A DNA stretch of 64,000 nt. Origin: Ensifer sp. IC4062 (GTDB lineage Bacteria; Pseudomonadota; Alphaproteobacteria; Rhizobiales; Rhizobiaceae). The stretch's first letter is position 1; every line of letters begins with the position of its first letter. A program made the position numbers and the translations under genes. The notes under the pieces were generated by a model that ran no database searches, was not told the DNA's origin, and saw only the letters and a list, made by a program, of their open reading frames with translations. The stretch is from positions 124,001 through 188,000 of the forward strand of contig NZ_JADYVD010000003.1 of assembly GCF_020193575.1 (NCBI RefSeq), given 5' to 3'. Positions 1 through 64,000 of the stretch are shown in pieces.

Positions 1-703
1 TGCCGCCCGTGCCAAGGATAGGCTCACCGATGAAGGCTGCGATTGTATCCGGCCCTTCGGCGAGGATCATTTCCTCCAGCTTGTCGGCACAATATTGCGA
101 GAACTGCTCTTCGTTCATCGAGCGATCCGGACGGCGGAAATAATAGGGCGCCTCGGTGTGCAGGATTGGTGCGCGCGGCAGATCGAAGGCGTTGTGGAAA
201 AGGTGCAGACCGGTCAGCGAGCCGGTCATCACGCCTGAACCATGATAGCCGCGCCAACGGGAAATAATCTTCTTCTTCTCGGGCCTTCCGAGGATGTTGT
301 TGTAATACCAGATGAGCTTGATGTTGGTCTCGTTGGCATCCGAACCGGAGAGACCGAAATAGACGCGGCTCATGCCTTTGGGTGCGCGATCGATGATCAT
401 CTTGGAGAGCCGGATCGAGGCCTCGGTGCCGTGGCCGACATAGGCGTGATAGTAGGCGAGGTTCTTCGCCTGTTCGCCGATCGCCTCGGCTATCTTCTGC
501 CGACCATAGCCGACATTGACGCAGTAAAGGCCAGCGAAGGCGTCGAGGCTGCGCTTACCGGCAACATCGGTGATGTATACGCCTTCGCCGTCACTGATGA
601 CCCGCGTCGGCGTCTCGCCGCGCGCATGCATGCCCATATGCGTGGACGGATGGAAGAAATGGTCGCGGTCCCAGGCGGTGAGTTCGTTGTTTTTATCGAG
701 CAT
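1..703 (-). CDS. doeD: Class III aminotransferase, partial (DoeD/Atf-like)
   Basis: PLP-dependent class III (omega) aminotransferase. The N-terminal 234 codons are present and the gene continues past the left edge, so the PLP-binding lysine is outside the window. The start is the ATG at 703, preceded by an AAAGGAAAG ribosome site. Visible family features are the N-terminal WDRDHFFHPSTH segment, the GLYCVNVGYGR segment, a YHAYVGHGTEA segment, the GSDANETNIKL motif and GEPILGTGG near the edge. It lies 24 bp downstream of the semialdehyde dehydrogenase and is co-oriented with it. In known ectoine clusters (asnC-ssd-atf or doeC-doeD) such an enzyme transaminates diaminobutyrate to aspartate semialdehyde. 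That role is inferred from context. GABA- or beta-alanine-type specificity is not excluded. Confidence 0.85.
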   Translation of the reverse strand, partial: MLDKNNELTAWDRDHFFHPSTHMGMHARGETPTRVISDGEGVYITDVAGKRSLDAFAGLYCVNVGYGRQKIAEAIGEQAKNLAYYHAYVGHGTEASIRLSKMIIDRAPKGMSRVYFGLSGSDANETNIKLIWYYNNILGRPEKKKIISRWRGYHGSGVMTGSLTGLHLFHNAFDLPRAPILHTEAPYYFRRPDRSMNEEQFSQYCADKLEEMILAEGPDTIAAFIGEPILGTGG

Positions 704-727
704 GTTCTTTCCTTTCGTCAAATCCGT

Positions 728-2224
728 TCAGGCGGCGGTGTCGATGCAGAGATATTTGAGTTCGGTGAAGGCCTCCATGCCATGGCGTGAGCCTTCGCGC
801 GCTAAGCCGGACTGCTTCCAGCCGCCGAAGGGGATTGGCCCGCCGGTGATCTTCACCCGGTTGATGGCCACCATGCCGTATTCGAGCGCTCGGGCGAGCC
901 GCAACTGGCGAGCGCCGTTTTCTGTGACGACATAGGCCACGAGGCCATACTCGGTGTCGTTCGCCCGGGCGATCACCTCATCCTCGCAGTCGAACGCGGT
1001 GACGGCCGCCACGGGACCGAATGTCTCTTCGCGCATGATCAGCGCGTCGTCCGGCACATCGGTGAGAACGGTTGGTTGGAAGAACAGCGGCCCTGCGGCG
1101 TGCCGCTTGCCGCCGATCGCGAGTTTCGCGCCGCATTTCAGCGCGTCGGCGACCTGCTCTTCGACCTTGGCGATGGCACGCTCATGCATGAGCGGTCCGA
1201 TGTCCGTGTCTTGTGAGAGCCCCGCACCGATCTTGAGACGGGAAACGCGTGCAGCGAAGGCTTCGTTGAAGGCTTTCAGGATCGGCCGTTCGACATAGAT
1301 CCGGTTCGCCGCAAGGCAGTCTTGCCCGGAGGTCGCGAACTTTGCGACGATCGCGATGTCGGCAGCCTTCTCCACGTCGGCATCCGCGAAAACGATGAGC
1401 GGGGCATGGCCGCCGAGTTCCATCACCAGCCGCTTCAACGTCGGAGCGCACTGGCGGGCGATCAGCTTGCCGATCTCGGTCGAGCCGGTGAAGCTCATGG
1501 CGCGGACGCGGGGTTCCTCGCAGAGGCGGCCGACAATGGTCGCGGCATCACCGGTGACGACGTTGAAGACGCCGGCCGGAAGACCGGCGCGCTCGCCGAG
1601 TTCCGCAAGCGCCAGGGCGGAAAGCGGTGTCTCGGAAGAGGGGTGGGCAACGACGGTGCAGCCGGCGGCAAACGCAGCGGCGGCCTTTCGCGTGATCATC
1701 GCGGAGGGGAAGTTCCAGGGCGTGACGACACCGACCACGCCGAGCGCCTCGCGGCGCACGATCATCTCCGCACCCGGCAGATGGCTCGTCACGCTCTCCG
1801 CGTTGAGCCGCTTGCCTTCCTCGGCATACCACTCGATGAAGGAGGCGGCGTAGTCGATTTCTCCACGGGATTCCGCAAGCGATTTACCCTGCTCCAGCGT
1901 CATCAGCAGGGCGAGATCCTCCTTGGCGGCAAGCATCAGCTCGTACCATTTGCGCAGAATGGCGGTGCGTGCTTGCGGCAGCATGCTACGCCAGGCCGGG
2001 AAAGCCTTGGCAGCTGCATCGACGGCTTCCGAAGTTTGGGCGGCGTCGAGCGAGGCGACCCAGGCAAGCGTCGCGCCCGTTGCTGGGTCTGAGACCTCGA
2101 AGGCCTTGCCATCACGCCCGCCAACCCAACGCCCTCCGACGTAGGCGAGCTCCCGTAAGAGCTGCCGATCATTCAGGTGGTTCAATGCGTCATGGAAGGT
2201 CGTGCGCGCGAAAACAGCAGTCAT
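728..2224 (-). CDS. doeC: NAD(P)-dependent semialdehyde dehydrogenase (Ssd/DoeC-like)
   Basis: Aldehyde dehydrogenase of 498 aa, the usual length for the succinate-semialdehyde dehydrogenase (GabD) family. The motifs TPWNFPSAMITRK (cofactor lysine region), SFTGSTEIGK (nucleotide binding), MELGGHAPLIVF (catalytic Glu) and SGQDCLAANR (catalytic Cys) are all intact. The ATG at 2224 was chosen because GAGGAGATC lies just upstream. The open frame extends further but reads through the asnC gene and has no family similarity there. In ectoine clusters this enzyme oxidises aspartate semialdehyde to aspartate. Succinate semialdehyde is the alternative substrate and sequence alone does not decide between them. 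It sits 119 bp after asnC and is followed at once by the aminotransferase. Confidence 0.9.
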   Translation of the reverse strand: MTAVFARTTFHDALNHLNDRQLLRELAYVGGRWVGGRDGKAFEVSDPATGATLAWVASLDAAQTSEAVDAAAKAFPAWRSMLPQARTAILRKWYELMLAAKEDLALLMTLEQGKSLAESRGEIDYAASFIEWYAEEGKRLNAESVTSHLPGAEMIVRREALGVVGVVTPWNFPSAMITRKAAAAFAAGCTVVAHPSSETPLSALALAELGERAGLPAGVFNVVTGDAATIVGRLCEEPRVRAMSFTGSTEIGKLIARQCAPTLKRLVMELGGHAPLIVFADADVEKAADIAIVAKFATSGQDCLAANRIYVERPILKAFNEAFAARVSRLKIGAGLSQDTDIGPLMHERAIAKVEEQVADALKCGAKLAIGGKRHAAGPLFFQPTVLTDVPDDALIMREETFGPVAAVTAFDCEDEVIARANDTEYGLVAYVVTENGARQLRLARALEYGMVAINRVKITGGPIPFGGWKQSGLAREGSRHGMEAFTELKYLCIDTAA

Positions 2225-2343
2225 TTCCGATCTCCTCTCTTGTTGCAGGTAATCTGGACTGCAACGGGGAGAGAAGTTGTCTATTCGGGGGCACATACGG
2301 CAGAGAGTTGGACTAAATAACCGGGGCCGCAGAGCCGGATTGT

Positions 2344-2829
2344 CTATGATGCTTGAGACAGCAGGCTGGCGAGCGGCAGCTGGGTCTCTTCCTTGACCGT
2401 CTTGGTGACGATGTAGGTGAAATAGCGGTCTATGCCCAACTCGCGCTCCAGCAAGCCATCGATCAGCCGCTGGTAGGCGTCGACGTCGGGCGTCATGATT
2501 TTCAGTATATAGTCGACGCCTCCGCCGACCGACCAGCACGCGACGATTTCGGGGATCGACGCAACTACGCGTTCGAAGCGTTCGAAATCGGTCTGGCGGT
2601 GGTTGCCGAGCGTGATCTCGGTGAGAACGCTTGTGACCGGAGTGACACGGCGCATCGCGAGCCGTGCGTGATAACCCGTCACTATCCCGGCCTTTTCCAG
2701 TTTCCTCAGTCTGAGCCAGCAAGGTGTTGGCGACAGCCCCGCCTTCTCGGCAAGCGCCAGCTTGGTAATTCTTCCATCCTTCTGGATCGCTTCCAGGATG
2801 CGCAAATCAATGGCGTCAAGCTTGATCAT
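2344..2829 (-). CDS. doeX: AsnC/Lrp-family regulator (DoeX-like)
   Basis: A 161-aa Lrp/AsnC regulator. Residues 1-60 form the winged HTH (LDAIDLRILEAIQKDGR, then LAEKAGLSPTPCWLRLRKLE). Residues about 65-155 form the RAM effector domain, with the GGGVDYILKI glycine-rich turn. Its start overlaps the stop of the GntR gene by 4 bp (ATGA), so the two are co-translated. AsnC-type regulators next to ssd and an aminotransferase are characteristic of ectoine catabolic clusters, where DoeX is reported to sense the pathway intermediate acetyl-diaminobutyrate. The effector here is inferred. A possible local target is the 119-bp gap before the dehydrogenase gene. Confidence 0.88.
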   Translation of the reverse strand: MIKLDAIDLRILEAIQKDGRITKLALAEKAGLSPTPCWLRLRKLEKAGIVTGYHARLAMRRVTPVTSVLTEITLGNHRQTDFERFERVVASIPEIVACWSVGGGVDYILKIMTPDVDAYQRLIDGLLERELGIDRYFTYIVTKTVKEETQLPLASLLSQAS

Positions 2830-3557
2830 GCCTTGGAGCGCTCTTCGGACAGTTCCGACTTGTCGGCATAGGCCATCATGCGATGGAAGCTCATGGAGAT
2901 GTGAGCCCGGCGAATGTATCCGATCGCCTCCCAGTCGCCGATTTCGGCGGCGGACAGGACCGCCTGCATCTCGTTGCGAAAGGCCGAATACTCTTCCGCC
3001 AATCCCAGCTTCGGCATCATTTTCAGTACGACGCGGACAACCTGATAGTACAGTCGCTCGCTGATCTCCCGGAGTGGCAGGTTTCCGGTGAACGCCCTGA
3101 TTTCGGTAAAGAATGCCATGTTCAGGTGCAGGAAGGCCTTTTGCGTGGGATTCTTCATCTCCTCGTCGCAGCGGGCTATGAGCGCCCTGATCCGTTCCAG
3201 ATCCTCGGCGCTGCGTGGGATCGGCGAAAGTTTGCCGACCAGAAGCGCAAGCTCCATGCGCAAATGATAGATCTGCACCAACTCGCCGATGTCGGGGTCG
3301 GTCACGATCGTCCCGACACCATGCACCGATTCCACCAGCCCCTCGGATTCCAGCCTCGCCAGCACACGTCTTACGGGCGTGCGGCTGGTGGAGAACTCCT
3401 TCGCCAGCTCTTCCTCGGAGAGGCGGCTGCTCGGCGCGTACTCGAGCATGCAGATACGGTCCCTGAGGGTATGGTATATCCGGTCGAACCTCTCTCTGGC
3501 CGATACCGGCTGGAAGGAGCTGCTGGTCTCGACATTGTCGGGCAATTCCGGGTGCAA
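2826..3557 (-). CDS. GntR-family regulator, FCD subfamily
   Basis: Transcription factor with an N-terminal GntR winged HTH (FDRIYHTLRDRI, then LSEEELAKEFSTSRTPVRRVLARLES) and a C-terminal all-helical FCD effector domain containing the RMELALLVGKL and RRAHISMSFHRMM helices. No ATG is available before the HTH. The best start is TTG at 3557, 2 bp after the EhuA stop and preceded by AGCAGGATAACC. TTG at 3545 is an alternative. It differs from EnuR, the usual ectoine regulator, which is a MocR protein with an aminotransferase domain. No EnuR is visible here, so this protein probably takes that control role. The likely operators are in the divergent ehuB/M24 intergenic region. Confidence 0.85.
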   Translation of the reverse strand: MHPELPDNVETSSSFQPVSARERFDRIYHTLRDRICMLEYAPSSRLSEEELAKEFSTSRTPVRRVLARLESEGLVESVHGVGTIVTDPDIGELVQIYHLRMELALLVGKLSPIPRSAEDLERIRALIARCDEEMKNPTQKAFLHLNMAFFTEIRAFTGNLPLREISERLYYQVVRVVLKMMPKLGLAEEYSAFRNEMQAVLSAAEIGDWEAIGYIRRAHISMSFHRMMAYADKSELSEERSKA

Positions 3558-3559
3558 GG

Positions 3560-4342
3560 TTATCCTGCTTCCAAGACAGCGTTCAGAAACTGCCTTGTCC
3601 TTTCGTTCTTGGGGTTTCCAAAGATCTCCGCAGGGGCGCCCTGCTCGCAAATCTTACCTTGGTAGAAGAAGCACACCCGGTCCGAAAACTCCTTGGCGAA
3701 ACCCATCTGGTGGGTAACCATGAGCATGGTCAGGTCGTGCTCGCGACCGATCTTCCTTATAACCTGCAGAACTTCGCCCACAAGTTCTGGATCGAGCGCC
3801 GACGTTACTTCGTCGAACAGCATAATCTTCGGCCGCATAGCAAGCGCCCGGGCGATTGCCACACGCTGCTGTTGTCCGCCCGAAAGCTGCGACGGATAGT
3901 GGTCTTTCTTGGCCGATAGCCCGACCATGTCCAGGAGCTCCGCTGCCCGTTCCTCGGCCTCCGAGCGCTTCATTCCGAGCACGGTTATCGGCGCTTCGAT
4001 GCAGTTTCCCATCGCCGTCATGTGCGGGAACAGGTTGAAGGACTGGAACACCATGCCGATTTTCGCGCGGATCCGGCGCATGTGCTTGGTCGTCGCCGGC
4101 ACAAGCTTGCCGTTCTGCATCATGTGCGTCATGGGCTCGCCATCGACCCAGAGGACACCATCGTTGATGGCTTCGAGCGTCATGAGCATGCGCAAGACGG
4201 TCGTCTTGCCGGAGCCGGAGGGACCGATAATCGACACCTTCTCGCCACGGCCGATATCGAGGTTGAGATTGTCGAGAACGGTGAGCGCGCCGTAGCGTTT
4301 TGAAACGTTCTCGAAACGAACCATTGGCATGTCGTTCATCAT
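3560..4342 (-). CDS. ehuA: Polar amino-acid/ectoine ABC transporter ATPase
   Basis: ATP-binding subunit of 260 aa of the polar-amino-acid uptake (HisP/GlnQ) family. Walker A is GPSGSGKTT, the Q-loop is VFQSFNLFPHM, the signature is LSGGQQQR, Walker B is IMLFDEVTSALDPE and the switch His lies in VTHQMGF. It has the family's inserted segment between Walker A and the Q-loop. The ATG at 4342 directly abuts the stop of the upstream permease gene. A second in-frame ATG at 4339 cannot be excluded. It energises the importer formed with EhuB, EhuC and EhuD. The symbol rests on the association with eut genes, so substrate specificity is inferred. Confidence 0.88.
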   Translation of the reverse strand: MMNDMPMVRFENVSKRYGALTVLDNLNLDIGRGEKVSIIGPSGSGKTTVLRMLMTLEAINDGVLWVDGEPMTHMMQNGKLVPATTKHMRRIRAKIGMVFQSFNLFPHMTAMGNCIEAPITVLGMKRSEAEERAAELLDMVGLSAKKDHYPSQLSGGQQQRVAIARALAMRPKIMLFDEVTSALDPELVGEVLQVIRKIGREHDLTMLMVTHQMGFAKEFSDRVCFFYQGKICEQGAPAEIFGNPKNERTRQFLNAVLEAG

Positions 4343-4990
4343 TTATCTCCGCTGCAACCAGGATTCGAGCATCCGGATGATGCCCGCCGAAACGAGACTC
4401 ATAACCAGGAAGAACACGCCGACGAGCGTCACGGGCTCGGTATAGCGGAACGTTTCAGACCCGATGTTCTTTGCGGTCTGCATGAGCTCCAGGACGGCAA
4501 TGGCCGAAAGCAAGGGCGTCTCCTTGAAAAGCGCGATCAGATAGTTTCCGAGCGCAGGAACGACGGGAGGCAGGGCCTGAGGCAGGATTATGTCCTTGAA
4601 GGTGTTCCACGGAGACAGATTGAGAGCGATCGATGCCTCCCATTGCCCCCTCGGAACGTTCTCGAATCCGGCTCGGTAAACCTCGGAGCAATAGGCGGCG
4701 TAGTGAATGCCTATCGCTGCCACGCCCGCCGTAAACGCGTCCAACACGATACCTGCCTTCGGCAAGACGAAGTACAGGAAGAATATCTGGATGAGCAGGG
4801 GCGTCGAGCGGATGAGTTCTACAAATATCGTGACCACGACGCCGGCGGCCGGAAATGCCAGCCTGATGGAGGCGAGCACAAGCCCGAGTGTCGCGGCTAT
4901 GACGAAACCGAGAGCGGTCGCTTCGACCGTCATGATCGCCGCCCGGGCGAGCACCGGCAGAATCTCGAATGTGAATGTCCAATCCCACAT
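4343..4990 (-). CDS. ehuD: ABC transporter permease (EhuD-like)
   Basis: Inner-membrane permease of 215 aa in the HisM/GlnP family, with about five transmembrane segments and the EAA loop around GQWEASIALNLSPWNTFKDIILPQAL. It starts with ATG at 4990, sharing one base with the stop of ehuC (TGATG). It forms a heterodimer with EhuC and contacts EhuA. The order binding protein, permease, permease, ATPase matches ehuBCDA of Sinorhizobium ectoine loci as known from the literature. The ligand is not evident from the permease itself. Confidence 0.86.
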   Translation of the reverse strand: MWDWTFTFEILPVLARAAIMTVEATALGFVIAATLGLVLASIRLAFPAAGVVVTIFVELIRSTPLLIQIFFLYFVLPKAGIVLDAFTAGVAAIGIHYAAYCSEVYRAGFENVPRGQWEASIALNLSPWNTFKDIILPQALPPVVPALGNYLIALFKETPLLSAIAVLELMQTAKNIGSETFRYTEPVTLVGVFFLVMSLVSAGIIRMLESWLQRR

Positions 4991-5718
4991 CAGGCGACCC
5001 TTGCGCGTGTCAGTCCCTTCGACGCACGCTGCTCAAGCAGGCGCATGCCAATGGTGACGGTTAGAGAAATGGCCAGATAGAGCAGCAGCACGAGGGTAAA
5101 CACAGGGACCGTCTTCAGCGTCGACTGGTTCATTTGCTGCGCCTTGAAGGTGAGGTCCGCCAGCGTGATCAGGGAAACGAGCGAGGTAGACTTCACCAGT
5201 TCGATAAAGAGGTTGCCCCAGGGAGGAATCATGGCTGTAAAGGCCTGCGGCAGAATAATCCGACGCAGCATTTGTGCTTTCGACATGTTGAGCGCAATCG
5301 CAGCCTCCCACTGCCCGCGCGCCACGGAAATGATGGCGCCTCGGACGACTTCCGCTCCATAGGCTCCAATGTTCAGGCCGAGCGCCAGGACCGCTACGAG
5401 GAAGGCGTCAAGGAAGACGCCGAATTGCGGCAGGACGAAATAGAGCCAAAAGAGCTGTACCAGCGCGGAAGTCCCGCGGAAGATCTCAATGTAGGTCGTC
5501 GAAAGCCACCGTATCGGCAGCGGGCCGTAGAGCTTTGCGAGTGCCGCTACCAGCGCCATGAAAACGGCGAGCACGGCTCCTAGAAGCGTTATCTCTACCG
5601 TCAGGACGGCGCCTTCGAGCAAACCCGGCATGAAGAGCCGGTATTCAGGGTTGGCCGAAAGCAGAGCAATCAGCAGTAACGTTGCCGCGAGCATCACGGC
5701 GAGCATGCGAATCCACAT
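4990..5718 (-). CDS. ehuC: ABC transporter permease (EhuC-like)
   Basis: Inner-membrane permease of 242 aa in the polar-amino-acid uptake family. It has an N-terminal hydrophobic segment (MLAVMLAATLLLIALL), further membrane helices, and the EAA loop GQWEAAIALNMSKAQMLRRI followed by ILPQAF. Its start is 63 bp downstream of ehuB. A strong hairpin in that gap probably lets the binding protein be made in excess over the permeases. It ends by sharing one base with the start of ehuD, which points to translational coupling. Confidence 0.86.
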   Translation of the reverse strand: MWIRMLAVMLAATLLLIALLSANPEYRLFMPGLLEGAVLTVEITLLGAVLAVFMALVAALAKLYGPLPIRWLSTTYIEIFRGTSALVQLFWLYFVLPQFGVFLDAFLVAVLALGLNIGAYGAEVVRGAIISVARGQWEAAIALNMSKAQMLRRIILPQAFTAMIPPWGNLFIELVKSTSLVSLITLADLTFKAQQMNQSTLKTVPVFTLVLLLYLAISLTVTIGMRLLEQRASKGLTRARVA

Positions 5719-5750
5719 CTGGGTCCCTCATGAATGCAGGGATTGGAAGT

Positions 5751-5768
5751 GCGGCGCTTTCGCGCCGC
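5751..5768 (-). promoter_or_regulatory. Intercistronic hairpin between ehuB and ehuC
   Basis: Perfect inverted repeat GCGGCGC-TTTC-GCGCCGC. The 7-bp all-GC stem with a 4-nt loop lies just after the ehuB stop and has no T-run. Such hairpins after binding-protein genes usually protect the upstream message from 3' decay or partly attenuate downstream transcription. Confidence 0.6.
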
Positions 5769-5781
5769 CGGCCAGAAGACG

Positions 5782-6645
5782 TTACTCGCCTGCGCAAAGC
5801 TGCGCGGTCGTCTTGTTCGGCAGATAGTCCTTCCCAAAGCCCAGCGGTTCGACGAGGGCGATGTGTTCGGGGGTGCCCAGGAAGGCGGCGAGCTCCTTGT
5901 TGAAGGCGTCGACGAAATCCTTGTCCTCCTTGCGGAAGCCGAAGCCGCCGTGCCCCTTGACCGACTTTCCGGCGACTTCGCCGAAGGGTTCGGTCGACTC
6001 CACGCCTTCCGCTTTCTTGGCCATATCGGCGATCGAAAGCGCAGTCAGCGCTGCGGCATCCGCGCGGCCGGCCTGAACAGCGGCGACGAGGCTGGACTGA
6101 TCAGGAAGGGAGACGACCTGGTCGGCGGAGACGCCAGCATCCTTCGCGTAGCTACTTTCCACAGCACCCGCCATCACGGCGAGCTTCAGGTCCTTGTTGG
6201 ACACGAAGGTGGAGTAGTCTTTGACGGCCTTGGGGTTGCCCTTCGCCACCAGCATGGCCTGCCCGATGCCATAGGAGGGCTCGGAAAAGGCGATCTCGGC
6301 ACAGCGCTTGGGGTTGATGAACATGCCCGCCGCGATGATGTCGAAGCGACCTGCCTTCAAGCCCGGAATAAGCGAGCCGAATTCCGTGAGGACACCGTCC
6401 ACTTCGGCGATGCCCATTTTCTTGAGCACGGCCTTGGCGACTTCCGGGGCTTCTCCCGTAAGCTTTCCGTCGGGCGTTGCAAAGCCGAAAGGCGCCTCAT
6501 TGGCAAATCCGATGCGGATATAGCCGGCGGCCTTCGCCTTCTCGAGGGTCGATTCTGCATGGGCGTAGCCGGAGAAGGACACGGCGGCGATGGTGAGGGC
6601 TGCTGCCCTCAGTGCATTCCTGCGGGAAATGAGAGTTTTGAACAT
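5782..6645 (-). CDS. ehuB: Periplasmic solute-binding protein (EhuB-like)
   Basis: Family 3 (polar amino acid) periplasmic binding protein of 287 aa. An N-terminal export signal with arginines (SRRNALRAAALTIAAVSFSG) is followed by a likely cleavage near YAHA/ES. Domain landmarks are IRIGFANEAPFGF, the DGKLTGEAPEVAK motif and GRFDIIAAGMF. The NEAPF, GMF and PKR residues resemble the Glu, Phe and Arg positions I recall for ectoine binding in EhuB, but I could not align them. The ATG at 6645 has AGGGG upstream. The open frame runs further back without signal-peptide character. First gene of the leftward operon. Confidence 0.86.
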   Translation of the reverse strand: MFKTLISRRNALRAAALTIAAVSFSGYAHAESTLEKAKAAGYIRIGFANEAPFGFATPDGKLTGEAPEVAKAVLKKMGIAEVDGVLTEFGSLIPGLKAGRFDIIAAGMFINPKRCAEIAFSEPSYGIGQAMLVAKGNPKAVKDYSTFVSNKDLKLAVMAGAVESSYAKDAGVSADQVVSLPDQSSLVAAVQAGRADAAALTALSIADMAKKAEGVESTEPFGEVAGKSVKGHGGFGFRKEDKDFVDAFNKELAAFLGTPEHIALVEPLGFGKDYLPNKTTAQLCAGE

Positions 6646-6836
6646 GGGTTCCCCTTTTATTTGAAGATGGCGTTCGCCTCGGACGGCATGAATGCCTCGC
6701 GAGAGAGTAGAAGTATACATCTGATGCTCGTTTTGGCAAGGCGACTCGCAAAAATCTCGAATATGCGAAGATCCTGTTGCGTGCCGTGCAAAATGATGTA
6801 CACATCTATGGCGTCATGCACGGTGGAGGAGATTTC
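6646..6836. promoter_or_regulatory. Divergent promoter region with candidate GntR operators
   Basis: The 191-bp gap separates the leftward importer/regulator operon from the rightward catabolic operon and must hold both promoters. Two related sites are visible: AGTATACATC near 6712-6721 and the near-palindrome GATGTACACATC near 6795-6806. FCD-type GntR proteins commonly bind short palindromes of this kind, so these are candidate operators. No confident -35/-10 pair was assigned. Confidence 0.45.
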
Positions 6837-8018
6837 GTGAACAGGTCGGCTGTTTTTACCGCAGCGGAGTATTCCCGCCGGATCCGTGACGTGAAGAAAC
6901 GCATGGAGCGGGCGGGCTTCGACCTCATCATCTGTCAGGATCCTGCGAATATGGGCTGGCTCACCGGCTACGACGGCTGGTCGTTCTATGTGCCACAATG
7001 TGTTCTCGTGCACTTGGACGAGGAGCAGCCCATCTGGTTCGGTCGGGCGCAGGACGAGAAGAGCGCCCTTCTGACGACCGGCTTGCCTCAAGACAACGTC
7101 GTGCCGTTCTCGGAATATCTGGTGCAGAACCCGGAAGGCCACCCTTTCGACGAGCTTGCCGAGCTGGTGCGCGCCCGTGGCTGGGGGACGGCGCGCATCG
7201 GTGTGGAGATGGACGCGCATTACTACACCGCGCGCTGCCACGCCCAGCTCGTCAAAGGGCTTGCGGACGCCAGCTTTTCCAACAACGGCGACCTGGTCAA
7301 TTGGGCGCGCCTGATCAAATCCGAGCCCGAGCTGGCACTGATGCGTGAAGCCGGCGCCATTTGCTCGCATGCGATGGAGAGGGCCATCGGCAAGATGAGC
7401 CCCGGGGTGCCGCAGAACGAAGTCATCGCCGAACTTTATCATGCTCAGATCATGGGCGTGGACGGTCTCGGCGGCGACTATGCCGCGATCTGCCCGCTGA
7501 TGCCCGTCGGCGAAGGCACTGCCACGCCGCATTTGACCTGGACCGAGGAACCTCTGCCGCAGTCCGGCCTCGCGATTCTCGAAATCGCCGGCGTGAGGCG
7601 GCGCTACCATGCGGCGCTTACCCGCACGGTGCACCTTGGTCGGCCGCCTCAGAACTACATCGATATCGCCAGGGCCATTGTCGATGGTGTGGACGCCGGG
7701 CTCGAAAAGGCGCGTTCCGGCAACACGGCCGAGGAGGTCGAGGCCGCATGGCAGGCGGTTCTGCGCAGCCGGGGACTGAAGAAGGAAAGCCGCGTCGGTT
7801 ATCCGATCGGCCTCGCCTATCCGCCGGACTGGGGCGAGCGTACGGTCAGTCTCCGGCCGGGCGACCGCACCGAGTTACAGCCCGGCATGTGCTTTCACAT
7901 GATGGCGGGTGTCTGGCTTGGCGATTTCGGCCTGGCGATATCCGAGTCCTTCGTCGTCGCGGACAAGGGCGGGGAGAAGCTTTGCGCGTCGCCCCGGGAG
8001 CTGATCGTCGTCGAATAG
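6837..8018 (+). CDS. M24-fold hydrolase, EutD/DoeA paralogue
   Basis: Pita-bread (M24 aminopeptidase/creatinase fold) protein of 393 aa, exactly the length of the EutD encoded at 16199-17380. It shares long stretches with it: DPANMGWLTGYDGWSFYV, the IWFGRAQD motif, GYPIGLAYPPDWGERT, and SLRPGDRTEL. The metal-ligand pattern of true M24 peptidases is not apparent, as reported for ectoine hydrolase, so hydrolysis of a cyclic amidine or amide ring is likelier than peptide cleavage. GTG at 6837 was chosen because GGAGGAG ends 5 bp before it. ATG at 6816 is weaker. First gene of the rightward operon. Whether it is a second ectoine hydrolase or acts on a different ring is unknown. Confidence 0.85.
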   Translation: MNRSAVFTAAEYSRRIRDVKKRMERAGFDLIICQDPANMGWLTGYDGWSFYVPQCVLVHLDEEQPIWFGRAQDEKSALLTTGLPQDNVVPFSEYLVQNPEGHPFDELAELVRARGWGTARIGVEMDAHYYTARCHAQLVKGLADASFSNNGDLVNWARLIKSEPELALMREAGAICSHAMERAIGKMSPGVPQNEVIAELYHAQIMGVDGLGGDYAAICPLMPVGEGTATPHLTWTEEPLPQSGLAILEIAGVRRRYHAALTRTVHLGRPPQNYIDIARAIVDGVDAGLEKARSGNTAEEVEAAWQAVLRSRGLKKESRVGYPIGLAYPPDWGERTVSLRPGDRTELQPGMCFHMMAGVWLGDFGLAISESFVVADKGGEKLCASPRELIVVE

Positions 8019-8078
8019 ACGCCCGTTGACATCCATTCGAAGCGCCGCCGACTGAGAGCGGAAGACAAGAGAGAGACC

Positions 8079-9227
8079 ATGGACGGTAATCCCTTTACCG
8101 ATGGCGAAATCGCGCGTCGTCTTGATGCTGTAAGAGCCGGGCTTGTCGATCGCGGACTCGATGCGGCGGTTTTCGCATCGCCGGAAAACCTCTTTTATCT
8201 GACGGGCCTCGATCATTGGGGCTACTTTGCCCCCCACCTTCTCATCGTCCCGCTTCGGGGCGTACCCACCCTTGTCACCCGTGCGATGGAGCGGGTGACG
8301 ATCGAAAATCATGTCCGCGCGGCCGAGTTCCGCGGCCACAGCGACAGCGAAACCGCGGCCGATCTTGCGTCGCGCATCCTCAATGATCAAGCTTTCGCCG
8401 GAAAGCGGCTCGGGCTCGAGCAATGGACGTCCGGGCTGAGCCACGGGCTCGCGCGACGGCTGGAGTCGCTGGTGGCCGCCGAGTGGAGCGATGTTTCCAA
8501 CCTCGTGGATCAGCTCAGATTGGTAAAGAGCGCCGAGGAGCAGGTCCTCATGCGGCGGGCCGCCGCGGTTACCGACGTGGCCGCGAGCGCCGCCATCGAG
8601 GCGATCGCCGACGGTGCACGGGAGCGCGACGTTGCTGCGGAGTGCATCGCGGCGATGACCCGCGCTGGAGGTCATGTGCCGGGCTTTGGCCCCTTCATCC
8701 GTCCGGCATCCCGGCTTGGCGAGGAGCACACGACGTGGGGATCCGGGAGCTACCGCCAAGGGGAGCCGGTCTTCATCGAGCTTTCGGGATGCATCTCGCG
8801 CTATCACGCGCCGCTGGGGCGCCTGATCCGGCTTGGAGGCATCAGCGACGCCGATGCGCGCATGGCGGAAGTGACGGCGGCGGCCTTCAATGCTGTCGTC
8901 GGGGCGCTCAGGCCCGGCGCGCGCGCCCGTGATGTCTACGCCGTCTGGCAGGCTGTCGTCGATGATGCGGGCCTTTCTCATCACCGCCGCCATCACTGCG
9001 GCTACTGCGTGGGCGTCGGCCAGCCTCCGTCGTGGACGGGCGGAAACACCGTGACCGGTCTTAGACACGATTCCGATCTCGAGATCCGCACGGGGATGAG
9101 CTTCCACATCCTTTCCTGGCTCATGGGGACGGGCAAGGGGGACGATTTCGTCTCCAACACTCTCTTGCTGACGGAGACCGGACCCGAGGTGCTGACGCGC
9201 ACGCCGCTCGGCCCGATCGTTCGATAG
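8079..9227 (+). CDS. M24-fold hydrolase, creatinase/Xaa-Pro peptidase-like
   Basis: A second pita-bread protein of 382 aa, more distant from EutD than its neighbour. The N-terminal creatinase-type domain begins FTDGEIARRLDAVRAGL, close in style to creatinase N-termini. The catalytic domain contains VFIELSGCISRYHAPLGRLIRL, where the first metal-binding Asp of M24 peptidases is replaced by Glu and later His/Glu ligands are not evident. It is preceded by a 60-bp gap and followed 9 bp later by soxB. Creatinase (creatine to sarcosine plus urea) shares this fold, and a sarcosine oxidase follows, so an amidinohydrolase that releases an N-methyl amino acid is an attractive reading. This is inference only. 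Confidence 0.75.
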   Translation: MDGNPFTDGEIARRLDAVRAGLVDRGLDAAVFASPENLFYLTGLDHWGYFAPHLLIVPLRGVPTLVTRAMERVTIENHVRAAEFRGHSDSETAADLASRILNDQAFAGKRLGLEQWTSGLSHGLARRLESLVAAEWSDVSNLVDQLRLVKSAEEQVLMRRAAAVTDVAASAAIEAIADGARERDVAAECIAAMTRAGGHVPGFGPFIRPASRLGEEHTTWGSGSYRQGEPVFIELSGCISRYHAPLGRLIRLGGISDADARMAEVTAAAFNAVVGALRPGARARDVYAVWQAVVDDAGLSHHRRHHCGYCVGVGQPPSWTGGNTVTGLRHDSDLEIRTGMSFHILSWLMGTGKGDDFVSNTLLLTETGPEVLTRTPLGPIVR

Positions 9228-9236
9228 GACTTTGTC

Positions 9237-10493
9237 ATGAGCCGCTATTCGGTCTTCTCGCTGCTGCGCCACGCAGCCACAGGCAACCGGGGATGGCAAC
9301 GCGCCTGGCGCGCTGCCGCTCCGAAGGCCTCCTATGACGTCGTCATCGTTGGCGGCGGCGGCCACGGCCTCGCAACCGCCTTCTATCTCGCCGAGAGCCA
9401 CGGCATCCGTAACGTGGCGGTGCTGGAGAAGGGCTATATCGGCGGCGGCAATGTGGGCCGGAATACGACGGTCATCCGGTCGAACTACCTGCTGGACGGC
9501 AATACCCAATTCTACGAGTTCTCCATGAAGCTCTGGGAGGGAATGTCGGCGGCACTGAACTTCAACGTCATGTTCTCGCAGCGCGGCCAGCTCGTGACGG
9601 CACATTCGGCGGACCAGCTCGATACGTTCAGCCACCGCGCCAATGTCATGCGCTCGAATGGCATCGATGCGGAGATTCTCGACCGGGATGCCGTACGCAA
9701 GCTCGTGCCCTATCTTGACTTCTCCGACACGGCGCGGTTTCCGATCCATGGGGCGATCTTTCAGGGGCGAGCCGGCACGGCCCGCCACGACGCGGTCGCA
9801 TGGGGCTATGCGCGCGCGGCGAGCGGTCACGGTGTCGACATCATCGAGGGCTGCGAGGTTACGGACTTTGTCCGGCAGGGTGATCGGATCGTCGGCGTCG
9901 AAACCACCCGCGGCCGTATCGGTGCTGGCAAGGTCGGTCTCGCGGTGGCCGGCCATACGTCGGTCCTTGCCCAGAAGGCGGGGCTGGAGCTCCCGATCGA
10001 GAGCCATCTGCTCCAGGCCTTCGTGACGGAGCCGATCAAGCCGTTGGTCGACCATGTCGTAGCCTATGGGGCGGACCACTTCTATCTCAGCCAGTCGGAC
10101 AAGGGCGGTCTTGTCTTTGGCGGCAATCTCGACGGCTATAACTCGTACTCCCAGCGCGGCAACACCGGCGTGCTGCGCGAGGTCTGCGAAGCCGCGATCG
10201 CGCTGATGCCGAACATCTCGCGCCTGCGCCTGCTGCGCCATTGGGGCGGCATCATGGACATGACGCCGGACGCAAGCCCGATCATCTCGCTGACGCCCGT
10301 CGATGGCCTCTATCTAAACGGCGGCTGGTGCTACGGCGGATTCAAGGCGACACCCGCATCCGGCTGGTGCTTCGCCGAGATGCTGGCGACCGGCGAGACG
10401 CCGGCCCTCGTCCGCGGTTACGGGCTGGGGCGCTTCCGCAGCGGGCATATGATCGACGAAGCGGGCGCCGGCCCCTTCGCCTGGCTTCAATAG
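9237..10493 (+). CDS. soxB: Sarcosine oxidase beta subunit
   Basis: FAD/FMN-dependent subunit of heterotetrameric sarcosine oxidase, 418 aa as usual. The Rossmann dinucleotide motif VVIVGGGGHGLATAFYLAE starts near residue 35. NVGRNTTVIRSNYL is a hallmark of SoxB. His184 in GTARHDAVAWG is probably the residue that carries covalent FMN. The C-terminal GGWCYGGFKATPASG is typical of the family. The enzyme oxidatively demethylates sarcosine (N-methylglycine) and sends the one-carbon unit to tetrahydrofolate. First of four consecutive sox genes in the order B-D-A-G. Confidence 0.95.
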   Translation: MSRYSVFSLLRHAATGNRGWQRAWRAAAPKASYDVVIVGGGGHGLATAFYLAESHGIRNVAVLEKGYIGGGNVGRNTTVIRSNYLLDGNTQFYEFSMKLWEGMSAALNFNVMFSQRGQLVTAHSADQLDTFSHRANVMRSNGIDAEILDRDAVRKLVPYLDFSDTARFPIHGAIFQGRAGTARHDAVAWGYARAASGHGVDIIEGCEVTDFVRQGDRIVGVETTRGRIGAGKVGLAVAGHTSVLAQKAGLELPIESHLLQAFVTEPIKPLVDHVVAYGADHFYLSQSDKGGLVFGGNLDGYNSYSQRGNTGVLREVCEAAIALMPNISRLRLLRHWGGIMDMTPDASPIISLTPVDGLYLNGGWCYGGFKATPASGWCFAEMLATGETPALVRGYGLGRFRSGHMIDEAGAGPFAWLQ

Positions 10494-10502
10494 GAGAGGG
10501 AG

Positions 10503-10769
10503 ATGCTTCGTATCGACTGCCCCTGCTGCGGCACGCGCGACCACAGTGAATTCCGTTACGGCGGCGATGCCACTGTCGAGCGGCCCGCTTGCGACAATCC
10601 GGATCTCGATGCCTGGTACCGCTACGTCTACGTGCGGCCCAATCCCAAGGGGCTGCATCGGGAATATTGGCAGCACGTTCTCGGTTGCCGCCAATGGCTC
10701 GTCGTCGAGCGCGACACGGTCACGCATTCGATCCATTCGGTCAGTTTTTCAAGAAGGCAACGGGCATGA
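10503..10769 (+). CDS. soxD: Sarcosine oxidase delta subunit
   Basis: Small zinc-binding subunit of 88 aa. The Zn ligands are visible: Cys6 and Cys9 in CPCCG, and His58 and Cys62 in EYWQHVLGCRQW. The core segment DAWYRYVYVRPNPKG is typical. It begins 10 bp after soxB and its TGA overlaps the soxA ATG by 4 bp (ATGA). The subunit is structural within the SoxABDG complex. Confidence 0.95.
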   Translation: MLRIDCPCCGTRDHSEFRYGGDATVERPACDNPDLDAWYRYVYVRPNPKGLHREYWQHVLGCRQWLVVERDTVTHSIHSVSFSRRQRA

Positions 10770-13705
10770 CACCCACCGAAAAGCGTCTTGCGTCAGGCGG
10801 ATATCTGGACCGCGCGCAGGTCCTCAAATTTATGTTCGATGGCCGTCAGTATTCGGGTTTCAAGGGAGACACGCTCGCTTCCGCCCTGCTCGCGAGCGGG
10901 ATCTCGCTGATCGGCAGGAGCTTCAAGTATCATCGCCCCCGCGGCATTCTCTCCGCCGGTGCGGAAGAGCCGAACGCGCTGGTAACGGTCGGCGCGGGCG
11001 CGCGCCGGGAGCCGAACCTGCCGGCCACGATGCTTGAACTGGCACCCGGCCTGGAAGCGGCAAGCCAGAACAACTGGCCTTCGTTGCGCTTCGATGTCCA
11101 GAGCGTCAACAGCCTGTTCAGCCCGCTTCTTTCCTCCGGGTTCTACTACAAGACCTTCATGGGGCCGAGCGGCCGGGCCTGGATGTTCTATGAGCACAGC
11201 ATCCGCAAGGCTGCGGGTCTCGGCAAGGCGACAATGATGCCGGACCCAGATGTGTACGACTCCCGTGACGATTTCACGGACGTGGCGGTCGTCGGCAGTG
11301 GGGCGGCTGGACTTTCCGCCGCCCGGGCCGCCGCGCAAGCCGGAGCGCGTGTGTTGCTGATCGAGCAGGACTTCGAAATCGGCGGCCGCCTGCTTTCCGA
11401 GCCTGCCGGAGCGGCATGGCTTAGCGCGATGCGGACAGAGCTCGAGGAAATGGCGAACGTGCGCATCATGCGCCGAACGACCGCCTTCGGACTCTATGAC
11501 GGGAATACGCTCGCGCTGATCGAGGATGCGGATCCCTTCGCTGGTCCCGCGATGAATGCGGGGCGGAAAACCTTCACGTTGTTGCACGCCCAAAGCATCG
11601 TCTTCGCGACCGGCGCGATTGAGCGGCCGATGGTCTTCTCGAACAATGACCGGCCCGGCGTCATGCTGAACTCGGCGATCAGGGCGTATGTCAATCGCTA
11701 CGCGGTTCTGCCCGGCAGGAATGTCGTGATCGCGACCGCCGACGACAGCGCCTATCTCACCGCTTTCGATCTCCTCGCCCACGGCGCACGCGTCACGATC
11801 GCCGACGCAAGGCCGCTCGCGGAGCCGACGCTGCTTGCGAAGGCCAAGCAAATGGGGGCTGAGATTCACCTCGCGACGAATGTCGCGGACGTGAAAGGCA
11901 AATATGCGTTAACCGGTGTCGTCCTTGCAGGAAAGTCAGGCACCACCGGCGTCAGTTGCGATCTGGTCGGCATGTCCGCCGGCTGGTCTCCGGTGCTGCA
12001 TTTGACGTCGCACCAGGGAGTGAAGCCCGTCTACCGCCCAGAGATCGACGCCTTTGTTCCGGGGCAGCTCCCGGAAACCCAGTTCGTCGCGGGCGCGGCG
12101 GGCGGAAGCCTGAGCGTCTCGGCGGCGGTCACCGAGGGTACCAGTGCCGGCCGCGCGGCGGCCGCCGTCGCGGGAAAGGCGGGTGCGGTCGCCGAAGCGC
12201 CCGCCTTGGAGATCGAGGAAAGGGCCGGCCCGACGACCGTCTACAAGCCGATCTTCGGTCAGCGAAAGGCATTCGTCGATTTCCAGATGGACGTGACGCT
12301 CGACGATATCCAGCTCGCCCGGCGGGAAGGCTACGAGTCGGTCGAGCACCTCAAGCGCTATACGACGCTCGGGATGGGAACGGACCAGGGCAAGACCAGC
12401 AATATCAACGCCCTGAAGGTCATGGCCAAGCTGCGCGGGATTTCGATCCCGGAGGCCGGAACAACCACGTTCCGTCCGCCCTACACGCCGGTGGCAGTCG
12501 GGGCGGTTGCCGGACGTGCGACGGGTCACCACTTCCGTCCTCACCGTCTCACGCCGATCCACGACTGGCATACGGCGAACGGCGCGCAGATGCTCGAGGT
12601 CGGGCTCTGGATGCGGCCGTGGTTCTTCGAGGCCTCCGGCCCGGATGTGAATACGGCTTATGTCAACGAGATGCGGCACGTGCGGTCCGCGGCGGGGATC
12701 ATGGACATCTCGACGCTCGGCAAGATCGACATCCAGGGACCGGACGCGGCCGCCTTTCTCGACAGGATTTACGCCAATGGCTTCGCCAGCCTTAAAGTCG
12801 GGCGGGCGCGTTACGGCGTCATGCTGCGCGACGACGGCATCGTTTTCGATGATGGAACGACGACGCGCCTGGGAGAAAGCCGCTTCTTCATGACGACGTC
12901 GACTGCCAAGGCGGCGGACGTGCTTTCCTGGCTGGAATTCCTGCTGGACACAGCGTGGCCGGATCTGCGCGTCTCCGTTTCTTCGGTCAGCGACGAATGG
13001 GCGGGCATATCGGTCGCTGGACCTGAGAGCGTCAAGATACTGGCGGCCGCGTTCCCGGAGATCGATTTCTCCAACGAGGCGCTGCCGCACATGGGTCTCG
13101 CCGATGGAACGTTCAAGGACAGTCCGCTGAGGATCATACGCCTCAGCTACTCCGGCGAGCGCGCCTACGAGATCTATGTCGGGGCCTCGAACGGAGGGAA
13201 CGCCTGGCGGCACCTCATCGATGTCGGCGCGACCTACGGCCTGAAACCCTACGGCGTGGAGGCGCTGGGTGCGCTGCGCATTGAAAAAGGCCACGTGGCC
13301 GGTCCTGAAATCGACGGCAGAACGACTCTCTCGGACCTGGGTATGGGTCGGATGGTCGCCAAGCGAAGCGGCTATGTCGGTGAGGCCCTGAGCCGTCGGG
13401 AGGCCTTTCAAGCTGCAAATCGACAGCGGCTGGTCGGCCTGAAATGCACCGAACCCGGCAAACGGCTTCGCGGCGGGGCGCTTCTCTTTGCGCCCGGCGA
13501 GCCGCTGCAGGGCCACGGCCGTGGCCGCATGACATCGATCACCTACAGTCCGGAGCTGGACTGCTACATCGGCCTGGGACTCCTTGCCGCAGACTTCGAA
13601 GGCGACGAGGTGATCGCCTCCTATCCCATGAAAAATGAGGCCGTGCGGGCGCGCGTCGTTTCGCCTGTCTTCCTCGATCCCGCCGGAGAACGCATGCATG
13701 GTTGA
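10766..13705 (+). CDS. soxA: Sarcosine oxidase alpha subunit
   Basis: Large subunit of 979 aa. Residues about 20-100 form the Fer2-like N-terminal domain (GRQYSGFKGDTLASALLASG, then FKYHRPRG). Near residue 172 is the NAD-binding motif VAVVGSGAAGLSAARAAA. The C-terminal domain from about residue 600 is a GcvT-like folate-binding domain (WMRPWFFEA, DISTLGKIDIQGPDAAAFLDR, GLKPYGVEALGALRIEKGH). It binds NAD and tetrahydrofolate and yields 5,10-methylene-THF. The ATG at 10766 overlaps soxD. An upstream in-frame extension through soxD was rejected. Confidence 0.95.
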   Translation: MTPTEKRLASGGYLDRAQVLKFMFDGRQYSGFKGDTLASALLASGISLIGRSFKYHRPRGILSAGAEEPNALVTVGAGARREPNLPATMLELAPGLEAASQNNWPSLRFDVQSVNSLFSPLLSSGFYYKTFMGPSGRAWMFYEHSIRKAAGLGKATMMPDPDVYDSRDDFTDVAVVGSGAAGLSAARAAAQAGARVLLIEQDFEIGGRLLSEPAGAAWLSAMRTELEEMANVRIMRRTTAFGLYDGNTLALIEDADPFAGPAMNAGRKTFTLLHAQSIVFATGAIERPMVFSNNDRPGVMLNSAIRAYVNRYAVLPGRNVVIATADDSAYLTAFDLLAHGARVTIADARPLAEPTLLAKAKQMGAEIHLATNVADVKGKYALTGVVLAGKSGTTGVSCDLVGMSAGWSPVLHLTSHQGVKPVYRPEIDAFVPGQLPETQFVAGAAGGSLSVSAAVTEGTSAGRAAAAVAGKAGAVAEAPALEIEERAGPTTVYKPIFGQRKAFVDFQMDVTLDDIQLARREGYESVEHLKRYTTLGMGTDQGKTSNINALKVMAKLRGISIPEAGTTTFRPPYTPVAVGAVAGRATGHHFRPHRLTPIHDWHTANGAQMLEVGLWMRPWFFEASGPDVNTAYVNEMRHVRSAAGIMDISTLGKIDIQGPDAAAFLDRIYANGFASLKVGRARYGVMLRDDGIVFDDGTTTRLGESRFFMTTSTAKAADVLSWLEFLLDTAWPDLRVSVSSVSDEWAGISVAGPESVKILAAAFPEIDFSNEALPHMGLADGTFKDSPLRIIRLSYSGERAYEIYVGASNGGNAWRHLIDVGATYGLKPYGVEALGALRIEKGHVAGPEIDGRTTLSDLGMGRMVAKRSGYVGEALSRREAFQAANRQRLVGLKCTEPGKRLRGGALLFAPGEPLQGHGRGRMTSITYSPELDCYIGLGLLAADFEGDEVIASYPMKNEAVRARVVSPVFLDPAGERMHG

Positions 13706-14195
13706 GACGTTATCCGCCAAGCGCATGGTGCTGGAGCAACTGCCATGCCCGCTCATTCAATGCGATGCCTGGGAGGGTACTTTTGCGGCGTTCAAAGCGG
13801 CGCTTGCCCGCGAGATCGGCGGCGCCCTACCGACGCAGGTCGGGGAGATTGCTGGCCGCGGCGGCCTGAGGGTCGTACGCGCCGGGCCACGGCGCTTTTG
13901 GATTTTCCCGTCCGAGCGGTCGGCGACGATCGCTTCCGGCATTCCGCCAGAATTGGGCTGCAGGCTGGACCTCAGCGAGGGGCGGATACGCATCGAGGTC
14001 TCCACGCCTGATCTGCGCGATGTCGTCTCCAAGTGTCTGGCGATCGACTGGGACCGCACACTGGGCGTTGCGACCTTTTCCTCGCTGCACCGCATCCCGG
14101 TCATGTTCACGCGTTTCTCGGAGCGCGACGGCGAATTTGTCGTGCCGCGAAGCTTCGCAAGGAGCATCTCCGAATGGCTGGAGGAATGCCAGTGA
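13698..14195 (+). CDS. soxG: Sarcosine oxidase gamma subunit
   Basis: Gamma subunit of 165 aa with a GcvT-related fold. It has the weakly conserved family pattern ending in RIPVMFTRFSERDGEFVVPRS. The ATG at 13698 overlaps the end of soxA by 8 bp and the TGA at 14193-14195 overlaps the next ATG (TGATG), so translation of all four sox genes and eutB is coupled. Sequence identity within this family is usually low, so the call leans on position and C-terminal motif. Confidence 0.9.
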   Translation: MVETLSAKRMVLEQLPCPLIQCDAWEGTFAAFKAALAREIGGALPTQVGEIAGRGGLRVVRAGPRRFWIFPSERSATIASGIPPELGCRLDLSEGRIRIEVSTPDLRDVVSKCLAIDWDRTLGVATFSSLHRIPVMFTRFSERDGEFVVPRSFARSISEWLEECQ

Positions 14196-15184
14196 TGGAG
14201 CTCGACGCCTTCCTGGCGGCCCGGCACCGGATCGCCGGCCGGGTGCTGCGCACCCCGTTTGTCCTTTCCGCGTCGCTTTCCGAGCGCTGCGGCGTCCCTG
14301 TCGGCCTGAAGCTCGAACACCACCAGACGACCGGCAGCTTCAAGCTGCGCGGCGCCACCAACGCGGTCCTGTCGCTCAACCCCAAGGAGCGGGCCCGCGG
14401 CGTCGTGGCGGCCTCAACCGGCAATCACGGCCGCGCGCTTGCCCATGCGGCCAAGGCCGAAGGGTCGAGCGCGACGATCTGCATGTCGCACCTTGTGCCC
14501 GAGAACAAGGTCTCGGAGATCCGGCGCCTCGGCGCCAATGTCAGGATCGTCGGCAGATCGCAGGACGAGGCCCAGCAGGAAGTCGACCGTCTGGTCCGCG
14601 AGGAGGGCTTGGTGATGGTGCCGCCCTTCGACCATCCGGCGATCATTGCGGGCCAAGGTACGTTGGGCCTGGAGATTGTCGGAGACATGCCGGAGGTGTC
14701 GACGGTGCTGGTGCCACTATCGGGCGGCGGGCTCGCGGCGGGCGTCGCCGCAGCAGTCAAAGCGCGCCGGCCGAAGGCACGTGTGATCGGGCTGACGATG
14801 GAGCGCGGTGCGGCGATGAAGGCAAGCCTGGATGCTGGCCGGCCCGTGCAAGTCGAGGAAGAGGCGAGCCTTGCGGACTCGCTCGGCGGCGGGATCGGAC
14901 TCGACAACCGGGTCACCTTCACCATGTGCCGTGATCTTCTCGACGACGTGGTGCTGCTTTCCGAAGAAGAGATCGCCGCCGGCATGCGGCACGCCTACCA
15001 ACAGGAACGCGAGATTGTCGAGGGGGCAGGGGCCGTCGGCTTTGCGGCGCTCTTGGCGGACAAGATCAAAGACATTGCCGGACCTGTCGCGCTGATCCTG
15101 TCAGGACGCAACATCGACATGGAGCTGCACCGGCGCGTGATCAACGGTGAAACGGATCCCCTGCGGGAGGGTGGTAGAATATGA
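14195..15184 (+). CDS. eutB: Hydroxyectoine utilisation dehydratase
   Basis: PLP enzyme of 329 aa in the threonine dehydratase/serine racemase fold. The Schiff-base lysine lies in TTGSFKLRGATNA, the substrate loop is AASTGNHGRALA and the phosphate-binding loop is PLSGGGLAAG. In ectoine clusters EutB acts with EutC to convert hydroxyectoine toward ectoine. The ATG at 14195 was chosen because GGAGGA at 14180-14185 is properly spaced. ATGs at 14174 and 14186 are alternatives. It overlaps the soxG stop by 1 bp and the eutC start by 4 bp. An ordinary L-threonine dehydratase is unlikely given the neighbours. Confidence 0.88.
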   Translation: MELDAFLAARHRIAGRVLRTPFVLSASLSERCGVPVGLKLEHHQTTGSFKLRGATNAVLSLNPKERARGVVAASTGNHGRALAHAAKAEGSSATICMSHLVPENKVSEIRRLGANVRIVGRSQDEAQQEVDRLVREEGLVMVPPFDHPAIIAGQGTLGLEIVGDMPEVSTVLVPLSGGGLAAGVAAAVKARRPKARVIGLTMERGAAMKASLDAGRPVQVEEEASLADSLGGGIGLDNRVTFTMCRDLLDDVVLLSEEEIAAGMRHAYQQEREIVEGAGAVGFAALLADKIKDIAGPVALILSGRNIDMELHRRVINGETDPLREGGRI

Positions 15185-16173
15185 GACAAATGAAAATCCT
15201 CACAGAGGCCGATCTGAGGGCGGTCGTATCGCTCGACCGCGAGGCGGTCGATTGCGTCGAGGGCGCTTTCCATGCCTTGGCGACGAAGGCCGTGGCAATG
15301 CCGCCGATCCTGCGGCTGGACATTCCCGAGTACCGCGGCGAGGTCGATGTCAAGACGGCCTATGTTCCCGGCATCGAAGGCTTCGCCATCAAGATCAGCC
15401 CTGGCTTCTTCGACAATCCGAAGATCGGCTTGCCGAGCACCAACGGGATGATGGTGCTGCTCTCCAGCCGCACCGGCCTCGTTGAGGCGCTGCTGCTCGA
15501 TAACGGCTACCTGACGGATGTCCGCACCGCCGCCGCCGGAGCGGTTGCCGCCAAGCATCTCGCCCGGGAGGATGCCAGCGTTGCCGCGGTTCTGGGTGCC
15601 GGGATGCAGGCGAAGCTGCAGCTTCAGGCGCTCGCGCTGGTCCGGCCGATCCGCGAAGCGCGCATCTGGGCACGGGATCATGCGAAGGCCAAGGCCGCGG
15701 CGGATGAGCTTGCCGAAAAGCTCGGGTTCCCCGTCGCCGCCGTTTCAGACGTCAGGGAGGCTGTGTCCGGCGCACACGTCATCATCACGACGACGCCCTC
15801 GACCACGCCCATTCTAAAAGCGGCATGGCTCGAGAAGGGACAGCACGTGACAGCGATGGGCTCGGACGCCGAGCACAAGAACGAGATTGAGCCCGCCGTT
15901 ATTGACCGCGCGGATCTCTATGTGGCTGACAGTCTCGCCCAAACGCGCCGGCTCGGCGAGCTGCATCACGCCATCGAGGCTGGCGTCGTCGGGGCGGGAC
16001 GCGACTTCCCGGAGCTTGGGCAGATTATCGCCGGGCAGAGACCGGGACGCGCCAATGCCGATCAGATTACAATCGCGGATCTCACCGGCACGGGCATTCA
16101 GGATACGGCAATCGCCACTCTCGCCTTCACGCGGGCTAACGCGGCGGATGCCGGGACCGCGTTCGAAAGCTAG
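15181..16173 (+). CDS. eutC: Ectoine utilisation protein EutC (ornithine cyclodeaminase family)
   Basis: NAD(P)-dependent ornithine cyclodeaminase/mu-crystallin family protein of 330 aa. The motif AYVPGIEGFAIKISPGFF contains the conserved Lys, YLTDVRTAAAGAVAAKHLA is the family signature, VLGAGMQAKLQLQAL is the dinucleotide-binding loop, and IADLTGTGIQDTAIA lies near the C-terminus. It works with EutB in hydroxyectoine conversion. The start overlaps eutB by ATGA. The DNA between eutB, eutC and soxG shows no eutA gene. Confidence 0.9.
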   Translation: MRQMKILTEADLRAVVSLDREAVDCVEGAFHALATKAVAMPPILRLDIPEYRGEVDVKTAYVPGIEGFAIKISPGFFDNPKIGLPSTNGMMVLLSSRTGLVEALLLDNGYLTDVRTAAAGAVAAKHLAREDASVAAVLGAGMQAKLQLQALALVRPIREARIWARDHAKAKAAADELAEKLGFPVAAVSDVREAVSGAHVIITTTPSTTPILKAAWLEKGQHVTAMGSDAEHKNEIEPAVIDRADLYVADSLAQTRRLGELHHAIEAGVVGAGRDFPELGQIIAGQRPGRANADQITIADLTGTGIQDTAIATLAFTRANAADAGTAFES

Positions 16174-16198
16174 CCGCGGGGAAAGAGAGGATAGGATC

Positions 16199-17380
16199 AT
16201 GACGCAAGCCAATCTCAAATTCTCCATGCCGGAGTACGAAGCAAGGCTGCTGAAAACACGCCAGTCGATGGAGGCGAAGGGCATCGATCTGTTGATCGTC
16301 AGCGACCCTTCGAACATGGCCTGGCTGACGGGCTATGATGGCTGGTCGTTCTACGTGCACCAGGCCGTGATCGTACCGCCATCGGGCGAGCCGATCTGGT
16401 TCGGCCGCGGCCAGGACGCCAACGGTGCGAAGCTGACAGCCTATCTGAAGCACGAGAACATCATCGGTTATCCCGACCATTACGTGCAGTCGACCGAGCG
16501 TCATCCGATGGATTACCTCTCCGGCATCCTTGCCGACCGGGGCTGGGGGTCACTCAGGATCGGCGTTGAGATGGACAACTACTGGTTCTCCGCCGCGGCC
16601 TTCGCCTCGCTGCAAAAGCATCTGCCGAATGCGCGCTTCGTCGACGCGACCGCGCTCGTCAACTGGCAGCGCGCGGTCAAGAGCGAGACCGAGATCAAGT
16701 ACATGCGCAACGCCGCCCGCATCGTCGAGGGCATGCATCGGCGGATCTTCGACAAGATCGAGGTCGGCATGCGCAAATGCGATCTCGTCGCCGAGATCTA
16801 CGACGCCGGCACACGCGGGATTGACGGTATCGGCGGCGACTATCCGGCAATCGTGCCGCTGCTGCCGTCGGGCCGCGATGCAACCGCGCCGCATCTTACT
16901 TGGGATGATAAGCCCATGAAGGCGGGAGAGGGGACCTTTTTCGAGATCGCCGGCTGTTACAATCGTTACCATGTGCCACTGTCGCGCACCGTCTTCCTCG
17001 GCAAGCCGACCAAGGCTTTTCTCGACGCGGAAAAGGCGACCCTCGAAGGAATGGCGGCGGGACTTGCCGTCGCTAGGCCGGGCAACATCTGCGAGGACAT
17101 AGCCAATGCCTTCTTCGCGGTCCTGAAGAAATACGGCATCGTCAAGGACAACCGCACCGGCTATCCGATCGGGCTTTCCTATCCGCCGGACTGGGGCGAG
17201 CGCACCATGAGCCTGCGTCCCGGTGACAGGACGGAACTCAAACCGGGCATGACCTTCCACTTCATGACGGGGCTCTGGCTCGAGGACATGGGCTTCGAGA
17301 CCACGGAAAGCATTCTCATCACCGAGACGGGTGTCGAGTGCTTCGCCAACGTGCCGCGCCAGCTCTTTATCAAGGACTAG
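16199..17380 (+). CDS. eutD: Ectoine hydrolase EutD/DoeA
   Basis: Ectoine hydrolase of 393 aa with the pita-bread fold. It opens the ectoine ring to N-alpha-acetyl-diaminobutyrate. Landmarks are SDPSNMAWLTGYDGWSFYV, the IWFGRGQD motif, CYNRYHVPLSRTVFLG and GYPIGLSYPPDWGERTMS. The enzyme is reported to be metal-independent, and canonical M24 metal ligands are indeed not evident. The ATG at 16199 has AGAGGATAGGATC upstream. It follows eutC by 25 bp and precedes eutE by 6 bp, the standard DoeAB pairing. This copy, not the one at 6837, is the likelier true ectoine hydrolase because of that pairing. Confidence 0.92.
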   Translation: MTQANLKFSMPEYEARLLKTRQSMEAKGIDLLIVSDPSNMAWLTGYDGWSFYVHQAVIVPPSGEPIWFGRGQDANGAKLTAYLKHENIIGYPDHYVQSTERHPMDYLSGILADRGWGSLRIGVEMDNYWFSAAAFASLQKHLPNARFVDATALVNWQRAVKSETEIKYMRNAARIVEGMHRRIFDKIEVGMRKCDLVAEIYDAGTRGIDGIGGDYPAIVPLLPSGRDATAPHLTWDDKPMKAGEGTFFEIAGCYNRYHVPLSRTVFLGKPTKAFLDAEKATLEGMAAGLAVARPGNICEDIANAFFAVLKKYGIVKDNRTGYPIGLSYPPDWGERTMSLRPGDRTELKPGMTFHFMTGLWLEDMGFETTESILITETGVECFANVPRQLFIKD

Positions 17381-17386
17381 CATCAA

Positions 17387-18385
17387 ATGACCGAGACGAT
17401 ATTGCGGCCATCACCGATCTCAGCAAGCGTCGATTTTTCGGCCGAAGGCGTCCAGCACGGCTTCCTGCGGCTGCCCTACAGCCGCGATGACTCCGCCTGG
17501 GGATCGGTGATGATCCCGATCACCGTCGTCAGGAACGGAGACGGGCCCACGGCCCTTCTTACGGGCGGCAACCACGGCGACGAGTACGAAGGGCCGATCG
17601 CACTCTTCGATCTCGCCCGGACATTGGCGGCGGAGGAGGTGACGGGACGGGTGATCATCGTCCCGGCCATGAACTATCCGGCCTTCGCCGCCGGCACCCG
17701 CGTCTCGCCGATCGACAAGGGCAACATGAACCGCAGCTTTCCGGGAAGGCCGGACGGTACCGTGACGCAGAAGATCGCCGACTATTTCCAGCGAGAGCTC
17801 CTGCCGCTCGCGGAAATCGTGCTCGACTTCCACTCGGGTGGAAAGACGCTTGATTTCCTGCCGTTCTGCGCGGCGCACATCCTGCCAGACAAGGAGCAGG
17901 AGGCACGGGCCTTCGAACTGGTCAAGGCGTTCGGCGCGCCCTGGTCGATGAAGATGCTGGAGATCGATGCGGTCGGAATGTACGACACCGCGGCCGAGGA
18001 AATGGGCAAGGTGTTCATCACCACCGAGCTTGGTGGCGGCGGAACGGCAACGGCCAGGAGCGCCGGCATCGCCAAACGCGGCGTCAGGAATGTGCTTCGC
18101 GCCGCCGGCATTCTGAAAGGTGCAGTCGAGACATCGAAGACCGAATGGCTCGACATGCCGGACGGCGACTGCTTCTCCTTCGCGGAAGATGGGGGCCTGA
18201 TAGAGCCACTCGTCGATCTGGGGGAAAAAGTGCGCAAGGGCGACGTGGTCGCCCAGATTTACCCCATTGCGCGCACCGGCGCCGAACCTTTGGAGATAAA
18301 GGCGAAAATGGACGGCCTGCTGGCCGCCCGGCACTTTCCGGGCCTGGTCAAGCAGGGCGACTGTGTTGCCGTCCTCGCGATTTAG
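17387..18385 (+). CDS. eutE: N-alpha-acetyl-diaminobutyrate deacetylase EutE/DoeB
   Basis: Zinc-dependent deacylase of 332 aa in the AstE/AspA (M14-like) family. The zinc site is visible as His and Glu in TGGNHGDEYEGP and a second His in VLDFHSGGKT. The GNMNRSFPGRPDGT motif binds the substrate carboxylate and ITTELGGGGT supplies the catalytic Glu. It removes the acetyl group to give diaminobutyrate, the substrate of the aminotransferase at 1-703. It starts 6 bp after eutD. The purU stub begins 23 bp downstream. Confidence 0.92.
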   Translation: MTETILRPSPISASVDFSAEGVQHGFLRLPYSRDDSAWGSVMIPITVVRNGDGPTALLTGGNHGDEYEGPIALFDLARTLAAEEVTGRVIIVPAMNYPAFAAGTRVSPIDKGNMNRSFPGRPDGTVTQKIADYFQRELLPLAEIVLDFHSGGKTLDFLPFCAAHILPDKEQEARAFELVKAFGAPWSMKMLEIDAVGMYDTAAEEMGKVFITTELGGGGTATARSAGIAKRGVRNVLRAAGILKGAVETSKTEWLDMPDGDCFSFAEDGGLIEPLVDLGEKVRKGDVVAQIYPIARTGAEPLEIKAKMDGLLAARHFPGLVKQGDCVAVLAI

Positions 18386-18408
18386 CTCACGTCCCAAGGA
18401 AGATAGTC

Positions 18409-18471
18409 GTGAAATCGCACATCCTTACAATTACGTGCAGGTCGACGACCGGCATCATCGCGGCAGTTTCG
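18409..18471 (+). pseudogene. purU: Truncated purU (formyltetrahydrofolate deformylase), N-terminal stub
   Basis: A GTG at 18409 with AAGGAAGA upstream starts a frame of 21 codons encoding KSHILTITCRSTTGIIAAVS, which matches the start of the ACT domain of rhizobial PurU. After that the reading frame continues to a stop at 18607-18609 without resemblance to PurU, so the gene is cut at about 18471. PurU releases formate from formyl-THF and is commonly encoded beside soxBDAG. This stub shows that the operon once extended further and was truncated by a rearrangement. Recognition is from memory and the stub is short. Confidence 0.7.
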
Positions 18472-18574
18472 CTCACGGACCAGCCAGTTTCCGGCGCCGG
18501 CGCTTCTGTGTTTAGCCTGCCGTTGCATCATTTTGCTTTGGCAACAGTCTCCGCCGATCGGTCTGCTGAGCTCC

Positions 18575-19765
18575 TCAAGCCGAAGCGGACTCTACGCGCG
18601 ACATCATAGCGGCACTTTGCGAGGCTGAGCGTTGCAAGGCCGACGACGCGAGGGCATCCCATTGAGAAAGTATGTGTTCCGACGAATATCTCTTGGCGCT
18701 GGCTTTCGCATTTGCCGCGAGACGCATCCTCAGAGCACCGTCGCCCAGAACGTTGGCCAGTGCCTCCGCGAGGGCATTTACATCGCCGCTGGAAACGAGA
18801 ATTCCGTCCTCGCCGTGTCTAACCATGTCCGTCGGCCCCCATTCGCAGGCAAAGGAGACGACAGGAACACCGGCGGCCATAGCCTCGAGCAAGGCGATCC
18901 CCCATCCCTCGTAGCGCGATGACAACACAAAGACGTCGGCGGTCTCCAGCCATAGCCCTGACCGCTCCGTCACGCCCGGCATCTCCACCCGATCTGTCAA
19001 GCCAAGCGCATCTCGCAGTGCCTCCAGTTCTTTCCTGGCATTGCCTTCACCCCATATCACGAGCTTCCACTCGGGGCGTTTGGAGGCAATCTTGGCGAAG
19101 GCTTCCAATAGGAGATCGAAGCCTTTTTGCCGCGTCAGGCGACCGACCGCGGTCAAAATATTGTTGCCGCGCCGATTTTGCCATCCGATGGGCAAATCGA
19201 CAGCATTGGCAATCACCCATCCCTTGCGGCGCACCGCCGACGGAAAATAGTCGAGCGCTCCTTTCGTCATGGTCACGAGGCCGAACGCGCGCGGATACAA
19301 AAGAAGTTGGAGCCACTTCCAGAATGGGCCGAAGGGCTGCAGCGCCGGATTGTTGCGCTCGGAAACGACCACCGGAAGCGCCAACCCAGTCGTTGCCAAA
19401 AGCGTCAGGACATTCGTTCGGGTCAGAAAGCTCAGGACAAAGTCGGGGCGGGAGCGTTGGATGGCAGAGCGCAGCCGATGGATTCTCTTCAGCACCAACC
19501 AGGTGGCCTGAAGCTTCGAGGCTCTTTGATTCGGCAAGCCGAGGCGGTTGATGGAGATCCTCGGATCAAGCTCGTAGTAAGGCTTCGCAGTTGGCTCCTC
19601 GAGGGTGATCACCGTCACCGCACAGCCGAGACGAGTCCAGTGGTTCGCGACAAGGCTCACAACGTGCTCGGTGCCGCCGGCACCGAGCGCGGAAACGACG
19701 ATGGCGACCCGTGCGCCTGAAATGCTGGACGCTCCGACCACCTGTGTATCCGCGCGCTCATCCAA
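18575..19765 (-). CDS. Glycosyltransferase family 4 protein
   Basis: GT-B fold glycosyltransferase of 396 aa. The N-terminal half carries VSALGAGGTEHVVSLVAN. The C-terminal GT4 domain has LTAVGRLTRQKGFDLLLEAF, the ALGLTDRVEMPG segment and the EX7E-type motif SSRYEGWGIALLEAMAAG. It probably transfers a sugar from a nucleotide-sugar donor to a surface glycan. It stands alone, facing the truncated purU, with a sugar importer beyond its 5' end. Its placement suggests it arrived with the rearrangement that cut purU. The 277-bp region between it and the next gene shows nothing recognisable. Confidence 0.85.
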   Translation of the reverse strand: MDERADTQVVGASSISGARVAIVVSALGAGGTEHVVSLVANHWTRLGCAVTVITLEEPTAKPYYELDPRISINRLGLPNQRASKLQATWLVLKRIHRLRSAIQRSRPDFVLSFLTRTNVLTLLATTGLALPVVVSERNNPALQPFGPFWKWLQLLLYPRAFGLVTMTKGALDYFPSAVRRKGWVIANAVDLPIGWQNRRGNNILTAVGRLTRQKGFDLLLEAFAKIASKRPEWKLVIWGEGNARKELEALRDALGLTDRVEMPGVTERSGLWLETADVFVLSSRYEGWGIALLEAMAAGVPVVSFACEWGPTDMVRHGEDGILVSSGDVNALAEALANVLGDGALRMRLAANAKASAKRYSSEHILSQWDALASSALQRSASQSAAMMSRVESASA

Positions 19766-20042
19766 TTCAGACCGCCCCCGCTATGCAGTCATCCGCTGTG
19801 GATATCCTTCATTCCCGAAAAGCATTGCCGTTCGAGAATCTCCGCGGATACTAGCAGCAATGATGCCGCGCGACACTTGCTAAATATGCGTAGGTTCCGA
19901 TCCCGAGTTTCGCATAGATATGTTTCTGCGAGGGACACAACTTTCACTTGTTTGAAAAACGTTACGGGGCTTGATTTGAGGCCGAAAAAGCCAGCCGGCG
20001 GATCTGGATAACTCTTTATAGTTAACCAATTCGATCTGGATC

Positions 20043-21104
20043 CTACAGGGCGTCTCCCCTGCCAAGCCTTAGGGTGCTCTGACCGTCGAAGAAGTGGACA
20101 TCAGCGGATGCGAAGGCGAGGTCGATCCGGTCACCGGGAGCAAGGCTGATGCGGTCGCGAAGCAACATCGCCAGTTGGGTTCCGCCAAGCTCCACCAAAA
20201 GGTGTGTTTCGTCGCCCGTAGGCTCCACGATCAGCACCTCGGCGGAGGGGCCAGTGGCGCCGATTTGCAACTTGTTTGGCCTTATTCCCGCGACGGCCGG
20301 TCCTCCATGAGCCAGATTGACGGCAGGAATGATGACGCCCCCGGGCGCTCGGAACGTGCCGTTGACGACCTCGCCCTTGATGAAGTTCATCGAAGGACTG
20401 CCGATGAAGCTGGCGACAAAAAGATTGCGAGGATTATCGAAAAGCTCCAGCGGCGTGCCGATCTGCTCGACATTGCCGTCGCGCATCACGACGATGCGAT
20501 CGGCCATCGTCATGGCTTCGATCTGGTCATGCGTCACGTAGATGCTGGTGGTGCGCAGGCGCTGGTGCAGACCTTTGATCTCGGCACGCATCTGCACTCG
20601 GAGCTTTGCGTCGAGATTTGAGAGGGGTTCGTCGAACAGGAAAACTTCCGGGCGGCGGACGATGGCTCGACCCATGGCGACGCGCTGGCGCTGACCGCCG
20701 GAGAGCTGGCCGGGATAACGATCGAGCAGACCCTCCAGGCCAAGCATGGTAGCCGCTTCACCTACCTTCTTCTTCTGCTCGTCCTTCGGGAGCCGGGCGA
20801 GGCGAAGTGCAAAGGCCATGTTCTCCGCAACGGTCATGTGCGGGTAGAGCGCATAGTTCTGGAAGACCATCGATATGTTGCGGTCCTTCGGAGCGACCTC
20901 GTTGACGATATCTCCTCCGATCACGACCGCTCCGTCGGAGATTTCCTCAAGACCTGCGATCATGCGCAGAAGGGTGGACTTGCCGCAGCCCGATGGGCCC
21001 ACCAACGCGACGAATTCGCCGTCGGCGATCTCCGCCGAGACACCATGGACGACTTCCAGCGCACCATAGCGCTTGACCACATTCCTGATTTCGACGCTGG
21101 CCAT
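20043..21104 (-). CDS. Sugar ABC transporter ATPase (UgpC/MsmK-like)
   Basis: ATPase of 353 aa of the carbohydrate uptake-1 family. Walker A is GPSGCGKSTLLR, the Q-loop is VFQNYALYPHMTV, the signature is LSGGQRQRVAMGRA, Walker B is VFLFDEPLSNLDAKLR and the switch His lies in VTHDQIEAMTMADR. The C-terminal 120 residues form the TOBE/MalK regulatory domain (VAGIRPNKLQ). Last gene of the leftward importer operon, 1 bp after the GH172 gene. Confidence 0.92.
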   Translation of the reverse strand: MASVEIRNVVKRYGALEVVHGVSAEIADGEFVALVGPSGCGKSTLLRMIAGLEEISDGAVVIGGDIVNEVAPKDRNISMVFQNYALYPHMTVAENMAFALRLARLPKDEQKKKVGEAATMLGLEGLLDRYPGQLSGGQRQRVAMGRAIVRRPEVFLFDEPLSNLDAKLRVQMRAEIKGLHQRLRTTSIYVTHDQIEAMTMADRIVVMRDGNVEQIGTPLELFDNPRNLFVASFIGSPSMNFIKGEVVNGTFRAPGGVIIPAVNLAHGGPAVAGIRPNKLQIGATGPSAEVLIVEPTGDETHLLVELGGTQLAMLLRDRISLAPGDRIDLAFASADVHFFDGQSTLRLGRGDAL

Positions 21105-21105
21105 C

Positions 21106-22302
21106 TCAGCCTCTCGCTTTCTTCATTGCCGCTTCCATGTTGTGGAACGGCCGGCGATAGGTCGGCACCCGGTCCGCGACATCGGGGAACTTGCCGAAGG
21201 GCTTATGCGGCTCCGCCTGGTACCAGAAGGCAACGGAGGAGATATCGTCGTCGCGGCGGTTGGCGTGACCATGTTCAATCGTCACCCGAATGCTCTTCTG
21301 GAAGATAGCGGGATCCTCGATATGCCAGCGGTAGAGCGTGACCGGCTCGGTCCAGTTGGGGCCGCCGGCCGCGATGATGCCGTGGTAGGGCGCGCTATAG
21401 TCCTGGGTCGGGCACCAGGCGGTGTTGAAATAGTCTTCCGTGCCCGTGCCGTGCAGGGTCGGCGGCCAGGCATCATTGGCGCCCGGCTCGGATTCCGGCC
21501 GCGGTTCGATCAATGCGGCTTTGGGACCGATGCGCGGATCGGGCTTGCGAACTGTATCGGGCACCGACAGCCCCTGTTCGCCGTCAATGAAGATCATGTC
21601 GTCGCCTTCGCCGTACCAATCCCAAACTTCGGAACGGCGCCGCGAATAGACGCTATAGAGTACGCCGACGTAATGGCCGCGCCCTTCGGCTTCGAGGATC
21701 GTGTAATTCTGCCGCCCGTCGATGTTCTCGCCGCCAAAGAGGAACTGTTCGTTGGTCAGACCGGCTTCGCTCTTACCCGCCGGCCGTGCCTGGCGGTAAT
21801 GCGCGTGGAAACGGCCCATGTCCTCCTCGAGAACATCGTGAAGTTCGAGATCGATGTAGTAGTAGAAAAGGAGGTCGTGTTCCGCCTCGTTGGTGACGGT
21901 GAACTTCATGTGCGAGCCGAAAGGCATGGGGAAGTAGCAGTTGAAGGCCTTGCCATCCTCGGGGCTCGCCTGCATCGGCAGGCTCGAATAGTTGGCGGTG
22001 CGGGCATGGCCCATACCGAAGAAGTCGCCGATAGGCGCCTCGATGCTCGGCTCCTTCTCCCGGTCCCAGTAGGCTCTGAGGACGATCTTGCGCAGGAAAT
22101 CCTCGCTCTCGCATGCGAGCGTCGCCCAGATATGGGTGATGATGCCGGCGCCTTCGTGTTCGCCGATCACCGCCGTCTTGCCGGGCTCGATGTGCAGCCG
22201 GTCGTCGTTACCACCGGTGCGGTCATGGCTGGAGAAGCGGCGCGTTTTCGCTTTGCGCAGCTTCGCGAGACCGCGAAGGGGCGAAAGGCCAGCGTTGGTC
22301 AT
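21106..22302 (-). CDS. DUF2961 / GH172-family glycoside hydrolase
   Basis: Protein of 398 aa matching the DUF2961 family. Typical segments are GPG-like GEHEGAGIITHIWAT, the FFGMGHARTANYSSLP motif, FNCYFPMPF, YYYIDLE, and GTGTEDYFNTAW. The family is now classed as GH172 and includes difructose-dianhydride-forming or -hydrolysing alpha-D-fructofuranosidases and D-arabinofuranosidases. No signal peptide is visible, so it probably acts on an imported oligosaccharide in the cytoplasm. It sits between the permease and ATPase genes of a LacI-controlled importer, which makes a fructose- or arabinofuranose-containing disaccharide the likely substrate. The exact sugar is unknown. Confidence 0.88.
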   Translation of the reverse strand: MTNAGLSPLRGLAKLRKAKTRRFSSHDRTGGNDDRLHIEPGKTAVIGEHEGAGIITHIWATLACESEDFLRKIVLRAYWDREKEPSIEAPIGDFFGMGHARTANYSSLPMQASPEDGKAFNCYFPMPFGSHMKFTVTNEAEHDLLFYYYIDLELHDVLEEDMGRFHAHYRQARPAGKSEAGLTNEQFLFGGENIDGRQNYTILEAEGRGHYVGVLYSVYSRRRSEVWDWYGEGDDMIFIDGEQGLSVPDTVRKPDPRIGPKAALIEPRPESEPGANDAWPPTLHGTGTEDYFNTAWCPTQDYSAPYHGIIAAGGPNWTEPVTLYRWHIEDPAIFQKSIRVTIEHGHANRRDDDISSVAFWYQAEPHKPFGKFPDVADRVPTYRRPFHNMEAAMKKARG

Positions 22303-22332
22303 TCGAATTGCTCCTGTGTAACAGCTAGCAGC

Positions 22333-23181
22333 TCACTTGAGGCCGCTGGTCTTGAGGGAATCCATGATCTGTCTCTGGAAGATCACGAAGAGGATGAGGG
22401 TGGGGATGGCGACGATCGTGGAAGCCGCCATCATGTAGTTCCAGGACGCGGAATACTGGCTCTTGAAATTCGCAATCCCGAGCTGGACGACCCAGAGATT
22501 GGGGTCCGAGGTGATGGTGAGCGGCCAAAGGAAGGAATTCCAGTTGGCCAGGAAAAACAGGATCGCCAGTGCCGACATGATGGGACGGCTGAGCGGGAGG
22601 ATGACGCTCCAGTAGATCCGCCAGTAACCCGCGCCGTCGATGCGCGCGGCCTCCTCGATCTCCTTCGGCAGCGACAGATAATATTGTCTCAGAAGGAAGA
22701 TGCCGAAGGCATTGAAGATAGCCGGGATGATCAACCCCGCGTACGAGTTGAGCATGCCCATCGCTTTGACGATGACGAAGAGCGGGACGATGATCACCGG
22801 TAGCGAGACGAGAAATGTCGAGAAAATCGAGAGAAACAGCACCTCGCGGCCGGGAAATCTCAGTCGCGCCAGCGCATAGCCGGCCATGGTGTGGAAGAAC
22901 AGCGCTACGATCGTCACCGTCGCCGACACGAGGAAGCTGTTGGCCATATAGCGGATGAACGGAACGGCGGTCAGCACATAGATGAAATTGTCGAACGTCG
23001 GCGACTGCGGGATGAGGTTCGAAGAGAACGACTCCGCCGCCGGCTTGAAGGCGATCGACACCATCCAGAGAAGCGGAAAGAGCGTCATGAAGGCGAGGAT
23101 GGCCGTCACCATCATCCAGAGGCCGCGGACCAGCGTGACCTGCGATCGGGAGAAATAGGGCTGAGGGCGCTTACTGCTCAT
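22333..23181 (-). CDS. Sugar ABC transporter permease (MalG/UgpE-like)
   Basis: Inner-membrane permease of 282 aa with six predicted transmembrane segments. An N-terminal helix (LWMMVTAILAFMTLFPLLWMV) is followed by a large periplasmic loop and the EAA motif EIEEAARIDGAGYWRIYWSVILPLS. It pairs with the permease at 23171-24115, whose 3' end overlaps its start by 11 bp. The overlap indicates translational coupling. Confidence 0.92.
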   Translation of the reverse strand: MSSKRPQPYFSRSQVTLVRGLWMMVTAILAFMTLFPLLWMVSIAFKPAAESFSSNLIPQSPTFDNFIYVLTAVPFIRYMANSFLVSATVTIVALFFHTMAGYALARLRFPGREVLFLSIFSTFLVSLPVIIVPLFVIVKAMGMLNSYAGLIIPAIFNAFGIFLLRQYYLSLPKEIEEAARIDGAGYWRIYWSVILPLSRPIMSALAILFFLANWNSFLWPLTITSDPNLWVVQLGIANFKSQYSASWNYMMAASTIVAIPTLILFVIFQRQIMDSLKTSGLK

Positions 23182-24115
23182 GATTGAAACGTCCTCCCCG
23201 CGTCAGAGCAAAGAAAACCGCGGTCACGATCATGAGCACCACGACCAGGATGGAGGCCATCGCTGCCGCATAGCCGAAGGCGCCGAAACCGAAAGCCTGC
23301 TGATAGATGTAGACGATCAGCACCGACGTGGCGTTCGCTGGCCCGCCCTTGGTCATGACGTAGATAATGTCGAAGGCCTGTGCGCCTGCGACGGCCGCAA
23401 CCATCGACACCATGATCACGAAAAAGCTCGTGGGTTTGAGAAGCGGCAGCGTGATGAACCAGAAGCGGGCGATGGCGCCGGCTCCGTCGATCATCGCCGC
23501 TTCGTAATATTGGCGCGGAATGTCCTGCAGACCGCCGAGGAAGATCAGCATGTAGAACCCCATCAGGAACCAGACGCTGACCAAGACGATGGTGATGAGC
23601 GCGAAGTTGGGGTCGCCGAGGAAAGAGAAGCCGCCGATGCCGAGTGCCGCGGTCAGTCTGCTGATCACGCCGATCTTGTCGACCACCATGAATTGCCAGA
23701 CGAGCGCGACGACGACGAGGCTGACCATGTGCGGTGCGAAGAACATCGAACGCATGACGGCGTTGAAGCGGTCGGTGCGCTGCACGAGGAGGGCAAGGCC
23801 CAGCCCGCATGTGTAGAGCAGCGGAACCAGCATGATGGCGTAGAGCGCGGTGACCGTCGCTCCCTTCCAGAACAGCGGATCGTTCCACATGCGGAGGTAG
23901 TTTTTTGCGCCGACGAAGGAATAACCGCCGAAACCGTTTACCTCGAAGACGCTGAGCACGAGGGATAGTGCCATCGGCACGCCGAGGAAAACGAGCAGTC
24001 CCAGTGCATCGGGCAACACGAACAGGTAGCCCGCGATCCATTCGCGATGCCTGGCGGAAAGGCGGGTCCGGCCGGCGTGCCTGCGCCGCGCGGCCGTTTC
24101 GGCGATCGTTGTCAT
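23171..24115 (-). CDS. Sugar ABC transporter permease (MalF/UgpA-like)
   Basis: Inner-membrane permease of 314 aa, six predicted membrane segments, with the EAA motif IPRQYYEAAMIDGAGAIARFWFITLPLL. ATG at 24115 was chosen over an upstream GTG/ATG-type start at 24148, which would run into the intercistronic hairpin. It follows the binding-protein gene and overlaps the second permease gene by 11 bp. Confidence 0.91.
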   Translation of the reverse strand: MTTIAETAARRRHAGRTRLSARHREWIAGYLFVLPDALGLLVFLGVPMALSLVLSVFEVNGFGGYSFVGAKNYLRMWNDPLFWKGATVTALYAIMLVPLLYTCGLGLALLVQRTDRFNAVMRSMFFAPHMVSLVVVALVWQFMVVDKIGVISRLTAALGIGGFSFLGDPNFALITIVLVSVWFLMGFYMLIFLGGLQDIPRQYYEAAMIDGAGAIARFWFITLPLLKPTSFFVIMVSMVAAVAGAQAFDIIYVMTKGGPANATSVLIVYIYQQAFGFGAFGYAAAMASILVVVLMIVTAVFFALTRGGRFNHEQ

Positions 24116-24137
24116 GACGTCATGTCCAGCTTGCTGA

Positions 24138-24162
24138 GGCGGCCGCATCGGATGCGGCCGCC
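24138..24162 (-). promoter_or_regulatory. Intercistronic hairpin after the sugar-binding protein gene
   Basis: Perfect inverted repeat GGCGGCCGCAT-CGG-ATGCGGCCGCC. The 11-bp stem with a 3-nt loop lies between the binding-protein stop and the permease start, with no T-run. It probably stabilises the binding-protein mRNA segment. Confidence 0.65.
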
Positions 24163-24172
24163 GGTTTGGCAG

Positions 24173-25528
24173 TCAAAGGATCGGCGCGCCCTGGTAGCCC
24201 GAAAGGAACGCGTCGAGTTGCTGAGAGGCGGACGTCGCGGTGGCTTGTGGATCGGCGCCGCCCAGTTGCGTCTGCTGGATCGCATCGGAGATGATCTTGT
24301 AGACCTCCGGTGGAACGCGCGGCTCCGCCCGGGTTCCGGGATGGATCTCCTCGGCGAATTTGCCGATCATACCTGTCGAGAAGGCCGCGCCGCCGGCCTT
24401 CAATGCGCTGTTGCGCGGGGGCATGTCGGATTTGCCCTTGGTGCACCAGGTGGCGACGCGGTCGATCGAGCCCTGTTCCTTGGAGGCAAGCGCCCAGGCG
24501 CAGAATTCGCCCGCCGCGTCGGAATTGCGGCCTTTGGCATTGGCAACGAACGCCCATCCGCCACCCACGGTCACATATTTGCCGTTCGGCGGTGTCGGCA
24601 GCCGGAAAACGCCATACTGGAAGTCCTTGGCATTGCTCTGAAGCTGCGAAATGCCCCAGATGCCGACGTTCTGCATGGCGACATAGCCGGATGCGAGATT
24701 GGCGATGGTGTCATGTCCGCCCGCGCCCATGATCTGGCGGGGCGCCACGCCACCGTTGATCGCGTCCTGCCAGAATTTGAGCGCTTGCACGGTTGCCGGC
24801 GAATCGAAGCTGCTCTTGCCGTCCGCCGTCTGGAACTCGCCGCCGCCCTGCCAGAGGAAGGGATACCACGTGAAGTTTTGGTAGTATCCGGGCTGGGTCT
24901 CGAACATCACCCCGAAGCGCTCGGGAGTCGTGAGCTTCTTGGCGACCTCCAGCAACTCCTCCCAGGTCTTGGGAACGTCGTTCTCGTTGAGGCCAGCTTC
25001 CTCGAAGGCCTTGACCGAATAGTACATGGCCATCGGTTCGACCTCCATCGGGATGCCGAAGATCTTGCCGTCCACCATGCGGTTGGCGATGACGCTTTCG
25101 GGAAAGTCCGCCTTGGCCGTTTCATCGATGAAAGGCGTCAGGTCCTTGAGGACGCCGCCATTGTAGTAGCGCAGGAAATCGCCTGGCGAGATGATGAAGA
25201 TGTCGGGTCCTTCGCCGGAGGCAAAGGCGGTCGCCAGTTTCGGGCCGCTGATATACTCGGAGTTCGGAATGAACTCGAGTTCGATCTTCTGTGGATGGCT
25301 GTCGTTCCAGTCCGCGACCGTCTTCTCGAACCACGCGACCTGGCTCGCGACCGGTCCACCGGGCGCGTAGAATTGCCAGAATTTCAGCGGCGTTTCCTGT
25401 GCCCGTACGGCCAGGCGGTTGATGTAGGGAAATCCGCCAAGGCCGACGAGGCCGCCGGCCACCGCCGCACCGCCCTTGAGCAGGCCGCGGCGGGTCAGCG
25501 TTGGAAAAGCCTTCTTTTTGTCACTCAT
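24173..25528 (-). CDS. Extracellular sugar-binding protein (family 1)
   Basis: Substrate-binding lipid-free periplasmic protein of 451 aa. The N-terminus has a twin-arginine signal (LTRRGLLKGGAAVAGG), suggesting Tat export of the folded protein. The mature part has the family 1 pattern (LKFWQFYAPGGPVA, then GEGPDIFIISPGDFLRYY, VDGKIFGIPMEVEP). ATG at 25528 is preceded by GGGAGGAAG. It captures the oligosaccharide for the permeases and ATPase downstream. First transport gene after lacI. Confidence 0.92.
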   Translation of the reverse strand: MSDKKKAFPTLTRRGLLKGGAAVAGGLVGLGGFPYINRLAVRAQETPLKFWQFYAPGGPVASQVAWFEKTVADWNDSHPQKIELEFIPNSEYISGPKLATAFASGEGPDIFIISPGDFLRYYNGGVLKDLTPFIDETAKADFPESVIANRMVDGKIFGIPMEVEPMAMYYSVKAFEEAGLNENDVPKTWEELLEVAKKLTTPERFGVMFETQPGYYQNFTWYPFLWQGGGEFQTADGKSSFDSPATVQALKFWQDAINGGVAPRQIMGAGGHDTIANLASGYVAMQNVGIWGISQLQSNAKDFQYGVFRLPTPPNGKYVTVGGGWAFVANAKGRNSDAAGEFCAWALASKEQGSIDRVATWCTKGKSDMPPRNSALKAGGAAFSTGMIGKFAEEIHPGTRAEPRVPPEVYKIISDAIQQTQLGGADPQATATSASQQLDAFLSGYQGAPIL

Positions 25529-25557
25529 TACTTCCTCCCGGTTTTTGCTGGTAAACA

Positions 25558-25579
25558 CCCCCGGCTCCTCTTCCGGGGG
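25558..25579 (-). terminator. GC-rich hairpin between lacI and binding-protein gene
   Basis: Inverted repeat CCCCCGG-CTCCTCTT-CCGGGGG with a 7-bp stem lies in the 62-bp gap after the lacI stop. The T-run is poor on either strand, so it may attenuate readthrough instead of fully terminating. Confidence 0.45.
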
Positions 25580-25590
25580 CGGGCTTCGCC

Positions 25591-26595
25591 TTACGCCGTA
25601 TCGAAGGCGTGAAGGATGCAGGGGATCACCTCCGAGCGAGGCGGCCCTGAATACTCGCCCGACAACCGTTCGAGCAGCATGGCGGCGGCTCGATGGGCAA
25701 GCAGCGAAGGGCTGTTGCCGACACGCGCCATCCGCGGCCGCACATATTCGAGCTGTGGCTGGTCGCCGAAAACGGCAATCCTAACGTCTTCGGGGATGCG
25801 AATGCCGCGGTCATGGAATTCGGCGATCGCTCCCGCCGCCATGAGATAATTGCCGAAAAAGATGACTGAAGGCAGGCGGTCGCCATGGGTCTCTACCAGC
25901 CAGGCCACGGCTTCCTGTCCCGACGGGCTGAGATAGGTGCCCTCGCGCCGCAGTTCGGCGATCGGTTCCACGCCGTGGTCGCGCAGTCCCTGCTCGAAGC
26001 CCGCTGCCCTTGCCATGGCCTCGGCAAAGAAAGACGGGCCCGTGACATGGGCGACGCGCTTGTGGCCCTTCTTGGCGAGGTAAGCGCCCATCTGGTAGCC
26101 GCCGCCGAAATCGTCGATCTTGACGCTGTCGACCGCCCCATTGGGCAGGTCGCCGATGAAGACGGTGGGAATGTCTATGCCGATCAATGTATCGTGCATG
26201 CCATGCAGGGCAAAATCGCCGACGATCAATCCATCGATCCGGCGGTTGCGTATCTGTTTCAGATATTGGTGGCTGTGCTCCTGTGAGTGACCGCCGGGGA
26301 CGTCGGTGTTGAAGATCAGAAGATCCAGCCCGGTCGCCTCGAGATCCGATTGCGCTGCCTTCACGAGTTCCGGATAGAATGGGTTGCGGATATCCGGGAT
26401 CAACATTGCCACCAGGTTGGTCCGCCCCGTGCGCAGGCTCTGTGCCTGTGGGTTCGGTACGTAACCCAGCTCGGCTATTGCTGCTTCCACCCTCCGACGC
26501 ATTTCCGCAGAAACGCGGTCTGCATGATTCAACACGTGAGAGACCGTGGTCAGAGATACGCCCGCTCGTTTCGCGACTTTCGCAATAGTTGTCAT
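25591..26595 (-). CDS. LacI-family transcriptional regulator
   Basis: Sugar-responsive repressor of 334 aa. Residues 1-55 are the LacI HTH and hinge (TTIAKVAKRAGVSLTTVSHV, NHADRVSAEMRRRV, LGYVPNPQAQSLRTGR). The remainder is a periplasmic-binding-protein-like effector domain (VAMLIPDIRNPFYPELV, AVFGDQPQLEYVRPRM). It begins 29 bp downstream of a perfect 32-bp palindrome, so it almost certainly regulates itself and the importer operon. Confidence 0.93.
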   Translation of the reverse strand: MTTIAKVAKRAGVSLTTVSHVLNHADRVSAEMRRRVEAAIAELGYVPNPQAQSLRTGRTNLVAMLIPDIRNPFYPELVKAAQSDLEATGLDLLIFNTDVPGGHSQEHSHQYLKQIRNRRIDGLIVGDFALHGMHDTLIGIDIPTVFIGDLPNGAVDSVKIDDFGGGYQMGAYLAKKGHKRVAHVTGPSFFAEAMARAAGFEQGLRDHGVEPIAELRREGTYLSPSGQEAVAWLVETHGDRLPSVIFFGNYLMAAGAIAEFHDRGIRIPEDVRIAVFGDQPQLEYVRPRMARVGNSPSLLAHRAAAMLLERLSGEYSGPPRSEVIPCILHAFDTA

Positions 26596-26613
26596 GTTTT
26601 ATTGATAAGCGAC

Positions 26614-26655
26614 TGCAAATCGTTTTGCAAATCGTTTTGCAAAACGATTTGCAAA
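26614..26655. promoter_or_regulatory. LacI-type operator, 32-bp perfect palindrome plus extra half-site
   Basis: Bases 26624-26655 read the same on both strands, centred on TTTTGC/GCAAAA with flanks TTTGCAAATCG and CGATTTGCAAA. The half-site TGCAAATCGTTT is repeated once more at 26614-26625, giving three half-sites in 42 bp. It lies 29-60 bp upstream of the lacI start, a position that would block the promoter. The central CG/GC and A/T-rich arms fit a LacI-family operator. Confidence 0.8.
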
Positions 26656-26916
26656 TGCCAAGCTAGAAGTGACAGATTGCCAGAAGCGAGCAGCTTGCCG
26701 GTCTTCCGCCAAGGAGCGATTCCGAGCGATGCGCGGATCAGTAGGCATCCGCTATGGCGCAGCCGACGATAACTGTTCTCTGTGAGGGCAAGACGCTTCC
26801 GGACGCGGGCACATAAGCTCACGAGCAAAGACGCGGCAACCGCCCCGAGCACGGAACAGCTGAATGCCGGCCTGCGGATCTTGGCCCAATCTTACGACCT
26901 CACTCCGCGCAAGGGC

Positions 26917-26950
26917 GTAAATGCACCCGGATATCTCCGGATGCATTTAC
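26917..26950. repeat. Long hairpin-forming inverted repeat
   Basis: GTAAATGCA (26917-26925) pairs with TGCATTTAC (26942-26950). After one mismatch, inner arms CCGGA and TCCGG pair around a TATC loop. The 34-nt near-perfect hairpin stands in otherwise gene-poor DNA, 28 bp upstream of a terminator. It may be part of a small RNA or a mobile-element end. Confidence 0.55.
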
Positions 26951-26978
26951 ATTACGTGTATCCATGATCAGAAATTTG

Positions 26979-27004
26979 ACCCGGCGGCAGAGCCGGGTTT
27001 TCTT
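26979..27004 (+). terminator. Rho-independent terminator
   Basis: Stem ACCCGGC/GCCGGGT with a 6-nt loop (GGCAGA) is followed by TTTTCTTCTT on the + strand. No annotated + strand protein gene ends just before it, so it may terminate a small RNA containing the hairpin at 26917-26950. Confidence 0.7.
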
Positions 27005-27085
27005 CTTCGGTGCTCATGTTCATTTGTGAGCGAGCCCGCGCGAGAGACGAGTGCGGGACCCATTCCGCGCGGGCGTTCCGCTACG

Positions 27086-27274
27086 TCACCGCCAATTCGG
27101 CGTCCGCTTGGCATTGTGCAGCAGTTCCCGGGATGTGGCGAATGCGCCAAAGAGGAGAGTTAGCCGCCGTTCTTCTTCATCGCACAAGCGATGCCGTACG
27201 CAAAACTCGTGGACAGACCAAACCTTGGTGGCGGTGTGGTTCGAAAGCTTATCCGCTTCCACTCGCTCCGTCAT
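27086..27274 (-). CDS. Small conserved-looking protein, 62 aa
   Basis: Unrecognised small ORF. It starts at ATG 27274 with an excellent GGGAGGAG site 5 bp upstream. The peptide has balanced composition with the segments VWSVHEFCVRHRL and LTLLFGAFATSRELLHN, which resemble small rhizobial hypothetical proteins I recall. The region between 26596 and 27085 and from 27275 to 27607 shows no other convincing gene. No function is assigned. Confidence 0.55.
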   Translation of the reverse strand: MTERVEADKLSNHTATKVWSVHEFCVRHRLCDEEERRLTLLFGAFATSRELLHNAKRTPNWR

Positions 27275-27607
27275 CTTGCTCCTCCCAAAGCGTTGGACCC
27301 CAGGTTATGCTACTAAAGTCTAATGAAGCAAGAGATAAACTAAGACGTACGTTGCTCATTTCCCGTGGCCCCTCTGCTCTTGCGAAGGGCGATCATGCAA
27401 CCGGTTCCCCTCAGTGGTTGAGCTGGCCGCTTCTGGAGTCGTCGAGCCCCAACAGTTTGTGACCACGTAACTTCGTCCGGCATTTGTGGAGTGACGCTTC
27501 CGTTTCGCGCTGTTGGCAAGCGCACCGGCCCGCGCGGATAGAGACAGGACGGATTGCCACGACCACGAGCAAGCCCATCGAGGTGCGCATGATCAAGTGT
27601 GGGGACG
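27275..27607. other. Intergenic stretch without recognised genes
   Basis: The 333-bp region between the small ORF and the sulfatase stop contains only short, compositionally random open frames. No hairpin with a T-run, repeat or RNA gene was recognised. Confidence 0.5.
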
Positions 27608-29071
27608 CTATTTAATTCTGTTTTGCAGTCGCTGCGTCGCCTTGGGAATGGACGATGTTGCGCGTGGTGTTGCCACCGCTGCTTCATCGTGGACAAACGA
27701 GGCGATTTCGTTGAGCAGCATAAGCTCGATGGCGGCGTATGCGGGATCGCCTGAGAGGTTCACGGTTTCCCATGGGTCTGTCTGGAGGTCGAATAGCTCT
27801 CGTTGGCTTATGCCGTTGCTGGTGTAGAGAGCAAGCTTGAAGCGTTGGTCGCGCGCCATGGTCGCCTGCATCGAGGGATCCCAAAAGCTGCCGCTGTCGT
27901 TTACGCCGGAGTTGCGGTAAGCGCAGATCGCGCTGCTGCGCTGGGTTGCGTTCCGCGCTGCCACGGCAACGAGATCCTCGCTTTGCGGGCATGACCGTGT
28001 GCTAAGGCCCGCTGCCGCAAGACATGTGGCAGCAACGTCGCGGCCCTGCGCAAGCGCGGTGCACCGCGTTCCGGCGGCGATGTGGCCTGGCCAGCGCAAT
28101 AGCAATGGTACCCCGACCGTAGGCTCGTAGAGTGCCACTCCCTTGACGAAGAGCCCGTGGTCGCCAAGTTGATCGCCGTGATCGGACACGAAGATGACCA
28201 GCGTGTCGTTCGTTAGCCCCATATCGTCCAGTGCCTTCAGAACGCGACCGATTTGCTCATCAAGGAACGCGATCGAGGCGGCATAGCCGATGCGAATCTT
28301 GCGGATTTCTTCCGGCGAGAAATCCGTAAAACGCCCGAGATAGGAACCTTTCTGCTCCCGCTGGACGCAATCGGGTCGCGTGGTGCGCGAAGGGATCGGA
28401 TCTGGAACCTTCGCTTGATCTATTCGATTGCTGAACGTGGACGGGTAATCCTCATAGGGATCATGGGGATCGAACAGACTCATCAGACAAAAGAACGGCT
28501 GCCTTTCCGCTTTCATCGACTGAATGAACGCGATGGTGCGATCAGCCGCCCAATTGCTCATGTGCAAGGCCTCCGGGTGGTGAAGCTCGCCGCGGCCGTT
28601 GCGCTGAAGTGCTGCGAGGAAATCCGGTGCGGTTTCGCGAAGCCAAGCGGTATAGCCGTTGAACGGGCTTTCCATCGCAACCGACGGTTCGAGGCACCAT
28701 TCATAGATATCGAAACCGTCATGCGGGTGCCGCTCGTGTTCTTCCTTCAGCCGACTGCTGACATGGAGTTTGCCAAAAAGCGCGGTGCGGTAGCCGGCTT
28801 CCTGTCGCAGTCGTTCCGTGAAAAGCACTTCATCTGGGGGGAGATTGTCATGTACCCGCGCAACTCCATGGCCCGGCACGGGCTTGCCTGTAAGGATGCT
28901 GGCGCGCGAAGGGGTGCAGATGGGGTTGTCGACGGTGCAGTGCTCAAAGACCGCTCCGGCGTTACCCAACTGGTCGAGATTAGGCGCAGGGATCCAGTCG
29001 CAGCCGTAGACGCCAAGCGTGTCCCGACGTTGCTGGTCCGTCATGATCATCAAAATGTTCGGCGGCGTCAT
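27608..29071 (-). CDS. Type I (formylglycine) sulfatase
   Basis: Cysteine-type sulfatase of 487 aa. The formylglycine motif is CTPSRASILTG. Metal-binding residues are in the N-terminal ILMIMTDQQRRD and in the C-terminal FVSDHGDQLGDHG. No signal peptide is visible, so the enzyme is probably cytoplasmic and acts on an imported sulfate ester. ATG at 29071 follows GAGGTAAGCATC. The frame open to 29200 overlaps the lyase gene and was rejected. It lies 17 bp after the DapA-family gene in one leftward operon. The substrate (choline sulfate, sugar sulfate or other) is not decided by the sequence. Confidence 0.9.
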   Translation of the reverse strand: MTPPNILMIMTDQQRRDTLGVYGCDWIPAPNLDQLGNAGAVFEHCTVDNPICTPSRASILTGKPVPGHGVARVHDNLPPDEVLFTERLRQEAGYRTALFGKLHVSSRLKEEHERHPHDGFDIYEWCLEPSVAMESPFNGYTAWLRETAPDFLAALQRNGRGELHHPEALHMSNWAADRTIAFIQSMKAERQPFFCLMSLFDPHDPYEDYPSTFSNRIDQAKVPDPIPSRTTRPDCVQREQKGSYLGRFTDFSPEEIRKIRIGYAASIAFLDEQIGRVLKALDDMGLTNDTLVIFVSDHGDQLGDHGLFVKGVALYEPTVGVPLLLRWPGHIAAGTRCTALAQGRDVAATCLAAAGLSTRSCPQSEDLVAVAARNATQRSSAICAYRNSGVNDSGSFWDPSMQATMARDQRFKLALYTSNGISQRELFDLQTDPWETVNLSGDPAYAAIELMLLNEIASFVHDEAAVATPRATSSIPKATQRLQNRIK

Positions 29072-29088
29072 GATGCTTACCTCGGCGA

Positions 29089-30045
29089 TCACAGCATGAT
29101 TTCGGGGAGGGCGGCTTTGGCTTTCTCCCGCAGTCCCGATACGATCTGGGGATCGAGCCAGCGATACGGCCGGCGCAATCGGGTGCCGACGTCCGTCCAT
29201 CCTCCGATCGCCGCCAGCAACTTGTCCAGTGCGGCATGCGAATAGCCGTGCACTTTGGCTAGCGGTGTGATGTGGACTTCGAGGAAAGCGCGTAGCCGTT
29301 GCTCCACGTCTAGTGCCTGCTCGATGTCACTGGCCATGGAAGCGGTCCAGCGCTGTGCTCCCGATGGGCTGAGACAGGCGACGTTCGAGAATGCCCCAAC
29401 GGCAACGCCTTGGTTGACGCCCGTCGCAAGATGATGTCCGGGAACATAAATCCCCCAGGGGTCGAGGTGTTGGCGGGCTTGCTCGTACCAGGATGAGTCT
29501 CCGTCTCCGAGCTTGACGCCGACGACCTCGGACACCGGTTCGAGGATCGCCGCCAGTTCGGCCGGAGCAAAGACGCGCTTTGCATGCGGCGGCTGGTAGA
29601 GAACCAGCGGTGTCGAACCGGCCGCCTCTGCGGTCATCCCAAGGAAATCCGTCGCCTCCGCCGCGGTGACCGGCCACCAGTCCGGAAGGATTACCTGGAT
29701 TGCCTCCGGCTCGAACCTTGCCGCCCGGCGCACACGCTCCAGGGAGATCCGGGGATCAGGTTGGCAGGCGCCGATGATGAAGGGCATCGCCGCGGGCTTG
29801 CAGCGATCTGCCAGCAGCTGCTGAATCTCGTCGAATTCTACCTCTGTCTGATTGTGGAATTCAGCAGCTGTGCCGTTCGAGTAGATTCCGTCCACGCCGG
29901 CTGCGATCAGGCGGTCGATTTCGTCGGCGAGGCGCCCGAAATCAATCGAATCGTCGTCATTTATTGGCAAGAGCAGCGTCGCCCAATTTCCGTGAATGCG
30001 GCCCCAGCGACCATCCTGTCGTTCGAACTTTGCGCATGCCCCCAC
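29089..30045 (-). CDS. DapA-family lyase/aldolase (1)
   Basis: Dihydrodipicolinate synthase/N-acetylneuraminate lyase family protein of 318 aa with a TIM barrel. The Schiff-base Lys lies in VVGVKLGDGD and the catalytic Tyr in PLVLYQPPH. The usual GxTGE loop is altered to SNGTAAEF, so it is not a standard DapA. The start is GTG at 30045 behind GGGAGGTGAG. A stop lies two codons upstream, which excludes a longer form. It precedes the sulfatase and is divergent from the GntR gene. It probably cleaves or dehydrates a keto-acid product of the desulfated substrate. Confidence 0.85.
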   Translation of the reverse strand: MGACAKFERQDGRWGRIHGNWATLLLPINDDDSIDFGRLADEIDRLIAAGVDGIYSNGTAAEFHNQTEVEFDEIQQLLADRCKPAAMPFIIGACQPDPRISLERVRRAARFEPEAIQVILPDWWPVTAAEATDFLGMTAEAAGSTPLVLYQPPHAKRVFAPAELAAILEPVSEVVGVKLGDGDSSWYEQARQHLDPWGIYVPGHHLATGVNQGVAVGAFSNVACLSPSGAQRWTASMASDIEQALDVEQRLRAFLEVHITPLAKVHGYSHAALDKLLAAIGGWTDVGTRLRRPYRWLDPQIVSGLREKAKAALPEIML

Positions 30046-30126
30046 ACCTCACCTCCCTTTGCGGCCTCGGAATTCAGTACAGCTCTCGAAGTGCCGCTGA
30101 CGGAATTCACCGCTCGAGATTTATAG

Positions 30127-30148
30127 ACTTGCAAGATATCCTACAAGT
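30127..30148. promoter_or_regulatory. Candidate GntR operator
   Basis: Near-palindrome ACTTG...CAAGT with a GATATC core, 18 of 22 positions symmetric, in the 150-bp divergent gap between the DapA-family gene and the GntR gene. Position and symmetry fit an autoregulatory FCD-GntR operator. Confidence 0.55.
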
Positions 30149-30195
30149 CGATATACCTCAACCATGTTGGAGGTCAAAGTGACAGGGAGCAGTTC

Positions 30196-30927
30196 TTGGC
30201 CAAGCCGATAAAGCCGTTGGCGCGTCCACCGCTCCTGCACGTCAGCGTGCAGGAGAGCCTGCGCAGCTATATAGAGGACAATAATCTTACAGCTGGCGCA
30301 GCCCTGCCGCCGGAGACTTTCCTGGCGCAGCAATTGGGGGTCGGACGCAACTCCGTGCGCGAGGCGATCAAGGCGCTGGAATCGGTCGGCATCCTCGAGA
30401 CGCGACGCGGCATCGGGGTTTTCGTCAAGGAGTTCTCGTTTGCGCCATTGCTGGACAATCTTGCCTATGGTCTGCAGCCTTCGCTGCGCGACGTCGAGGA
30501 GTTGCAGGAGATCCGCCGCGTGTTGGAAACCGGTCTTATCGACAGAACCATCGAGACGATCGGCGAGGAGGATATTGCCGAGCTTCGGAATGTTACCGAT
30601 CGCATGCGTCAGCGCGCCGAGCGCGGTGAGAGCTTTGCCGAAGAAGACCAGCAGTTTCACCAGCTTCTGTTCCGCTGCCAGAACAACAAGATGCTGAGCG
30701 CGCTGATCGATATCTTCTGGTCTGCTTTCTACAAGGCTTCCGGCATCGCAAATCTGACCAACCCGACCCCTCTGGCCACCTGGCGCGATCACCATGAGAT
30801 CGTCGAAGCCGTCGCGGCCAGAGATGTCGAAGCCGCCCGCAGGCGCCTCAGCGAACACTATTCCGGGATCAGGAGGGTCATCGCAATGAACCGGCCCGAG
30901 GAGGAGGTCGAGCCGGTCCAGCAGTAA
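30196..30927 (+). CDS. GntR/FadR-family regulator, FCD domain
   Basis: Regulator of 243 aa. The N-terminal winged HTH includes LPPETFLAQQLGVGRNSVREAIKALES and the wing RRGIGVFVKEF. The C-terminal FCD domain includes EIRRVLETGLIDR and the metal-binding-type histidines in EDQQFHQLLFR and WRDHHEIVEAV, suggesting an organic-acid effector. The start is TTG at 30196 preceded by GGGAGC. An ATG at 30164 is out of frame. It likely controls both the leftward sulfatase genes and the rightward transporter, and it is followed 24 bp later by the binding-protein gene. Confidence 0.9.
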   Translation: MAKPIKPLARPPLLHVSVQESLRSYIEDNNLTAGAALPPETFLAQQLGVGRNSVREAIKALESVGILETRRGIGVFVKEFSFAPLLDNLAYGLQPSLRDVEELQEIRRVLETGLIDRTIETIGEEDIAELRNVTDRMRQRAERGESFAEEDQQFHQLLFRCQNNKMLSALIDIFWSAFYKASGIANLTNPTPLATWRDHHEIVEAVAARDVEAARRRLSEHYSGIRRVIAMNRPEEEVEPVQQ

Positions 30928-30950
30928 ACCGAATAAAGGAGGAGGAGAAC

Positions 30951-32537
30951 ATGCATCGACGGAATTTCGGCCGCCTTCTGGCGGCGGCAGCCTTTGCTTT
31001 TGCCAGCGCTACCGCGATGGTGTCCACGCCGGTCGAGGCGCAGGAGGAAAAGACCATTGTCGGCGGTTTCGACGTGGGGCCGGGCGGGTTCCCGGGCAAC
31101 TTCAATCCGCTGACTGCCACCGCCGGCTTTACCTGGCTCAATACCTATTTCGAGCCGCTGGTCATCTACACATCCGATCTGTCAAAGCTCGTCGGAGCGC
31201 TCGCATCCGACTTCACCGTCAGCGAAGACAGCCTTTCCTACACCTTCAAGCTGGTCGACACGAAGTGGCATGACGGCGAACCCTTCACCTCAGCGGATGT
31301 GAAGTTCACCCTGGAATTCGCCAAGAACGCCGACAGCGGCAGTATTTTTGCCGCGCGGCTCGCCGACATCGCCTCCATCGAGACTCCTGACGAGCGCACG
31401 GCGGTCGTAAAGCTCAGCAAGCCCAACTCGGCCTTCCTATCCGTTCTGTCGCAGGTGATGATGCTGCCGGAGCACGCCTTGTCGAAGATCGACATCAAGG
31501 AAGTCGCCAAGAGCCCGTGGTGGTCGACAAAACCTGTCGGCACCGGTCCGTTCAAGTTCGTGAAGTATGTCAGCGATCAGTATGTCGAAATGGCTGCCTA
31601 CGACCGCTATCGGGCAGGCAAGCCGAAGGTGGCTCGCTTGATCAACCGGTATTTCGCCAACCCCGCTGCAGCCGTCTCGGCACTCTCGGCGGGAGAGATC
31701 CAGTTCACCTTCGCCGAGCCTGACGACGCCAAGACCTTCAAGGGCAATGACGACTTCCGGATCATCGAAGGCGATTCCTATGTGGTGAACTATATCGGCT
31801 TTAATCACAGAGCTGGAATCTGGGATGACCTGCGCGTGCGTCAGGCGGTCATGCACGCCATCGATCGAAACGCCATCATCTCGAGCCTATTTGGCGGAGC
31901 CGCAAAGCTCGCCAACTGCGGCTACGTCGCGCCGCGGCTCGTTCCGAACGGCGTTAACGACTATGCCTACGATCCTCAGAAGGCGAAGGAATTGCTTGAG
32001 GAGGCGGGCTGGGACGACATCAACGGCGACAAGCCGATCCAGTGGCTTACCTACTACAATACGCCGCAGGTCGCCAACGTCATGGCTGCGATCCAGGCCA
32101 TGCTCGCGCAGGTCGGCATCAACGTGGTCCCGCGCGCCCTCGATGTCCCGAGCTACAACGGCATCGTCCGAAGCGAAAAGTGGCAGGAGTTCCCGCTGGT
32201 CTACGCCGGCCTGCAGAACGGCCCCAACCCGGCTTCGCTCAACATCGGGCTCAACGCCGCGCAAATACCGCCCGCCGGCAACAACATCATGCGTGTCGAG
32301 ATGCCTCAGCTCACCGAGGCATTGAACACGGCCATGGCGGAGACCGATCCGGCCAAGGCGGACGCCAAGTGGCAGCAGGTCTGCAAGGAGATGAACGCTG
32401 AGCTTCCCTGGAGCCCGATGTGGGTCGCAAGCCGCTATGGGGTAGCGTCGAGCAAGCTCAAGGACTTCTTCTGGACGCCTGCTCCGGCCGGCGGCCCATT
32501 CGTCTCCCACCCGGAGAAGTGGGATATCGCTCCATAG
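30951..32537 (+). CDS. Oligopeptide/nickel-type ABC substrate-binding protein
   Basis: Family 5 periplasmic binding protein of 528 aa. The N-terminal signal LLAAAAFAFASATAMVS ends near VEA/QEE. Family features are FNPLTATAGFTWLNTYFEPLV, the TFKLVDTKWHDGEPFTSADV motif, VRQAVMHAIDRNAI and PWSPMWVASR. These proteins bind peptides but also sugars, glycosides and opines. An aggregate rhizobial repeat follows it before the permease genes. The ABC set is embedded between lyases and sulfatases, so a sulfated small molecule is the likelier ligand. Confidence 0.92.
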   Translation: MHRRNFGRLLAAAAFAFASATAMVSTPVEAQEEKTIVGGFDVGPGGFPGNFNPLTATAGFTWLNTYFEPLVIYTSDLSKLVGALASDFTVSEDSLSYTFKLVDTKWHDGEPFTSADVKFTLEFAKNADSGSIFAARLADIASIETPDERTAVVKLSKPNSAFLSVLSQVMMLPEHALSKIDIKEVAKSPWWSTKPVGTGPFKFVKYVSDQYVEMAAYDRYRAGKPKVARLINRYFANPAAAVSALSAGEIQFTFAEPDDAKTFKGNDDFRIIEGDSYVVNYIGFNHRAGIWDDLRVRQAVMHAIDRNAIISSLFGGAAKLANCGYVAPRLVPNGVNDYAYDPQKAKELLEEAGWDDINGDKPIQWLTYYNTPQVANVMAAIQAMLAQVGINVVPRALDVPSYNGIVRSEKWQEFPLVYAGLQNGPNPASLNIGLNAAQIPPAGNNIMRVEMPQLTEALNTAMAETDPAKADAKWQQVCKEMNAELPWSPMWVASRYGVASSKLKDFFWTPAPAGGPFVSHPEKWDIAP

Positions 32538-32586
32538 TGGGGCGGGCCGGGGGCGGTCGGACGGTCGAGTCCGGCCGCTTCCCCTA

Positions 32587-32688
32587 CTGCATGTGTCCTT
32601 AAATCGTAGCCGATTTAAGGACAAAACATGCAGCAATTCAAAGTGCTACAGCGTCCTTTGCGCGTCTGATGATACGCGCGCGCTGTAG
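32587..32688. repeat. Rhizobial intergenic mosaic (RIME-like) repeat
   Basis: Two adjacent hairpins. The first pairs CTGCATG...CCTTAAATCG with CGATTTAAGG...CATGCAG (32587-32633). The second pairs CTACAGCG with CGCTGTAG around GCGCGT/ACGCGC (32646-32688). The sequence closely resembles a dispersed intergenic repeat I remember from Sinorhizobium genomes. It lies between the binding-protein and permease genes and may act as an mRNA processing or stabilising element. Confidence 0.7.
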
Positions 32689-32706
32689 GGACCCGGTTGG
32701 TGAAAC

Positions 32707-33666
32707 ATGCTGCAATATGTCCTCCGCCGCACGGTCATCGGCCTGCTCATGCTCCTGGCTCTGACCGTCCTCATCTTCACGCTACTGCGGCTCACGCCCG
32801 GTGACCCTATCGATGCCTACATCAACCCGTCAGTCCCAATGTCAGCCTCGGACCTTGTGGCGCTACGCACACGCCTCGGCCTCGATCAGCCGCTGCCGGT
32901 GCAATATTTCGCTTGGCTTGGTGCGGCCGTGACCGGAGATTTCGGCTATTCGATCCAGCGCGGCGGCGAACCGGTTCTGCCGCTCGTCGTCGGCCGCATC
33001 GGACCGACGCTCCTCTTGATGTTCAGCGGGCTTGCCATCTCCGTCGTCGTCGGAATCGCTACCGGCATTCTTGCCGCGGTCCGGCGCAACCAATTCACCG
33101 ATCTCTCGCTTTCAACGGCTGCCTTCGTCGGCATATCGAGCCCGGCCTTCCTGACGGCCCTCTTGGGGCTCTATGTATTTGCGGTCGTCTTGCGGTGGGT
33201 GCCGGCCGGCGGCATGCTGACACCGGGCGCTCCCTTGTCCGTCGGCGATCTGCTGGCGCACCTCATTCTGCCCGCCACGCTGCTATCGATCGGCCATGGT
33301 GCGCTGATCATGCGATACATGCGCTCCTCCCTGCTCGAGGTGCTATCGCAGGATTACGTGCGGACGGCGCGCGCCAAAGGCGTTCGCGAGTTCTGGGTTA
33401 TCGTCAAGCATGCGGTGCGCAATGCGTTGCTGCCGGTGATCACGCTGATCGGATCCACGATCGGTATCGCGATCGGGGGTGCCATCTTCATAGAGAGCGT
33501 GTTTGACTGGCCAGGCATGGGCCTCTTGATGATCAACGCCGTGGTCCGGCGCGACTATCCGGTGATCATGTGTGCGACGCTGCTGACCGGCGCCTGCGTC
33601 ATCCTCGTCAACCTCTTGACCGACATCGCCTATGCCGCTGTCGATCCGCGCATCAAGGTGGCGTAA
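32707..33666 (+). CDS. ABC transporter permease (DppB-like)
   Basis: Inner-membrane permease of 319 aa in the DppB/OppB family. It starts [20 protein letters not shown], then has the conserved [10 protein letters not shown] segment. The EAA loop is [30 protein letters not shown]. Six membrane segments are expected. It begins 19 bp after the mosaic repeat and is followed 4 bp later by the DppC-like gene. Confidence 0.93.
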
Positions 33667-33670
33667 GACG

Positions 33671-34543
33671 ATGAGCCTCACGAAGACCAGTTCGGCCGGC
33701 CCCATCCGTCGCGCGATGTCGCGCTTTCTCAACAACGGCGCGGCCGTGGCCGGCTCGGCAATCCTGATTCCGATCCTGCTGCTCACTCTTACCTATGATC
33801 TGTGGTGGCCTTACAAGCCTAACGACATCGACCTCCTGGCTATGAACCAGGGGCCGTCGTCAGCCCATTGGCTCGGGAGCGATGGGGTCGGGCGGGATAT
33901 CATGGCGCGGCTCATGCAGGGCGGTCGGATCTCGCTGCTCGTGGCGACTGCGTCGATGGCGATTTCGACGGTTATCGGCTTCTTCATCGGCGCCGTCGCC
34001 GGCTTCGGAGGGCGCCTCGTCGACGGTGCTACGATGCGGTTCGTGGACCTTGCCATGACCTTGCCGCCAATCATTTTCCTCCTGGTCCTCGCCTCGATCG
34101 TCGGGAGCGGCATCGTGCCGACGATCCTCGTGATTTCGCTGCTGTCGTGGCCGGTGCTCTCGCGCATGGTCCGAGCCCGGCTCTTGGAGTTGCGCGAGCG
34201 GGATTTCGTCGTGGCATCGCGCGGTATGGGCGCCGGTCTGTGGCACCTGCTGATCCGGCACGGCCTGCCCAATACGATCGATATTCTCGTGGTCTATGCC
34301 ACGCTGCAGGTGGCAAGCGGGATCCTGCTGGAGGCAGGGCTCTCCTTCCTCGGCCTCGGCGTCACACCGCCGGAAGCGAGCTGGGGCAACATGCTGAACG
34401 CCGCCCGCGCGACGCATGTCCTCGAAAATTATCCCTGGCAATGGATGTTCCCCGGCGCAGCACTCGTCGTGACCGTCCTTGCCATCAACTTCGTGGGCGA
34501 TGGGCTTCGCGATGCCTTCGACCCGCGCTCCGAACTCAAGTGA
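33671..34543 (+). CDS. ABC transporter permease (DppC-like)
   Basis: Inner-membrane permease of 290 aa, DppC/OppC family. Typical features are [24 protein letters not shown] near residue 70, the EAA loop [24 protein letters not shown], and the ending [17 protein letters not shown] at 33671 was chosen and the upstream open extension overlaps the dppB-like gene. Pairs with the DppB-like permease. Confidence 0.93.
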
Positions 34544-34553
34544 AAGGTCTGAA

Positions 34554-35471
34554 ATGCCCCTCTTTACCGGCGTCATCCCTCCAGTCGTCACCCCGCTCAC
34601 CACGAACTTCGAAGTGGATTACCCTTCGTTCACGCGTGTCATCGATCATCTCATCGACGGTGGTGTGCACGGCCTGTTCGTGCTCGGCTCGACCAGCGAG
34701 GTCGTGTTCCACGACGAAGCCACAAGGCGGCGAATCATCGAACACGCGGTCGAGCGGGTGGGCGGTCGCGTGCCGATCCTGGCCGGCGTGATAGATCCCA
34801 CAACGGAGCGCGTGATTGCTCACGCAAAAGCGGCGCAATCCTCGGGCGCCAACGCGGTTGTCGTGACCGCCCCGTTCTACACGCGCACCAATCAATCCGA
34901 GACCATCGACCACTTCCGCTACATCCGGGAGGCGGTCGACATCCCGGTGATCGCCTACGACATTCCGGTCTGCGTCGGCACAAAGCTCGAGCGCAAAACC
35001 ACCGTTACGCTCGCGCGTGAAGGCACCGTTGTCGGTCTCAAGGATTCAAGCGGTGACGATGGCAATCTTCGCTACGTCATGGCCGACACTGCCGAACTCG
35101 CCGACTTCTTTGTGATGACCGGATCCGAGATCGTCGCCGACAGCGTCGTGAACATGGGGGCGCATGGCATCGTGCCCGGCCTCGGAAACGTCGATCCACA
35201 TGGCTATGTGCGCCTGTGGAACCTGTGCCAGGCGGGCGATTTCACCGCCGCGCGCCAGGAACAGGAGAGGCTTTGCCGGCTTTTTGAGATGGTCTGGGTC
35301 AGCCTGCCGCGGACCAGTGCAGGTTCTGCGGGCGTGGGCGCTTTCAAGACCGCCATGCGCCGGCTCGGCGTCATCGACACCAACATCATGGCCCGTCCGC
35401 AACGATCCCTCAACGACGAAGAGGCCGCGATCATCGATCGCATCCTGCGTCAAACCGGCCTTTTGGACTGA
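34554..35471 (+). CDS. DapA-family lyase/aldolase (2)
   Basis: TIM-barrel lyase of 305 aa. The GSTSEVV loop replaces the usual GTTGE. The catalytic Tyr is in PVIAYDIPV and the Schiff-base Lys in [10 protein letters not shown]. It resembles the 5-dehydro-4-deoxyglucarate dehydratase/KDG aldolase branch more than true DapA, but branch assignment is uncertain. Placed inside the ABC operon between the permease and ATPase genes, which ties it to metabolism of the imported compound. It is not a close copy of the lyase at 29089-30045. Confidence 0.87.
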
Positions 35472-35473
35472 AG

Positions 35474-36484
35474 ATGAGTGTAGAGCCGATCCTCGAAATT
35501 TCTGGACTGACCACGGTTTTTCGGATCGCCGATCGCGAGATCGTCGCCGTGCGCCACCTCAATCTTTCCGTGGCGACGGGAGAAACCGTGGCACTGGTCG
35601 GCGAGTCCGGCTCTGGAAAGTCGGTGACGAGCCTTTCGATCATGGGTCTCCTGCCGCGAGGCGTCGGCCGTATCGCCGCTGGAACGCTTCGCCTCAGACG
35701 CAAGACGGGTGAGGTGGTCGAACTGCAGAGCATTGGCGGCGAGGCTCTGCGCCGTGTGCGCGGCAACGATATCGGTATGGTCTTTCAGGAACCACTGACC
35801 AGCCTCAATCCGGTCTATACTGTCGGTGAGCAGATTGCCGAGCCGATCCGCATTCACCTCGGCAAGTCCCGTCGCGAGGCTCTGGCCGATGCCATTAAGC
35901 GGCTGGAGGACGTCGGCATTCCCGATCCGCGCCGGCGTGCCGGACAATATCCGCACGAATTGTCGGGTGGCATGCGGCAGCGGGCGACGATCGCTATGGC
36001 TCTGGCATGCAACCCGACGCTGCTGATCGCCGATGAGCCGACAACTGCCCTCGATGTCACCATCCAGGCGCAAATTCTGGACCTGCTCGGCCATCTGCAA
36101 CGCGAACGCGGCATGGGCATGCTGTTTGTCACCCATAACCTCGGGGTCGTGGCCGAGATCGCCGAGCGCGTGGCAGTCATGTATGCCGGCTCGGTTGTCG
36201 AGACCGGTAGCGTGGCGCGTGTCTTTGCCCATCCGCGCCACCCCTACACCAAGGGGCTGATGCGCTCTGTGCCGCGGCTTGGAACGGCAACGCGTCTCAA
36301 GGAAGCGGGTACGCCGCTGCCGACCATTGCCGGATCGGTTCCAAGTCTCATGAACCTGCCTGAGGGCTGTCCGTTTGCACCGCGCTGCCCCTATCGGATC
36401 GAGGCCTGCTCCGCGGCTTACCCGCCGCTCGTCGAAACCGGCGATGGCCAGTTCAGTCGCTGCATTCGCTGGCAGGAGATCTGA
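35474..36484 (+). CDS. ABC transporter ATPase (DppD-like)
   Basis: ATPase of 336 aa in the DppD/OppD family. Walker A is [13 protein letters not shown], the Q-loop is [15 protein letters not shown], the signature is [15 protein letters not shown], Walker B is [16 protein letters not shown] and the switch His is in [10 protein letters not shown]. The C-terminal oligopeptide-transporter extension is present ([15 protein letters not shown]), with cysteines typical of the family. Starts 2 bp after the lyase. Confidence 0.93.
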
Positions 36485-36487
36485 ACA

Positions 36488-37456
36488 ATGTCAGATGAAT
36501 TGCTCCTTGAGGTCAGCGGGCTGACTAAAGATTTCGCCCCGGTGGCATTCGGGCGCGGATCGGTCGTCCGTGCCGTCCAGGACGTCTCGTTCAACATCAG
36601 GCGCGGGGAGGTTGTTGGCCTCGTCGGCGAGTCGGGCAGCGGCAAGACCACCATCGGCCGCATGGTCGCGCAGTTGGTCCCGCCGACCTCCGGCAGTATT
36701 CGTTTCGACGGTGTCGAAACGACGAGCCTTAGCCGCCGCGAACTGCGTCGCATGCATGCGCGCGTCCAGTATATCTTCCAGGATCCCTTCGCGAGCCTCT
36801 CGCCGCGCATGACCATCGGTGAAATTCTCACGGAAGGGCTGGATATTCAGCGTATCGGCAGCAAATCCGACCGGATCGCGAAGGCCGCCAAGGCGCTCGC
36901 GTCGGTGGACCTGCCGCCCGACGCGATCTCCCGCTACCCGCATGAATTTTCCGGCGGTCAGCGGCAGAGGATCGGCATTGCACGGGCGCTGACGCTCGGG
37001 CCTGATCTGCTTGTCGCCGACGAACCGGTATCGGCGCTCGACGTTTCGATCCAGGCGCAGATCGTCAACCTGCTGCGCGACCTGCAGGTTCGCCTGGGCC
37101 TTACCATGCTGTTTATCGCCCATGATCTTGCTGTGGTCGAATATGTCGCCGATACCGTTATCGTGCTCTATCTCGGGCGGATTATGGAAATGGCGCCCAG
37201 CCGGAAGCTCTATGCCAGCCCGCAGCATCCCTATACGCGCGCGCTTCTCTCGGCCGTTCCGTCGCCCGATCCTTCGCAGCGCCCCAACCGGCAGATCCTC
37301 AAGGGTGACATACCGAGCCCGGCTAATCCCCCCAGCGGCTGCGTCTTCCGCACCCGCTGCCCGGTCGCGATCGAGGCGTGCGCCGGCATAGTGCCGCCTC
37401 TGCGAGAAACGGCGAAAGGACACTTCAAGGCCTGCATCCGTGACGACCTCGACTGA
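36488..37456 (+). CDS. ABC transporter ATPase (DppF-like)
   Basis: ATPase of 322 aa in the DppF/OppF family. Walker A is GESGSGKTTIGRM, the Q-loop is IFQDPFASLSPRMT, the signature is FSGGQRQRIGIARAL, Walker B is LLVADEPVSALDVSIQ and the switch His is in IAHDLAVVEY. The C-terminal cysteine segment GCVFRTRCPVAIEAC is present. It partners the DppD-like ATPase and starts 3 bp after it. Confidence 0.93.
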   Translation: MSDELLLEVSGLTKDFAPVAFGRGSVVRAVQDVSFNIRRGEVVGLVGESGSGKTTIGRMVAQLVPPTSGSIRFDGVETTSLSRRELRRMHARVQYIFQDPFASLSPRMTIGEILTEGLDIQRIGSKSDRIAKAAKALASVDLPPDAISRYPHEFSGGQRQRIGIARALTLGPDLLVADEPVSALDVSIQAQIVNLLRDLQVRLGLTMLFIAHDLAVVEYVADTVIVLYLGRIMEMAPSRKLYASPQHPYTRALLSAVPSPDPSQRPNRQILKGDIPSPANPPSGCVFRTRCPVAIEACAGIVPPLRETAKGHFKACIRDDLD

Positions 37457-37486
37457 TCCAAAACACCTAGGGAGGGCATATCGATC

Positions 37487-38991
37487 ATGAAGAACCTGCT
37501 CTTCATCGGCGTCGATCAGCTCCGATGGGACTGCCTCGGGCCGCGCAAGACGGTGCCGGTAAAGACCCCGAACCTCGATCGGTTGATCGAGAACGGCGTG
37601 AGCTTCGACCGGGCCTATTGCACCTCGCCGCTCTGCACGCCGTCGCGCGCCTCGATGCTTACCGGCGATTATGCCTTCACCCATGGCATGGGTACCAATT
37701 GCGACATGTATCATGCGCTCGCCCGCGAGCTCGCGCGGCCGGAGCGGTTGCTGCACAATGATCTTCGTCGCGCCGGCTATCGCTGCGGCTTTGTCGGAAA
37801 ATGGCACGTAGGCGTGGAGAAATGCCCGGGTGACTACGGTTTCGAGGGCGGCGCTCCGGCCGGCTATGGCAACATCGTCAAGGCCAAGGCTTTTAACGAT
37901 TATCTCTTGTCGAACGGTCTGAGCTACCGCATCGAACCGGGACCCACTTCAACCCCAACCAGCAGACCATGGCGGCCGGCCGATGGGGCGGGCCTCAGGC
38001 GTCGACGCCCTGCCATTACCTGACCGACCAGATCATCGACATGCTGCAAGATCTGAAAGGCGGATCTGGACCCTTCTTCGCCATGGTACAATATTGGGAT
38101 CCGCATGGGCCGCACCTGATCTCGGACGACTTCCATGGCGTCACCGACCGTACGAAGATTAACCCCTGGAGCAATTTCTCGGACGATCTTTCAGGCAAGC
38201 CGCGGCGCGTTAAGCGCGAGCGAGATGATTTCTATCGCAACCATCCGAGCACCGAGGAGGAGCTCGTCGCCTATATCGGCTACTACTGCGATCATGTGGC
38301 CATGCTCGACTATGAGATTGGCCGGCTCCTCGACTATGTCGATCACAGCGGCCTGGCAGAAGAGACGCTTGTGGTGTTCACGTCGGACCATGGCGACATC
38401 ACCGGCGCGCACGGGGGGCTCATCGACAAGGGCCTCCCGTATGGCGAAGCCATGAGGGTGCCGCTGGTCTTCAGCCATCCATCGTTGCAGAGCGGAAAGC
38501 GGGACGGCCTGGCGCTCAATATGGACATCCTGCCGACGGCGCTGTCGTTGCTCGGCGTCAGTTACGCGCCCAGGCAGGCGGAGGACCGCTCGGCGCAGGT
38601 ACTTGAGACGAGCCAGCAGGGAAGGGACTATCTGCTCGCCGAGTATCACGGCCTGCGTTTCCTCTATTCGCAGCGGATAATCGTGTCTCGCGACAACTTC
38701 AAATACATCTTCTCGCCCGGCGACATGGATGAACTCTACGATCTCGACTGCGACCCGGGTGAGATGCACAACCTCGCGGCCGAGGCCGGCTATGCGGATG
38801 TACTCTCACGCATGCGATCGGTACTGATCGACGAGACTTACCAGGACCCTCTCCGCGATTGCGTCGCGAAATTCAATGGTGAGTGGCGGACGCATTCAAG
38901 CCAGTTCGATGTCACCAGCGCCTATTTGGCCGTGGCCGCTCCCCCGTGGCGGGCAACGGACCTGCCCGGATTAAGCTGGCGAGGGACGTGA
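37487..38991 (+). pseudogene. Second type I sulfatase, frameshifted
   Basis: A complete-length sulfatase is spread over two frames. The N-terminal part (37487 to about 37940) has LFIGVDQLRWDCLG, the formylglycine motif CTPSRASMLTG and FVGKWHVG. The C-terminal part (about 37941 to 38991) resumes in another frame with THFNPNQQTM, the AMVQYWDPHGPH motif and FTSDHGDITGAHG. One base appears to be missing near 37940 (CCGGGACCC). All key residues survive on the two halves, so the damage is recent or is a sequencing error. It follows the ABC genes by 30 bp and mirrors the sulfatase at the other end of the locus. Confidence 0.82.
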
Positions 38992-39276
38992 CCGGGTGCT
39001 ACGCACCTTCGCCTCAGGAAAATAGCCCGCAAGGAAAACCCGGCTGCATTCCCGGCGGAGCGGCGCGGCGTCAAAATCCACGTGCTGGCCGTGCACGGCC
39101 ATTTCCGGGCGTCTGTCACCTCCACCAAGGCCGGTCGCGAAAGCACATACTCCGGCACCGATCCGGAAAAAGGGCCACCCTGTTGGGATTGAGAAAGGTG
39201 AGCTCAACTCCGTCCCGGTCGGTTTGAGCGCGGCCAACGGGGGCTTGACCTTCACCTCCTAGTGGGGCCCGCCTGC
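38992..39276. other. Intergenic stretch after the sulfatase
   Basis: About 285 bp without a convincing gene. Several short frames are open on both strands but none has a ribosome site and recognisable content together. Confidence 0.5.
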
Positions 39277-39312
39277 CCGCCTTGATCGAAAATGGTCAAG
39301 GCGGTCTTTTTT
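39277..39312 (+). terminator. Rho-independent terminator
   Basis: Perfect 9-bp stem CCGCCTTGA/TCAAGGCGG followed by TCTTTTTTG on the + strand. It closes the rightward sulfatase/ABC operon before the capsule genes. Confidence 0.85.
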
Positions 39313-39415
39313 GCGGAAGGCCGCTTACGGTTTGGCGTGAAGATTTGCCAGGAAGCGCCATTTGTGGAATATGCCGGCGCGAAGCTAATTCGCGCATCAT
39401 CGACACGAGGCGGAC

Positions 39416-40192
39416 GTGAAGCTCATTGAACAGCACTTGCGGGTGACGGCGGCGCTCATTGTGCGCGAAATGTCGACGCGCTACGGTTCGAAGCCGGGCG
39501 GCTATCTCTGGGCGATCTTCGACCCAGTGGCGCATGTCGCGATGATGACGGTGATCTTTCAGGCCTTCGCACGAATGCCGGCCCTGGGCCTGAGCTTTCC
39601 GCTATTCTTCGCGAGCGGCTATCTCCCGTTCACTTTCTACCAGCGCATGTCCTCCTTTATGGCTGGCACGATGCAGGCGAACAAAACGCTGCTCTCCTAC
39701 CCCGTCGTCTCACCCTTTGATGCGATCATCTCGCGCTTTATCCTGCAGTTTATGACCGATGCGCTGGTGAGTTTTCTTATTTTCTTGCTGATCATGGAAC
39801 TCGGTGGCGTCACCCAGCCGATGAACATTGCCGGCATGATCGAAGCCGCCGGCGCGGCTGCCGTGCTCGGGCTCGGCATGGGCACGATCAATATCGTGAT
39901 GTTCGCACGCTTTCCAATCTACGAGCAAATCTTCGGCATCATCAACCGGCCGCTCTTCATGATCTCCGGTGTCTTCTTCCTGCCAGAGACACTGCCGAAC
40001 CCCTTCCGTGATGTCATCTTCTACAATCCACTTGTGCACATCATCATGTGGTTCCGCAGCGCCGTCTATGCTGAATACCGCGCCGACGGACTGGACAAAG
40101 GATACGTTATCGAGTTCGCGCTGGTGTGCTTTGTCGTGAGTCTTGTGTTGCTAACGACCTCCATGCGCGAGATCAGAGAAGATCGGCTGTGA
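39416..40192 (+). CDS. Capsular polysaccharide ABC-2 permease (KpsM/RkpT-like), left copy
   Basis: Inner-membrane polysaccharide export permease of 258 aa. The N-terminus LRVTAALIVREMSTRYGSKPGGYLWA, six hydrophobic segments and the C-terminal NPLVHIIMWFR match KpsM-type proteins. It is a clear paralogue of the permease at 53945-54715 (shared REMSTR(Y/F)GSKPGGY, LLSYP, NRPLF, ISGVFFLP motifs). It has no adjacent ATPase gene and would need the KpsT at 53289-53948. The start at 39416 overlaps nothing. The stop shares one base with the next start. Confidence 0.9.
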   Translation: MKLIEQHLRVTAALIVREMSTRYGSKPGGYLWAIFDPVAHVAMMTVIFQAFARMPALGLSFPLFFASGYLPFTFYQRMSSFMAGTMQANKTLLSYPVVSPFDAIISRFILQFMTDALVSFLIFLLIMELGGVTQPMNIAGMIEAAGAAAVLGLGMGTINIVMFARFPIYEQIFGIINRPLFMISGVFFLPETLPNPFRDVIFYNPLVHIIMWFRSAVYAEYRADGLDKGYVIEFALVCFVVSLVLLTTSMREIREDRL

Positions 40193-41217
40193 TGGCCACC
40201 CGTCGAACGGCAATTTTTTTTGGCTTTGGTCCGTGGAAAGCCTACGTTCCCCGATGGTTTCCTGAACGGGACTGCAAGGTGGTGAGCCGCAAGCAGTGGC
40301 GCATGGTCCTCGAAGGCTGGCCGCTTCGCTTGCTCCTATATCGGCAACCCGAGGTATATGTCTGGGGGTTCAAGTACCCACCGCTTCTCAAGCGCTTCTG
40401 CCGCCGCTTGGGCATTTCGTTCTTCCACGTCGAAGATGGGTTTGTTCGCTCTGTTTCCTTGGGCGCGCATAGATCACCACCTGCCTCGCTGATCGTCGAT
40501 TCACGGACGATGCACTATGACGCGCAGAACGTCTCAGATCTCGAGCACACGCTGCAGACCTACGATTTTGCCGCGGACAAGCCGTTGATGGAGCGCGCGG
40601 ACAAGTGTATCCGCATGCTCCTCGACCTGCGCGTCAGCAAATACAACATGGGAAAACGGGTCGATCTCGATACCCTTTTGGGCCCGAAGACCAGGCGGCG
40701 CGTGCTGGTGATTGGCCAGGTGGAGACCGATGCGGCGATCGCGTTCGGCTGCGACCGGCCCGTCACCAACAACGACCTCGTCCGGCTGGCAGCGTCCGAG
40801 AATCCGGATGCGCAGATCATTTACAAGCCGCACCCAGAGGTGCTGTACGGCACTCGGGCTGGCCTCTCGAACCCGGCAGATGTGGCGGACATAAGCTACC
40901 TTCTGAAGGAGGACATCGCCCCCGCCGACGCGCTGGAGAGCGTCGACCACGTTTACACGATTACATCGCTGATGGGCTTCGAAGCGCTGCTTCGGGGTAT
41001 TCCTGTCACTTGCTATGGCTTGCCTTTTTACGCGGGCTGGGGGGCGACGGATGATCGGCAAAAGCGGCGACGGAGCACACGAGAACGCTCAGTGCAGGAG
41101 ATTTTCGCTGCGAGCTTCATTTTGTGTTCTCGCTATTTGGATTCCAAGACCGGCGACGCCTCCAGTTTAGAAGACGTTATTAATCGGTTAGGTGAGAGTG
41201 TAAGCGCGCGCCGTTAG
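40192..41217 (+). CDS. Capsule polysaccharide biosynthesis protein (KpsC/RkpZ-like), left copy
   Basis: Protein of 341 aa in the capsule Kdo-transferase (KpsC/KpsS/LpsZ) family. Motifs include FFGFGPWKAYVPRWFP, FFHVEDGFVRSVSLG, VLVIGQVETDAAIAFG, IIYKPHPEVL and VYTITSLMGFEALLRGIPV. The family adds beta-linked Kdo to the lipid end of capsule chains. It is paralogous to 54721-56016 but lacks the C-terminal extension of that copy. It is translationally coupled to the permease (TGATG). Confidence 0.88.
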   Translation: MATRRTAIFFGFGPWKAYVPRWFPERDCKVVSRKQWRMVLEGWPLRLLLYRQPEVYVWGFKYPPLLKRFCRRLGISFFHVEDGFVRSVSLGAHRSPPASLIVDSRTMHYDAQNVSDLEHTLQTYDFAADKPLMERADKCIRMLLDLRVSKYNMGKRVDLDTLLGPKTRRRVLVIGQVETDAAIAFGCDRPVTNNDLVRLAASENPDAQIIYKPHPEVLYGTRAGLSNPADVADISYLLKEDIAPADALESVDHVYTITSLMGFEALLRGIPVTCYGLPFYAGWGATDDRQKRRRSTRERSVQEIFAASFILCSRYLDSKTGDASSLEDVINRLGESVSARR

Positions 41218-41281
41218 GGCCATACTATGCTGCCCAGGTGGATCTGAAAATCAATCCGACGCTTCGCTACCCTCGGGAGCT

Positions 41282-41650
41282 TCATGCCTTGTTTTCCATT
41301 TCCTTAAGCACCGCCATGCACAAAGCAATTGCCGGAGTAGCTGCATCGAAATGCTCGCCTTCATTAAGAACAGCTGATCCCTTGCCGAAGCGCCTGAAGG
41401 CTACGCCCAATGTGAATGGAGCAACCATCTCGACGGCCACCATCGCGGCATCCAGAGAAGAGGTGAACAGAGGTATTCGGGGAAACGCCTTTTCTCCCAA
41501 GTACCAGTACACTTGCTCCTTGATTTCACCTTTTTCGCGGAACGTTTGTCTCCGTTCGCGCATGCCAATCGCAAGTGCAATCCTTTCATCAGCTCGCCGA
41601 TTTGGTGCCTGCAGATTCCCGAGGTCCTCGATCAGAGATGCGAAACCCAT
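41282..41650 (-). CDS. Small protein, phage ABA-sandwich-like (1)
   Basis: Protein of 122 aa, unknown function. The pattern RIALAIGMRERRQ, YWYLGEKAFPRIPLFTSSLDAA and DAATPAIALCMAVLK resembles the phage ABA sandwich domain family common in alphaproteobacteria and their prophages. It is paralogous to the protein at 42640-43029. It faces away from the surrounding + strand genes. The family call is from memory. Confidence 0.65.
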   Translation of the reverse strand: MGFASLIEDLGNLQAPNRRADERIALAIGMRERRQTFREKGEIKEQVYWYLGEKAFPRIPLFTSSLDAAMVAVEMVAPFTLGVAFRRFGKGSAVLNEGEHFDAATPAIALCMAVLKEMENKA

Positions 41651-41800
41651 CTGAACTCCCGATTGTGAAATGCTGCAAATTGCATCGACCGCCTTGCATT
41701 TGCACGACCACTATGTAGGTTTCCAGCCAACTGTAGAAGGCAGGGTGCCCACCTGGTCTTGTTCTACAAACTTGGCTGCAAAAGTTAAATAAGGAATTCG

Positions 41801-42616
41801 ATGCAGGACACTATCAACACCATCTTTGGCAGCTTTTCGCTCGAATCAAAGAAGCGCTTGGACCTCACATTCGACTACGAAACTTGTGCGATTCGATCGT
41901 TCAGGGAAGTCGCCGCGTTTCTTGAGGCGACCCAGGTTGTTGATATCGGCGCAAACATTGGGGTCTATTCAATATACGCATCAAGCCTGCCGAACCTACG
42001 TCAAATCCATGCCTTCGAACCGGCCCCGGAGGCATTTAAGCTTCTCAAGAAGAACATTGCGCTTCAGACCACGGCGTCGAAAATCAGGGCATATGATCTT
42101 GCACTATCGTCACAGGCAGGACAGGTACAATTCAATCTCGTTTCGCCGCTCTCTGGTGCAAACGGTATCGTAACAGCTGCCGCAAAGTCAGGTGAGGTGA
42201 TTCGGATACAAGCCAAACGACTTGATGACGTGCTTTCTTTCTCGCGTGAGAAGGTGTGTGTAAAAATCGACGTGGAAGGGCATGAGTTTGCTGTGCTTAG
42301 CGGCGCAATTGCATTTTTGCAGTCGAACCAGTGCTATGTTCAGGTCGAGAGTCTCCGGCCGAGTACAGTGGCTGACGTCCAGCGATTAATGAAAGAGATT
42401 GGGTATTCACATATCTTTTCGCTGCAGAACGATCACTTATTCGTTCACTCGACGTTGCAGGCAGATATTAAATCTCTCTTGGACATCATCGCGAAACATC
42501 TCGCCCAAGATCTGCACGATCTCACAGAATTGCGCCTTGAGAAACGTCGACTTGCGGCTGAAGCAAAGAAGTTATGGCAGACGGCAGGTTACCGCCGCGA
42601 TCCGCTTCTTAGTTGA
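41801..42616 (+). CDS. FkbM-family methyltransferase
   Basis: SAM-dependent methyltransferase of 271 aa in the FkbM family. The SAM-binding motif is VVDIGANIGVYSIYA and the acidic post-motif is IHAFEPAPEAFKLL. The FkbM signature VCVKIDVEGHEFAVL is intact. ATAAGGAATTCG precedes the ATG. The C-terminal 45 residues look like a charged helix (LTELRLEKRRLAAEAKKLW). It probably O-methylates a sugar of the surface glycan. Flanked by the two small ABA-sandwich-like genes. Confidence 0.9.
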   Translation: MQDTINTIFGSFSLESKKRLDLTFDYETCAIRSFREVAAFLEATQVVDIGANIGVYSIYASSLPNLRQIHAFEPAPEAFKLLKKNIALQTTASKIRAYDLALSSQAGQVQFNLVSPLSGANGIVTAAAKSGEVIRIQAKRLDDVLSFSREKVCVKIDVEGHEFAVLSGAIAFLQSNQCYVQVESLRPSTVADVQRLMKEIGYSHIFSLQNDHLFVHSTLQADIKSLLDIIAKHLAQDLHDLTELRLEKRRLAAEAKKLWQTAGYRRDPLLS

Positions 42617-42639
42617 ACAATGGCGGATGCGAAGCTCCA

Positions 42640-43029
42640 TTACAGTTGCTCAACCGACTGTGATTGTTTTATCTTCAGTGCTGCGGCGCAAAGAGCCAAT
42701 GCCGGCGTAGCTGCATGGCAGTGTGGATAGTCGTTAATGCTCGTAGTTGCGATTTTGTCGCTTTCGTGCATGATCCAACTGAATCCACCGGTAAAGCGCG
42801 GAGAAACGGTATCGAGGAGTTGCAGGGCAGCGTCGATTGATCCAGTAAAGTGCGGTAACCTAGCGCTTGCCTCTCCTTGCCAATACCAAATGACATTTCG
42901 GCTCGGGATGCCCGATCCCGCATATTCAACCTTCCGTTGCCAACCAAAAAGAAGGGCGATCTTTACGTCAACGTCCCGGTCGGGTCGTTTGAGCGCCTCG
43001 ATTTCTTCAATCAAATCAGTAATTGCCAT
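42640..43029 (-). CDS. Small protein, phage ABA-sandwich-like (2)
   Basis: Protein of 129 aa, unknown function, paralogue of 41282-41650. The shared pattern is ALKRPDRDVDVKIALLFGW, WYWQGEASARLPHFTGSIDAAL and HAATPALALCAAALK. ATG at 43029 was chosen. The frame extends to 43125 with a less typical N-terminus. It lies 23 bp from the end of the methyltransferase gene, tail to tail. Confidence 0.65.
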   Translation of the reverse strand: MAITDLIEEIEALKRPDRDVDVKIALLFGWQRKVEYAGSGIPSRNVIWYWQGEASARLPHFTGSIDAALQLLDTVSPRFTGGFSWIMHESDKIATTSINDYPHCHAATPALALCAAALKIKQSQSVEQL

Positions 43030-43274
43030 CGTTAGTTCCGGACTGGCCTCCCTCTCAATCTTATCATTCCCCGGCAATGTGGCTTTCGTAAAGTCGAACC
43101 GACGGAACTCGTCAGAGCGACGCATGGCCGTTGTGGCCCTTCGCGATAGCCCTCTGTTTATTATTCTTGAGACGCTTTTGAGAGAGAGACGTCCGCAATT
43201 CGAAGTCTTCTTCTAGGCCCTGCCGAAATTACGTCAGAGCCGCCTGATAAATGTGACAACGCGTGAGATCCGGT

Positions 43275-43859
43275 TTAAGAGAACAGTTTAGCCGCAACGT
43301 CCCAAGCGTGGTCGTCGCCCTTCCAGTCGTCACTCTTTGGGGCAAACAAGAAGCGGCCCCTCGGTGGTGTGCGTCCCTGCGTAGACAACTCTGTGGCCCA
43401 CCAATATGAAAACTGCGTTGATGGGTACAGTGTTTCTAGTCTCTCTATGATTTCGAGCTGCTCTGCTTCCGCTTGCCTAAACGGCGTCTCAAAAAAATGG
43501 CGAATAACCGTTACTCTCTCTGCTGAGAGCGCCAATTTCGTCCTGTGGCTGCGTCTCAGGTACTTGGCTTTAATTTCGTCCAATTCTTCATCACTAACGG
43601 TACCCGTTCGGTTATGAACTCCGGAAAAGTCGTGCCCATAGAACCAAAATCCTGTTGCCACGTCTCTCAAGTGCGTCCGTTTGCCGTTGAACGCTACACC
43701 CTCTGAAAAAAGCACACCGTCCAAGTTGAGATGGAGATTCTTAATAAGGGCGTCGTGATGGGACACGATCCAATCAAAGAAATGGGTTCTCTGCGCAATC
43801 CCGAGCCTTTTGAGCTGATGTGCGACTTGGCAGGCGTGGCCCAAGCTAATGACGTTCAT
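43275..43859 (-). CDS. DUF1796 (putative papain-like cysteine peptidase) protein
   Basis: Protein of 194 aa starting NVISLGHACQVAHQLKRLG followed by FFDWIVSHHDALIKNL, the N-terminal hallmark of DUF1796/papain-like putative cysteine peptidases. The Cys in GHAC would be the candidate nucleophile and a later His lies in SVIRHF-type VTVIRHFFETPF. Members occur in capsule and glycan clusters but no activity is established. It is oriented with the methyltransferase and glycosyltransferase genes to its right. Confidence 0.75.
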   Translation of the reverse strand: MNVISLGHACQVAHQLKRLGIAQRTHFFDWIVSHHDALIKNLHLNLDGVLFSEGVAFNGKRTHLRDVATGFWFYGHDFSGVHNRTGTVSDEELDEIKAKYLRRSHRTKLALSAERVTVIRHFFETPFRQAEAEQLEIIERLETLYPSTQFSYWWATELSTQGRTPPRGRFLFAPKSDDWKGDDHAWDVAAKLFS

Positions 43860-44044
43860 CTTTCCCCCGTTATGTGCTGCTGGCCACGTGGTCCTGTGAA
43901 GGCAAATCCAATTGTGGAAATCATTCTCTGTGTCAAGCTCAGGGTTTCGATGGCGTTTGGCGCGCAGAACCGAATTCGTCTAGCGTTGGCGAAACGGTTT
44001 GCCGCCGGCGGGACTAGACGTCGCTACCGAAAGCGGTGGAGCTT

Positions 44045-44737
44045 TCACCTCTTCAGGAACGCAAAGACGCTGTGACCGGTTAAGCGCGACAGCGAACTCG
44101 CTGGCACTGCTGCATCTCGTAATTCCTGGAAACCGATGTGTTTCGTGAGATCGATGGGCTGAAAGTCCTCGAAGAGCCTTAGGATCCGCTCGTGAAAGTC
44201 CATGGCGCCAAACATTCGGAAATGGTCGTCCTGGCCGAAATCCTTTCTCCGTTGCTCGCCGGGTAAGTTGGGGTCCATGTTCTCCCGGTACCAACCAGGC
44301 TCAATGGGGACCTGAAAGAAGTGAAAACCGCCGGGCGCTATGGCCTCATTCATCTCGAGGATAATGCGCTCAATTGACCCCGGGATGTGTTCGAGCACGT
44401 GGGAATGGACGAAACCATGAACAGTTTGGGGAGGGAAGTGTACAAGAGGCTGGCGCAGGTCGACCTTTGTCAAGGGTACCTTCGACCATGGATAAAGGTC
44501 TGGCGAGAAGTCGGCAGGAGAATAGCTGCCGGCATATCTCTCGATCAGAATGTCGGCAATCCCGGTTTCCGGAGCGAAGTGAAAAACCGGCTTTCCGTTT
44601 CCTGTCGGCGCAACCTTGGACAGAACGAGCGCCATAAGGCGCGCTCGTTCCTTGGAACCACAATCCACACACCGCGCATTCTCTCTGCCCCGGTAGGAAA
44701 CAAACTTCGAACTGTTACACACCGGGCAAGTCGGCAT
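44045..44737 (-). CDS. SAM-dependent methyltransferase with N-terminal zinc ribbon
   Basis: Protein of 230 aa. Residues 1-30 contain a CPVC...CVDC zinc ribbon. A methyltransferase domain follows, with HFAPETGIADILIERY, the FVHSHVLEHIPG motif and APGGFHFFQVP. ATG at 44737 was chosen because TAAGGAGAAACGC stands in front of it. The upstream in-frame extension to 44824 is unlikely. Its job is probably methylation of a glycan residue or terminal phosphate. The target is unknown. Confidence 0.82.
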   Translation of the reverse strand: MPTCPVCNSSKFVSYRGRENARCVDCGSKERARLMALVLSKVAPTGNGKPVFHFAPETGIADILIERYAGSYSPADFSPDLYPWSKVPLTKVDLRQPLVHFPPQTVHGFVHSHVLEHIPGSIERIILEMNEAIAPGGFHFFQVPIEPGWYRENMDPNLPGEQRRKDFGQDDHFRMFGAMDFHERILRLFEDFQPIDLTKHIGFQELRDAAVPASSLSRLTGHSVFAFLKR

Positions 44738-44907
44738 GCGTTTCTCCTTAGGGTTGTGCTCAGGTGAGTGTTCAGCCAGTTCATGAACCCCCAGCACAAT
44801 ATTATTCGGCTGCGGACTCATCATGACGCAGAAAGCTCGATCGTTGCAGCGGAAAGGGTAGGATCGAGCCCTCGCTGGAGTGCCTCCGGCCTTTACGGAG
44901 CGTACTG

Positions 44908-45570
44908 CTACGATGTACGCTTTCTAATAACGTAGATGCCCCGATATAGCTCTATGCTTTCCACCCAGCGTTCATAGTCATTTAGGACGTAGTCCTCGGA
45001 GATATTGTAGAAGTTGGCGTTGTTACCCTTTGTCATTATTCTGCCGTTCGTCTCAAGCGCTCGTATGAGCGTGATCAAAAGCTCGTCTAGCTGACTTCGA
45101 ACATTACCAAACTTTAACTCACTAGCGCAAAGAGTATCCTCGATTACGTAGATGCCCCCAGGACGAAGACGTTTCCACAGATATTCGAAGGTCGCTATGG
45201 TCAGATTATTAACGTGAGATCCGTCATCGATGATAATGTCGATGGATGGTAAGAAGCTCAGTGCCTTCTCAAGAACAGACCGCCGTGTTTGATCGCCAAT
45301 AACCGCCGTAATACGGTCACCATAATCGGCATACGCGGATGGATCTTTGTCTATCCCTGCTACCTTCGCGTTTGGAAAGTAGCTAGCCCACATCTTGAGC
45401 GAACTGCCCGCAACACCCTTGTAATTCGCGCCGCCTATACCGATCTCCAAGATACCCCGTGTTTGCTCCCGTACGGGCGAAAAGACTCGATCGTAAATCG
45501 CAGTATAGTTATGATGGTTTGATGCCTTGTCTGTCCCGTATTCCAGCGCATATTCGTCCAGCAGTCTCAA
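44908..45570 (-). CDS. Class I SAM-dependent methyltransferase (MycE-like)
   Basis: Protein of 220 aa. It begins LDEYALEYGTDKASNHHNYTAIYDR, typical of sugar O-methyltransferases related to mycinamicin MycE/MycF. ILEIGIGGANYKG is the SAM-binding loop, and IDIIIDDGSHVNNLT carries the Asp-Asp-Gly-Ser-His motif of this group, with VIEDTL further on. Likely methylates a sugar of the surface polysaccharide. Confidence 0.85.
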   Translation of the reverse strand: MRLLDEYALEYGTDKASNHHNYTAIYDRVFSPVREQTRGILEIGIGGANYKGVAGSSLKMWASYFPNAKVAGIDKDPSAYADYGDRITAVIGDQTRRSVLEKALSFLPSIDIIIDDGSHVNNLTIATFEYLWKRLRPGGIYVIEDTLCASELKFGNVRSQLDELLITLIRALETNGRIMTKGNNANFYNISEDYVLNDYERWVESIELYRGIYVIRKRTS

Positions 45571-45635
45571 TTTCGTGTCCTCCCGTTAACTCTCCATAAT
45601 GCCGCAGAATGCGAATTTCTTGCCGGCATCGCTCC

Positions 45636-46508
45636 CTAATTTCTGCTCTGGCTGAGAATTCGCATAGTGCGGGGAAAGTACTCGTCCCAGTTGTGCTTGA
45701 TCGCTAGCCCACGGCACCTCCACATGTCATCCCATCGTTCATTTTGTCGATAGTAATCAGCAATCTGCCAATACCGTTTGGCCAGATAGGCGTGTCGATC
45801 TCCGAAAGCCTCGTAATGGCTGAGATACCGTTGCTGGAAGGTATTCAACATGTCCTCAGCATCTTCACCACTCCTCCCTTTCAGGGTGAAGAAGTATCTC
45901 ATTTGTGGAGTTGCCCCGGCCATTACAAGCTTGCCGCCGGCCAACACAAATCGCACCAGGAAGTCGGCATCTTCGCCGCGCAACAATCCGGTATCAAATT
46001 CGCCCACTGAAGCATAGACATCACGATGTGCCATGGTACTCCAAAGATATGCCCGAAGTTCCCCGTGTAAGATTGGCTTTAGAGGATCATCAAGATACTC
46101 TTCTATATGCACGCGATCATCGTTAGCGAAATAGGTTACCATCGACATTATCTGCGATGATAACAGTCCTTGCTCCTGTCGGGCTCTTATTGCGTCAAAA
46201 TTTGTTTGCAACTTATAAGGGAAATACTCGTCATCGGCATCAAGCCATGTAATAAATTGCCCCCGAGCTTCTTTCAGCACCCGATTTCTTGCTGCAGCAA
46301 CACCAGCCTTTTCCATCCTCACATAACGTATGAATTCCGGAAAGCGATACTCATAGTCCAGGCAGATAGCGGGAGTTACATCTTCGGACGCATCATCGAC
46401 AACGACGATTTCATAGCTGCCGGAATAAATCTGAGAAAGCGCGGAATCCAAGGCGCGTTCTATTGTTCCTGCCGAATTGTGGGCCGGAATCCCAATTGTA
46501 ATATCCAT
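45636..46508 (-). CDS. Glycosyltransferase family 2 (a)
   Basis: GT-A fold enzyme of 290 aa. The N-terminus DITIGIPAHNSAGTIERAL, the VVVDDASED motif and the DXD-type ITWLDADDEYF are intact. It is the first in reading order after a 6-bp gap from the GT4 gene at 46515-47678, in a leftward cluster with the other glycosyltransferases. Donor and acceptor are unknown. Confidence 0.88.
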   Translation of the reverse strand: MDITIGIPAHNSAGTIERALDSALSQIYSGSYEIVVVDDASEDVTPAICLDYEYRFPEFIRYVRMEKAGVAAARNRVLKEARGQFITWLDADDEYFPYKLQTNFDAIRARQEQGLLSSQIMSMVTYFANDDRVHIEEYLDDPLKPILHGELRAYLWSTMAHRDVYASVGEFDTGLLRGEDADFLVRFVLAGGKLVMAGATPQMRYFFTLKGRSGEDAEDMLNTFQQRYLSHYEAFGDRHAYLAKRYWQIADYYRQNERWDDMWRCRGLAIKHNWDEYFPRTMRILSQSRN

Positions 46509-46514
46509 GGCTTT

Positions 46515-47678
46515 CTAACTCCGCACTGCGTCGTGAAGGACCTTCTCCCAAGAGGAGATGAACTTTTCTTCGCTGAAACCTCGTATGTAATCTTGGGCAC
46601 GACGTCCAAATCTACGGCGCATCTCGTCGTCGTCGATAAGCTTTACTATCGCGTCGGCGAGTGCTTCTGGTGTCCTTTCTTGGGCTAGTATGCCTCCTTT
46701 GGACTCAGGAATCATGGTGTTAACACCGGTGCAGTCAAAAAAACCTACGGCCGGCAGAGCGACAGAGAAGGCCTCGCCCAGCACGAGCGGAAAACCTTCG
46801 TAGATGGATGGGATAACGAATACGTCCGATTGCTTCATATGATGTTGTAGCCGGCTCGTTGTTCCCGGCAGTATCACGTTCCGTTGCAACCACAGTTCCC
46901 GTCGAAGGCTAAGAAGCCGGTCGCGTTCGGGGCCATCACCATAGATAACAAGGCGCCAGTCAGGGTGTGAACGTCGCACGATATCCATAGCTTCAATGAG
47001 AGTGTCGAACCGCTTGACCGCGGTGAAGCGACCTGCCGCAATTATCTGCCGGTACGTCTGTGTATCGTCTCTTCGCCCCCTAAATGGTTTAAAAGAGTTT
47101 CCTATAGAAGTCGCCTTTCGCGCAATCGCATGCGGCAATGCAGAGATGTACTCTGGTCGAAGAACGACCACGCTTTGCGCCAACTTGGCCGCCCGCTGGC
47201 GCTTCCAGCGATCATATGCTGAAGGGTTGTGCTGCGTTGGGTCGAAAAGGTCCCGCTGAGGAGAGTTTTGCAACGAGACAACCAGCGGAACCCGACCTGT
47301 TAATCCGACGCTCAATGGCGTAAATGTGTGCGGTAGAAATCCGACAACAACATCCGGGGTATGGCTGAGAATTGAACTACTCCAGCGATCAATAATGTCT
47401 CCATTGTCTTTCCACCAAGCGACACTTGGAATTTTCCTGAGAGAGTCTGGCAGGGCGCGGTTAAGACGCCCGTGCTTTGTTTGATGCCCGCGAAAATCTT
47501 TACCGTTCAAGAGCCGAACTCTGTCATCTAAATCAAAATTTGGGCGGCCGCGGCCCTCATAATTGGAGATGATGACTTCATGTCCGTGTTGTGCCAGCCC
47601 GTTCGCAAGCGTGCATACCACGCGCTCGGCCCCGCCCATGCGGTTGTTAACATACTTTATTGCGAGAACTATTTTCAT
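46515..47678 (-). CDS. Glycosyltransferase family 4 (a)
   Basis: GT-B fold enzyme of 387 aa. MKIVLAIKYVNNRMGGAERVV opens the acceptor domain. The donor domain contains IIAAGRFTAVKRFDTLIEAM and the family motif IPSIYEGFPLVLGEAFS. ATG at 47678 was preferred to an in-frame TTG at 47696 that overlaps the next gene. It is part of the leftward glycan cluster. Confidence 0.88.
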   Translation of the reverse strand: MKIVLAIKYVNNRMGGAERVVCTLANGLAQHGHEVIISNYEGRGRPNFDLDDRVRLLNGKDFRGHQTKHGRLNRALPDSLRKIPSVAWWKDNGDIIDRWSSSILSHTPDVVVGFLPHTFTPLSVGLTGRVPLVVSLQNSPQRDLFDPTQHNPSAYDRWKRQRAAKLAQSVVVLRPEYISALPHAIARKATSIGNSFKPFRGRRDDTQTYRQIIAAGRFTAVKRFDTLIEAMDIVRRSHPDWRLVIYGDGPERDRLLSLRRELWLQRNVILPGTTSRLQHHMKQSDVFVIPSIYEGFPLVLGEAFSVALPAVGFFDCTGVNTMIPESKGGILAQERTPEALADAIVKLIDDDEMRRRFGRRAQDYIRGFSEEKFISSWEKVLHDAVRS

Positions 47679-47688
47679 TGTGTCTAGC

Positions 47689-48534
47689 CTAGACAAGTCC
47701 CTTCATCACCATGAAATGTTTCAGAGGGTTCTTGCGCTTGTCGATGAATTTTTGAATATAATTAGTCCGGATTTGTTTCCGCACCGCGCGTCGATCAACA
47801 TTGTGCCCACTGTACAGCCTTTCGTGTTTACTAATTACTAGATTCATGCATCTAAGAATCTCGAGTGGATTTCTGTTCTCGGCGCGAAAATTGAAGAGAG
47901 CCAAAGGTGCTCCGGGGACAAATCGAATCCTCCCCCCTTCAGAGAAGAAGCGTATCAGGTAATCCCAATCCTGAGCGCGTGATAGGCGTTCGTCGAAACG
48001 ACCAATTCGGCGCAAGAATTTTGTGTTGGCGAGCGCAACCTGGCTAATGGGTGTGTTGTCGCTTTGCAGGACGCGCCGAAGATCATAGGCGTCTGTATAC
48101 GCCTTTGCGAAATCTTTCACCCATGATTTACCGATTGTATGATCCACAAAAAGAATATTTCCGCATATCATCAGGTCTTCGGGGAAAGCCTCAATTCCTC
48201 CTACTAGATCAAGCTGCCGCCTGATCTTCTGGGGGTACCAGAGATCGTCTGCATCCAGCATGGCGAACAACTCGCCCCGCGCCTCTTGTATTAGCGTGCT
48301 TCTCGCTGCTGGCCTTCCTCGATTGTTGGAGTGCTGAAATACCCGAATACATGGGAATTTTTTTTTCAGGTCATCCAATACCAGCGCAGTATTGTCAGTT
48401 GATCCGTCGTCAACCACCAATATCTCATACTCAAATGGCATGTTCTGGGCGACAACGGACATTATTGCGCGCGAGATGCGCGACTGTTCATTGTAAACCG
48501 GGATACCAATTGTGACAGCAATAGTCTCGGTCAT
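47689..48534 (-). CDS. Glycosyltransferase family 2 (b)
   Basis: GT-A fold enzyme of 281 aa. Start motif TIGIPVYNEQSRISRAIMSV, then ILVVDDGSTDNT, AMLDADDLWYPQKI and the later RAQDWDYLIRFF acceptor-loop motif. ATG at 48534 was chosen because the family begins near MTETIAVTIG. A frame open to 48597 adds an untypical N-terminus. Related in plan to the other three GT2 proteins here. Confidence 0.88.
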   Translation of the reverse strand: MTETIAVTIGIPVYNEQSRISRAIMSVVAQNMPFEYEILVVDDGSTDNTALVLDDLKKKFPCIRVFQHSNNRGRPAARSTLIQEARGELFAMLDADDLWYPQKIRRQLDLVGGIEAFPEDLMICGNILFVDHTIGKSWVKDFAKAYTDAYDLRRVLQSDNTPISQVALANTKFLRRIGRFDERLSRAQDWDYLIRFFSEGGRIRFVPGAPLALFNFRAENRNPLEILRCMNLVISKHERLYSGHNVDRRAVRKQIRTNYIQKFIDKRKNPLKHFMVMKGLV

Positions 48535-48615
48535 TGCGGAAATAGTCCTATGGGCGTTTGCGTTAAACGTTCTTTTGTAGTGCGGCAACACCGTCACTTC
48601 CGTAAGTGGCGGGTG

Positions 48616-49509
48616 TTAGGCCTTCAAGCCATTTTTCCAGACATGATGGAGGAAGGCGGTAGGATGAGTCCGAAATGCGCGCCAAAAATACCGCCTTGTG
48701 GTCAGTAGGCTTTTGTTGCTTTGAGCGAATCGGGCCGCGAGCATTTCCATTCGATATAGGCGCATGCGCTTAAAGCTTTCTCCATACCGATTGTACAGCA
48801 CTCGGTGTTTGTCGAAGAGGTAGGCGTTACAGCCTCTTATTTCGTCTGCGTTCCGGCCGACATCAGACTTGTGATAGATAGAAAGAGGACTATCGACACG
48901 CGGACTCTTAATCGAACCTCCGTGTATAACGAAGCGTATGAAATAATCTAAATCCTGCAAGCGAGGTAAACGCTCATCAAACCATCCAACGTTTTTAAAA
49001 GCGTCTGCAGGCCCAAGTACAGTCCATAGATAGCCGCGCAACGACGAGCCTATAAGAAGAGCCTTCAATTGATCCTGGTTAGTACGTTGAACGACCTTCT
49101 TCTTTTTGCCGCCAACCCAGGCCCAGTCGTAATTGCAGGTAATCCAGTAAGGTTTTCCCCAGTTTGCCGATTCGGCCAATTCAACTTCATCAAACTGATG
49201 GGAAAGCTTCTCAGAATACCACTCGTCACCGGCATCAAGCCAAGCGACGTACGGGCTCTCAATCGAGTCCAGTAGCACGTTGCGCGTGTACGGGCGCCCT
49301 CGGTTGACCTCGTTGAAGATTACGTCGATCTTTAGTTGGGAGTGCTCGGCTGTCGCTTCGATAGCTTTCCGAATGTCGGGCCGCGACCCATCATCCGCAA
49401 CGACAATACGTTTATCACCCTGCCATGTTTGTCTTGATACTGACCGCAACGTGAGCGCAAGCCCCTCAGGGTCGTTGTAGTGCGGAATCAAAATGTCCAG
49501 TGTGGCCAT
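48616..49509 (-). CDS. Glycosyltransferase family 2 (c)
   Basis: GT-A fold enzyme of 297 aa. LDILIPHYNDPEGLALTL, IVVADDGSRPD and the DXD region AWLDAGDEWYSEKL, where the usual DADD is DAGD. The later LQDLDYFIRFV motif matches its paralogues. ATG at 49509 shares one base with the stop of the next GT4 gene (TGATG). TTG at 49512 is an alternative start. Confidence 0.87.
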   Translation of the reverse strand: MATLDILIPHYNDPEGLALTLRSVSRQTWQGDKRIVVADDGSRPDIRKAIEATAEHSQLKIDVIFNEVNRGRPYTRNVLLDSIESPYVAWLDAGDEWYSEKLSHQFDEVELAESANWGKPYWITCNYDWAWVGGKKKKVVQRTNQDQLKALLIGSSLRGYLWTVLGPADAFKNVGWFDERLPRLQDLDYFIRFVIHGGSIKSPRVDSPLSIYHKSDVGRNADEIRGCNAYLFDKHRVLYNRYGESFKRMRLYRMEMLAARFAQSNKSLLTTRRYFWRAFRTHPTAFLHHVWKNGLKA

Positions 49510-50714
49510 CAATTCGGCCTTTCCGTGAGCGTCGCGATAAGATTCACCCAGTTTGCGCGGTAGCGGTCCAGCGTGAACTCGCTCACGCTCTCAGGCCCAT
49601 TCCTACCGAGTGCTTCCCTCAACGCTTGATCCTCTATAAGACGGCGCAGTCCGCCGGCCAACGCGTCAACACTTCCATGCCGCTCAACGGCCAAGCCGTT
49701 ATAGCCGTCCTTGACGAATTGGTTGACGCCAGCGCAGTCGGCATAAGACACAACCGGGACACTCATGTGAAGGGCTTCAGCCGGCGACAGACCAAAGCCT
49801 TCAAAATGCGCTGGGTGGCAAAATATCGCCGATCTCGCGTATTCACGCCCGAGGTCGCAGCGGTGCCCTCCAAGCACAAAGCTTTTCCCGATTCCTAATT
49901 TCGCAATCTCATCCTTTAGCTCATTCCGTTGCGGGCCGGTCCCATAGATGATCACCTTCCAATCAGGGAAATCGTTAGCAAGGGTCCCCCACGATCGCGC
50001 GAGTTGCATATAATTCTTCACTTCTGCCAGGCGCCCAACCGCCAGAATGACTTTGTCACGCTCCGCATTTGGTCGTTGTGCGAATTCTGGTGAGATGTAG
50101 TTGGGTATGGCAATCACGCGGTCTTTCAAATGCGCCGGAAACCAGTCCCGGAAGCTCGGAAACAAGACGTGTATTGCGGCGGCATGATCGAGAACCTGCT
50201 TGCGGAGCCTGCGATCAACGGGATTGGGATCCCATCGATGTGGAGACTCATAGTCCTCTTTGGGTACGTTGTGGTTTGTCGCGACTACCTTCACCTCTGT
50301 TCCTGCTGCTGCCAGAAGAGCTACAGTATTTGCTGGCGGCATGAGGCTAATCGCCAAAGCGGGTTTGGCGAACTGGAAATAGTCCCGCAGTTGTGAAAGG
50401 AAGAAGTCATTCTTCTCATGCCACATAGCCTGATTTTTGGCGTGTACGGAGACGAAGGGAAGGCGCTGGATCAACATTGCCCGCCCTTGTTTCCTTGTCT
50501 TGGCTTTCCCGTAAAGGTTGATGACTTCCGCTTTTGGGCTGATTGGATAGAAGGGCGGTGCGTCTTTGGTGTCGAAGTGCAGACACGTTACGCGATAACC
50601 GCTTTCTACAAGAATGTTGGCAAGCTCACAGTAGATCCGCTCGGCTCCTCCGCTTCGCCCTCCCAATTGGCGGATGACAAGTGCGATATGCTTGGCGTTC
50701 CTGAATTCCTTCAC
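49509..50714 (-). CDS. Glycosyltransferase family 4 (b)
   Basis: GT-B fold enzyme of 401 aa. N-terminal HIALVIRQLGGRSGGAERIYCELA, donor domain VILAVGRLAEVKNYMQLARS and the motif CHPAHFEGFGLSPAEALHMS. Its stop overlaps the start of GT2 (c). It is probably the 3' partner of a translationally coupled pair. Unknown linkage. Confidence 0.88.
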   Translation of the reverse strand: MKEFRNAKHIALVIRQLGGRSGGAERIYCELANILVESGYRVTCLHFDTKDAPPFYPISPKAEVINLYGKAKTRKQGRAMLIQRLPFVSVHAKNQAMWHEKNDFFLSQLRDYFQFAKPALAISLMPPANTVALLAAAGTEVKVVATNHNVPKEDYESPHRWDPNPVDRRLRKQVLDHAAAIHVLFPSFRDWFPAHLKDRVIAIPNYISPEFAQRPNAERDKVILAVGRLAEVKNYMQLARSWGTLANDFPDWKVIIYGTGPQRNELKDEIAKLGIGKSFVLGGHRCDLGREYARSAIFCHPAHFEGFGLSPAEALHMSVPVVSYADCAGVNQFVKDGYNGLAVERHGSVDALAGGLRRLIEDQALREALGRNGPESVSEFTLDRYRANWVNLIATLTERPN

Positions 50715-50813
50715 TCAATCGTTCCTCAATGATGACGGCGGCGCATACTTAACGGGCGTTGCTAAACGGTCAAGGCAGATTCCGTGGCGCAAACGAAGGT
50801 CATTGGTCCCAAA

Positions 50814-51845
50814 CTATGTCATGAGCGTTTTGATGACCTGGCGATCTCTGTCGATAGTTGACCTGATCGCTTCGTTCCGCAGTAGTCGATCCATCGAACG
50901 GCGATAGCGCTGATAGCGTCGCAGTTTCAAACGCGGCGGAGAAAAGACGCGAAAATAGGTTCTGAGAGCGAATGCCACCAAGAATTGAACAGGACGGCTC
51001 GACCCTATGTCTGCGGACAGGGCATGCGCGTAGAAGGAAGCCGCCTTGGATTCGTTACCGAGCTCCTGGTAGTCCTCGGCGATGTTTCGCAGGAACTCGG
51101 CCATGGCGCTGTTTGCGCCGTCCCCCAGGGGGCGGACGTGGGTTCTGTAAATCGATATGTGGCCTCGAAGTTTCTTTCGATAATCCAGAGTTATTCGTTG
51201 GGTATTATGATCTACGTAAACGCAAAGCGGTTCGGCCACGCCAACATATTGTACATGTTCAGCTAGTCTGATGAAAAAATCCCAATCTTGAGAGGCAGGC
51301 AGTCCCTCACTGAAACCGCGAACTTGGCGAGCAACGCAAGTCTCCACCACGACCGAACTCAAGGTTCCGATGAAGTTCGATCTTCTGATACTCTGACGGT
51401 CTAGGACATGACCGCCGAATTGCCGTGCTATGATTTCGCCGCGATCATCAACGCGATAACGGCCCGTGGCGGAGAGCACGGGCTTGTCAGTAACAGCTTC
51501 AACCTTTTTGATCTCTTCGAGTTGCCTCTCGAGTTTCGTCGGAAGCCACAGATCATCGCTGTCGAGAAACGCTATGTAACGCCCGTTCGCGACGGAAATT
51601 CCCTTGTTCCTCGAAAAATTTGCGCCGCTATTCTTTTCGTTGACGATCAACTTGATGTTGAGCAGCCTCGAAAAATCGCAAGTGATTGCGCGGACCTCTT
51701 TAAGAGCCTCGGATTCAGAACAATCGTCAACGACAATTACTTCAACCGGCCTAGCAGTTTGCTGAGCAACTGAATTGAGTGCTCTTCGTAAGAGTGATGT
51801 ACGATTATAGGTGGGGACGACCACACTGACGTCACATGCGCTCAT
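50814..51845 (-). CDS. Glycosyltransferase family 2 (d)
   Basis: GT-A fold enzyme of 343 aa with a longer C-terminal tail than its paralogues. Motifs are VSVVVPTYNRTSLLRRALNS, VIVVDDCSESEA, IAFLDSDDLWLPTK and ASQDWDFFIRLAEH. The C-terminal 60 residues are basic (RLKLRRYQRYRRS) and may contact membrane or glycan. Separated by 99 bp from the GT4 gene and by 108 bp from the export genes. Confidence 0.88.
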   Translation of the reverse strand: MSACDVSVVVPTYNRTSLLRRALNSVAQQTARPVEVIVVDDCSESEALKEVRAITCDFSRLLNIKLIVNEKNSGANFSRNKGISVANGRYIAFLDSDDLWLPTKLERQLEEIKKVEAVTDKPVLSATGRYRVDDRGEIIARQFGGHVLDRQSIRRSNFIGTLSSVVVETCVARQVRGFSEGLPASQDWDFFIRLAEHVQYVGVAEPLCVYVDHNTQRITLDYRKKLRGHISIYRTHVRPLGDGANSAMAEFLRNIAEDYQELGNESKAASFYAHALSADIGSSRPVQFLVAFALRTYFRVFSPPRLKLRRYQRYRRSMDRLLRNEAIRSTIDRDRQVIKTLMT

Positions 51846-51953
51846 TCGTTAACCTTGCAGCCGAATTGAAGGCGTGAATTCGCCCCGCGCATTCGCGAGC
51901 CATTGCGAAGAACTCAATAGACGCCTCATGAGTAGGCGTTCTTCTCGGGAAAA

Positions 51954-53288
51954 TTACGCCCGATCGCGAATATTGTAGTAACTCATTACCCCGATTCCCC
52001 AGGCAAAGAGCAGTCCGAGGGCCACAAGCAACACGTTCAGCAACCGACTAGGATATTGCGCCAGCTGCGAAAGGGTCGGTTCGATGAAGAGCGCTAGATA
52101 GCGCTGGCGATTGTTCGCCTCGATACGGGCTTTCTCAAGAGACCCCAGTGCCGCCGTATACGCACGCTCGGCGAATTCGCGTTCGGTTTCCAACTCCTCG
52201 AATTGGGCGATGCGGCCCGCCACGTCCGGCGCATCAGGCCCCTTTGCGACCGCCTTCCTTTCCCCTGTGCCAAGTCGCTGGCGCTCGACGGCGAGCTGTT
52301 GCTCCAGGCTTTCGATGCGCGTCTTCAGGACGCGGATTCGCGGCGTATCCTCGCTCATCTGGCTCTTGGCGGTGGCGAGATCCGCGTTGAGCTGCGTCAG
52401 TTGCTGCTCCAGCGCGCCAATGAGCTGAACGGCAAGCTTTGCTCCTTCCTCTGGGCTGATTTCCTGAGATTTGTCGCGATAGTCGCGCAGCGCCGTACGC
52501 GCCTTCGAAAGCCGCGCCTCACCCGCAAGTACCTCGTCCTGCGCAGCTCTCAGCACGTCGTTGCGTGCTGCAAGTGACAGGCTGTTCACGAGGTTGTCGC
52601 TCTGGTCGACGATGAACTGTGCAATCGCTTGCGACTGCGTCGGGTCAAATGCCTTGACGGTTACTTGCATGATGCCTGAGGCGTGATCAAAGCTGACGCT
52701 CACCATGTCTCGCCAATATTCAAGCTTGTCCTCGATCGGCAGCTCGGAACCGATCCCGTAGAAATAGTCGAGCCCACGGGTCGCATAGACATCCTCGAGA
52801 TTGAACTTGCGGTCGGCGGCCGCGACCATGCGTTCGCTCAGGATGTAATCCATGAGGATATAGCTGTCCGATACCGTGCTGCCACCGGACGCCTGGGTAA
52901 ACATGCCGAGAATGTCGCCCGAAACGCCGCCCTCAATGCTGCGCACCGCGAACGATGCCGAACTGTGATATTGATCGGCGGCGATGAAGGCCATGTAGAG
53001 TGAGGCGAGCGTTGCGGGCAGGGCGACGAGGCCAAGAAAAGAGGCCCCGATAACGGTATGGCGCAGCGCGCGTTTCTTCACCCAGGCCGGCTTCCAATCC
53101 GGCTTTTCAGCCGGTACGACCTTATCGTGGCGCTCTCTAATCGGAATGACAGGCGCGCTCTCTCGTCCGAGTAGCCCCTCAAGAATAGCGATACCCTTGC
53201 TTTTCGCATGGTCATTGGCAGTCGTGTTATCCTTGTCGGCGTGGGCGGTTACAAGCCTGTTCACCGCCGCGTCGTTGCTGACCGCCAT
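51954..53288 (-). CDS. rkpR: Capsule polysaccharide export inner-membrane protein (KpsE/RkpR-like)
   Basis: Periplasmic-spanning PCP-type protein of 444 aa. A short cytoplasmic N-terminus precedes a membrane helix (VIGASFLGLVALPATLASLYMAF). A long periplasmic part with coiled coil follows (ALEQQLTQLNADLATAKSQM, then RIESLEQQLAVERQRL). A second membrane helix (LLVALGLLFAWGIGVMSYY) ends the protein. KpsE links the inner-membrane transporter to the outer-membrane channel. Directly abuts the KpsT gene. The rkp symbol is by analogy to the Sinorhizobium K-antigen locus. Confidence 0.9.
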   Translation of the reverse strand: MAVSNDAAVNRLVTAHADKDNTTANDHAKSKGIAILEGLLGRESAPVIPIRERHDKVVPAEKPDWKPAWVKKRALRHTVIGASFLGLVALPATLASLYMAFIAADQYHSSASFAVRSIEGGVSGDILGMFTQASGGSTVSDSYILMDYILSERMVAAADRKFNLEDVYATRGLDYFYGIGSELPIEDKLEYWRDMVSVSFDHASGIMQVTVKAFDPTQSQAIAQFIVDQSDNLVNSLSLAARNDVLRAAQDEVLAGEARLSKARTALRDYRDKSQEISPEEGAKLAVQLIGALEQQLTQLNADLATAKSQMSEDTPRIRVLKTRIESLEQQLAVERQRLGTGERKAVAKGPDAPDVAGRIAQFEELETEREFAERAYTAALGSLEKARIEANNRQRYLALFIEPTLSQLAQYPSRLLNVLLVALGLLFAWGIGVMSYYNIRDRA

Positions 53289-53948
53289 TTAGTTTTCCTT
53301 CATATTCTTGTCGTGCGCCCGGATCGCGTCTTCGACATCTTCATAATAAGTCAACTTGCCTTTTTCCAGCACGACGCCGCAATGGCAATAGGTGCGGATC
53401 GTCCCCGTGCTGTGCGAAACCATTATCAGGTCGGAGTCTTGGAGCTTGGTCTCGAAGACAGCCTGGCACTTCTTCTTAAAGTTTGTGTCACCAACGGCAG
53501 TGATTTCATCGACGAGATAATAATCGAAGTTGACGCCCATGCTCAAGCCGAAGGCGAGGCGTGCCTTCATGCCGGAGGAATAGGTGCCGACTGGTGCCCG
53601 GAAAAAGGGGCCGAGCTCGGCGAAGTCCTCGACATAGGCGATCAATTCTTCCGTATTGACGCCGTAGATGCGGGCGACGAAGCGCACATTCTGCTCGCCG
53701 GTCATTGAGCCCTGGAAGCTGCCCGCGAAACCGAGTGGCCAGGAGATCTTGCCGCGACGGATGATTCGCCCGTTGTCGAGCTTGATCGCGCCCGCGATCA
53801 ACCGGAGCAGGGTTGATTTTCCCGCGCCGTTTCGGCCAAGCAGGCCGACGCTCTTCCCCCGGTTCAAGGTGAGCGAGACATCCTCGATGATCGGCTTCTT
53901 GATGCCCTTGGTGCGGGCATATTTGGTCGCTTGCTCGAACCGAATCAT
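53289..53948 (-). CDS. rkpS: Capsule polysaccharide export ATPase (KpsT/RkpS-like)
   Basis: ATPase of 219 aa. Walker A is GLLGRNGAGKSTLLR, the signature region is YSSGMKARLAFGLSMG and Walker B is YYLVDEITAVGD. The short length and lack of a sugar-binding C-terminal domain fit KpsT in contrast to Wzt. It overlaps the permease gene upstream by 4 bp (ATGA) and abuts KpsE. It is the only KpsT in the window and would have to serve both KpsM-like permeases. Confidence 0.93.
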   Translation of the reverse strand: MIRFEQATKYARTKGIKKPIIEDVSLTLNRGKSVGLLGRNGAGKSTLLRLIAGAIKLDNGRIIRRGKISWPLGFAGSFQGSMTGEQNVRFVARIYGVNTEELIAYVEDFAELGPFFRAPVGTYSSGMKARLAFGLSMGVNFDYYLVDEITAVGDTNFKKKCQAVFETKLQDSDLIMVSHSTGTIRTYCHCGVVLEKGKLTYYEDVEDAIRAHDKNMKEN

Positions 53949-54715
53949 TCGTTTCTTAGCGTCTTTCTGGAGAGGGTGAACACAAGCATCCCGGCAAAGA
54001 ATGTCAGAAATGCGATTCCGTAAAGGTAGTCCATGTCGAGACCGATCGCGCGATACTCCGGGTAGAAGCCCTGCCGGAAGCTCATGATGATGTGAACGAG
54101 TGGATTGATCAGCACGAGATCGTGGTAGGGCGCCGGGATCGAATCGGGCAGGAAGAAGACGCCGGAGATCAGGAAAAGCGGACGATTGACGATGTTGAAG
54201 ACTTGCTCGTAGAGCGGATACTTGAGGAACAGAACGCTGTTAACCAGCGCCACACCTAGGCCGAAAAGGCAAGCCATCGCCCCCGCTTCCAGGATCGCCG
54301 GCCAGTGGAGATCGGTCTCTATCCGCATTGTGGTAACGAGCGTGCCGAGCACGACGAAGGCCACCAGAGAGGTGGTTCCCACCTGAAGGATAAAGCGCGC
54401 GACGATCGTGTCTATGGGGGCGACGTTTGGATAACTGAGCAGCGCCTTGTTTGCCCGGACGGCGCTGTTCAGGTATCCCGTCATCGCCTGGTAGAATTGG
54501 AAGGCGATGTAGCCCGTAGCGAAGAAAAGAGCAAAGCTGGTGCCGAGCGCCGGCGCGCGGGCGATCCCGCGGAAGATCAGTGTCATCAGCAGGATGTGGG
54601 CGGCGGGGTCGAGCAACGCCCAGATATAGCCTCCGGGTTTCGATCCAAAACGAGTCGACATTTCTCGGACCAGCAGGGCGCCGACGACACGAACATGAGT
54701 GGAAAGATAGCTCAC
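53945..54715 (-). CDS. rkpT: Capsule polysaccharide export permease (KpsM/RkpT-like), right copy
   Basis: ABC-2 type permease of 256 aa. VRVVGALLVREMSTRFGSKPGG, multiple membrane segments, NRPLFLISGVFFLP and NPLVHIIMSFRQGF. GTG at 54715 aligns with the start of the paralogue at 39416. GTG at 54724, overlapping the KpsC-like stop as GTGA, is nearly as good. The longer frame to 54913 lies inside the KpsC-like gene and was rejected. Confidence 0.9.
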   Translation of the reverse strand: MSYLSTHVRVVGALLVREMSTRFGSKPGGYIWALLDPAAHILLMTLIFRGIARAPALGTSFALFFATGYIAFQFYQAMTGYLNSAVRANKALLSYPNVAPIDTIVARFILQVGTTSLVAFVVLGTLVTTMRIETDLHWPAILEAGAMACLFGLGVALVNSVLFLKYPLYEQVFNIVNRPLFLISGVFFLPDSIPAPYHDLVLINPLVHIIMSFRQGFYPEYRAIGLDMDYLYGIAFLTFFAGMLVFTLSRKTLRNE

Positions 54716-54720
54716 GGCGG

Positions 54721-56016
54721 TCACCCGAATGGATAGAGAATGCGCCCGACCATGCGGAGCCTTCTGTCCGACAGAGTCCGGAAGAAACGGATGGGATCGG
54801 CCTTGAAATCTTCTACATCGCGATCGTTGCCGACGCGCTGGATGACGGGCGCAACGATCGCGGTCAACAGGTGGCGCCATCCGAAAATGCCATAGGGTCC
54901 CCAAAGGCGCCATCGCGGGCCCGAGGACGACGTCCCCCCTTCTGCGAGTTCTGCCATGATTGCCGCAACCGTTGTCTCGTATGACGTCTGCCTTCCCGTC
55001 TCGGGATCGAAGTAGCGAGGATAAATGAGATAGGCACCGGCGAAAAGCGCCTCGACGCTCAAGGCCCGTCCGCGGCGTGGGTTTGGCTGCCGGTCATCAG
55101 TCAGGCCCCAACCCGAATAGAAGGGGCAGCCGATCGCTGTGACCTTGATTCCGCGCAACAGCGCCTCGAAGCCAGCGAGCGACGTGATCGTGTAGACGTG
55201 GTCGACAGTGCGCAACGCTTCCGCCAAAGGCAACCTCTCGGTGACGATCTGGCAAAGATGCGCGACTTCGCCGGGGTCGGATTGCGCTGGGCGGACCCGG
55301 CTCACGACGTCCGGGTGTGGCTTGTAGAGGATTTGCGCGTCCGGCTGCTCTTGAGCGGCCAGGCGCACGAGGTCGTTATTGCTGAGACGCGCGAGGCAGC
55401 CATAGCGAATCGACGCGTCATCCTCGACCTGACCGACCACGAGCACACGCTTGCGGCTTTTCGGGCCGTAGACCTGCTCGGCGTTCCGCCGACATCCATC
55501 ATTATATTTGCTGATGCCCTGGTCGAGGAGAAGCCGTATGCCTGCTCTGGCGCGCGCCATCAACAGCGCGTCCGCTTCGAAATCGTAGGTCTTGAGAATT
55601 AGTTCGAGTTCGGAGGCCTGACGGCAATCGAAATAGGGGGCACGCCGATCAAGGGCCAACGAGAACGGCGCCGTTCGGCTGGCGCTCGGGCGGATCGAGC
55701 GGATGAAACCGTCCTCGACGAACCAAACTGGTATGTCTTGTCTCACCGCGATCGCGGCGAGTGGGTGAGGCAGTTCGGGACCCCAAACGAAGAATTCGCT
55801 GGTCTTGTCAGCGAGAATCCTCGGCTTCCAAGTTTGCTCAAAATCGCGCTCACTCAGATTTTTGGGGAAGAAGTGAAAATGTCGGTCAGGAAAATAAAGC
55901 TTGAGAAAGGCATGCTTCCACGGCGTGACGTGGACAGCAAACGTCGTCACACGCGCGTTGCCGTGCAAGCCGGTGTCGTCAGTCTGTGTAAACGCTTCTG
56001 TCCTGTGCCCATTCAT
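54721..56016 (-). CDS. rkpZ: Capsule polysaccharide Kdo transferase-like protein (KpsC/RkpZ), right copy
   Basis: Protein of 431 aa, same family as 40192-41217. The motifs VHVTPWKHAFLKLYFP, PVWFVEDGFIRSI, VLVVGQVEDDASIRYG, ILYKPHPDVVS and VYTITSLAGFEALLRGIKV are shared. The C-terminal 90 residues (WRLWGPYGIFGWRHLL onward) are extra relative to the left copy. It starts 150 bp from the MNT-HEPN gene and appears to be the first gene of the leftward kps unit. Confidence 0.87.
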   Translation of the reverse strand: MNGHRTEAFTQTDDTGLHGNARVTTFAVHVTPWKHAFLKLYFPDRHFHFFPKNLSERDFEQTWKPRILADKTSEFFVWGPELPHPLAAIAVRQDIPVWFVEDGFIRSIRPSASRTAPFSLALDRRAPYFDCRQASELELILKTYDFEADALLMARARAGIRLLLDQGISKYNDGCRRNAEQVYGPKSRKRVLVVGQVEDDASIRYGCLARLSNNDLVRLAAQEQPDAQILYKPHPDVVSRVRPAQSDPGEVAHLCQIVTERLPLAEALRTVDHVYTITSLAGFEALLRGIKVTAIGCPFYSGWGLTDDRQPNPRRGRALSVEALFAGAYLIYPRYFDPETGRQTSYETTVAAIMAELAEGGTSSSGPRWRLWGPYGIFGWRHLLTAIVAPVIQRVGNDRDVEDFKADPIRFFRTLSDRRLRMVGRILYPFG

Positions 56017-56166
56017 ATGCGCGCTGGTGCTTCTGTCCGGATTGAGCCGCTATGTAGAACCGTGTGCACCTAACCGTCAGCCTTATCCGAGCGCCCGCCT
56101 CAAGTCCAGCGGCAGCCTGAAGAACTGGCCCCAGAGCCGTGCGAAGCAAATGGCGGCGAAATATAC

Positions 56167-57096
56167 CTATGCCGGCAATTCCTTGCCGCTGACGCTCGCT
56201 CTCCGTTCAAGTTCAGCCAGCCGTCCCTTGCAGATCGTCCCAGCAAGTCGGTGCAGGTGTTCGGTCCGCTCAACAAGCCAGGCCAGTGCCTCGTCCGTGA
56301 TCTCAAAGTGCTTCGAATAGCGCGCCTTCACGTAGGCCTCATTGAGAATATTGTACCAAGCGACGAAACGGTGTTGGTCTCGCGGCCAAGCTTCGACGAG
56401 CCTGCGGTCCTGGTCTTCGGCAAGTCCACGCAGGAACTTGAGGTTATGCGACGGTGGACTGTAGTTGGTGAGCGTTAGTAGAACGCACGAATACGAAGTC
56501 TCTACGGCCTGATGCAGCAAAAACGCTGCGTGATTTCCCCAGCTACTTGAGACGGCAACACGGGCGAGTTCAATGAAGCGCTGGGCGCTCTCGTACTGCT
56601 TTTCAAAGTGCTCCTTCGCTACCCGAAACGCATCGGTGGGCGAAAGCCGTTTCGGTTCCGCCAACGGCCGGTCGTCGAGCTCGTAAAGCACGATGCCCTC
56701 GCGCAGGATGTCGACAAAGAAATACTGACCATCCGCTAGGAAGTTGTTCACCTCGCGGGCACCATGGACGATCAGACCCACCGGCGTCGAGACACCCTTG
56801 TCCCACATCAGCCGGTCGGTCGCCTTGTCCCAGTATTGCGGTTGGGCAAGCTTCTTCGAATTGACGATGACGAGGATATCGTAGTCGGAACGATAGCCTT
56901 TCATCGTATGCGGCTCGTCGACGAAGGTGCCGCGGGCATAGGAGCCGAAAAGGATGATCTTAAGGATCCGTCCGCGCTTCTTGAAGCCCGCTGAGCTTCC
57001 CTCAAGCGCATCGGCGAACTCCTCGTGAATGATCTCCACGAGGCGGGCAAGCTCGCGCTGCTTTTTCTCCGGCAGATGTTCGAGGCTCGATCTCAT
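56167..57096 (-). CDS. Fused nucleotidyltransferase-HEPN protein
   Basis: Protein of 309 aa. The N-terminal minimal nucleotidyltransferase domain has IILFGSYARGTF followed by the acidic pair in RSDYDILVIV. The C-terminal HEPN domain contains SWGNHAAFLLHQAVETSY and the RXXXH-type ARYSKHFEI. In two-gene MNT/HEPN systems the HEPN protein is an RNase toxin and the MNT an AMPylating antitoxin. Here both are on one chain, a form common in rhizobia. ATG at 57096 was chosen over TTG at 57114. It lies alone between the capsule locus and mobile-element relics. Confidence 0.85.
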   Translation of the reverse strand: MRSSLEHLPEKKQRELARLVEIIHEEFADALEGSSAGFKKRGRILKIILFGSYARGTFVDEPHTMKGYRSDYDILVIVNSKKLAQPQYWDKATDRLMWDKGVSTPVGLIVHGAREVNNFLADGQYFFVDILREGIVLYELDDRPLAEPKRLSPTDAFRVAKEHFEKQYESAQRFIELARVAVSSSWGNHAAFLLHQAVETSYSCVLLTLTNYSPPSHNLKFLRGLAEDQDRRLVEAWPRDQHRFVAWYNILNEAYVKARYSKHFEITDEALAWLVERTEHLHRLAGTICKGRLAELERRASVSGKELPA

Positions 57097-57636
57097 GCCC
57101 AACCGATAGGGCAAAGATGACTCGTCGTCTACTGCCGGAGTTCATGGGTTTTCGCCATTTCGATTGAGCGATCGCAGTCCCGAATGCGAGGACAGAAGAG
57201 CACACAGGAGGGGCCACTGACATTGCCGAGCGGAGCAGCTTGCCGGGGGCAGGCTTCTAATTGCGGCTACCCGGTCAACTGCTTTTTCAGCCTGCTCTTG
57301 CCGGAGTCACTGTTCTATGTGTGGTCGAGACGAGCGCTCGCCACACCATGGCATCGGATGCTGTGCTTCCCAGTGTCGGTCGCGCGGTCCTGTTTCAAAA
57401 GGCTCGCAACTAGCCTCGCAGGATGACCACTGCTTCGTCCCGGAAAGGAACAGGGCTACCATAAGGTGACGGATCTGGTGATCGATCGAGACGTCCCTAA
57501 TGAGACCTGTGCGCGGGTATGCCTTCCAATTGAATTCGCAGTAATTTTCTCCGGATGGAAGGAAAATGTTCGTTTACGGGCATCGCCCCGTCCGCCTTGA
57601 GAAGGCGGCCGATCGGGCGACGTGTTGTTTCGTGGC
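57097..57636. other. Intergenic stretch with no recognised gene
   Basis: About 540 bp between the MNT-HEPN gene and the transposase relic. Only short random frames are open. No RNA gene, terminator or full IS end was recognised. Confidence 0.5.
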
Positions 57637-58095
57637 CTATCCGGCGGCAACGATCTTCAAACTTCGTTTCATGTTGTAGGCCATGGCGGTGAGGCGGATC
57701 TGCATGGCGCCTTTGGCAAGCCCGCGCCATCGCATGCGTCGAAGACCATAGCTTCGCTTCTAGGTGCCGAAGATCTTCTCGATCCGGCCACGGGTGCGAT
57801 GGATAGGCTGGTTCCAGGCATCGAGACGTGCCCCGGTTTCGACTTCGTCGCGCCCCCAGGTGTCGTTGGGCACTTCGGTGAATTCGAGCTTACGACCAAT
57901 CAGGGAGGCTGCCGCACTAATGGCAGCCTCCGCATCTTCAAAGAAGCCAGCGTACCGTTGGATCTCGGGAGGACCTTCCGGGCGATAGCCGGAGGACGAC
58001 ACTATGTCTGGTGTCTTTTCGACAAAGAGCTGCCATCCGTCGCGATCGATATTCTTGGAAAGCTCTGAAAGATAACGATTGCTTCGGCTTGTCAT
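57637..58095 (-). pseudogene. Chimeric ORF ending in a broken IS transposase tail
   Basis: An ATG at 58095 opens a frame of 111 codons to a TAG at 57760-57762. The first 90 or so residues (WQLFVEKTPDIVSSS, RKLEFTEVPNDTWGRDE) are not transposase and are unrecognised. From about residue 95 (57810) the frame reads IHRTRGRIEKIFGT, and past the TAG it continues in frame to 57637 with KRSYGLRRMRWRGLAKGAM and AYNMKRSLKIVAAG, the C-terminal end of an IS5/IS1182-like transposase. The TAG stands where a Trp (TGG) is expected. The 3' end of an IS has become fused to another gene. Confidence 0.65.
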
Positions 58096-58275
58096 GACGC
58101 CCTATCCAACCGCAGCGACCATATAAAGATTCAACATGGTTGTAAATTGCGGCCGGTCCGCTGGAGTTCTCACTACCATGTAGGGAGCGGCTTGGGAGCC
58201 TCAGGAGGGAAATCCTCCGAGAGCCTTGGAACATGGAAGGCGTTTGGCACGCTCGCCGCATAGCCGCTTGATTAT

Positions 58276-58317
58276 CGCTCCCGTAACGGCTAACTCAATG
58301 CCCGAATTACGGGAGCG
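58276..58317 (+). promoter_or_regulatory. Inverted repeat covering the ribosome site of the next gene
   Basis: Perfect 11-bp arms CGCTCCCGTAA (58276-58286) and TTACGGGAGCG (58307-58317), 20-nt loop. The right arm contains GGGAG, the only ribosome site for the ATG at 58323. Folding would hide it. A smaller GGAGG/CCTCC hairpin lies upstream at 58204-58218. Confidence 0.6.
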
Positions 58318-58322
58318 AATAA

Positions 58323-58928
58323 ATGTCCACCGCCAACCAGCGTTATCAACTCAAGAAAAGCCTCCCAAACCTGGAGGTTAGCCTAACGCACACGCAGAAC
58401 GGCAGGCTTTTGCCAAACCGATCTGAACTGCTGTACAGGCTGCCGTCTGGCGGGGTCGTGGCCGAAATCGGGGCTGCGTTCGGGGACTTCACGGCGGAAA
58501 TATTGAACAAGAACAAGCCGAAGCAGCTTCATCTTGTCGATTCGTGGGAAAGTGACCGATACAAACAGGGCCTTGAGGATATTCGGTCAAAGTTCACGAA
58601 CGAGCTGGAAGCAGATCGCCTAAAGATCCATCAAGGGTGGTCAACGGTGATGCTGGAGACGTTTGAGGACGGTTTCTTTGATTGGGTCTACATCGACACC
58701 GACCACACATACGACACCACTTGGAATGAATTGCAGATCTGCGAGCGCAAGGTGAAACAAAACGGTCGGATCGCGGGGCACGATTTCTGCACAGGGAACG
58801 TGATTTCCCCGTTCCCCTATGGCGTTATCGAGGCGGTAACCAAGTTTTGCCGAGACTTCGGCTGGCAATACGAATACGTCACCGTTGAGCCGCACGGCCA
58901 TCTGTCTTTCTGCTTGATGCGGCTCTAA
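58323..58928 (+). CDS. Class I SAM-dependent methyltransferase
   Basis: Methyltransferase of 201 aa. The SAM-binding loop is VVAEIGAAFGDFTAEIL, followed by LHLVDSWE and the catalytic-face motif FDWVYIDTDHTYDTTWNEL and GRIAGHDFC. The family (Methyltransf_24-like) acts on glycans or small molecules. It stands alone between the IS relic and a terminator. The start is fixed by GGGAG 7 bp upstream, which is inside a hairpin arm. Confidence 0.85.
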   Translation: MSTANQRYQLKKSLPNLEVSLTHTQNGRLLPNRSELLYRLPSGGVVAEIGAAFGDFTAEILNKNKPKQLHLVDSWESDRYKQGLEDIRSKFTNELEADRLKIHQGWSTVMLETFEDGFFDWVYIDTDHTYDTTWNELQICERKVKQNGRIAGHDFCTGNVISPFPYGVIEAVTKFCRDFGWQYEYVTVEPHGHLSFCLMRL

Positions 58929-58971
58929 GCCTCTCCTGCGGCATGATCGAGAACCATCCTCGGCACCCAAG

Positions 58972-58995
58972 CCCCGCCATCGAGCGGGGTTGTTT
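58972..58995 (+). terminator. Hairpin terminator after the methyltransferase gene
   Basis: Stem CCCCGC/GCGGGG with a 6-nt loop followed by TTGTTT. It also marks the start of the first copy of a direct repeat. Confidence 0.6.
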
Positions 58996-59082
58996 AATTG
59001 CCCATAGGGGAGTCCTTCCTCCAGCAAAAGGTGGACCATAGACAAGACCGTGCCGCCCGGCGCGGCGATCCTGCTTAACTTT
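58984..59082 (+). repeat. Direct repeat copy 1 with lysis-gene relic
   Basis: Begins GCGGGGTTGTTTAATTGCCCATAG and ends GCGGCGATCCTGCTTAACTT. It contains a short frame DKTVPPGAAILLNF without a start codon, stopped by TGA soon after. The same layout recurs at 60025-60125. The frame resembles the beginning of phage endolysin-type proteins I recall. Confidence 0.65.
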
Positions 59083-59181
59083 CATCCGTGAAACGGAAGT
59101 CTGGAGATCTGCCGAGTTCCGTAAGGATTGCCGACAACCATAGAATGAGCTATCGCTGCGGCGTCCACAAGAGAGGGTATC

Positions 59182-59991
59182 ATGGGCGCCAACATCACGA
59201 TCAATTCAACTTACGATTTCGATTACACCGAACTGAATTTCGGCGAGCTCTACTACGCTGATTCTTATTCCCGCAGTTCCACGGTTTTTCGGGCGAATTA
59301 TTACGGCGGAGCTTATGAGGAATACCGCGGAAGTGGCTTTCGGTACAACGCCAGCGGCGTGCCGACGTCCGGCACCGTTACGAGCTACATCATTTCTACC
59401 AGTGAAGTGAAAGCCACAGCTACTGGCTTCTCAATCGCCGCGACAGAAATTGTTTCGGCGGCCAGCTCCTGGAGCTATGCCGACGACCGGGCGATCGTCG
59501 CCAGGGTACTCACCGGAAGCGACGTGTTCAGCGGCGGCTCTGGTTCCGACAACTTCAACGGCTTCGCCGGCAACGACAAGCTGAGTGGGAACTACGGCCG
59601 GGACACCCTTGTTGGCGGGCGGGGGAACGACGTCCTGCACGGCGGCCGAGATCAGGACTTTCTGACAGGTGGGTCCGGAGCCGATACGTTCGTCTATAAC
59701 TCGGTCAAGGAGTCCCGAGCCAACTATTACGAGCGCGACATTATCTATGGCTTCACCAGCGAGGACAGGATCGACCTGTCTGCGATCGACTCAAACAATA
59801 CGACCCGGACCAACAACACATTCAACTTCATCGGCGAGTTGGAGTTTACCGGCCGTCCCGGGCAGCTCCGCTACGAGAAGACGCCCTTCGGTACTGAGAT
59901 TTATGCCGACATCAACGGTGACAAGGTGGCCGACATGTCGATCTATCTCGACACGATCATGACGCTCGACAAAGGCTTCTTCGTGCTCTGA
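59182..59991 (+). CDS. RTX/hemolysin-type calcium-binding protein
   Basis: Protein of 269 aa. The N-terminal 115 residues are rich in Tyr and Ser and unrecognised. Residues about 118-165 carry nonapeptide repeats of the GGXGXDXXX type (GGSGSDNFNGFAGNDKLSG, GGRGNDVLHGGRDQDFLTG). A serralysin-like C-terminal domain follows (GADTFVYNSVKES, FTSEDRIDLSAID, YADINGDKVADMSI). Such proteins are exported by type I secretion. No exporter genes are in the window. GAGAGGGTATC precedes the ATG. Flanked by direct repeats. Confidence 0.88.
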   Translation: MGANITINSTYDFDYTELNFGELYYADSYSRSSTVFRANYYGGAYEEYRGSGFRYNASGVPTSGTVTSYIISTSEVKATATGFSIAATEIVSAASSWSYADDRAIVARVLTGSDVFSGGSGSDNFNGFAGNDKLSGNYGRDTLVGGRGNDVLHGGRDQDFLTGGSGADTFVYNSVKESRANYYERDIIYGFTSEDRIDLSAIDSNNTTRTNNTFNFIGELEFTGRPGQLRYEKTPFGTEIYADINGDKVADMSIYLDTIMTLDKGFFVL

Positions 59992-60013
59992 GAACGCGGA
60001 CAGCGCGAGCAGC

Positions 60014-60036
60014 ACCCCAATTCGGCGGGGTTTTTT
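60014..60036 (+). terminator. Rho-independent terminator after the RTX gene
   Basis: ACCCC pairs with GGGGT around AATTCGGC, followed by a run of six T on the + strand. It lies 22 bp after the RTX stop. Confidence 0.7.
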
Positions 60037-60125
60037 ATTGCCCATAGAGTTAGACCGTATCCTCCAACCACAAGGCAACGCATGGACAAAACCGTGCCTC
60101 CCGGTGCGGCGATCCTGCTTGACTT
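60025..60125 (+). repeat. Direct repeat copy 2 with lysis-gene relic
   Basis: Begins GCGGGGTTTTTTATTGCCCATAG and ends GCGGCGATCCTGCTTGACTT, matching copy 1 at 58984-59082 over most of about 100 bp. Here the relic frame has an ATG at 60082 (MDKTVPPGAAILLDF). Confidence 0.65.
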
Positions 60126-60362
60126 CAAGTCTGATCCCACAGCCCCCGCCATGACCTATAAGCTGCCACTTGAATGGCTTCAGCCGGTGAAGATGTCGCG
60201 CATCATCGGGCATTGGTCCGCCGGCTTATCGGGCCTCCGAGCTCGACAAGGAGCACTATCACTTCATCATCAAAGGGTCTGGCAACGTCGTCCGCGGCGA
60301 CCACACCGTCGCCGATAACGTGAGCACTTCAGACGACGACTATGCGGCCCATACCGGGAGCG
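60082..60362 (+). pseudogene. Broken phage-type endolysin/amidase (peptidoglycan-recognition) relic
   Basis: The frame from 60082 reads DKTVPPGAAILLDF, then LPLEWLQPVKMSRIIGHWSAG. After about 60230 the homologous sequence continues in another frame as ASELDKEHYHFIIKG, NVVRGDHTVADNVSTS and DDDYAAHT. That second part is the typical amidase/PGRP lysis-protein core with its HW and HYHFII motifs. At least one frameshift and a missing 3' end make it non-functional. It is probably a prophage remnant. Confidence 0.65.
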
Positions 60363-60599
60363 GCATGGCCCCCGCTTCTTTATCTGAGCAGCAAAGTTCT
60401 CCCGCGCCAGTTGCTCGCCAAGCAGCCGGGCAAGCCGTACGAGGCGGATCCGGGTTGCCGCGCGGCGTGAAGCTCAGTTGCGGCTCGTCCGGCAGCATCG
60501 CTGCGAGCAACTCTTTGCGCTCGCGTCGCGTAATTACTCTTTTGGCTTTGCGCGCTTCCGAGGTGATACCCGGTAGGACTCATGCGGGGCCGTCGCTCC
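60363..60599. other. Gene-free stretch among relics
   Basis: No intact gene. The minus strand has a short ungapped segment (KRVITRRERKELLAAMLPDE) that looks protein-like but could not be assigned. Confidence 0.4.
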
Positions 60600-61005
60600 C
60601 CTGCGTCTTGTCGCCGCTCCGACCTACCTCGAGCGGGTTGGTGCGCCTCAGTCGATCGAGAGCCTGACAAACCATCAGTGCTTGCCTTTCGTCATGCCGA
60701 GTACCGGCCGCTGCTCGCCATGGCTGTTCCGCGTCGACAGCCGTGGAGTCGATTGGACTTCGCCTGGACGCTTTCGGGTGTTTGACGACTTTCTGGGCGT
60801 CATGTCGCTTGCGGAAAGCGGTCTGGGGATCTGCCAGACCTACGAATTCATCCGTGCGCGATCGCATCGAGCAGGGGCGTTTGGTCGAGGTCCTGGATCA
60901 CACACGCGGACGGACACGTCCATCATCTTCGCTCCGCATCGGCGGCTCTCGCCTGCGACGCGGGCACTCATCGACTACCTCACCCGCCTTGCGTCAAACG
61001 TTTGA
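60600..61005 (+). pseudogene. LysR-family regulator relic (effector domain)
   Basis: Pieces of a LysR effector domain appear in different frames: APTYLERVGAPQSIESL, then VFDDFLGVMSLAESGLGICQTYEF, VRDRIEQGRLVEVLDHTRG and FAPHRRLSPATRALIDYL. At least two frameshifts separate them and the HTH domain is missing. Non-functional. Confidence 0.65.
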
Positions 61006-61260
61006 GCCCGACTCAGGACGAATCCGTGCCGCAGAAGCGATAATATGATCCCGCACATAAGCAATCCGGGGATGGCGCGAGGCGCCTTTGTTCCAAGCGA
61101 GATACAGAAGGTTTTGCGGACTTGGCCGTATGGTAGGTAGCTCGACCATTCGACCGCGGCCAGATGGTCGGCAGCGAGATAGTCTGGAAGGACCGACCAT
61201 CCCGCTCCTGCCGCAACCGCATTTGCAAGCAGTCGTGGATCCGGCGCAGTAATCACCGCT
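61006..61260 (-). pseudogene. Second LysR-family regulator relic, opposite strand
   Basis: C-terminal part of another LysR effector domain: ITAPDPRLLANAVAAGAGW and SVLPDYLAADHLAA, then after a frameshift near 61145 VELPTIRPSPQNLLYLAW and HPRIAYVRDHI. The N-terminal half is absent. It converges with the relic at 60600-61005. Confidence 0.65.
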
Positions 61261-61304
61261 GATACGCTGGCGTCTCACCAAACACCTTCTCAAGTTGAGG
61301 TTCT

Positions 61305-64000
61305 CTACCTAAATATCTGATTAAACAGGCTCTCCATTGCGCCGCTCGCTTCCTGGTCGAACTGTTCTGCACCTTGTTTTGGTTGCTCATTTGCCGCCTC
61401 GGCCGGGGTAGGCTCCTGGCCGGCCTGCTGTGCCGGAACTGCCTGATCGCCCTTTACCGCGTCGCCGGCAATGATCTCTTCGATCGAAGGCTCGTTATCT
61501 TCTTCTTTCAGTATCTTTTCTGCGGTGCCGCGGACGAGGTCTTTTACCGATCCGCCGGTTGCATCTTTGGAGAGGAGGTCGTCAATCCGCAGCTTGTCAG
61601 TTGGAAGTCCGATTTTCTTCAGTGTCGCCAAGGCGGCGCCAGGATCCTTCAACAATCCGGCGAGATCAGGATAGATCCGCGGGTTGGCAAAGCTCCCCTC
61701 GACGACGACCGGAACCCCGACGCCATCGGTCGATATCTCGGTTCCCTGTCCTTCCAGCGAGGCGACAACCCGGGGATCGAGACGAAATTTCAGGGAGCTC
61801 TCCGCCAGGTTGGCGGTGCCTTTCCCGGTCATGCGGACCAACGGGCCGACAAGCTTGATATCGTCGGTTTGCGCGACACCATTCTCAATGGCAAAGGACG
61901 CGCCCAGTTCGGTGAACGCGGTCGCGTTGTTCTCGTCCTGTTTGAAACCCGAAGACATCAGGGCGACGAGATTGTTGTAGACCTCGGCGATATCGAGGCC
62001 GCGAACGGCGCCATCCGAGAAGCGGACATTCGCGGTCCCATGCAACGAGTTTGCGAGCGCCTTGGTCGTCCCGCCCGCGCCCGCAATGTCGAACTTCGCC
62101 TGCAACGCACCCTCGAGATGCCTGAAGCCTGCCATGTCGGTCAGAAGCGGCGCGGCAGAGGCCCCCGAAATGGACGCCTGCAAGGCAATCGAAGGTTCCG
62201 ACTGGGAGCCATCGGCCTTCAGGCTTGCAGCGACCTGGCCGCCGTAAAACGGACTTTCGGGAAGGGCGATGCTTGCGACACCATCGGAGACGATAAGGCT
62301 CGTTGCAACCGGTCCGGCGAAGACGCGACCGTAACCGAGTTTTTTCGCGCTCACCTTGATCGATGCATCGATCGATTGGAGCGCAGAGAAATCCAGTGGA
62401 ACGTCGGGGCTTGTCTTGTCTCCCTTCGCTTTTTTCGCTTTCGCTTCAGGAGCAGGCGAGTTTGCGCCGGCAAGGCGCGCAAAATCCAGCTCCTCAAAGC
62501 TGAGTGCGCTCGTTATCTTCAGTGGCACCGTGAACTGGACAGACCCGTTCCCGCTCCCTTGCACGCCGTTGACCGACAGGATGGCGCGCTCGAATGAAAC
62601 GCCTGTTGGGCTTACGCCGACATCACCTTTGAACGCAAGCGGGCCGACGCTCTCTGCCCCGCTCCGTCCAAGCCAGGCAAGGAACGCATCAAGATCATCG
62701 GTTGAAAAATCGAGCTTTCCAACATACCGGGCCGGAAGCGCAGCCTTGCCATCCATAGCCAAGAATGCGTCCGGCATGCGCATCCGAAGCTTGAGGGGGA
62801 TGTCAGTTGTGCCGGGACTTTTCTTCAGAAGCAGATCCCGGACGGGGATTTGCAGTTCGACGGCGATGGGCTTGTCCCGCCAATGCAAGCTGCCCGACAG
62901 GTGCACCGGCTTTGTGAGATCCTCGATCCTGATCGCAAGCTTCTTTGCCTTCACCTCACGCATGCTTTCGTCAGCTATATCAGGCGCAATAAACGTCGCG
63001 TCGCGCATACCAATATTGCCAGTCAGATTCACTGTTTCCCGCAGGGCATCTTCACTAAGGCCGCGAAAGGCAAAGGCGGTATCTATCATCAGGGCACCGG
63101 ACAGTGGGACCGATTGCCCCATCAACGATGTCAGTTTGCCGATGTCGAGCCCGGTGCTGGATATGTGACCCTGAAAGGTCGGCTCGTCATCGTGAACGTC
63201 AGTGCTGACATTGGCGGCAATGCTGCCCGCATCAATGCCCAAGTGCTCGAGTCGTGCAGAAAGCTCTCCATCTTTGAGCTTCGCGACCAGCGAGACGTCG
63301 GAGGCCGAGACGTCGCCAAGAGTCAAGGTGCCCACGTGAACGCTCATGTCGCTGTCGAACTCAGCCAGAAATCGCAGGCTTGCGGGGGAGGCGGGGTCTG
63401 TTGACCCTGCCTTCAATTGCGAAGAACCCGACGTGGCCTCGACAAATGGGCTCAAATCCAACTGGTCAGCATCGAGGTCAGCGAGAATCCGGGGCCGCTT
63501 GCCTGGTATGAAGAGCGCGTCCAGGCTAAACGCCTGTTCGCCGGCACGCAATTTGCCGCCGCGGATCTGATAGCTGCCATTGGCATTGAGGGCCACTTGC
63601 CCGACTGCCTCGAAATCCGCGAAACCGGATGCAGGCACGGGATCTGCTTGCAGCGAGGCGGTCAAGTCGGTTGGCCGGCGTTGAAGCAGTGACCGCAACG
63701 AGGAGATGGTGAGGGTGGTCTCGTAGCGTCGCTCCTCCATTCGGGCGCTCGCCGAAAGAGATAGCTCATCATCGACGCTCGGCGCCGAAAGCGAAAGGTC
63801 GACATCGGTCAAGGTCTGCTCGGGGTCTGCTGCGTCTTTCCGTATCAGCGTACCGCCGGCGATCGAGATTGAATCGATCGCGCTTCGTTCGAGGAAAGTG
63901 GCAAGGGCCGCAAGTGGGTCGCCTTGTTCGGCCTGATCGTTGCCGCCAGCCTGCTTCGTCGATGTGCTACGTGCGCCTTCATTGAGCACGATCACCGGTC
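61305..64000 (-). CDS. AsmA-family protein, partial
   Basis: The C-terminal about 898 residues of a very large protein. The 5' end lies beyond the right edge. The sequence is rich in beta-strand repeats typical of AsmA/YhdP-like proteins, with the AsmA_2 C-terminal region LHGTANVRFSDGAVRGLDIAEVYNNL and the pattern FTELGASFAIENGVAQTDDIKLVGP and GKGTANLAE. The C-terminal 70 residues are a low-complexity acidic tail rich in Gln, Ala and Glu. AsmA-type proteins sit in the inner membrane and span the periplasm as lipid-transport-like bridges. The in-frame GTG at 63995 is internal, not the start. Confidence 0.88.
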   Translation of the reverse strand, partial: PVIVLNEGARSTSTKQAGGNDQAEQGDPLAALATFLERSAIDSISIAGGTLIRKDAADPEQTLTDVDLSLSAPSVDDELSLSASARMEERRYETTLTISSLRSLLQRRPTDLTASLQADPVPASGFADFEAVGQVALNANGSYQIRGGKLRAGEQAFSLDALFIPGKRPRILADLDADQLDLSPFVEATSGSSQLKAGSTDPASPASLRFLAEFDSDMSVHVGTLTLGDVSASDVSLVAKLKDGELSARLEHLGIDAGSIAANVSTDVHDDEPTFQGHISSTGLDIGKLTSLMGQSVPLSGALMIDTAFAFRGLSEDALRETVNLTGNIGMRDATFIAPDIADESMREVKAKKLAIRIEDLTKPVHLSGSLHWRDKPIAVELQIPVRDLLLKKSPGTTDIPLKLRMRMPDAFLAMDGKAALPARYVGKLDFSTDDLDAFLAWLGRSGAESVGPLAFKGDVGVSPTGVSFERAILSVNGVQGSGNGSVQFTVPLKITSALSFEELDFARLAGANSPAPEAKAKKAKGDKTSPDVPLDFSALQSIDASIKVSAKKLGYGRVFAGPVATSLIVSDGVASIALPESPFYGGQVAASLKADGSQSEPSIALQASISGASAAPLLTDMAGFRHLEGALQAKFDIAGAGGTTKALANSLHGTANVRFSDGAVRGLDIAEVYNNLVALMSSGFKQDENNATAFTELGASFAIENGVAQTDDIKLVGPLVRMTGKGTANLAESSLKFRLDPRVVASLEGQGTEISTDGVGVPVVVEGSFANPRIYPDLAGLLKDPGAALATLKKIGLPTDKLRIDDLLSKDATGGSVKDLVRGTAEKILKEEDNEPSIEEIIAGDAVKGDQAVPAQQAGQEPTPAEAANEQPKQGAEQFDQEASGAMESLFNQIFR

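Follow-up and report, generated by a model that had tools for sequence, protein, structure and literature searches.

The ectoine cluster of Sinorhizobium meliloti is given in PMC5924519 as ehuABCD-eutABCDE/asnC-ssd-atf, and the regulatory gene enuR adjoins 278 of 363 known ectoine clusters (PMC8739950). Clusters in which ehuBCDA is divergent from the catabolic genes and eutA is absent are also on record (PMC13188858), and the locus described here shares both features; the word "M24" does not appear in the main text of that article, and "sarcosine" appears a single time, in the reference list. For heterotetrameric sarcosine oxidase, the arrangement glyA-soxBDAG-purU beside glycine-betaine genes is known (PMC3691474). 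We compared with these systems a two-sided locus at the left end of the window (the whole stretch of 64,000 nucleotides of Ensifer sp. IC4062 that was analyzed), using the sarcosine oxidase TSOX (2gag, 1vrq), EutD/DoeA of Halomonas elongata (6twk, 6twj, 6yo9) and creatinase (1chm) as reference structures.

As the preliminary description had it, the rightward half of the locus is an operon of intact plus-strand frames. It starts after a divergent intergenic region (6646–6836) with M24a (6837–8018; GTG start with GGAGGAG ahead of it), a predicted EutD-like hydrolase gene of a separate clade, as judged from tree, motifs and a score of 384 bits to EutD/DoeA (6twk), and M24b (8079–9227), assigned as DoeA-like by profile scores, tree, motifs and predicted fold. 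The 4 genes of a heterotetrameric sarcosine-oxidase-type enzyme follow in the expected order: soxB (beta subunit, 9237–10493; TIGR01373, 656 bits, cut-off 529, with tree and motifs in agreement), soxD (delta, 10503–10769), soxA (alpha, 10766–13705; TIGR01372, 1220 bits, cut-off 1164), whose product carries a folate-binding GCV_T domain (PF01571, 2.9e-65), and soxG (gamma, 13698–14195; TIGR01375, 9.9e-15, below the cut-off with 55 of 144 bits). SoxD has CPCC and HVLGC motifs and is co-linear in relatives. Next come eutB, encoding hydroxyectoine dehydratase (14195–15184; TIGR02991, 569 bits, cut-off 413), eutC, encoding a cyclodeaminase-like protein (15181–16173; TIGR02992, 587 bits, cut-off 472), eutD, encoding ectoine hydrolase (16199–17380; TIGR02993, 820 bits, cut-off 613), and eutE, encoding acetyl-DABA deacetylase (17387–18385; TIGR02994, 620 bits, cut-off 403). 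Among the genes scanned (all but soxD), NCBIfam cut-offs were exceeded by soxA, soxB, eutB, eutC, eutD and eutE, and the adjacent eutD and eutE, together with eutB and eutC, are as in the canonical ectoine/hydroxyectoine cluster. The overlaps reported earlier from soxD through eutC amount to 4, 8, 1 and 4 bases, and the TGATG overlap of soxG and eutB is conserved in 7 distinct relative genomes (9 rows, 2 of which are duplicates). The purU stub at the end of the operon (18409–18609, tblastn) was also recovered; it corresponds to the first approximately 26 codons, with purU similarity stopping at 18471, and purU is full length at the same place in the 4 relatives in which it was read to its end.

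The leftward half, absent from the preliminary description, comprises ehuBCDA, gntR, asnC, ssd (down to 728) and a partial atf, all on the minus strand. Closest to the intergenic region lies ehuB (5782–6645; TIGR02995, 310 bits, cut-off 191), encoding a binding protein of a second EhuB type, followed by the permease genes ehuC (4990–5718; TIGR03004, 271 bits, cut-off 197) and ehuD (4343–4990; TIGR03003, 296 bits, cut-off 205) and the ABC ATPase gene ehuA (3560–4342; TIGR03005, 439 bits, cut-off 345), so that all 4 components of an EhuABCD-type importer score over their cut-offs. The regulator genes gntR (FadR/GntR type, 2826–3578, start uncertain) and asnC (Lrp/AsnC, 2344–2829) are 84% and 80% identical to gntR of the Rhizobium sullae module described below and to asnC of the canonical R. 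sullae cluster, respectively. They are followed by ssd (728–2224, start approximate), which is succinate-semialdehyde-dehydrogenase-like (595 bits to PRK11241 SSADH, not reaching the cut-off of 828), and by atf (1–717), a class III aminotransferase gene of the DABA transaminase type that is clipped by the left edge of the window. The atf part is 85.5% identical by blastn to positions 269–986 of a Shinella cluster (L030), where it is annotated as an aspartate aminotransferase family protein.

Alignment by blastn divided the locus into 3 parts. Window positions 2837–14179 form a single uninterrupted block of 79% identity to a stand-alone module of R. sullae with the order gntR-ehuADCB|M24a-M24b-soxBDAG, and the flanking blocks 1–2826 (atf/ssd/asnC; the canonical block spanning ssd and asnC is 725–2826) and 14213–18378 (eutBCDE) match ordinary ectoine clusters. 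The module borders thus fall at 2826/2837 on the left (at gntR) and at 14179/14213 on the right (at eutB). Compared with clusters of the S. meliloti type, to which the Shinella cluster also belongs, the flanking genes eutBCDE, asnC, ssd and atf are alike (76%–86% DNA identity), whereas the MocR-type regulator, the canonical ehuABCD and eutA are missing and second-type ehuBCDA, gntR, M24a, M24b and soxBDAG are present instead. In R. sullae the 2 units occupy separate places on the same plasmid, one being the module and the other an ehuABCD-eutBCDE cluster. These alignments show an ectoine-catabolism cluster of composite make-up, generated by cassette exchange, in which the module (GntR, second-type EhuBCDA, M24a, M24b, and SoxBDAG) occupies the slot of the ordinary regulator, ehuABCD and eutA. 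Coupled translation from soxG to eutB had been put forward as an argument that the combination is selected; as stated, this argument is not supported because it concerns a single junction that is the product of one cassette exchange.

The cassette differs from canonical clusters in its transport and regulatory genes. The window EhuB is only 38%–39% identical to EhuB of canonical clusters and its GGGTE segment is altered; in a ligand-site comparison it retains Glu22, Phe25, Phe81 and Arg86 of EhuB, and Tyr61 is replaced by Phe. No enuR (MocR/GabR) gene was found beside the cluster, the regulator at 2826–3578 scoring 77 bits as GntR/FadR-type and only 18 to 26 bits as MocR-type. Like many known clusters, this one has no eutA, and a genome-wide search detected no EutA over the cut-off (best match 193 of 318 bits); among the genomes of the genus, EutA passed it in 1 of the 10 that carry the module versus 20 of the 23 others, a contrast for which the Fisher test ignores kinship among genomes. 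A protein search of the genome revealed no second EutE (next match, 22 bits).

M24a and M24b were compared with EutD/DoeA, creatinase and prolidase. Both share with the H. elongata enzyme the fold, the Glu255 and His238 positions and the loss of most prolidase metal ligands, but form separate clades (102-row tree from a quick search, near-duplicates or short-flank loci omitted) below the family cut-offs: M24a scores 479 of 613 bits with the EutD profile (TIGR02993), and M24b scores 203 of 575 bits with DoeA_2 (NF038259) and 147 of 613 with EutD. Glu255, which we take to be a functional site of EutD/DoeA, and His238 are retained in all aligned rows (6 M24a and 14 M24b). Of the prolidase metal ligands, presumably Asp, Asp, His, Glu and Glu, at least 4 of 5 are replaced in the window M24a and M24b and in EutD. 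M24b is nearest to EutD/DoeA both by sequence and by predicted fold, although it has PGFGPFIRP, WTGG and SNT segments where the EutD motifs stand. Creatinase has in common with M24b the M24 fold and the position of the catalytic His, but its Glu262 and Glu358, which we assume to be its active-site glutamates, align with Gly and Leu, respectively, in the window M24b; conversely, the position of Glu255 in EutD, kept in M24b, is Asn in creatinase. On these comparisons M24a and M24b are predicted EutD-like hydrolases, not creatinases.

The SoxBDAG enzyme resembles TSOX in its 4 subunits ordered B, D, A, G, in its flavin and folate motifs and in the purU of relatives. SoxB carries RHD, IRSNY and GFK motifs, with what we take to be the flavin-linking His and the carboxylate-binding Arg/Lys, and SoxA shares with 2gag a DGxxFDD motif in addition to its GCV_T domain. 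It differs from TSOX in that no glyA is labelled in the operon, in the linkage to EutD-type hydrolases and an ectoine-type importer, and in the SoxB loop, which is GWCYGGFK instead of GWGTGGFK. The GWCYGGFK loop also occurs in another SoxB of the same genome (C99), whose sox stretch (L036, 19 kb) contains no gene labelled M24b or eut, and a third SoxB (C142) is TSOX-like with GWGTGGFK. In the SoxB tree (26 rows, near-duplicates or short-flank loci omitted) the M24b-linked proteins do not form one exclusive clade, since rows from Dongia, Maritimibacter and Paracoccus join C99. Because the loop is common to C99 and the M24b-linked SoxB proteins are not exclusive, an ordinary sarcosine substrate is possible.

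We then used M24b as query to locate the module family. The sox-eut order that was to be sought in other genomes is present as a fusion in 10 of the 33 genomes of the genus, and the opposing case, with the sox genes of other strains only here, is not what was found. Loci combining sox, M24b-type and eut genes also occur in Devosia, Dongia, a MAG, Mesorhizobium and Paraburkholderia. Two other orders seen are EutD-ArgE-M20-M24b-like-soxBDAG-ehuBCDA (L164) and a locus in which eutD-eutE is accompanied by purU-soxGADB as well as an M24b-like gene (L167). From the best 80 of 189 M24b relatives we excluded the 22 loci in which at least one flank was shorter than 7 kb, and partners were scored with identity thresholds of our own choice. 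Among the remaining 58 loci, sox was close to M24b in 34, eutBC, eutE or EutD-like genes in 25, and both in 11; 8 of these 11 have eutBC, 5 of them in the form of the Sinorhizobium fusion, and in the other 3 the ectoine-type partner is solely an EutD-like gene from a separate clade. The combined state must have been gained or lost at least 5 times on the M24b tree (quick search, 59 rows, near-duplicates or short-flank loci omitted), and the recurrent linkage could come partly from loss out of an older joint cluster. Sox-bearing modules without linked eut genes are found in R. sullae, Shinella and Mesorhizobium, M24b-eut clusters without local sox also exist, and 18 of the best 80 loci lack any scored partner, some of them on short contigs. 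A SoxB of at least 78% identity is encoded elsewhere in only 3 of 14 genomes that have M24b without a complete local sox. Altogether, sox is an optional partner of M24b. EutE was present in 36 of 36 sox-bearing genomes checked, which tests little because 130 of 146 genomes of a Mesorhizobium genus set also have it. In 4 of 4 Mesorhizobium genomes with a sox-free M24b ectoine cluster (G083, G087, G089, and G106), the EutE of that cluster is the only one over the cut-off. Several genomes and loci in these counts are the same assemblies (e.g., L042/L057 and L043/L056).

We give about an even chance to a function in which the module imports an ectoine-like compound, M24a and M24b open its ring, and SoxBDAG passes an N-methyl group to folate. 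The importer would bring in ectoine-type cyclic amidine carboxylates, and M24a and M24b would act as EutD-type hydrolases on rings that EutD handles poorly. The acetyl group would be taken off by a deacetylase, EutE here and ArgE/M20 types elsewhere, after which SoxBDAG would oxidize the N-methyl of the resulting amino acid and transfer it to tetrahydrofolate; in relatives, PurU would recycle the folate. Demethylation would leave a product of the diaminobutyrate type, which EutBC, Atf and Ssd would channel towards aspartate. An ectoine-like compound bearing an N-methyl group or another N-substituent is the most likely natural substrate; a specific candidate such as N-methylectoine is a guess that we consider unlikely to be right, and the literature searched yielded no N-methylated ectoine. 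The suggestion in the preliminary description of an N-methylated ectoine-like substrate agrees with the components of the locus, and its other suggestion, a creatine-like guanidino compound, is weakened because M24b lacks both creatinase active-site glutamates.

A possible, though not probable, alternative is a mixed osmolyte-scavenging cluster, in which an ordinary demethylation unit for sarcosine/glycine betaine would share its regulation, but no substrate, with the ectoine genes because the two osmolytes occur together. The known glyA-soxBDAG-purU arrangement (PMC3691474), the terminal purU in relatives, the separate occurrence of eut and sox, and the presence of the window loop in C99, a SoxB in whose surroundings no M24b was labelled, all fit this explanation, which, however, gives no account of M24a/M24b or the ectoine-type importer and agrees poorly with a SoxB whose loop and tree position differ from those of the solved sarcosine oxidase, in a genome with a TSOX-like SoxB elsewhere (C142). 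It is rather improbable that M24a and M24b serve as additional hydrolases of (hydroxy)ectoine that widen the use of ectoine, for instance in place of the EutA-dependent processing of hydroxyectoine, with SoxBDAG clearing an N-methyl or N-alkyl by-product in some hosts only. Such a role would suit the M24b genes of sox-free ectoine clusters, with their sole EutE in 4 of 4 Mesorhizobium genomes, and the absence of EutA over the cut-off from 9 of 10 module genomes, and PMC7192451 describes a functional DoeA whose identity to other DoeA proteins is just 30%–31%. It leaves unexplained the frequency of sox beside M24b (34 of 58 loci from the best 80 of 189 relatives) and the absence of linked eut genes at module-only loci.

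Catabolism of creatine or a creatine-like guanidino compound, with M24b as a creatinase yielding sarcosine for SoxBDAG, appears very improbable. The product of creatinase is a substrate of sarcosine oxidase, and the 2 hydrolases belong to the same M24 superfamily (69 bits; fold TM 0.88), but the glutamate exchanges, the retained Glu255, the closeness of M24b to DoeA by sequence and fold, and the repeated linkage to eutBC, ssd and asnC speak against it. A chance neighbourhood of sox and eut genes without functional meaning is hardly credible: the genus fusion does look like a single event and deletion can create gene overlaps, but the fusion is conserved in 10 of 33 genomes, other orders exist elsewhere, and sox would be expected within 20 kb by chance in only approximately 1%–2% of cases, assuming 3 to 6 sox operons in 6.7 Mb. 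The earlier claim that the pairing is selected and not accidental therefore holds in so far as the pairing is unlikely to be accidental, because it is common to these 10 genomes and recurs, differently ordered, in unrelated lineages; its junction argument does not.

Ectoine catabolism has so far been treated as a single pathway with variable importers. The present analysis adds a second, widespread importer-plus-hydrolase module with a predicted N-demethylase, which in several lineages has been joined to an ectoine cluster. On the preferred reading, an ectoine-like substrate that is ring-opened and N-demethylated, this module predicts a new nutrient, an undescribed and probably methylated relative of ectoine, and some annotated ectoine transporters, ectoine hydrolases and sarcosine oxidases may serve it. 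It is an unlikely extension that N-methylated (hydroxy)ectoines are real natural osmolytes, abundant enough in soil, plant and saline habitats for bacteria to have evolved a dedicated route, with second-type Ehu import, ring opening by M24a/M24b, deacetylation and folate-linked N-demethylation by this type of SoxBDAG, and to have joined it several times to ectoine catabolism. If the substrate is indeed an N-methylated ectoine, it would represent a new class of compatible solute.

The rightward operon contains ten intact genes, from M24a (GTG start at position 6837) to eutE (stop at 18385), and the soxD/soxA, soxA/soxG, soxG/eutB and eutB/eutC pairs overlap, which bears out the gene order and the overlaps from soxD through eutC in the preliminary description. 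In a scan with curated models covering the operon genes other than soxD, soxA, soxB, eutB, eutC, eutD and eutE passed the cut-offs and soxG, M24a and M24b scored under those of their models. A divergent unit on the opposite strand, separated by 191 bases, encodes EhuB, EhuC, EhuD and EhuA (all 4 above their family cut-offs), a GntR regulator, an AsnC regulator and a succinate-semialdehyde-dehydrogenase-like enzyme, and is followed by an aminotransferase gene truncated by the window edge. Because of this divergent Ehu/regulator unit and aminotransferase, the operon is one half of a two-armed catabolic locus. No second EutE came up in a protein search of the window genome. The last operon gene in relatives is purU; the 4 loci long enough to include all of it (L029, L041, L042, and L043) carry it at full length, those of the other relatives stopping before its end. 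In the window, similarity to purU ends at position 18471 and a glycosyltransferase gene comes next. Since purU is broken off after approximately 26 codons and this neighbour lies on the opposite strand (both genes within 18409–19765), the operon of this strain appears to have been rearranged at its 3′ end. Further along, positions 42000–52000 have a G+C content of 0.50–0.52 versus approximately 0.58–0.63 in most of the remainder, with six glycosyltransferase genes in a run on the reverse strand (45636–51845); this stretch is perhaps an acquired surface-polysaccharide locus.

Comparisons by blastn showed that the locus is a mosaic. Positions 2837–14179 form one 79% block with the Rhizobium sullae plasmid pWSM1592_1 (L028), where the module gntR-ehuADCB, divergent from M24a-M24b-soxBDAG, has no eut gene labelled adjoining it. 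Positions 1–2826 and 14213–18378 are 78% to 86% identical to an ordinary Shinella ectoine cluster (L030) containing atf, ssd, asnC, a PLP-dependent aminotransferase family gene that we read as a MocR-type regulator, ehuABCD, and eutABCDE. The joints lie at asnC/gntR and soxG/eutB, between which points the ordinary cluster holds the regulator, ehuABCD and eutA. R. sullae also has an ordinary cluster, approximately 75 kb from the module on the same plasmid, with an EutD 91% to 92% identical to that of the window. From these alignments we infer that the fused state arose by cassette exchange between two cluster types, both still coexisting elsewhere. Within the genus, the M24b of the locus was found at 95% to 100% identity in 10 of 33 genomes (window genome counted), and the whole operon is present in these 10 (gene labels or 98% megablast cover); the sox-eut order sought by the preliminary description thus recurs in the genus, and further lineages have other orders. 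EutA was above cut-off in 1 of the 10 module genomes versus 20 of the 23 remaining genus genomes (Fisher p = 5e-5, not corrected for kinship), the exception (G002) having EutA and a second EutD-like gene side by side on one contig. The soxG/eutB TGATG overlap was conserved in all 7 distinct genomes read.

An M24b alignment scan of 84,980 genomes gave 189 relatives, the best 80 of which were fetched with flanks and their neighbours labelled by blastp against the window proteins. The commonest arrangement among these 80 was the stand-alone module (19 loci; Mesorhizobium, R. sullae, Shinella). M24b also occurs inside ectoine clusters without local sox genes, such as gntR-ehuADCB divergent from M24b-eutBCDE-asnC-ssd in four Mesorhizobium genomes. 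Differently ordered combinations of M24b with both eut and sox genes occur in Devosia nitrariae (L105, eutB-eutC-asnC-ssd-M24b-EutD-like-soxBDAG), Dongia deserti (L079) and an alphaproteobacterial MAG (L085). Partners were scored in the 58 of the 80 loci whose flanks reached 7 kb or more on both sides: sox genes were present in 34, eut-type genes in 25, both in 11 and neither in 10. Eight of the 11 have eutBC (5 being the Sinorhizobium fusion) and 3 an EutD-like gene only; on a 59-row M24b tree, having both takes at least 5 changes, gains or losses. Outside the 80-locus set, Paraburkholderia aspalathi (L167) combines eutD-eutE, purU-soxGADB and an M24b-like gene, and a Mesorhizobium locus (L164) reads EutD-ArgE-M20-M24b-like-soxBDAG-ehuBCDA; L165 is similar, its importer not in view. 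In L164 and L165, two N-acyl amino acid hydrolase types (ArgE-like and HipO-like M20, named by eye) adjoin sox, which fits deacylation preceding demethylation. A distant module version (L032, G029:C10; several genes named by eye) contains purU, serine/threonine dehydratase-like and threonine-aldolase-like genes, soxGADB, a GlxA-type regulator, an amidase, an M24b-like gene (44%), ehuBCDA, and gntR. In five gammaproteobacterial MAGs and one Neomegalonema MAG (L120, L121, L122, L123, L126, and L131), an M24b-like gene (48% to 49%) lies near peptide-type ABC transporter genes (by eye) with no eut or sox genes labelled, possibly reflecting a different use of the hydrolase.

EutD, M24a and M24b formed separate groups in a 102-row quick tree, the window EutD clustering with canonical rhizobial EutD and the window M24a and M24b with the R. 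sullae module copies. M24a retains the YDGWSFYV, PHLTW, EIAG, PPDWGER, and SES motifs of EutD; in M24b the Glu255 and His238 positions of EutD are conserved, and the PGFGPFIRP, WTGG, and SNT segments are particular to it. The set of prolidase metal ligands is complete in neither protein, and the window M24b lacks the creatinase active-site residues Glu262 and Glu358. The AlphaFold2 model of M24b (mean pLDDT 91.9) matched Halomonas elongata EutD/DoeA best (E 6e-35), with creatinases next. Because a proven ectoine hydrolase is just 30% to 31% identical to some other DoeA proteins (excerpt of PMC7192451), an ectoine-like substrate would stay compatible with the sequence distance of M24b.

The PDB entry nearest to the window EhuB is Sinorhizobium meliloti EhuB (2q88). 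Like canonical EhuB it retains Glu22, Phe25, Phe81, and Arg86 (chain numbering), but Phe replaces Tyr61 and AGAVE replaces GGGTE; the five canonical residues belong to the ligand site. The 12 aligned module-type EhuB rows share these features, save Tyr at 25 in two and SGAVE in one. This EhuB type is also the one used by ectoine clusters that have no sox genes (L076), evidence in favour of an ectoine-like ligand. One other window-genome protein exceeded the EhuB cut-off, in a second EutD-like cluster (L038, G000:C145, 5952–14652) containing asnC, an EutA-like gene (193 bits, under cut-off), an M20 hydrolase, an EutD-like gene (product 56% identical to the EutD of the window), an Ehu-type ABC transporter and a MocR-like gene (M20 and MocR-like named by eye).

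The window SoxB has the motifs of the solved sarcosine oxidase (TSOX) for the flavin-linking His and for binding the carboxylate, with GWCYGGFK instead of GWGTGGFK in a loop and further changes. The window genome encodes two more SoxB proteins, a TSOX-like one (C142) and a third (C99); the latter also has the GWCYGGFK loop, although its 19 kb stretch contains nothing labelled as M24b or eut. In the SoxB tree the M24b-linked rows form no single exclusive clade: 17 rows (Rhizobiaceae, Mesorhizobium, Devosia, L085) group together at 95/90, Dongia, Maritimibacter, and Paracoccus rows join C99, and a Burkholderia pair is separate. The shared C99 loop and this tree both count against a special SoxB substrate. 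The strong match of the SoxA folate domain and the purU of relatives point to a SoxBDAG that would pass an N-methyl carbon to tetrahydrofolate, as described for glyA-soxBDAG-purU operons (excerpt of PMC3691474).

The simplest reading using every part, in which we infer the substrate and every reaction of the module, is that an ectoine-like compound would be imported, its ring opened by M24a/M24b, the product deacetylated and then N-demethylated via SoxBDAG, and the result passed to the diaminobutyrate route. What the sequences establish directly are the parts, the mosaic structure and the recurrent linkage. The chief competing explanation is a cluster for mixed osmolytes in which sarcosine would simply be consumed as such. 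M24a and M24b might also be extra hydroxyectoine hydrolases with Sox optional. Of the 14 genomes that have M24b but lack a complete sox set beside it, only 3 encode a SoxB of at least 78% identity elsewhere; sox is thus optional, which counts against a strict single pathway, on which EutE co-occurrence says little. Creatine use would suit the creatinase matches of the M24b model, but the window M24b is without creatinase Glu262 and Glu358. Were the neighbourhood due to chance, a given gene would have a sox operon no more than 20 kb away in approximately 1% to 2% of cases, assuming 3 to 6 per genome.

Ectoine clusters that carry ehuBCDA but no eutA have already been described (PMC13188858); in the main text of that article, "sarcosine" occurs once, in the references, and "M24" is absent. 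Literature searches on methylated ectoine and on eut with sox found nothing joining eut and sox.
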